This document shows, in pieces, positions 1 to 19,015 of a DNA stretch of 19,015 nt. Each line of letters starts with the position of its first letter. Positions within the stretch are counted from its first letter, which is position 1. The stretch spans positions 1 to 19,015 of the forward strand of contig JAOISU010000013.1 in the NCBI GenBank assembly GCA_028222445.1, written 5' to 3'. The translations under genes and the position numbers were made by a program. Origin of the DNA: Candidatus Pelagibacter sp. GTDB lineage: Bacteria; Pseudomonadota; Alphaproteobacteria; Pelagibacterales; Pelagibacteraceae. The notes under the pieces were generated by a model, which searched no databases, was not told the DNA's origin, and saw only the letters and a list, made by a program, of their open reading frames with translations.

Positions 1-206
1 TTTATAATCAACCTTTAATGGTTACTAGTGAGGCAGATATAAAAACAACATTATTGGAAGATAAATTTATAGTAATAAATCTTGTTAAAGGTAATGAATA
101 TTTTAATGTTAGATATCAATCAAAACCATTTATGGTATGGATTTGGATTTCTGTCTTTTTATTAGGTCTTGGTGGAACGATAGGTTTATTTAAAACTAGG
201 ACATGA
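1..206 (+). CDS. ccmF: Cytochrome c maturation / heme lyase subunit CcmF, C-terminal end (5' truncated by window)
   Basis: The frame is open from the first bases of the window, reading YNQPLMVTSEADIKT before any possible start, so this is the tail of a longer gene and the ATG at 18 is internal. CcmF is a large inner-membrane protein that works with CcmH to attach heme to apocytochrome c in the periplasm. The visible part matches the CcmF C-terminus: a YNQP...TSEA segment, a short periplasmic stretch ending around KPFMVWIW, and one final membrane helix (about FMVWIWISVFLLGLGGTIGLF) followed by a short basic tail. The stop overlaps the ccmG start by 4 bases (ATGA), and ccmG and ccmH follow in the usual order, which supports the assignment strongly. 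Little can be said about the missing heme-handling WWD region. Confidence 0.85.
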   Translation, partial: YNQPLMVTSEADIKTTLLEDKFIVINLVKGNEYFNVRYQSKPFMVWIWISVFLLGLGGTIGLFKTRT

Positions 207-724
207 AAAAAAATATAACTATATTAATTACAGGCGTAGTTTTAAGTTTTTGTTTTATAATTTTATACAAAGGATTGAATAATCCAAATACTTATGTGCC
301 CAAAACTAGCATTAAAAAAGATATTCCAATTTTTAATGCAGTAGATTTCTTTTCAAGAAAAACTGTTAGTTCAGATGAAATTTTTAAAGATAATACTTAT
401 TATATTGTAAATATTTGGGCATCTTGGTGTGTGCCTTGTAGAGTAGAGCACCCTCTGTTAATGCAATTAAATGAAAATCATTCAGTTAAACTAATTGGTT
501 TAAATTATAGGGATAGTTTTAATAATGCAAAAAAATTTATTGATGAATTTGGCAATCCCTATTCAAGAATTTTAATTGATAAAGATGGTACTTTAGGTGT
601 TGAATTTGGTGCTTTCGGTGTCCCGGAAACCTTTTTAATAGATAGAAATAAAAAAATAATAAAGAAATTTATTGGCCCAATTGACCAGGAGGCTGTAAAT
701 AAAATTAAGTTAATGATTAAATGA
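203..724 (+). CDS. ccmG: Periplasmic thiol:disulfide interchange protein CcmG/DsbE (thioredoxin-like)
   Basis: This 173-residue protein has an N-terminal signal anchor (about residues 5-24) and a periplasmic thioredoxin fold. The redox motif is WASWCVPC with Cys76 and Cys79, and the cis-proline loop is GVPETFLID with Pro141, both hallmarks of the CcmG/DsbE family. These proteins reduce the CXXCH cysteines of apocytochrome c, or the CcmH disulfide, before heme attachment. Length is normal for the family. The start overlaps the ccmF stop and the stop overlaps the ccmH start (ATGA both times), so the three genes are almost certainly co-translated. A general TlpA-type thioredoxin is the only alternative and is unlikely given the neighbours. 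Confidence 0.93.
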   Translation: MKKNITILITGVVLSFCFIILYKGLNNPNTYVPKTSIKKDIPIFNAVDFFSRKTVSSDEIFKDNTYYIVNIWASWCVPCRVEHPLLMQLNENHSVKLIGLNYRDSFNNAKKFIDEFGNPYSRILIDKDGTLGVEFGAFGVPETFLIDRNKKIIKKFIGPIDQEAVNKIKLMIK

Positions 725-1092
725 AAATTTTTAGGATATTTATAATACTTTTATTAATTACAAATTTTTCAGAGTTAAAATCTGATGAAAAAAGCGATAT
801 CTTAAAAAATAAAATATTAAAAAATATCCGTTGTTTGATTTGTCAGGGTCAGTCTGTATACGACTCTGAGTCAGAATTTGCATCTAGTATAAAATTAATT
901 GTTGATAAAAAGATTAATGAAGGGGCAAAAGAAGACTCTATTTACAGTTTTTTAATAGAAAAGTATGGTGATTGGATAGTTTATGAGCCACAATTAAATA
1001 AAAACACTTATATATTGTGGTTATTACCCTTGTTGTTATTTTTATTAGGTGGTGCGATAATAGTTAAAAAAATTCAAAAAAAAAATGAATAA
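721..1092 (+). CDS. ccmH: Cytochrome c maturation protein CcmH (CycL type, short form)
   Basis: This 123-residue protein carries the family signature, here IRCLICQGQS, with the redox pair Cys38 and Cys41. An N-terminal signal or membrane segment spans about residues 3-17, and a single C-terminal membrane helix (about 97-116) ends in a basic tail. It presents reduced apocytochrome to CcmF for heme ligation on the periplasmic face. It is the short alphaproteobacterial CcmH/CycL form: the CcmI-like TPR domain fused to E. coli CcmH is absent, and no ccmI follows here. The start overlaps ccmG by 4 bases. The 3' end runs into an A10 tract (1076-1085) that also contains the start of the next gene, which overlaps by 8 bases. 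Confidence 0.93.
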   Translation: MKIFRIFIILLLITNFSELKSDEKSDILKNKILKNIRCLICQGQSVYDSESEFASSIKLIVDKKINEGAKEDSIYSFLIEKYGDWIVYEPQLNKNTYILWLLPLLLFLLGGAIIVKKIQKKNE

Positions 1093-1600
1093 AAATATAT
1101 ACATAAAAATTTTTTCAGCAGTAATTTTTGTACTATTTTCTTTTTCTATAAATGCAGAAGAAAATGTTAGTGAACATCAATATAATTTTTATACTGGTAA
1201 TTTTGATTTCAGTGATAATAAGCAAAAAGCTATACTCTTTGGATTCCAACATCAAAATGAAAATTTAGAGAGAAATACTTTTCTTGGGAATGCATCTCCT
1301 ATAACTGGAGGGTTCATAACTGAAAATTCAGCAGCTTATGTATATACAGGTGTAGAGTGGAACTATGCAATTGGTAACAAAATTAAATTTACACCAAGTT
1401 TTGCCCCAGGAATTTATCATGAAGGTGATGGAAAAGACTTAGGACATGCTTTAGAGTTTAAAACTGAAATGCAACTATCTTACACGCTTTCAGATAGTGC
1501 TAATTTAGGAATGTCATATAACCATATATCAAATGCAAGTTTAGGAGATAAAAACCCTGGTGCAAATAGCTATATGTTTAATCTTCTAAAAAATTTTTAA
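1085..1600 (+). CDS. PagL-like acyloxyacyl hydrolase (lipid A 3-O-deacylase family), outer-membrane beta-barrel
   Basis: This 171-residue protein has a signal peptide (cleavage probably after INA, residue 24), alternating beta-strand segments and a C-terminal Phe, as expected of an outer-membrane barrel. The C-terminal motif HISNASLGDKNPGANSY (from His147) aligns with the PagL active-site strand, where His and Ser (HxSN) act with a Glu twelve residues after the Ser. His147 and Ser149 are present, but residue 161, at the Glu position, is Asn. PagL removes the 3-O acyl chain of lipid A in the outer membrane. Catalytic activity is therefore uncertain, and a structural or altered enzyme is possible. 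The gene overlaps ccmH by 8 bases and is probably co-transcribed with the ccm genes, although no functional link is known. The alignment to PagL is from memory. Confidence 0.7.
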   Translation: MNKNIYIKIFSAVIFVLFSFSINAEENVSEHQYNFYTGNFDFSDNKQKAILFGFQHQNENLERNTFLGNASPITGGFITENSAAYVYTGVEWNYAIGNKIKFTPSFAPGIYHEGDGKDLGHALEFKTEMQLSYTLSDSANLGMSYNHISNASLGDKNPGANSYMFNLLKNF

Positions 1601-1610
1601 ATTTCCATTT

Positions 1611-2762
1611 ATGAATTTAAAGAATTGTCATAATTTTAGTGACTTTAGAAAATTAGCAAAAAAAAGATTACCTTCACCAATTTTTCACTATATCGATGGT
1701 GGAGCAGATGATGAACAAACTTTACGAAGAAATACAGAGTCATTTAATGATTGTGATTTAATTCCTAACATACTTGCAAGCGTCGGAAAGCCCGATCTTT
1801 CGGTCAAAGTTTTTGGTAAAAAAATTAATATACCTATCTTTCTTTCCCCAACTGCAATGCAAAGACTTTATCATCATGATGGAGACAAAGCATCTGCTAG
1901 AGCTGCTGAAAAATTTGGGACCTTTTATAGTATGTCTACAATGGCCAATAATACTATTGAAGAAGTTGCTGATATTTCAAATGGACCAAAGTTATTTCAA
2001 TTATATGTTCACAAAGATCAATCAATTACTGACGATCTAATAGATAGATGCAAAGTGTCTGGTTTTAATGGTATGTGTTTGACAGTTGATACATTAGTTG
2101 CTGGAAACAGAGAAAGAGATCACAGAACTGGTTTTACTACTCCTCCAAAATTGACACTTCAAAGCTTAATGAGTTTTGCCATGCGACCTGAATGGGTATT
2201 TAATTATTTTACTCATAAAAAATTTGAATTATCCAATGTTAAAAATAAAACAGATAAAGGAACCAATATTTCAAAATCAGTCATCGAATATATTAATGAA
2301 CAATATGATCCGGCCATGAATTGGAAGGATGCAGAATATTGTGTAAAAAGATGGAATGGCCCATTTGCACTTAAAGGTGTGATGTCAATTGAAGATGCAA
2401 AAAGAGCAATAGATATAGGCTGTACGGCTATTATGATTTCAAATCATGGGGGCAGACAATTAGATGGCTCAAGATCACCCTTTGATCAAGTTAATGCAAT
2501 TAGAGAAGCTGTAGGGGATAAATTAGAAATTATTTTAGATGGCGGAGTAAGACGTGGAACTCATGTTTTAAAAGCTTTAGCAGCTGGTGCAACAGCATGC
2601 AGCTTTGGGAAAATGTTTTTATTTGCTTTAAGTGCTGGGGGTCAACCAGGTGTGGAACGTCTATTGCAAAACATGCATGATGAAATCAATAGAAATATGG
2701 TATTAATGGGTTGTAAGACCTTGAAAGAATTAGACGCGTCAAAATTAATTTATAGAAAATAG
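1611..2762 (+). CDS. lldD: FMN-dependent L-2-hydroxyacid dehydrogenase (L-lactate dehydrogenase / glycolate oxidase family)
   Basis: This 383-residue TIM-barrel flavoenzyme oxidises an L-2-hydroxyacid to the 2-oxoacid and probably passes electrons to the quinone pool. Active-site landmarks are all visible: Tyr27 in YIDGGADDE, the FMN-binding SPTAMQRLYHHDG segment (79-91), Tyr132 in QLYV, LTVDT (157-161), Lys255 in ALKGV, the base His279 and Arg282 in SNHGGRQLDG, and the phosphate-binding DGGVRRGTHVLKALA (310-324). Length fits LldD. The substrate could be L-lactate, glycolate or another short hydroxyacid; sequence alone does not decide, and its position just upstream of glcDEF keeps glycolate open. 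It starts 10 bases after the PagL-like gene with no clear Shine-Dalgarno sequence. A 73-base AT-only spacer follows it. Confidence 0.85.
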   Translation: MNLKNCHNFSDFRKLAKKRLPSPIFHYIDGGADDEQTLRRNTESFNDCDLIPNILASVGKPDLSVKVFGKKINIPIFLSPTAMQRLYHHDGDKASARAAEKFGTFYSMSTMANNTIEEVADISNGPKLFQLYVHKDQSITDDLIDRCKVSGFNGMCLTVDTLVAGNRERDHRTGFTTPPKLTLQSLMSFAMRPEWVFNYFTHKKFELSNVKNKTDKGTNISKSVIEYINEQYDPAMNWKDAEYCVKRWNGPFALKGVMSIEDAKRAIDIGCTAIMISNHGGRQLDGSRSPFDQVNAIREAVGDKLEIILDGGVRRGTHVLKALAAGATACSFGKMFLFALSAGGQPGVERLLQNMHDEINRNMVLMGCKTLKELDASKLIYRK

Positions 2763-2835
2763 TTTTTACTTATAAAAATTATATATATAAAAAATAAATT
2801 AAATTATAAATTATTAACACTAGAATTTAATTATT
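2763..2835. promoter_or_regulatory. AT-only spacer with possible weak terminator hairpin and promoter
   Basis: Only 4 of the 73 bases are G or C. At its start a six-pair A/T stem, TTTTTA (2763-2768) and TAAAAA (2773-2778), follows the lldD stop directly, and TATAAA-like -10 candidates lie downstream. It is the longest spacer in the first half of the window, so a promoter for the aminotransferase-glcDEF run could lie here. No convincing -35 box or operator is visible. Confidence 0.3.
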
Positions 2836-3999
2836 ATGAAATTGGCAAAAAATTTACAAAGACTAGGAACAGAATCTGCATTTAGTGTTTTAGCTGAAGC
2901 AAAAAAATTAGAAGCACAAGGCAAACCAATGATCCACTTAGGTTTAGGTCAGCCTGATTTTAAGACACCCCAACACGTAGTAGATGCTGCAAAAAAAGCA
3001 TTAGATGAAGGTCATCATGGATATGTTTTATCAAATGGAATTTTAGAGTGCAGACAAGCTGTTACTAGAAAAATTAAAAAACTTTACAATAAGGATATTG
3101 ATCCTGAAAGAGTATTGATAATGCCAGGTGGGAAACCAACAATGTATTATGCTATACAATGTTTTGGTGAACCAGGTGCGGAAATTATACATCCAACACC
3201 AGCATTCCCAATATATGAGTCAATGATTAATTATACAGGTTCAACAGCAGTTCCTTATGACTTAACAGAAGATAAAGATTTAAAATTTGATCCAGAAAAA
3301 ATTCTATCTTTAATTACAGATAAAACTAGATTGCTAATATTAATTAACCCGAATAATCCAACGGGAAGTTTTGTTGAAAAATCTGCAATAGATGTTTTAG
3401 CAGAAGGGTTAAAAAAACATCCTCATGTAGCAATCCTTAGCGATGAAATTTATAGTAGACAAATTTATGATGGAAAGGAAATGCCAACATTTTTTAATTA
3501 CCCCGATCTGCAAGATAGATTAATCGTTTTAGATGGTTGGAGCAAAGCTTACGCCATGACGGGTTGGAGAATGGGATGGAGTGTGTGGCCAGAAGAATTA
3601 ATACCACATGTAAACAGACTAATTATAAATAGTGTTTCATGTGTTAATGCTCCCTCACAATTTGCAGGAATTGCAGCTTTAGATGGACCAGATGATGCAA
3701 TCCATGAAATGATGGTAAAATTTGATCAAAGAAGGAAATTGATTCACGAAGGTTTAAATAGTTTACCAGGTGTGGAATGCAGTTTACCAGGAGGAGCCTT
3801 TTATGCATTTCCTAAAGTTATTGGAACAGGAATGAATGGTTCAGAATTTGCAAAAAAATGTATGCATGAAGCAGGGGTAGCAATAGTTCCAGGAACAGCT
3901 TTTGGTAAAACTTGCCAAGATTACGTAAGATTTAGCTATGCAGCTTCACAAGACAACATATCTAACGCATTGGAAAATATCAAAAAAATGCTAGGCTAA
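2836..3999 (+). CDS. PLP-dependent class I/II aminotransferase (aspartate aminotransferase-like)
   Basis: This 387-residue fold-type I aminotransferase moves an amino group between an amino acid and a 2-oxoacid in the cytoplasm. Visible features are the N-terminal GLGQPDFKTP (36-45), NPNNPTG (171-177), Asp203 and Tyr206 in SDEIYS, the PLP lysine Lys237 in WSKAYAMTGWRMGW with Arg245 nearby, and a late Arg in VRFSYA that normally binds the substrate carboxylate. The segment GYVLSNGILECRQAV replaces the more usual YTPVAGIPELR of AspC, so it belongs to a distinct subgroup. It sits 5 bases ahead of glcD, so an acceptor such as glyoxylate (giving glycine) or pyruvate is attractive, but this is inference from position. 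The true amino donor is unknown. Confidence 0.85.
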   Translation: MKLAKNLQRLGTESAFSVLAEAKKLEAQGKPMIHLGLGQPDFKTPQHVVDAAKKALDEGHHGYVLSNGILECRQAVTRKIKKLYNKDIDPERVLIMPGGKPTMYYAIQCFGEPGAEIIHPTPAFPIYESMINYTGSTAVPYDLTEDKDLKFDPEKILSLITDKTRLLILINPNNPTGSFVEKSAIDVLAEGLKKHPHVAILSDEIYSRQIYDGKEMPTFFNYPDLQDRLIVLDGWSKAYAMTGWRMGWSVWPEELIPHVNRLIINSVSCVNAPSQFAGIAALDGPDDAIHEMMVKFDQRRKLIHEGLNSLPGVECSLPGGAFYAFPKVIGTGMNGSEFAKKCMHEAGVAIVPGTAFGKTCQDYVRFSYAASQDNISNALENIKKMLG

Positions 4000-4004
4000 G
4001 ACTA

Positions 4005-5501
4005 ATGAGTGAATTAGTTCTGCCAAAGATTGACAAAGCAACGATTAATAAAAAAGAATATATTTTTAAAAATCTTGCAAAAATTATCAATCCAGAAAAT
4101 GTTTTAAGTCATGCAGATGATATTAAACCATATGAAACTGATGCATTAGCAGCTTACACACAGACACCATTGGCTGTTGTGATGCCAGAAAACACTGAAG
4201 AAGTAAGTAATATTTTAAAATTTTGTCATAAAGAAAATATTAAAGTTGTACCAAGAGGGGCCGGCACTGGTCTTTCAGGAGGAGCCCTACCTTTAAATGA
4301 TGCAATTTTATTAAGTCTTGGAAAATTTAATAAAATTATAGAAATTGATTTTGAAAATAAATGTGTAGTAACCCAACCTGGTGTAACAAATTTAGGAATA
4401 ACACATGCTGTACAGCATAAAAATTTTTACTATGCGCCAGATCCATCAAGTCAGCTTGCATGCTCAATAGGAGGCAATGTTGCTGAAAATTCTGGAGGCG
4501 TCCATTCTCTAAAATATGGAACGACAACTAATAATATTTTAGGTGTTGAAATGGTAATGATGGATGGAACAGTTTGTAGAGTTGGTGGAAAAACTCTTGA
4601 TCAAGAAGGGTATGATCTAATGGGATTAATTTGTGGTTCAGAAGGATTATTAGGAGTGATTACTGAAGTGACAGTAAAAATTTTAAAAAATCCTCAAGTC
4701 GTTAAAGCAGCACTAATAGGCTTTCCAACAATTGAAGAAGGTGGAAATGCAGCATCGGAAATAATTTCAAGTGGAATTGTTCCAGCAGGTATGGAAATAA
4801 TGGATAAAGCTTTGATAGAGGCAACAGATAATTTTAGTAAAGCAGGATATCCAAGAGATGCAGAACTTTTATTGATTGTAGAATTAGATGGAACCGAATC
4901 TGAGGTAGATGAATTATTAAAACAAGTCAGAAGTATTTGTGAAAAAAATAATTGCTCAAGTTTAAAATTGAGTAAAAATGAAAAAGAAAGACTATCATTT
5001 TGGGCAGGTAGAAAAGCAGCATTTCCAGCATGTGGAGCTATGGCACCAGATTATTATTGTATGGACGGATCCATACCAAGAGGAAAACTTGCGGAAGCTT
5101 TACTTGAAATAAAAAGACTTTCTGAAAAATACAAATTACCTGTAGCAAATTGTTTTCATGCAGGAGATGGAAATTTACATCCATTAATAATGTTTGATGG
5201 AAGTGATAAAGAACAACTGCGAAAAACAGAGGAATTTGGAGCCGAGATACTAAAGACGTGCGTTAGATTAGGGGGAGTGATCACTGGAGAACATGGGGTA
5301 GGAGTAGAAAAAAGAGAACTAATGTGTGAGATGTTTAATAATACAGATATTCAACAACAATTAGATATTAAAAAATCACTGGATGAAAAAAATTTACTAA
5401 ACCCAGGAAAAGTTTATCCAATATTAAGAAAATGTGCAGAGGAAGGAAGGGTACATGTCCACAGAAATGAAGAAAAATTCCCAGATCTTCCAAGATTCTA
5501 A
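4005..5501 (+). CDS. glcD: Glycolate oxidase FAD-binding catalytic subunit GlcD
   Basis: This 498-residue flavoprotein of the PCMH/VAO family oxidises glycolate (often also D-lactate) to glyoxylate, delivering electrons through GlcE and GlcF to the respiratory chain. The FAD domain spans about residues 50-230, with PRGAGTGLSGGA (83-94), PDPSSQLACSIGGNVAENSGG (145-165) and GSEGLLGVITE (211-221). The C-terminal cap has HAGDGNLHP (385-393), GEHGVG (428-433) and NPGKVYP. Length matches E. coli GlcD. Its last 47 bases are shared with the start of glcE in another frame, and glcE and glcF follow, so assignment as GlcD rather than a stand-alone D-lactate dehydrogenase is firm. Confidence 0.94.
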   Translation: MSELVLPKIDKATINKKEYIFKNLAKIINPENVLSHADDIKPYETDALAAYTQTPLAVVMPENTEEVSNILKFCHKENIKVVPRGAGTGLSGGALPLNDAILLSLGKFNKIIEIDFENKCVVTQPGVTNLGITHAVQHKNFYYAPDPSSQLACSIGGNVAENSGGVHSLKYGTTTNNILGVEMVMMDGTVCRVGGKTLDQEGYDLMGLICGSEGLLGVITEVTVKILKNPQVVKAALIGFPTIEEGGNAASEIISSGIVPAGMEIMDKALIEATDNFSKAGYPRDAELLLIVELDGTESEVDELLKQVRSICEKNNCSSLKLSKNEKERLSFWAGRKAAFPACGAMAPDYYCMDGSIPRGKLAEALLEIKRLSEKYKLPVANCFHAGDGNLHPLIMFDGSDKEQLRKTEEFGAEILKTCVRLGGVITGEHGVGVEKRELMCEMFNNTDIQQQLDIKKSLDEKNLLNPGKVYPILRKCAEEGRVHVHRNEEKFPDLPRF

Positions 5502-6735
5502 TAATACTTATTATCCAGAAGATGAGCTGCAAGTTTCAAATCTAGTTCAGGAACTTTACAAAAAAAACCAACCAACAGAAATAATTGGCACAGGTTCAAA
5601 AAATTTTATTGGTAACAACATTCAATCTGCAAAAAAACTATCTATGTCTAAGTTGTCAGGTGTAATTGAGTATTTGCCTGAAGAACTATATATTAAGGTT
5701 AAAGCTAACACACCATTAGAGTTAGTTGAAAAGGAGTTAGAAAAAAACAATCAAGAACTTGCTTTTGAGCCTATTGATTTTGGATTTATTGAAAATGGAA
5801 AATCAAATAAGGGCACCATAGCAGGCCATTTAGCTTGTAACTTTGCTGGCTCTCGAAGATTTAAAGTAGGAAGTTTAAGAGATCACATATTAGGTTTTAG
5901 AGGTGTGAATGGTAAAGGAGATATAATTAAATCAGGTGGGACAGTTGTAAAAAATGTTACAGGTTATGACCTATCAAAACTAGTAACAGGATCTTTTGGA
6001 ACTTTAGTTGCTTTAACTGAAATAACATTGAAGGTTCTACCTAAAAAAAAATTATCTAATACAATTACTATACATACTGATGATAAAAAATTAGTTAAAA
6101 ATTTATTTGATAAGATATCTAGTTCAAGCAGCGAAGTCTCTGGAGCTGTTTATATTCCTGAAGAACCCAAAGATGAAAATTATGACCAAAACAAAGAGAT
6201 GGTCTTTAAATTTAATGACTTAAAATACAAAGGTTCATTTTTAGCACTAAGAATAGAAGGAGATAAAATTTCAATAGATGAAAAATTAAAAGCTTTAACA
6301 AATGAACTGGAGCTTAGTAAGCTGAATACAACAGTTTTAGATGTTCATCAATCAACACCATTTTGGAAAAAAATAAATAATCTTGAAATATTCAAATCAA
6401 CAAAGAATAACCTTTTAAGAGTAGTAGTGCCTCCTTCGAAAGGCCCTAAGTTGATGCAATTCTTAGGTAATAAGTATAAATATTACATTGATTGGTGTGG
6501 CTCATTATATTGGATAGAGGTTCAATCAAAAAAGAACTCTAAGGTTAGCGATATTAAAAAATTGACCAAAGAATTAGGTGGTTATTTAACTATCATAAAG
6601 ACATCGGATGAATATGATTACGAAGAAACAATTTTTACAGTAGACGATATAAGACTTTTAATATCAGAAAAGATCAAAAAAAGTTTTGATCCTAAAAGAA
6701 TTTTTAATCCTGGAAAAATGTATAGAGGAATTTAA
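5455..6735 (+). CDS. glcE: Glycolate oxidase FAD-binding subunit GlcE
   Basis: This 426-residue FAD-binding subunit partners GlcD in the glycolate oxidase complex. FAD-domain motifs are GTGSKNFIG (45-53), NKGTIAGHLACNFAGSRRFK (118-137), the segment from LRDHILG to SGGTVVKNVTGYDLSKL, and GSFGTLVALTEITLKVLP (179-196). It ends with the family's FNPGKMYRG. The ATG at 5455 is preferred because AGGAAGG (5440-5446) lies 8 bases before it; a GTG at 5434 in the same frame has no such site, and the next ATG at 5467 has none either. The start lies inside glcD, giving a 47-base overlap. The stop overlaps the glcF start by one base (TAATG), which indicates coupled translation. Confidence 0.92.
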   Translation: MSTEMKKNSQIFQDSNNTYYPEDELQVSNLVQELYKKNQPTEIIGTGSKNFIGNNIQSAKKLSMSKLSGVIEYLPEELYIKVKANTPLELVEKELEKNNQELAFEPIDFGFIENGKSNKGTIAGHLACNFAGSRRFKVGSLRDHILGFRGVNGKGDIIKSGGTVVKNVTGYDLSKLVTGSFGTLVALTEITLKVLPKKKLSNTITIHTDDKKLVKNLFDKISSSSSEVSGAVYIPEEPKDENYDQNKEMVFKFNDLKYKGSFLALRIEGDKISIDEKLKALTNELELSKLNTTVLDVHQSTPFWKKINNLEIFKSTKNNLLRVVVPPSKGPKLMQFLGNKYKYYIDWCGSLYWIEVQSKKNSKVSDIKKLTKELGGYLTIIKTSDEYDYEETIFTVDDIRLLISEKIKKSFDPKRIFNPGKMYRGI

Positions 6736-8030
6736 TGCAAACAAACTTTACTGAAAAACAATTAAAAGACAGTGACAACGCTGCAACAGAAAAAATTTTT
6801 AAAAAGTGTGTTCATTGTGGTTTTTGTAATGCAACTTGTCCAACCCATCAAATATTTGGTGACGAATTAGATGGACCGCGAGGAAGAATTTATTTGATTA
6901 AAGATATGTTGGAAAATCAAAAAAAGCCAACAGCAAAAACTGTAAAACATATAGATAGATGTTTGTCTTGCTATAGCTGCATGACCACTTGTCCTGCTGG
7001 AGTAAATTATATGCACATCATTGATCATGGTAAAAAATATATTGAAAAAAACTATGAAAGATCTTTTTTTGATAGAACAATTAGAAATTTTTTATCAGTA
7101 GTGTTACCAAACACAGGATACTTTAGATTAGCAAGTTATATGGTTAAATTAGCTAAACCTTTTCAATTTTTAATGCCATTAAAAATAAAAGATATGATGA
7201 ATTTGATGCCAACAAGTTTTCCAAAAAAAACTATAAAACAAAAAGAAATTTATTCTGTAAGTGGGAAAAATAAAATTGCAAGAGTTGCTCTTTTAACTGG
7301 ATGTGTTCAAAAAGAAATTTCTCCTCAAATTAATGAGGCAACAATAAGACTTTTAAATAGACATGGAGTTGAAGTGGTTGTGCCTAAAAAGATCAGATGT
7401 TGTGGATCATTAAATCATCATTTGGGAAAAGAAGATGACGCGCACCAAGATTTTAGAAATAATATTAATACTTGGTATGACGAACATCAAAAAGGAAATT
7501 TAGACGCTATTTTATCAAATACTTCTGGCTGTGGAACTACCATGAAAGACTATGGTTTCATTTTTAAAGATGATGAAGAAATGAAAAAGAAAGCAAAAGT
7601 GATCTCCGATTTAACAAAAGATGTTTCTGAATATTTAGATACTAATTTAAAATTAAATTTTAAAGTAAAAGATAAGAAGTACAAAATTGCTTATCATTCT
7701 GCATGTTCAATGCAACATGGACAAAAAGTACACAGTCAACCCATGTCATTACTTTCAAAAACAAATAATGAAATTATGGAAATTCCAGAAGGCCACATCT
7801 GCTGTGGATCTGCTGGAACTTATAATATTTTGCAAACTGAAATTGCCAAAGAATTATTAAGTAAAAAAGTAAAAAATATTGAAAGTTTGAAACCAGATTT
7901 TATATCAACTGGAAATATTGGTTGTATTACTCAAATTTCTAATGGAACGAAAACTCCAATTTTACATACCATTGAGATATTAGATTGGTATACTGGTGGC
8001 CCAAAACCAAAAATATTACAAAAAAACTAA
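6735..8030 (+). CDS. glcF: Glycolate oxidase iron-sulfur subunit GlcF
   Basis: This 431-residue subunit carries electrons from the GlcD/GlcE flavins toward membrane quinone. Two [4Fe-4S] ferredoxin motifs are at Cys25/28/31/35 (CVHCGFCNATCP) and Cys76/79/82/86 (CLSCYSCMTTCP). Two CCG domains follow: Cys190 with Cys222-Cys223 and Cys266, then Cys324 with Cys356-Cys357 and Cys397, as in heterodisulfide reductase-type quinone-linked subunits. Length is as expected. It starts on the last base of glcE and is followed after 2 bases by a hydroxyacid dehydrogenase gene, all in the same orientation, so one transcript is likely. Confidence 0.94.
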   Translation: MQTNFTEKQLKDSDNAATEKIFKKCVHCGFCNATCPTHQIFGDELDGPRGRIYLIKDMLENQKKPTAKTVKHIDRCLSCYSCMTTCPAGVNYMHIIDHGKKYIEKNYERSFFDRTIRNFLSVVLPNTGYFRLASYMVKLAKPFQFLMPLKIKDMMNLMPTSFPKKTIKQKEIYSVSGKNKIARVALLTGCVQKEISPQINEATIRLLNRHGVEVVVPKKIRCCGSLNHHLGKEDDAHQDFRNNINTWYDEHQKGNLDAILSNTSGCGTTMKDYGFIFKDDEEMKKKAKVISDLTKDVSEYLDTNLKLNFKVKDKKYKIAYHSACSMQHGQKVHSQPMSLLSKTNNEIMEIPEGHICCGSAGTYNILQTEIAKELLSKKVKNIESLKPDFISTGNIGCITQISNGTKTPILHTIEILDWYTGGPKPKILQKN

Positions 8031-8032
8031 CT

Positions 8033-8986
8033 ATGAAAAAAATTCTAATTACACGAAGATTGTTAAAAGAGTCTGAAGACAAAGCTTCAAAAATGTTTGA
8101 TGCAAAGTTTAACAGCAATGATGAATTATATTCTCAATCAAAGCTTATCGAATTAAGTGAAGGTCATGATGCAGTATTAACTTCTTTAACTGATAAAATG
8201 GATGAAGAGACCATAAACAAACTTCCAGACAGTATTAAGGTAATTTCTAATTTTGCAGTTGGATTTGGAAACATTGATTTAGAAGCAGCAAAAAAAAGAG
8301 GAATAGCTGTAACTAATACACCAGAAGTTTTATCTGATGCCACAGCTGAGATTGGAATTTTATTAATTCTTGGAGCATGTAGAAGAGTTCCAGAGGGTGT
8401 TCAGGCTGCAAAAGAAAGTAGCTGGAAATGGTCTGCAGATTATTTGATAGGAAAACAGTTAACTGGTACGAGGCTTGGAATTTTAGGAATGGGGAGAATA
8501 GGTCAAAAGATTGCAAAAATTGCAAAATCTTTAGGAATGATTATTCATTATCATAACAGATCAAAACTAAGTGATGAAAAAGAACAGGGTGCCATTTATC
8601 ATGATAGCATTAAAAGTCTTTTTGGAGTTTCAGATGTATTGTCAATTTGTTGCCCTGCAACAAAAGAAACAGAAAATTTAATTAATAAAGAAACATTAGA
8701 ATATTTTCCAACAGGTGCGGTTATAACAAATGTAGCTCGTGGAGACATTGTTGAAGATGAAGCTTTAATAGATGCATTAAATAGAAGAAAAATCTATGCA
8801 GCAGGACTTGATGTTTATAAGGGTGAACCAAATTTAAATCCAGGCTATCTGAAGATTAAAAGTGTTTTTATTTTGCCTCACCTTGGAAGTGCCACTAAGC
8901 ACACAAGAATTGCTATGGCCAATCTAGCCATAGACAATATTGATGAGTTTTTCAAAACAGGAAATTGTAAAAATAAAGTAAATTAA
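8033..8986 (+). CDS. D-2-hydroxyacid dehydrogenase, glyoxylate/hydroxypyruvate reductase type
   Basis: This 317-residue NAD(P)-dependent enzyme interconverts a 2-oxoacid and a D-2-hydroxyacid; glyoxylate to glycolate or hydroxypyruvate to D-glycerate are the likely reactions given the neighbours. The Rossmann motif is GILGMGRIGQKIA (149-161). The catalytic residues are Arg236 (NVARGD), Glu265 (KGEP) and His283 (LPHLGSAT). Asn-Arg-Ser at 175-177 after the second strand suggests NADPH preference (inference). The ATG at 8033 is chosen because it starts 2 bases after glcF and gives the normal N-terminus KKILITRRL; an in-frame ATG at 7985 inside glcF would add 16 unrelated residues. It could balance GlcDEF by recycling excess glyoxylate. 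Confidence 0.86.
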   Translation: MKKILITRRLLKESEDKASKMFDAKFNSNDELYSQSKLIELSEGHDAVLTSLTDKMDEETINKLPDSIKVISNFAVGFGNIDLEAAKKRGIAVTNTPEVLSDATAEIGILLILGACRRVPEGVQAAKESSWKWSADYLIGKQLTGTRLGILGMGRIGQKIAKIAKSLGMIIHYHNRSKLSDEKEQGAIYHDSIKSLFGVSDVLSICCPATKETENLINKETLEYFPTGAVITNVARGDIVEDEALIDALNRRKIYAAGLDVYKGEPNLNPGYLKIKSVFILPHLGSATKHTRIAMANLAIDNIDEFFKTGNCKNKVN

Positions 8987-9006
8987 TTTCTTTATAATTT
9001 TTAATT

Positions 9007-10224
9007 ATGAATAAAGTTATTTTACCAAAACAAAAAGCGATAACTATATTTTTGGTATTTGCTCTTGGTTATTATATCTCTAATTTACTAAGAGCAATCA
9101 CTGCAACTATTTCACCTAATCTTATATCAGAGTTTGATTTATCAGCTGGTGACTTAGGACTTTTGGGAGGTGGATATTTTTTAGGTTTTGCTGCTGTTCA
9201 AATTCCATTAGGTTATTTATTAGATAATAAGGGACCAAAAAAAATAGTATCATATTTTTTACTTATAGCTGTATTGGGTATGATTTCATTTTCTTTATCA
9301 GAAAATTTTATTACTCTTTTAATATCAAGAATTTTAATTGGAATAGGTGTGGGCGCTTGTTTGATGGGGCCACTTACTGCTTATAGAATTTGGTATCAAG
9401 ATGAAACGCAACAAAGAGCAAATTCATGGATGTTAATGGTGGGCGCAATTGGAATGCTCTCTTCTAGTTTGCCAGTACAATTTTTTTTACCGATAATTGG
9501 ATGGAGAATGATATTTATCACTTTAGCTCTATTAACCATATTTTGTATTATCTTAATTATTTTTTTTATACCTAATTGGAACAAAGCAAATATTCAAAGT
9601 AACTCAAATGATAATGGTTCTTTAAAAGAAATTTGGAACAATAGTTTTTTTAAAAGCTTAGTTCCAATGGGATTTTTTAATTATGGCGGATTGTTTGCTA
9701 TTCAGACACTTTGGGCAGGACCATGGATGATTAAAGTTTCAGGATATACACCCGAACAAAGTGCAAATGGTCTTTTCTTAATTTATTTTTCTCTCTTAAT
9801 ATCATTCCTATCTTGGGGCTATTTAGTTCCTAAAATTTCAAAAAATGTTTCAGATGCGATAAGATTATTGAAGTTTGGTGCACCGTTAAATTTAATTGTT
9901 CTAGCTTTTATAATTTATCTTGGACCTAAAGCAGGAGCATATCACTGGGCTTTTTTTGCTGTAAGTTCTGTTTTTTTATCCTTAACCCAACCAGCAGTAG
10001 GTATGGCTTTTTCACTTTCAAATGCAGGAAAAGCACTGACATCATTTAATCTGCTTCTTTTTATTGGAGCATTTGCGCTTCAATGGATCATTGGCGTTAT
10101 TATTGATCTCACAATGAACTTAGGCTATTCAGAAATTTCAGGCTTTAGATTTGCTATGATATTTTTTTTATTAACTTCTTTCTTTTCCTATCTATTTTTC
10201 TTAATAAGAAATTATAAAAATTAA
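9007..10224 (+). CDS. Major facilitator superfamily transporter
   Basis: This 405-residue inner-membrane protein has about 12 predicted membrane segments. An MFS motif A variant, GYLLDNKGPKK (69-79, with Asp73 and Gly76), lies in the loop between helices 2 and 3, and a glycine-rich helix 4 (RILIGIGVGACLMGP) matches motif C-like patterns. Family-level resemblance is to the NarK/organic-anion permease side of MFS. It lies 20 bases after the hydroxyacid dehydrogenase gene, at the end of the hydroxyacid run, so it may import glycolate, lactate or a related carboxylate. That is inference from position, and the substrate cannot be read from sequence. It ends 2 bases from the convergent regulator gene. 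Confidence 0.86.
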   Translation: MNKVILPKQKAITIFLVFALGYYISNLLRAITATISPNLISEFDLSAGDLGLLGGGYFLGFAAVQIPLGYLLDNKGPKKIVSYFLLIAVLGMISFSLSENFITLLISRILIGIGVGACLMGPLTAYRIWYQDETQQRANSWMLMVGAIGMLSSSLPVQFFLPIIGWRMIFITLALLTIFCIILIIFFIPNWNKANIQSNSNDNGSLKEIWNNSFFKSLVPMGFFNYGGLFAIQTLWAGPWMIKVSGYTPEQSANGLFLIYFSLLISFLSWGYLVPKISKNVSDAIRLLKFGAPLNLIVLAFIIYLGPKAGAYHWAFFAVSSVFLSLTQPAVGMAFSLSNAGKALTSFNLLLFIGAFALQWIIGVIIDLTMNLGYSEISGFRFAMIFFLLTSFFSYLFFLIRNYKN

Positions 10225-10226
10225 TT

Positions 10227-11309
10227 TTATTTTAGATGTTTGTAAATTGTGGTTCTTGATACACCAAGTTTTCTAGAAGCTGCACTAATATTTCCAGTTT
10301 CTATAAATGCAGATTTAATTAAAACACATCTTTCTTCCTTAAACTTAGAACCTTTACAGTTATTGCACGCATAAGTTTTTATTCCTGTTTCTTTGGATAT
10401 TTTTTTCTTAAAATTTTGACTTTTTATTATAAAGACAGACGAACCTAAATGATCAGAAATTTTTAGGATTTTATTTTGTAAAAGTTCATTTGCTATTGAA
10501 GAAAATGAAGTTGTAAAAATATTATTAAAATTCTCATTCTTTAATGGTGCTAGTCCATGTAGCATTATTCGTGCGTTTGAATTAGAACCAACAACAAATC
10601 CATCACCATTAATTGCAAGCAAACCAACACTATTAGTACTAAGATATTCTTGGCGTGGATGGAAAGATAAAATTAATTCATCTTTAAATTGATTTATAAA
10701 TAATTTTGTTTCGATGCTTTTTGTAGCAAGCTTAACTAGCGCCAGTGTGTGCTGCTCTCTTGAATGCACATCAGTAGAAGCATCTATTATACCTATTGTT
10801 TTACCTTCATGATTTAGTATTGGACTTGCAAAGCAAGATAATTTTCCATGTGACTCAAAAAAATGCTCTTTACCTGAAACTATGGAGTCTTTATTGAGAG
10901 TTACAACCTGTCCTAATCCATTAGTACCTCCAATTTCTTCTCTCCAAATTGAACCTGGTATTACAATTTTTCCAACATCAGTTTTAAGACAGGTTTTATC
11001 GTAAATAGTATCCATAACTGAGCCAGTGCTGTCAGAATATGCTACCATAAAGTTTGTTCCAGCTATTTGTGAATATAGAAGTTCAAGCTCAGGATTTATC
11101 AGTCTTCTAATATATTCATTTTTTTCTTTAAGCTCATTAAGCTCTTTAAAAGAAAGAATCGTTCTCTTTGGTTTTTTAAGCGGATCCAATCCTGTTGAAA
11201 TACATCTCTTCCAGCTATCAGCTATATCTTTATCAATCAAAGAAGATAAAAAACCTCTTTTCTTAGTGAGGTTAGAGAATTCTTTTTCAACAGATGTTAA
11301 ATTTGGCAT
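10227..11309 (-). CDS. AcoR-like GAF/Fis-type transcriptional regulator lacking the AAA+ sigma-54 domain
   Basis: This 360-residue protein has the layout of acetoin-type regulators at both ends. The N-terminus is the typical DSWKRCISTGLDPLKKP (31-47). A GAF sensor domain covers about 75-205 (TDVGKIVIPGSIWREE, GGTNGLG, SHGKLSCFASPI, GIIDAS), and a PAS-like segment covers about 225-300 (GLLAINGDGFVVGSN). A Fis-type helix-turn-helix closes it (336-359, GNISAASRKLGVSRTTIYKHL). No Walker A/B or GAFTGA segment lies between, so it cannot remodel sigma-54 polymerase; it probably acts as a direct activator or repressor with sigma-70. Cys315, Cys318 and Cys328 precede the HTH. It is transcribed divergently from the alcohol dehydrogenase-ABC operon, its likely target. 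The ligand is unknown. Confidence 0.85.
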   Translation of the reverse strand: MPNLTSVEKEFSNLTKKRGFLSSLIDKDIADSWKRCISTGLDPLKKPKRTILSFKELNELKEKNEYIRRLINPELELLYSQIAGTNFMVAYSDSTGSVMDTIYDKTCLKTDVGKIVIPGSIWREEIGGTNGLGQVVTLNKDSIVSGKEHFFESHGKLSCFASPILNHEGKTIGIIDASTDVHSREQHTLALVKLATKSIETKLFINQFKDELILSFHPRQEYLSTNSVGLLAINGDGFVVGSNSNARIMLHGLAPLKNENFNNIFTTSFSSIANELLQNKILKISDHLGSSVFIIKSQNFKKKISKETGIKTYACNNCKGSKFKEERCVLIKSAFIETGNISAASRKLGVSRTTIYKHLK

Positions 11310-11361
11310 TTCTTATTTTAGGTCATAATTAAAAATGAACAACCAACCAGAAGTTGTATTT

Positions 11362-11378
11362 TGTTAACTTTTTGAACA
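11362..11378. promoter_or_regulatory. Operator-like imperfect palindrome TGTTNA-N5-TNAACA
   Basis: The sequence TGTTAACTTTTTGAACA has half sites TGTTNA and TNAACA separated by 5 bases. It lies about 107 bases before the dehydrogenase start, upstream of the candidate promoter, as expected for an activator site. It shares TGTTA with the second inverted repeat. Assignment to the adjacent Fis-type regulator is inference. Confidence 0.45.
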
Positions 11379-11423
11379 CTTTTTTGTGCAGTTGACTCTT
11401 AGTTGACCTGAATATTGGATAGG

Positions 11424-11449
11424 GTTTGTTATTAAAAAAATTAACAAAC
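11424..11449. promoter_or_regulatory. Perfect 8-bp inverted repeat GTTTGTTA-N10-TAACAAAC
   Basis: The arms GTTTGTTA (11424-11431) and TAACAAAC (11442-11449) are exact reverse complements around a 10-base A/T centre. The repeat overlaps the possible -10 region and ends 20 bases before the dehydrogenase ATG, so a bound protein could block or tune transcription. A weak RNA hairpin in the leader is the alternative. The TGTTA/TAACA core recurs in the palindrome upstream. Confidence 0.5.
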
Positions 11450-11469
11450 AAAAAAAATAGAGAGTAATT

Positions 11470-12531
11470 ATGAAAGCACAAGTTCTACATAAATATAATC
11501 CAAAAATGGATGAAAAAGTTTGGGTGACTGAGCAAGAAATGCCAGATCCAAAATTAGAAAAATCGTCAGATGTTATTGTTAAAATTGGTGCTGCAGGAGT
11601 TTGTAGAACTGATTTACACATTATCGAAGGTGTATGGGAACATATTCAAGATCCTAAAGGAGATTTATTACCCATGGTTATGGGTCATGAAAATGCGGGT
11701 TGGGTTGAAGAAGTGGGCAAGGATGTTGTTGGATTTAAAAAGGGTGATCCAGTAATTTTGCACCCAATCATCTCAGGAACAGATGGAACTTGTTTAAGCT
11801 GTCGTAGAGGCTTAGATCAGCATGCAGAAGAAGGTGCCTTTCCAGGACTAAACATTAAAGAAGGTGGATATGCTGAACTGCTTAAAACTAGTGTTCGTAA
11901 CTTAATTAAACTACCAACAATATTAGCGCCAAAAGATGTTGCACCATTTTCTGATGCAGGACTTACCGCTTATAGAGTTGTTAAAAAAGCTACTAGACAT
12001 TTATTACCAGGTCAGACTTGCGTAATTATTGGAGCTGGTGGACTGGGTCATATAGCAATTCAATGTTTGAAAGCAATGTGTGCTGCAAATATTATTATTG
12101 TTGAAAAATCTGCTGAAGCATTAAAACATGCGATGTCACTTGGTGGTGATGAAGGAGTTTTGATTGATGGCAATGAAGTTGAAAGAGTTTTAGAACTTAC
12201 CAAAGGTAAAGGTGGTGAAGCTGTAATCGATTTTGTTGGTGAAAAAGGATCCACTGCAATGGGAATCAAAATGACAGCAGGAAGTGGATACTATTATATC
12301 GTTGGCTATGGTGAAGAAATCAGAGTTCTAGCTGTTGATGTAATTATTTCAGAAAAAACAATTGTTGGAAATTTAGTGGGAACGTGGTCTGAGTTATATG
12401 AGCTGATGGAGTTAGCTAACAAAGGGTTAGTTACGCTTTCTATGCAAGAATATAAATTAGGCGATGCTAATAAAGCACTTCATGATCTTAACGAGGGTAA
12501 AGTTAAAGGAAGAGCTGTTTTAGTTCCATAA
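11470..12531 (+). CDS. Zinc-type MDR alcohol dehydrogenase, NAD-dependent
   Basis: This 353-residue medium-chain dehydrogenase probably oxidises an alcohol or polyol to the carbonyl compound with NAD+. Catalytic zinc ligands are Cys45 (GVCRTD), His73-Glu74 (GHENAGWVEEVG) and probably Asp162 (DAGLTAY) in the position often held by Cys. The Rossmann motif is GAGGLGHIAIQ (188-198), with Glu212 ending the second strand, which suggests NAD. The structural zinc loop is degraded: only Cys108 and Cys111 remain of the usual four, with Asp105 and Ala119 at the first and last positions and His118 adjacent. It leads the operon with the ABC importer genes, 21 bases before the binding protein, so it probably acts on the imported compound. 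The substrate is not recognisable. Confidence 0.86.
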   Translation: MKAQVLHKYNPKMDEKVWVTEQEMPDPKLEKSSDVIVKIGAAGVCRTDLHIIEGVWEHIQDPKGDLLPMVMGHENAGWVEEVGKDVVGFKKGDPVILHPIISGTDGTCLSCRRGLDQHAEEGAFPGLNIKEGGYAELLKTSVRNLIKLPTILAPKDVAPFSDAGLTAYRVVKKATRHLLPGQTCVIIGAGGLGHIAIQCLKAMCAANIIIVEKSAEALKHAMSLGGDEGVLIDGNEVERVLELTKGKGGEAVIDFVGEKGSTAMGIKMTAGSGYYYIVGYGEEIRVLAVDVIISEKTIVGNLVGTWSELYELMELANKGLVTLSMQEYKLGDANKALHDLNEGKVKGRAVLVP

Positions 12532-12540
12532 TAATAAAAA

Positions 12541-12546
12541 AAGGAG
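12541..12546 (+). promoter_or_regulatory. Strong Shine-Dalgarno of the binding-protein gene
   Basis: AAGGAG lies 6 bases before the ATG at 12553. Most genes in this window lack a recognisable ribosome site, so this strong one fits high translation of a periplasmic binding protein. Confidence 0.65.
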
Positions 12547-12552
12547 AGAGTA

Positions 12553-14088
12553 ATGAAAATAATAAAAACTTGCCTAAGTGCTATGATATCAGGAATTCTG
12601 ATATTTAGTCCAGCTTATGCAGATAAGTGGAGTGATCAATTTCCACATATCAAAGCGACAGGAGATATTCCAGGTGATTGTTCTTACGAAGAAATTTCTA
12701 AGAAAAATTATAAAGGAAAAACTCTTAAAATAAATACGCACGCTGTTCCAGTAATTGGACAGCCTACAGCTCTTCATGCTGAACAGTTTGCAAAACTAAC
12801 CGGCGCAACAGTTGATGTAACACATACACCTGCAGGTGATTTGTATGCAAAAGCTATGGTTCCTTTTAAAGCTGGTCAAGCCCCATACGATATCGTATTT
12901 GGTTTTTCTAACTTTATAAATGACTGGAGACAGTATTTAGCACCAGTTCCAAAAAAATACATGAACACAAAAGAGATGAAAGACGTTACAAAATCTCATG
13001 TGGGTGTTTCTTCTTGGGATGGAACTATGTACCAATATCCAGTTGATGGAGACAGACATTATCTAAAATACAGAAAAGACGTAATAGATAATCCTGAAAT
13101 GCAAAAAAAATACAAAGCAGACACTGGTAAAGAGTTAAAAGTTCCTACAACTTGGAAAGAATATGGCGAAATGGCCAAATATTTTAATGGTTGGGATTGG
13201 GATGGAGATGGAGAAAAAGAATACGGTTCAGCTGAAGTTATGAAAAAAGACGACTTAATGTTCGCAGCTTTTTTCAGTAGATCAGTAGCGTATGCTAAAA
13301 ATCCTAGAACTCCAGGTGGTTTCTTTTTTGATTTAGAAACTATGAAACCAAATGTTAACAATCCAGGGTTTGTTGAAGCTTTAACTGACTGGGTAGAAGC
13401 TACTAAGTATGTTCCTCCAGGAGGAATTAACTTTGGACTAGGTGATGAAATTGGATCATTTGGTGGTGGCCAAACTTTATTTAGTTTTTCATGGGATGAT
13501 GCTTTTATTGCAGCAATGCAAGATGATAGTCCTATTAAAAATAAAGTAGGTACAGCTCCTCTTCCAGGCGCAGACAAAGTTTGGAACAGAGTTACTGGCA
13601 AATGGGATAACAAATACAACCAAGCACCGTACATTGTATGGGGTTGGGCAGTAGGTGTTGCTAAGAAAAGTAAAGTTCAAGAGATGGCGTTTGATTATCT
13701 TTGTTTCTTTTCTAATGGAGCAAACCACCAAGCTGACTTAGCTATTGGTAACTTTGGTGTTAATCCATTTAAAAACTCTGATTTCGATCCAAATCTTTAC
13801 ATAGATACAATGGGTTGGGATAAAGAGATTGCAGAATCTTACACTAAAACACTTAAAGACATGGAAAAAAGTAAGAATAGAGTTTTCCCTTTAAGAGTTC
13901 GTGGTGTATTTGAGTTCACTAGTGCAGTTGCAACTGGAACTTCTAAGGCTTTAGCTGGTCAGCTATCTCCTCAAGAAGCTTTGGATGAAGTTGCTAAAGA
14001 ATGGGAAGCAATTGTCAAAAGAGTTGGTAAATCAGCAGTACAAGAGGATTATGCTGTTGGTGTCAAAATGGAAGACAATAAGTTATAA
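12553..14088 (+). CDS. ABC transporter periplasmic substrate-binding protein (family 1, long form)
   Basis: This 511-residue protein captures the substrate in the periplasm for the ABC importer encoded downstream. A signal peptide ends at about residue 23 (FSPAYA, then DKWSDQ). The mature part has family 1 features: a first beta-alpha unit around KTLKINTHAVPV, EQFAKLTGATVDV (77-89), PYDIVFGFSNF (111-121) and a tryptophan- and aromatic-rich middle. A DWDGDGEKEYG loop (215-225) resembles the calcium-binding loops seen in some members. It is longer than the usual 400-450 residues. Sugar or polyol is the likely class given the permease and ATPase types, but the ligand cannot be assigned. A perfect hairpin follows the gene and probably raises its expression relative to the permeases. 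Confidence 0.87.
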   Translation: MKIIKTCLSAMISGILIFSPAYADKWSDQFPHIKATGDIPGDCSYEEISKKNYKGKTLKINTHAVPVIGQPTALHAEQFAKLTGATVDVTHTPAGDLYAKAMVPFKAGQAPYDIVFGFSNFINDWRQYLAPVPKKYMNTKEMKDVTKSHVGVSSWDGTMYQYPVDGDRHYLKYRKDVIDNPEMQKKYKADTGKELKVPTTWKEYGEMAKYFNGWDWDGDGEKEYGSAEVMKKDDLMFAAFFSRSVAYAKNPRTPGGFFFDLETMKPNVNNPGFVEALTDWVEATKYVPPGGINFGLGDEIGSFGGGQTLFSFSWDDAFIAAMQDDSPIKNKVGTAPLPGADKVWNRVTGKWDNKYNQAPYIVWGWAVGVAKKSKVQEMAFDYLCFFSNGANHQADLAIGNFGVNPFKNSDFDPNLYIDTMGWDKEIAESYTKTLKDMEKSKNRVFPLRVRGVFEFTSAVATGTSKALAGQLSPQEALDEVAKEWEAIVKRVGKSAVQEDYAVGVKMEDNKL

Positions 14089-14156
14089 AAATAATCTTAT
14101 ATGGCCACCTTTAATTAGGTGGCCATATACATGCAATATAATCAATATTCAAAGTC
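14089..14156 (+). terminator. Intercistronic hairpin after the binding-protein gene (partial terminator or mRNA stabiliser)
   Basis: A perfect 13-bp stem is formed by TATATGGCCACCT (14098-14110) and AGGTGGCCATATA (14117-14129) with loop TTAATT. It is the most GC-rich structure in an AT-rich spacer. No U-run follows on the plus strand, so it is unlikely to be a full intrinsic terminator. Its place between a binding-protein gene and its permeases is typical of 3'-end protecting or attenuating stem-loops that make binding protein exceed permease. The rest of the 68-base spacer shows nothing clear. Confidence 0.75.
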
Positions 14157-15017
14157 ATGAACTTTAAACATAAATACATTTTTCTATTTCCTGGTTTATT
14201 TGTTCTTATAGGTATCTTAATTTTCCCGATAATATTTGTAGTTCGTTTAAGTTTATCAGGGTGGAATAGTTATAATGGTTTAAATTTTATAGGCCTTGAA
14301 AACTATATAAGATTATTTACAGATGACCCAAGGTTCTGGGAATCATTTTTTAGATTAAGTTTTTTGTCAGTAACAACTGTTGTTCTTCAATATGTAATTG
14401 GTTTTGCATTAGCACACATGGTCTGGAAGGAAATTAAGTTTCAAAGGTTTTTTAGAGTATTATTTTTAATACCTATGATGACCACACCAGTTATCATGAC
14501 TGTTATTTGGAGAACTTTTTTTCATGAATCTCTAGGTCCTGTAAATGATATTCTGGGTAACTTTGGTCTTTCACCAAAATGGCTCACAGACCCTACTTTA
14601 GCTAAATTTACTGTAATTATTGTTGAGGTTTGGCAGTGGACACCTTTTATGTTTTTACTATTGTTAGCAGGCCTTTTATCACTTCCAAAGGAACCATTTT
14701 TAGCAGCTGCAATTGATGGAGCTAGCCCAGTCAGAAAATTTATCTATGTAACATTTCCATTAATGGCACCTATATCTATCGGTGCAATTATTATTAGATT
14801 GATTGAAGCCTCAAAGATAATGGATACAGTTTATGTGTTAACCTCTGGTGGTCCAGGAACCTCAACTGAGACTTCAAGTTTTTATATTTTTATTAAAGGT
14901 TTGAGAGAGTTTCAAATGGGATATGCAGCTTCAATGTCATTCACATATTTAATAATAATGATCATAAGCTTAACTGTTATTGCAAAAGTATTAACTAAAT
15001 TATTACTAAAAGATTAA
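14157..15017 (+). CDS. ABC transporter permease, UgpA/MalF-like (first inner-membrane subunit)
   Basis: This 286-residue protein has about six membrane helices and forms half of the importer channel. The EAA loop that contacts the ATPase is at about 183-203 (AAAIDGASPVRKFIYVTFPLM). The N-terminus (FPGLFVLIGILIFPI), the SLSGWNSYNGLNFIGLENY segment and the late TSGGPGTSTETSSFYIF are typical of the carbohydrate-type MalF/UgpA branch. It follows the intercistronic hairpin and sits 2 bases before the second permease, so the two are coupled. A carbohydrate or polyol substrate fits the branch; the exact one is unknown. Confidence 0.91.
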   Translation: MNFKHKYIFLFPGLFVLIGILIFPIIFVVRLSLSGWNSYNGLNFIGLENYIRLFTDDPRFWESFFRLSFLSVTTVVLQYVIGFALAHMVWKEIKFQRFFRVLFLIPMMTTPVIMTVIWRTFFHESLGPVNDILGNFGLSPKWLTDPTLAKFTVIIVEVWQWTPFMFLLLLAGLLSLPKEPFLAAAIDGASPVRKFIYVTFPLMAPISIGAIIIRLIEASKIMDTVYVLTSGGPGTSTETSSFYIFIKGLREFQMGYAASMSFTYLIIMIISLTVIAKVLTKLLLKD

Positions 15018-15019
15018 AT

Positions 15020-15868
15020 ATGGGAAAACTATATACATTTTTAAAATATTTTTTTATAACAATTTGGACAGTATTTGTTGTGGCACCTTTTCTTTGGGCA
15101 CTTACAACTTCCTTCAAAGATTTTAATTCAGTTAATGGAGGTGTTACTTATATTCCATGGGTTGATTTTGAACCAAACCTAGAAGGTTGGAGGGTTTTAA
15201 TTAAATCACCAGCAGAAGGAGGGGTAGATATTGTTGAACCTTATTTTAACAGTCTGTTTGTAACATGTACTGCGAGTTTAATAAGTATAATCCTTGGAAC
15301 CTTATCTGCTTATGCACTTTCAAGATATACTTTTAAAGCAGGTCCCATAAAAAATAACGACATTACCTTCTTTTTTATTTCTCAAAGAATTATGCCACCA
15401 ATTGTTTTATCAATACCTTTCTTCTTATTTTTAGGAGCTGTAAATTTATTAGATAGCCTAATCGGGCTGATAGTCGTTTATATCGTATTGTTAATGCCTA
15501 TAGCAGTTTGGATTATGGTTGACTTCTTTAACAAGGTACCAAGAGAAATAGATGAAACAGCATTAATAGATGGATGCAATCCTTACCAAGCATTTTTTAA
15601 AGTCGTATTACCAAATTCAATACCAGGTTTAATTGTTGCTGGAATGTTTTGTATAATATTTGGATGGATCGATTTCTTTTTTGCATTTATTCTAACTTTT
15701 ACTGAAGTACAATTATTACCAGTTAAAATAGTTGCCTTAAATTCTTCAATTACACCATGGTGGAGCTTATCTGCTTCAGCATTAGTTTCTGTTGCACCAT
15801 TAATCGTAGTTGCATTTATTGTTGAAAGATATTTGTCAAAAGGAAATTTGTCTGGAGCAATTAAATAA
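15020..15868 (+). CDS. ABC transporter permease, UgpE/MalG-like (second inner-membrane subunit)
   Basis: This 282-residue protein has about six membrane helices and forms the second half of the channel. The EAA loop at about 179-198 (ETALIDGCNPYQAFFKVVLP) is the ATPase docking site. The N-terminus has the usual pattern of a helix, then LWALTTSFKD and a periplasmic loop rich in Pro and Gly (about 31-75), as in MalG/UgpE proteins. It ends on the first base of the next gene's ATG (1-base overlap), so permease and ATPase translation are linked. Cognate partners should be the two unlike ATPases encoded next. Confidence 0.91.
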   Translation: MGKLYTFLKYFFITIWTVFVVAPFLWALTTSFKDFNSVNGGVTYIPWVDFEPNLEGWRVLIKSPAEGGVDIVEPYFNSLFVTCTASLISIILGTLSAYALSRYTFKAGPIKNNDITFFFISQRIMPPIVLSIPFFLFLGAVNLLDSLIGLIVVYIVLLMPIAVWIMVDFFNKVPREIDETALIDGCNPYQAFFKVVLPNSIPGLIVAGMFCIIFGWIDFFFAFILTFTEVQLLPVKIVALNSSITPWWSLSASALVSVAPLIVVAFIVERYLSKGNLSGAIK

Positions 15869-16947
15869 TGAATTTAGTTGGTGAAAATTTATCATATAAA
15901 TTAACTGAAGAGTTACAGTTGAGAAATATCTCTTTTAATTTTGAAAAGGGAAAATTATATACAATTTTAGGAAGAACACTTTCTGGGAAAACGACCCTAT
16001 TAAAAACAATAGCTGGATTACTTATGCCTGATAGTGGAACAATTAAATTTGAAGGTAAGAATTTTTTAGAGATACCAGTATGGGAAAGAAATATTGCTAT
16101 GGTTTATCAGCAATTCATTAACTACCCTCACTTAAATGTTTTTGAAAATATAGCCTTTCCATTAAAACAGAGAGGTTTAGATCCTCAAAAGATTAATGAA
16201 GAAGTTTTTAATTCTTTAAAATTAGTAGGATTAGAGGGCTATGAAAAAAGAAAAATTCAAGAATTATCAGGCGGTCAACAACAAAGAGTTTCAGTTGCAA
16301 GATCACTAGTAAAAAATGCAAAAATTTTATTACTAGATGAACCATTAGTTAATTTAGATTACAAGTTAAGAGAACAGTTGCGTGAAGAGTTTAAAAACAT
16401 ATTCATTAATGGCCTATCGGAAGAGAGTATTGTAATTTTTTCAACAACAGATCCTAGAGAAGCAATGGAACTTAATGGTGAAGTTATTGTTCTTGATGAG
16501 GGTAAAGTACTTCAAGTGGGTGCTGCAAAAGAAATATTTGAAAACCCTAAAAATTTAAAAGTTGCAGCCATTTCAAATGATCCACCAATGAACATTTTAA
16601 AAGCTGAGATAGATTCTAATAAAATAAAATTTGAAAATATTGAAATAGATATTCCAGATCATTTATCTAAAATAAAAGATAAAGATTTTAATTTTGGCAT
16701 AAGGGCATCAGATGTAGAATTAAATGATAATGGATTTGAGTTTGAAGTAGAGCTTGCAGAAATTAGTGGTTCAGAAACCTTACTCCATCTAACTAGAGGA
16801 AATGCAAAAATTATAACCAGTATAGAAGAAGTTATGGATTTTAAAATCCGAGATAAAGTTAAAATTAATTTTAAATCAAACAAAGCTTATGCATTTGATG
16901 AAACTGGAAATTTAGCCTCATCTCCATTTGGAGGTAGTAGTGTCTAA
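15868..16947 (+). CDS. ABC transporter ATPase 1, GlpS-like, lacking the switch histidine
   Basis: This 359-residue cytoplasmic ATPase of the importer has Walker A GRTLSGKT (35-42), Q-loop MVYQQFINYP (78-87), an intact signature LSGGQ (133-137), and Walker B ILLLDE (153-158) with catalytic Glu158. The position of the H-loop histidine (normally VTHD) is STTD, with Thr194 in place of His. A TOBE-like C-terminal region covers about 240-345. The Q-loop wording and missing His resemble, from memory, GlpS of rhizobial glycerol importers. It should pair with the ATPase encoded next, whose defect is complementary. Translation is coupled at both ends: 1 base overlaps the permease gene and 8 bases overlap the next gene. 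Confidence 0.91.
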   Translation: MNLVGENLSYKLTEELQLRNISFNFEKGKLYTILGRTLSGKTTLLKTIAGLLMPDSGTIKFEGKNFLEIPVWERNIAMVYQQFINYPHLNVFENIAFPLKQRGLDPQKINEEVFNSLKLVGLEGYEKRKIQELSGGQQQRVSVARSLVKNAKILLLDEPLVNLDYKLREQLREEFKNIFINGLSEESIVIFSTTDPREAMELNGEVIVLDEGKVLQVGAAKEIFENPKNLKVAAISNDPPMNILKAEIDSNKIKFENIEIDIPDHLSKIKDKDFNFGIRASDVELNDNGFEFEVELAEISGSETLLHLTRGNAKIITSIEEVMDFKIRDKVKINFKSNKAYAFDETGNLASSPFGGSSV

Positions 16948-18013
16948 AATTAATTTAAATAAGATATCTCATTCATATAATCCAAATGATGCAAACCCAA
17001 CTTATGCACTAAACCCGTTTTCAATGACCTGGGAAGATGGAAAGAGATATGCAATTTTAGGCCCGTCTGGATGTGGTAAAACAACAATGTTAAATATTGT
17101 ATCAGGGCTAGTAAGGCCTTCATCAGGAAAAATATTATTTGACGATAAAGATGTTACGGATCTTAAAACTGAAAATAGAAATATTGCGCAAGTTTTCCAG
17201 TTCCCAGTAATTTACAGCACCATGACTGTATATGATAATTTGGCTTTCCCTTTGAGATGTAGAGATTTTTCTAAAGAAATAGTGGATGAAAGAGTTAATT
17301 CTGTTGCAGAGACATTAAATTTAAAATCTTTCTTAAATTTGCCTGCTAGAAAACTTACTGCAGATCAAAAACAATTGATTTCTCTTGGCAGAGGACTTGT
17401 AAGAGAAGATGTAGCAGCAGTTCTAATGGATGAGCCATTAACAGTTATAGATCCTGATTTAAAATTTAAATTAAGAAGAAATCTTAAAGAAATAAACGAA
17501 CAATACAAAACGACTCTCGTATACGTTACGCACGATCAAAACGAAGCCATGACTTTTGCTGATAATATAGTTGTTATGAGTGAAGGTGAGGTGGTTCAAA
17601 CAGGAACACCCAAAGAATTATTTGAAAGACCTAATACTACTTTTGTTGGATATTTTATAGGTTCTCCAGCAATGAATTTATTTGAAACTGATGCATCATC
17701 AGCCAATAGTGTTAAAATTAATGATACTTTAATTAAAACAAGTACAGATTTATCAAAACTAAAAGATAAAAAAATTAAATTAGGCATAAGGTCAGAGTTT
17801 ATTAAGATAGCCAAAGATCAAAAAGAAAACGTAATTAGTGCGAATGTAGAAAAAGTGGAAGATCTTGGAAACTATAAATTGCTTACAGCAAAGATTGGAA
17901 GTCTTACAATAAAATCTAAAATAAGTAGAGAAACAGAAGTTCCATTAGATAAAGTAGACTTACATATACCTGAAGATAAGTGCTGCATTTATGAGAATGA
18001 AAAATTAATTTAA
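16940..18013 (+). CDS. ABC transporter ATPase 2, GlpT-like, with degenerate signature motif
   Basis: This 357-residue ATPase has Walker A GPSGCGKT (41-48), Q-loop QVFQFPVIYSTMT (84-96), Walker B VLMDE (161-165) and switch His198 in YVTHDQNEAM. The signature is LTADQ (139-143) instead of LSGGQ, so both glycines are lost. A TOBE-like tail covers about 245-350. The start is taken as GTG at 16940 because GGAGG (16930-16934) lies 5 bases before it; a TTG at 16928 in frame would put that site inside the gene. It overlaps ATPase 1 by 8 bases and ends one base from the convergent HupE-like gene. The LTADQ-KQLISLGRGLVR wording recalls GlpT of the two-ATPase glycerol importers. Confidence 0.9.
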   Translation: MSKINLNKISHSYNPNDANPTYALNPFSMTWEDGKRYAILGPSGCGKTTMLNIVSGLVRPSSGKILFDDKDVTDLKTENRNIAQVFQFPVIYSTMTVYDNLAFPLRCRDFSKEIVDERVNSVAETLNLKSFLNLPARKLTADQKQLISLGRGLVREDVAAVLMDEPLTVIDPDLKFKLRRNLKEINEQYKTTLVYVTHDQNEAMTFADNIVVMSEGEVVQTGTPKELFERPNTTFVGYFIGSPAMNLFETDASSANSVKINDTLIKTSTDLSKLKDKKIKLGIRSEFIKIAKDQKENVISANVEKVEDLGNYKLLTAKIGSLTIKSKISRETEVPLDKVDLHIPEDKCCIYENEKLI

Positions 18014-18017
18014 ATTA
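18006..18017. repeat. Palindrome TAATTTAAATTA spanning both stop codons of a convergent gene pair
   Basis: This perfect 12-base A/T palindrome includes the stop of ATPase 2 (18011-18013) and the stop of the HupE-like gene (18015-18017). It may only reflect base composition. No GC-rich terminator is present between the two genes. Confidence 0.4.
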
Positions 18018-19015
18018 AAAAAATATTCTTTTAAAAAACCAATAAAAGCCAATCAACGCAATTACTAATGAAAGAGGCCTAGTAACTCTATTACGGTACC
18101 AAGGTTTATTCTGAAATAATAATGAGATAAAAATATAAGATAAAAGTATTACACTAATTTGACCTACCTCAACTCCAATATTAAAAGAAATAAGACTTGA
18201 AATAAATAACCCGTCTGAAATTCCAATTTCATTTAAAACCCCAGCAAACCCTAAGCCATGGAGTAATCCAAAAATAAAAATTATGTAGGGTCTCATTTTT
18301 TTTATATTTTCAGTAAACAGATTCTCAATAGCAATAAAACAAATTGATAGAGCAATGATAGGTTCAACAATTATTGAGGGTATTTTTATTATATCTAAAG
18401 CACCAAGAAATAATGTTATTGTGTGCGCTATAGTGAAAATTGAAACCTGCAATACCAAAGGCTTTAACTTCGAAGAGAGAAGAAATAAAGCGATAACAAA
18501 TAATATATGGTCTAAACCTTTAGGTATTATGTGCTTAAAACCTAATTGAGTATAAGATTTAACATTGTCTATAAGCCTTTCTTCTCTTTTGTTTGTTATG
18601 CTAAACCATTCTGATTTATCATCACTTTCAATTAGTTTTGAGTATAAACCCTCATTATTTTTAGAATTAACCCTTAAAATGATGGATCCTAAACTTTTAT
18701 CCCAAGAAAATTTTAAGTCTTCATCTTTGATATTTTTAATATCAAAGTTAATAACGGTATCTCTAATTATATCAGTATTGCCAACCTCGGGTATGTCCAC
18801 ATCCACTAGAGTTAAGCCATAATTAGAATTAGCAGAAGTTAAGTAAATTTTGTTTTGAAGGTCTCTTATTTTGGAATTAAATTTTTTAAGCAATTCATCA
18901 GCATTCATAGTTCTTAAGCTTTCATATTGACCTGACTTTTCAGATTCTTCTGTGTTAGAATGATCCATATTCACTTCAGCAATTATTGCCTCAAGATTTA
19001 ATCGAATTGATAGCG
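18015..19015 (-). CDS. HupE/UreJ-type membrane protein, 5' end outside window
   Basis: The C-terminal half carries the HupE/UreJ_2 membrane domain, with about six to seven helices. Conserved-looking polar residues include His148 and His156 (GFKHIIPKGLDHILF), His184 (FTIAHTITLFLG), His239 (GLLHGLGFAGV) and Glu269 (FNIGVEVGQ), numbered from the GTG at 18974. Such proteins are proposed metal (nickel or cobalt) transporters or accessory proteins, but the role of this subfamily is unproven. An extracytoplasmic N-terminal domain of about 140 residues precedes it. The frame has no stop between the GTG at 18974 and the window edge, adding LSIRLNLEAIIAE, so the GTG is probably internal and the gene continues. 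No hydrogenase or urease gene is nearby. Confidence 0.8.
   Translation of the reverse strand, partial: LSIRLNLEAIIAEVNMDHSNTEESEKSGQYESLRTMNADELLKKFNSKIRDLQNKIYLTSANSNYGLTLVDVDIPEVGNTDIIRDTVINFDIKNIKDEDLKFSWDKSLGSIILRVNSKNNEGLYSKLIESDDKSEWFSITNKREERLIDNVKSYTQLGFKHIIPKGLDHILFVIALFLLSSKLKPLVLQVSIFTIAHTITLFLGALDIIKIPSIIVEPIIALSICFIAIENLFTENIKKMRPYIIFIFGLLHGLGFAGVLNEIGISDGLFISSLISFNIGVEVGQISVILLSYIFISLLFQNKPWYRNRVTRPLSLVIALIGFYWFFKRIFF

Follow-up and report, generated by a model that had tools for sequence, protein, structure and literature searches.

A MalK-type importer of Candidatus Pelagibacter predicted to combine two unlike ATPases into one complete and one degenerate ATP site

The stretch of Candidatus Pelagibacter sp. 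DNA analyzed here (19,015 nucleotides; contig JAOISU010000013.1; referred to as the window) very probably encodes a MalK-type (CUT1) binding-protein-dependent importer whose two unlike ATPases, A1 and A2, form an obligate heterodimer with a single hydrolytic site. The genes are arranged in the order ADH-SBP-TMD-TMD-A1-A2, as follows.

11470..12531, plus strand: zinc alcohol dehydrogenase (ADH; domains ADH_N and ADH_zinc_N; synteny)
12553..14088, plus strand: substrate-binding protein (SBP) of the same importer (synteny; weak 1eu8 match)
14157..15017, plus strand: permease subunit 1 of the same importer, MalF/UgpA-like (BPD_transp_1; synteny)
15020..15868, plus strand: permease subunit 2 of the same importer, MalG/UgpE-like (BPD_transp_1; synteny)
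15868..16947, plus strand: A1, MalK/UgpC-type ABC ATPase, GlpS-like (359 residues, C-terminal regulatory domain)
16940..18013, plus strand: A2, MalK/UgpC-type ABC ATPase, GlpT-like (357 residues, OB_MalK domain)

A2 starts with GTG and overlaps the A1 stop by 8 bases. In the window's subfamily, the ADH gene is kept next to the importer. The SBP gave no match in Pfam and NCBIfam at E 0.001 and matched the trehalose/maltose-binding protein 1eu8 weakly (E 1.8e-11). The predicted folds and the lengths of A1 and A2 match those of the E. coli MalK/UgpC ATPases, and both have the CUT1 architecture, i.e. an ABC domain followed by an OB-type regulatory domain in the MalK fold; the OB_MalK domain is clear in A2. 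MalK is described as a homodimer in an excerpt of PMC7756565, whereas the window has two unlike neighboring ATPase genes with complementary motif losses.

The motif residues were assigned from the translations and by alignment to E. coli MalK.

15970..15996, plus strand: A1 Walker A, GRTLSGKTT, residues 35-43 (site B; Lys41 kept, Thr for Ser at the third position)
16264..16278, plus strand: A1 signature, LSGGQ, residues 133-137 (part of site A)
16327..16344, plus strand: A1 Walker B, LLLDEP, residues 154-159 (site B; Asp157 and Glu158 kept)
16348..16359, plus strand: A1 D-loop, VNLD, residues 161-164 (site A side; Val for Ser)
16447..16449, plus strand: A1 Thr194 at the switch-His position, in STTDP 192-196 (site B; column of MalK His192)
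17060..17086, plus strand: A2 Walker A, GPSGCGKTT, residues 41-49 (site A; canonical)
17354..17368, plus strand: A2 signature, LTADQ, residues 139-143 (site B; Asp142 at the second glycine)
17420..17437, plus strand: A2 Walker B, VLMDEP, residues 161-166 (site A)
17441..17452, plus strand: A2 D-loop, TVID, residues 168-171 (site B side)
17531..17533, plus strand: A2 switch His198, in VTHDQ (site A)

A preliminary description of this DNA had reported that A1 combines LSGGQ with Thr194 and A2 combines His198 with LTADQ; its coordinates and residue numbers were right. A search for an alternative switch His in A1 found only His88, His265, and His307, none of them near the switch, and the AlphaFold model of A1 places Thr194 in the loop that joins strand 188-193 to helix 196-202. 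In head-to-tail geometry both losses fall, as it had proposed, in one composite site, and neither homodimer would have a complete site. That description mentioned neither the departures in A1 Walker A and the A2 D-loop nor the fact that A1 retains Lys in Walker A and Asp-Glu in Walker B.

Site A, the putative hydrolytic site, would be built from Walker A, Walker B, the Q-loop, and His198 of A2 together with the LSGGQ helix of A1. The putative degenerate site B would combine Walker A, Walker B, and Thr194 of A1 with the LTADQ helix and TVID D-loop of A2. Deviations were concentrated in site B (Walker A and switch His in A1, signature and D-loop in A2). The exception is the Ser of the A1 D-loop, and site A is thus not perfectly canonical: this residue was replaced by Val or Ala in 194 of 195 gene pairs and by Met in one (VNLD 121, ANLD 73, MNLD 1). 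With no switch His and with Asp142 in place of the glycine that contacts the gamma-phosphate, site B is predicted to be incapable of normal ATP clamping or hydrolysis, and one ATP would be hydrolyzed in each transport cycle. Binding of Mg-ATP to A1 is probable, with Lys41, Asp157, and Glu158 all kept. The earlier statement that site B lacks both elements was correct as to the His and the signature, but it does not preclude ATP binding there; with these three residues in place, the site is better called degenerate than stripped. Loss of the Walker B Glu, common though not universal in degenerate sites, was not seen in A1. As this residue is Asp in TAP1 and many degenerate sites, its retention makes residual hydrolysis at site B possible.

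In TAP, one composite site likewise collects complementary losses, TAP1 being without the switch His and TAP2 without LSGGQ (excerpts of PMC6222333). The likeness is incomplete: where A1 retains the Walker B Glu, TAP1 has Asp, and TAP2 keeps the second glycine in its LAA/VGQ signature, where A2 has Asp. Asp at this position resembles CFTR G551D, which repels the ATP gamma-phosphate and makes ATP an inhibitory ligand at that site (excerpt of PMC4956468). In ABCB10, the second-glycine mutations G602V and G602D lowered hydrolysis (excerpt of PMC4459825). TAP and TM287/288 are exporters and CFTR is a channel, all three with a degenerate site, whereas A1 and A2 belong to an importer. The preliminary description considered such asymmetry much less discussed for importers. 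This was fair but not absolute: as reported in part of PMC11466899, RbsA and NupO are importers with one degenerate site, as is predicted for A1/A2. They differ in being fused single chains of a different importer class that have lost the Walker A Lys; A1 and A2 are separate and keep it. One-degenerate-site importers of the RbsA type have thus already been reported, and the predicted lopsided design is common to the related importers examined here.

Strict co-occurrence of both losses in homologues, for which the preliminary description had proposed a survey, was seen in all 186 distinct adjacent pairs, drawn from at least four phyla. The A1 switch position was Thr in 176 and Ser in 10 of them and never His, LSGGQ was present in every A1 and in no A2, and every A2 had the switch His. 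Over all 195 pairs, the A1 switch position held Thr (183) or Ser (12) and never His; LSGGQ of A1 and the switch His of A2 were invariant; and the third Walker A position of A1 was Thr in 194, the remaining A1 (L026) being truncated at Walker A. The second-glycine column of A2 contained Asp in 192 pairs, Ala in three, and Gly in none. By comparison, 25 canonical MalK/UgpC-type ATPases all had His and LSGG (24 LSGGQ, one LSGGM); these controls, which are not mutual orthologues, comprised 20 fetched for the purpose, three obtained separately, and two neighbors in other loci. Thr also occupied the switch position in 120 of 120 near relatives of A1 (those listed, out of 7,984), among which one LSGGP and one DA in Walker B are single metagenome sequences and possibly errors.

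Of 589 confirmed loci, the 80 taken were found with search patterns that contained the A2 D-loop (DEPLTVID), a bias of the survey. A recount on 109 distinct pairs found otherwise, themselves also recognized by A1/A2 likeness, left the result unchanged, and TVID was present in 109/109. Phyla beyond Pseudomonadota were sampled via plasmid matches and the pattern scan only. Among 398 genomes, 85 (counted by eye from the table) had an A1 match of at least 413 bits, with the next ATPases at 322 bits or less; the loci of 70 of them were retrieved and inspected. Six of the 85 A1 rows list an internal stop, and all six, once fetched, proved to have an open A1 frame that carries the usual motifs and is 353 to 370 residues long after trimming. 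Left out of the pairs were L043, a 3.6 kb contig in which the A2 frame is not intact and no A1 frame was found, and the canonical ATPases L011, L012, L014, and L161-L180 (the last 20 being controls).

It is possible, though improbable, that A1 and A2 form a heterodimer in which site B stays nucleotide-free, the Asp of A2 and the altered D-loop holding it open and A1 acting as LSGGQ donor and permease coupler. The prevalence of Asp at the second glycine and the inhibitory effect of ATP at the equivalent CFTR site agree with this idea. However, the Walker A Lys and Walker B Asp-Glu of A1 (each kept in 195/195 pairs) and its Q-loop Gln (193/195) would then be needless. In exporters, ATP at the degenerate site serves as a permanent glue. 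For the heterodimer with one hydrolytic site we suggest, speculatively and as a rather doubtful extension, the opposite role: the Asp of A2 might repel the gamma-phosphate of an A1-bound ATP, giving brief NBD closure and a fast reset, and a whole multi-phylum MalK-type branch may run on a single hydrolytic site.

Hydrolysis at both sites, with Thr/Ser194 and the LTADQ helix achieving catalysis in another way, appears unlikely. Such a mechanism would accord with the kept catalytic Glu158, with Thr or Ser at the switch position in all 186 distinct pairs, and with Pdr5, reported to hydrolyze ATP without the switch His (excerpt of PMC6222333). Against it, MalK H192R has under 2% ATPase activity according to the same source; His, signature, D-loop, and Walker A of one site are altered together; and positions 2 and 5 of the A2 signature vary.

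That site B is merely decaying, its changes having no role, is quite improbable, but part of the conservation pattern points that way. Positions 2 and 5 of the A2 signature lie at the 55th and 81st entropy percentiles, the latter thus more variable than 80% of A2 columns; variability is also seen at position 2 of A1 Walker A (68th percentile; position 4, 47th). Within close relatives, more than half of all columns are conserved at least as well as the site B residues. A codon test on these relatives (32 A1 and 33 A2 rows) revealed no amino-acid change at site B codons, most of which vary synonymously; the test is weak because 197/359 A1 and 187/357 A2 columns are invariant anyway. Decay is difficult to reconcile with the persistence across at least four phyla of Thr/Ser194, Asp142 (Asp in 183/186 distinct pairs), the Lys-Gln following the A2 signature (195/195 pairs), and TVID, all of them ranking in the top 28% of columns by conservation or higher. 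The case for selection is therefore mixed and would rest on the family-wide conservation of the altered residues, several of which are held while others change at about the average rate. The preliminary description had argued for selection from the location of both losses in one site; alone this does not suffice, since chance gives the same site half the time. Counting deviating elements as a chance test was likewise rejected: the probability that four fall in one site is 1 in 8, and the changed A1 D-loop lies on the opposite side. A salt bridge between Asp142 of A2 and Arg36 in Walker A of A1 was considered and dropped, because different residues occur at the Arg36 position (R, P, A, T, S, and others).

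A1 was located upstream of A2 on the same strand in 195/195 pairs, with the A2 start at most 157 bases from the A1 stop (median 2); no A1-A2 gene fusion was seen, all surveyed pairs being separate frames. In a tree obtained by a quick search and containing two very long rows (L078_C and L019_A1), A1 and A2 each formed one clade (SH-aLRT 100) that included the window and rhizobial rows, and both clades split identically into 10 and 58 rows. Distance matrices of A1 and A2 for 67 dereplicated pairs correlated with r 0.86 (maximum 0.21 in 1000 permutations). It is extremely unlikely that A1 and A2 serve different transporters or form homodimers, for which nothing was found beyond the general fact of the MalK homodimer, given the overlapping genes, the constant order, the mirrored trees, and the incomplete sites of either homodimer. 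Because each ATPase is one clade, the co-occurrence of the losses reflects one origin and maintenance rather than repeated gain; it cannot serve as repeated evidence, and coupling of the losses is therefore beyond a test by independent repeats. Covariation between the two proteins (mutual information with APC correction over 195 pairs, effective number 81) was rejected as contact evidence: the top pairs were scattered and apparently reflected the subfamily split, and values were raised in the blocks of both sites, A and B.

GlpS and GlpT of the glycerol importer GlpSTPQUV (Rhizobium leguminosarum and relatives) share the window's two clades, apart from UgpC/MalK. An R. leguminosarum pair of the glp gene order (L015; glpR-glpD-A1-A2-TMD-TMD-DUF2160-SBP-glpK) has the same complementary losses, with Thr, LTADQ, and TVID. 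The window differs in gene order and is without an adjoining DUF2160 gene (GlpU), glpD, or glpK; compared with 13 Glp-type loci, its permeases are 25-33% and its SBP 22-29% identical. The window importer belongs to a sister subfamily of GlpSTPQUV. Some close relatives are named "glycerol transport system ATP-binding protein" by JGI, which is a label and not a substrate test. The primary GlpSTPQUV paper is reportedly Ding 2012. Our search of the open-licence PMC literature found no description of the GlpS/GlpT motif losses. According to part of PMC7912956, GlpSTPQUV is needed for glycerol use in R. leguminosarum, and the layout therefore belongs to a working importer. The same source reports that Cupriavidus can grow on glycerol without its related cluster and that this cluster influences zinc resistance, which we count against the heterodimer with one hydrolytic site.

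These ATPases represent a natural family with a MalK-like fold that is predicted to keep exactly one complete site and that includes a glycerol importer with genetic data. The family would provide a direct test of whether MalK-type importers require two ATP-hydrolyzing sites, and, as an importer analogue of TAP and CFTR, a means of studying what role a degenerate site plays.

The two ATPase genes of the window are:

15868-16947, plus strand: ATPase 1 (A1), GlpS-like
16940-18013, plus strand: ATPase 2 (A2), GlpT-like

An ABC ATP site is built from Walker A and B, Q-loop, and H-loop of one subunit and the signature of its partner (PMC7756269), and for HlyB the H-loop His is described as also touching the D-loop of the opposite subunit (PMC6222333). 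On this geometry, one composite site of an A1-A2 dimer (site A) would comprise Walker A/B, Gln, and His198 of A2 with LSGGQ and VNLD of A1, and the other (site B) would comprise Walker A/B, Gln, and Thr194 of A1 with LTADQ and TVID of A2. Four non-canonical changes fall in site B: A1 Walker A (Thr at the third position and neighboring residues), His to Thr in A1, the A2 signature, and the A2 D-loop. The site A side carries one, Ser to Val in the A1 D-loop.

Relatives came from a near-genome set (61 genomes, 12 with a match), a class-level set (289 genomes, 33 with a match), a phylum-level set (398 genomes), a GTDB contig scan (80 loci taken of 589 confirmed), and plasmid records, of which six among the matches listed were fetched. 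A1 scored at least 413 bits in 85 of the phylum-level genomes and the next ATPases at most 322 bits; thus, no intermediates between A1 and other ATPases were seen among these 398 genomes. With the MalK locus set aside from 220, 219 relative loci were read. An A1-A2 pair was present in 195, on one strand with A1 ahead of A2 and the A2 start at most 157 bases from the A1 stop; the other 24 were 23 canonical loci and a 3.6-kb contig (L043) in which A2 had no intact frame and no A1 frame was found. All 195 pairs had LSGGQ in A1, DE in both Walker B motifs, and the switch His and D-loop TVID in A2. The A1 switch position was Thr in 183 and Ser in 12, never His; LSGGQ never occurred in A2, whose second-glycine column held Asp in 192 pairs and Ala in 3. 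This motif picture was unchanged after removal of repeats (186 pairs) and in the 109 pairs that came from searches other than the D-loop-containing pattern, and canonical controls had the switch His and LSGG (25/25 each). The complementary losses put forward in the preliminary description were thus confirmed and extended from the window to 195 pairs, all carrying both, with no counter-example to co-occurrence across homologous operons; the pattern is shared by the A1-A2 pairs surveyed, not peculiar to the window. Named sources of contig-scan loci include Pseudomonadota, Actinomycetota, Chloroflexota, and Thermodesulfobacteriota.

Six loci with Ser at the A1 switch (L111, L117, L121, L122, L125, and L126) have Pro at the first A2 signature glycine (LSPDN or LTPDV) and an altered A1 Q-loop (VHQFFVN or VHQFFIN), possibly a cross-site co-change in one or two clades; L127 combines the Ser switch with LTADG as A2 signature. 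In the Chloroflexota pairs L046 and L047, the A1 Q-loop Gln is Glu and the A2 signature is FTGAE or FTAAE, so site B can degenerate further. In the 428-residue metagenomic A1 relative P0031, about 70 residues of the regulatory domain are repeated, possibly through an assembly error.

In a tree of 157 ATPases made by a quick method (68 rows each for A1 and A2), A1 and A2 each formed a single clade (SH-aLRT 100) on long stems of 1.38 and 1.87 changes per column, respectively. Both clades split alike, into 10 rows including the window and 58 including the Glp-type loci, and across 67 pairs the A1 and A2 pairwise distances correlated at 0.86, against at most 0.21 in 1000 permutations. Because of the single clades, the parallel split, and the correlated distances, both losses would be best placed as arising once, on the stems, with joint retention afterward. 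Repeated independent losses would support coupling more strongly than one origin with joint retention does. The core of the proposed one-working, one-degenerate-site reading stands, but its argument for selection went too far.

The best explanation, and the one judged most likely, is an obligate A1-A2 heterodimer in which hydrolysis would very probably be confined to site A; a heterodimer is favored because homodimers would lack a complete site, the genes are adjacent, and the trees mirror each other. That the site B changes are mere decay without a role is improbable. Relatives at least 65% identical (32 A1 and 33 A2 rows, window included) showed no amino acid change and mostly synonymous variation at the codons for LTADQ, KQ, TVID, T194, and A1 Walker A. 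This comparison has little power because 197/359 A1 and 187/357 A2 columns were invariant in these rows, which makes the best explanation slightly less likely and decay slightly more likely than they would otherwise be. Ranked by variability over 67 dereplicated pairs, the A1 switch and A2 Asp columns were among the 22% and 28% least variable, respectively, and A2 KQ and TVID were invariant. In the A2 signature, positions 2 and 5 lay at the 55th and 81st percentiles of variability; in A1 Walker A, positions 2 and 4 lay at the 68th and 47th. Judged from these columns, site B seems partly re-specialized and partly relaxed. The ATPases were less conserved than both permeases in 14/14 Glp-type comparisons with locus L015 (A1 46-52%, A2 51-62%, permeases 63-72% and 73-82%, substrate-binding protein (SBP) 55-69%) and in 8/8 window-type comparisons with the window (A1 38-57%, A2 49-62%, permeases 54-84%). 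In 95 of 103 pairs of canonical MalK-type loci, whose operons are not orthologous, no other frame was more conserved than the ATPase.

With Lys41, Gln81, Asp157, and Glu158 all retained in A1, site B appears capable of holding ATP. Three residues beyond the signature, A1 (195/195) and the canonical controls (25/25) have Arg; A2 has Lys in 144, Leu in 43, and Thr in 8 pairs. This position and that of the Walker A Thr presumably correspond to CFTR R555 and T1246. In CFTR, R555 beside one signature hydrogen-bonds Walker A T1246 of the other NBD, and co-evolution of the two has been reported (PMC4956468). With Asp in place of its second glycine, the A2 signature carries the same change as CFTR G551D (second glycine: PMC4459825), for which repulsion of the ATP γ-phosphate is reported (PMC4956468). 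Mutation of the second signature glycine lowered hydrolysis in ABCB10 (PMC4459825), and the ATPase activity of MalK H192R is quoted as <2% (PMC6222333). For exporters, ATP at the degenerate site has been proposed to act as glue (PMC7756269); the A2 signature Asp points instead to a site B that may repel ATP.

Among described systems, TAP has His and Glu changed in TAP1 and LSGGQ altered in TAP2 (PMC6222333), Pdr5 has the signature LNVEQ (PMC7756269), and the importers RbsA and NupO are already known to contain a degenerate site (PMC11466899). Closed Escherichia coli DppD/DppF holds two ATP analogues at the interface (PMC12136057); thus, unlike ATPases alone are no proof of a dead site. No description of GlpS/GlpT motif losses was found in the open-licence PMC literature searched.

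Rhizobium and Azospirillum Glp-type loci have the order glpD-A1-A2-permease-permease-DUF2160-SBP-glpK, which is the glpSTPQUV layout. A Cupriavidus study links this layout with glycerol import driven by ATP in R. leguminosarum; it reports that Cupriavidus lacking the cluster continues to grow on glycerol and that derepression of the cluster confers zinc resistance (PMC7912956). In Ralstonia, glycerol induces the cluster (PMC11223650). For Ruegeria, a "glycerol ABC transporter" of five genes, two of them for ATPases, is listed, with mutant confirmation noted for its SBP (PMC9870897).

The window type is a sister subfamily to the Glp type. Its order, ADH-SBP-permease-permease-A1-A2, was found in SAR11, Marinovum, Tabrizicola, Rhodoferax, Streptomyces, and one actinobacterial MAG; two Chloroflexota MAGs matched just part of the set, L046 having no separate second permease and L047 lying on a short contig. 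Several window-type loci also matched a divergent DhaR-like regulator, and one SAR11 genome (G013) carries both importer types (L005 and L013). The window further contains:

1611-12531: LldD-like enzyme, aminotransferase, GlcD/E/F, 2-hydroxyacid dehydrogenase, MFS carrier, DhaR-like regulator, and ADH
12553-14088: SBP, no Pfam or NCBIfam match at E 0.001

The SBP weakly matches trehalose/maltose-binding proteins, and the regulator matched GAF and a Fis-type HTH, not the sigma-54 domain. Some gene names in 1611-12531 are presumptive, given by sequence likeness judged by eye. Several of these genes also adjoin the importer in other SAR11 loci. Because ADH, GlcDEF, LldD-like, and 2-hydroxyacid dehydrogenase genes adjoin the importer, a small polyol or diol oxidized stepwise would suit as the putative substrate of the window type.
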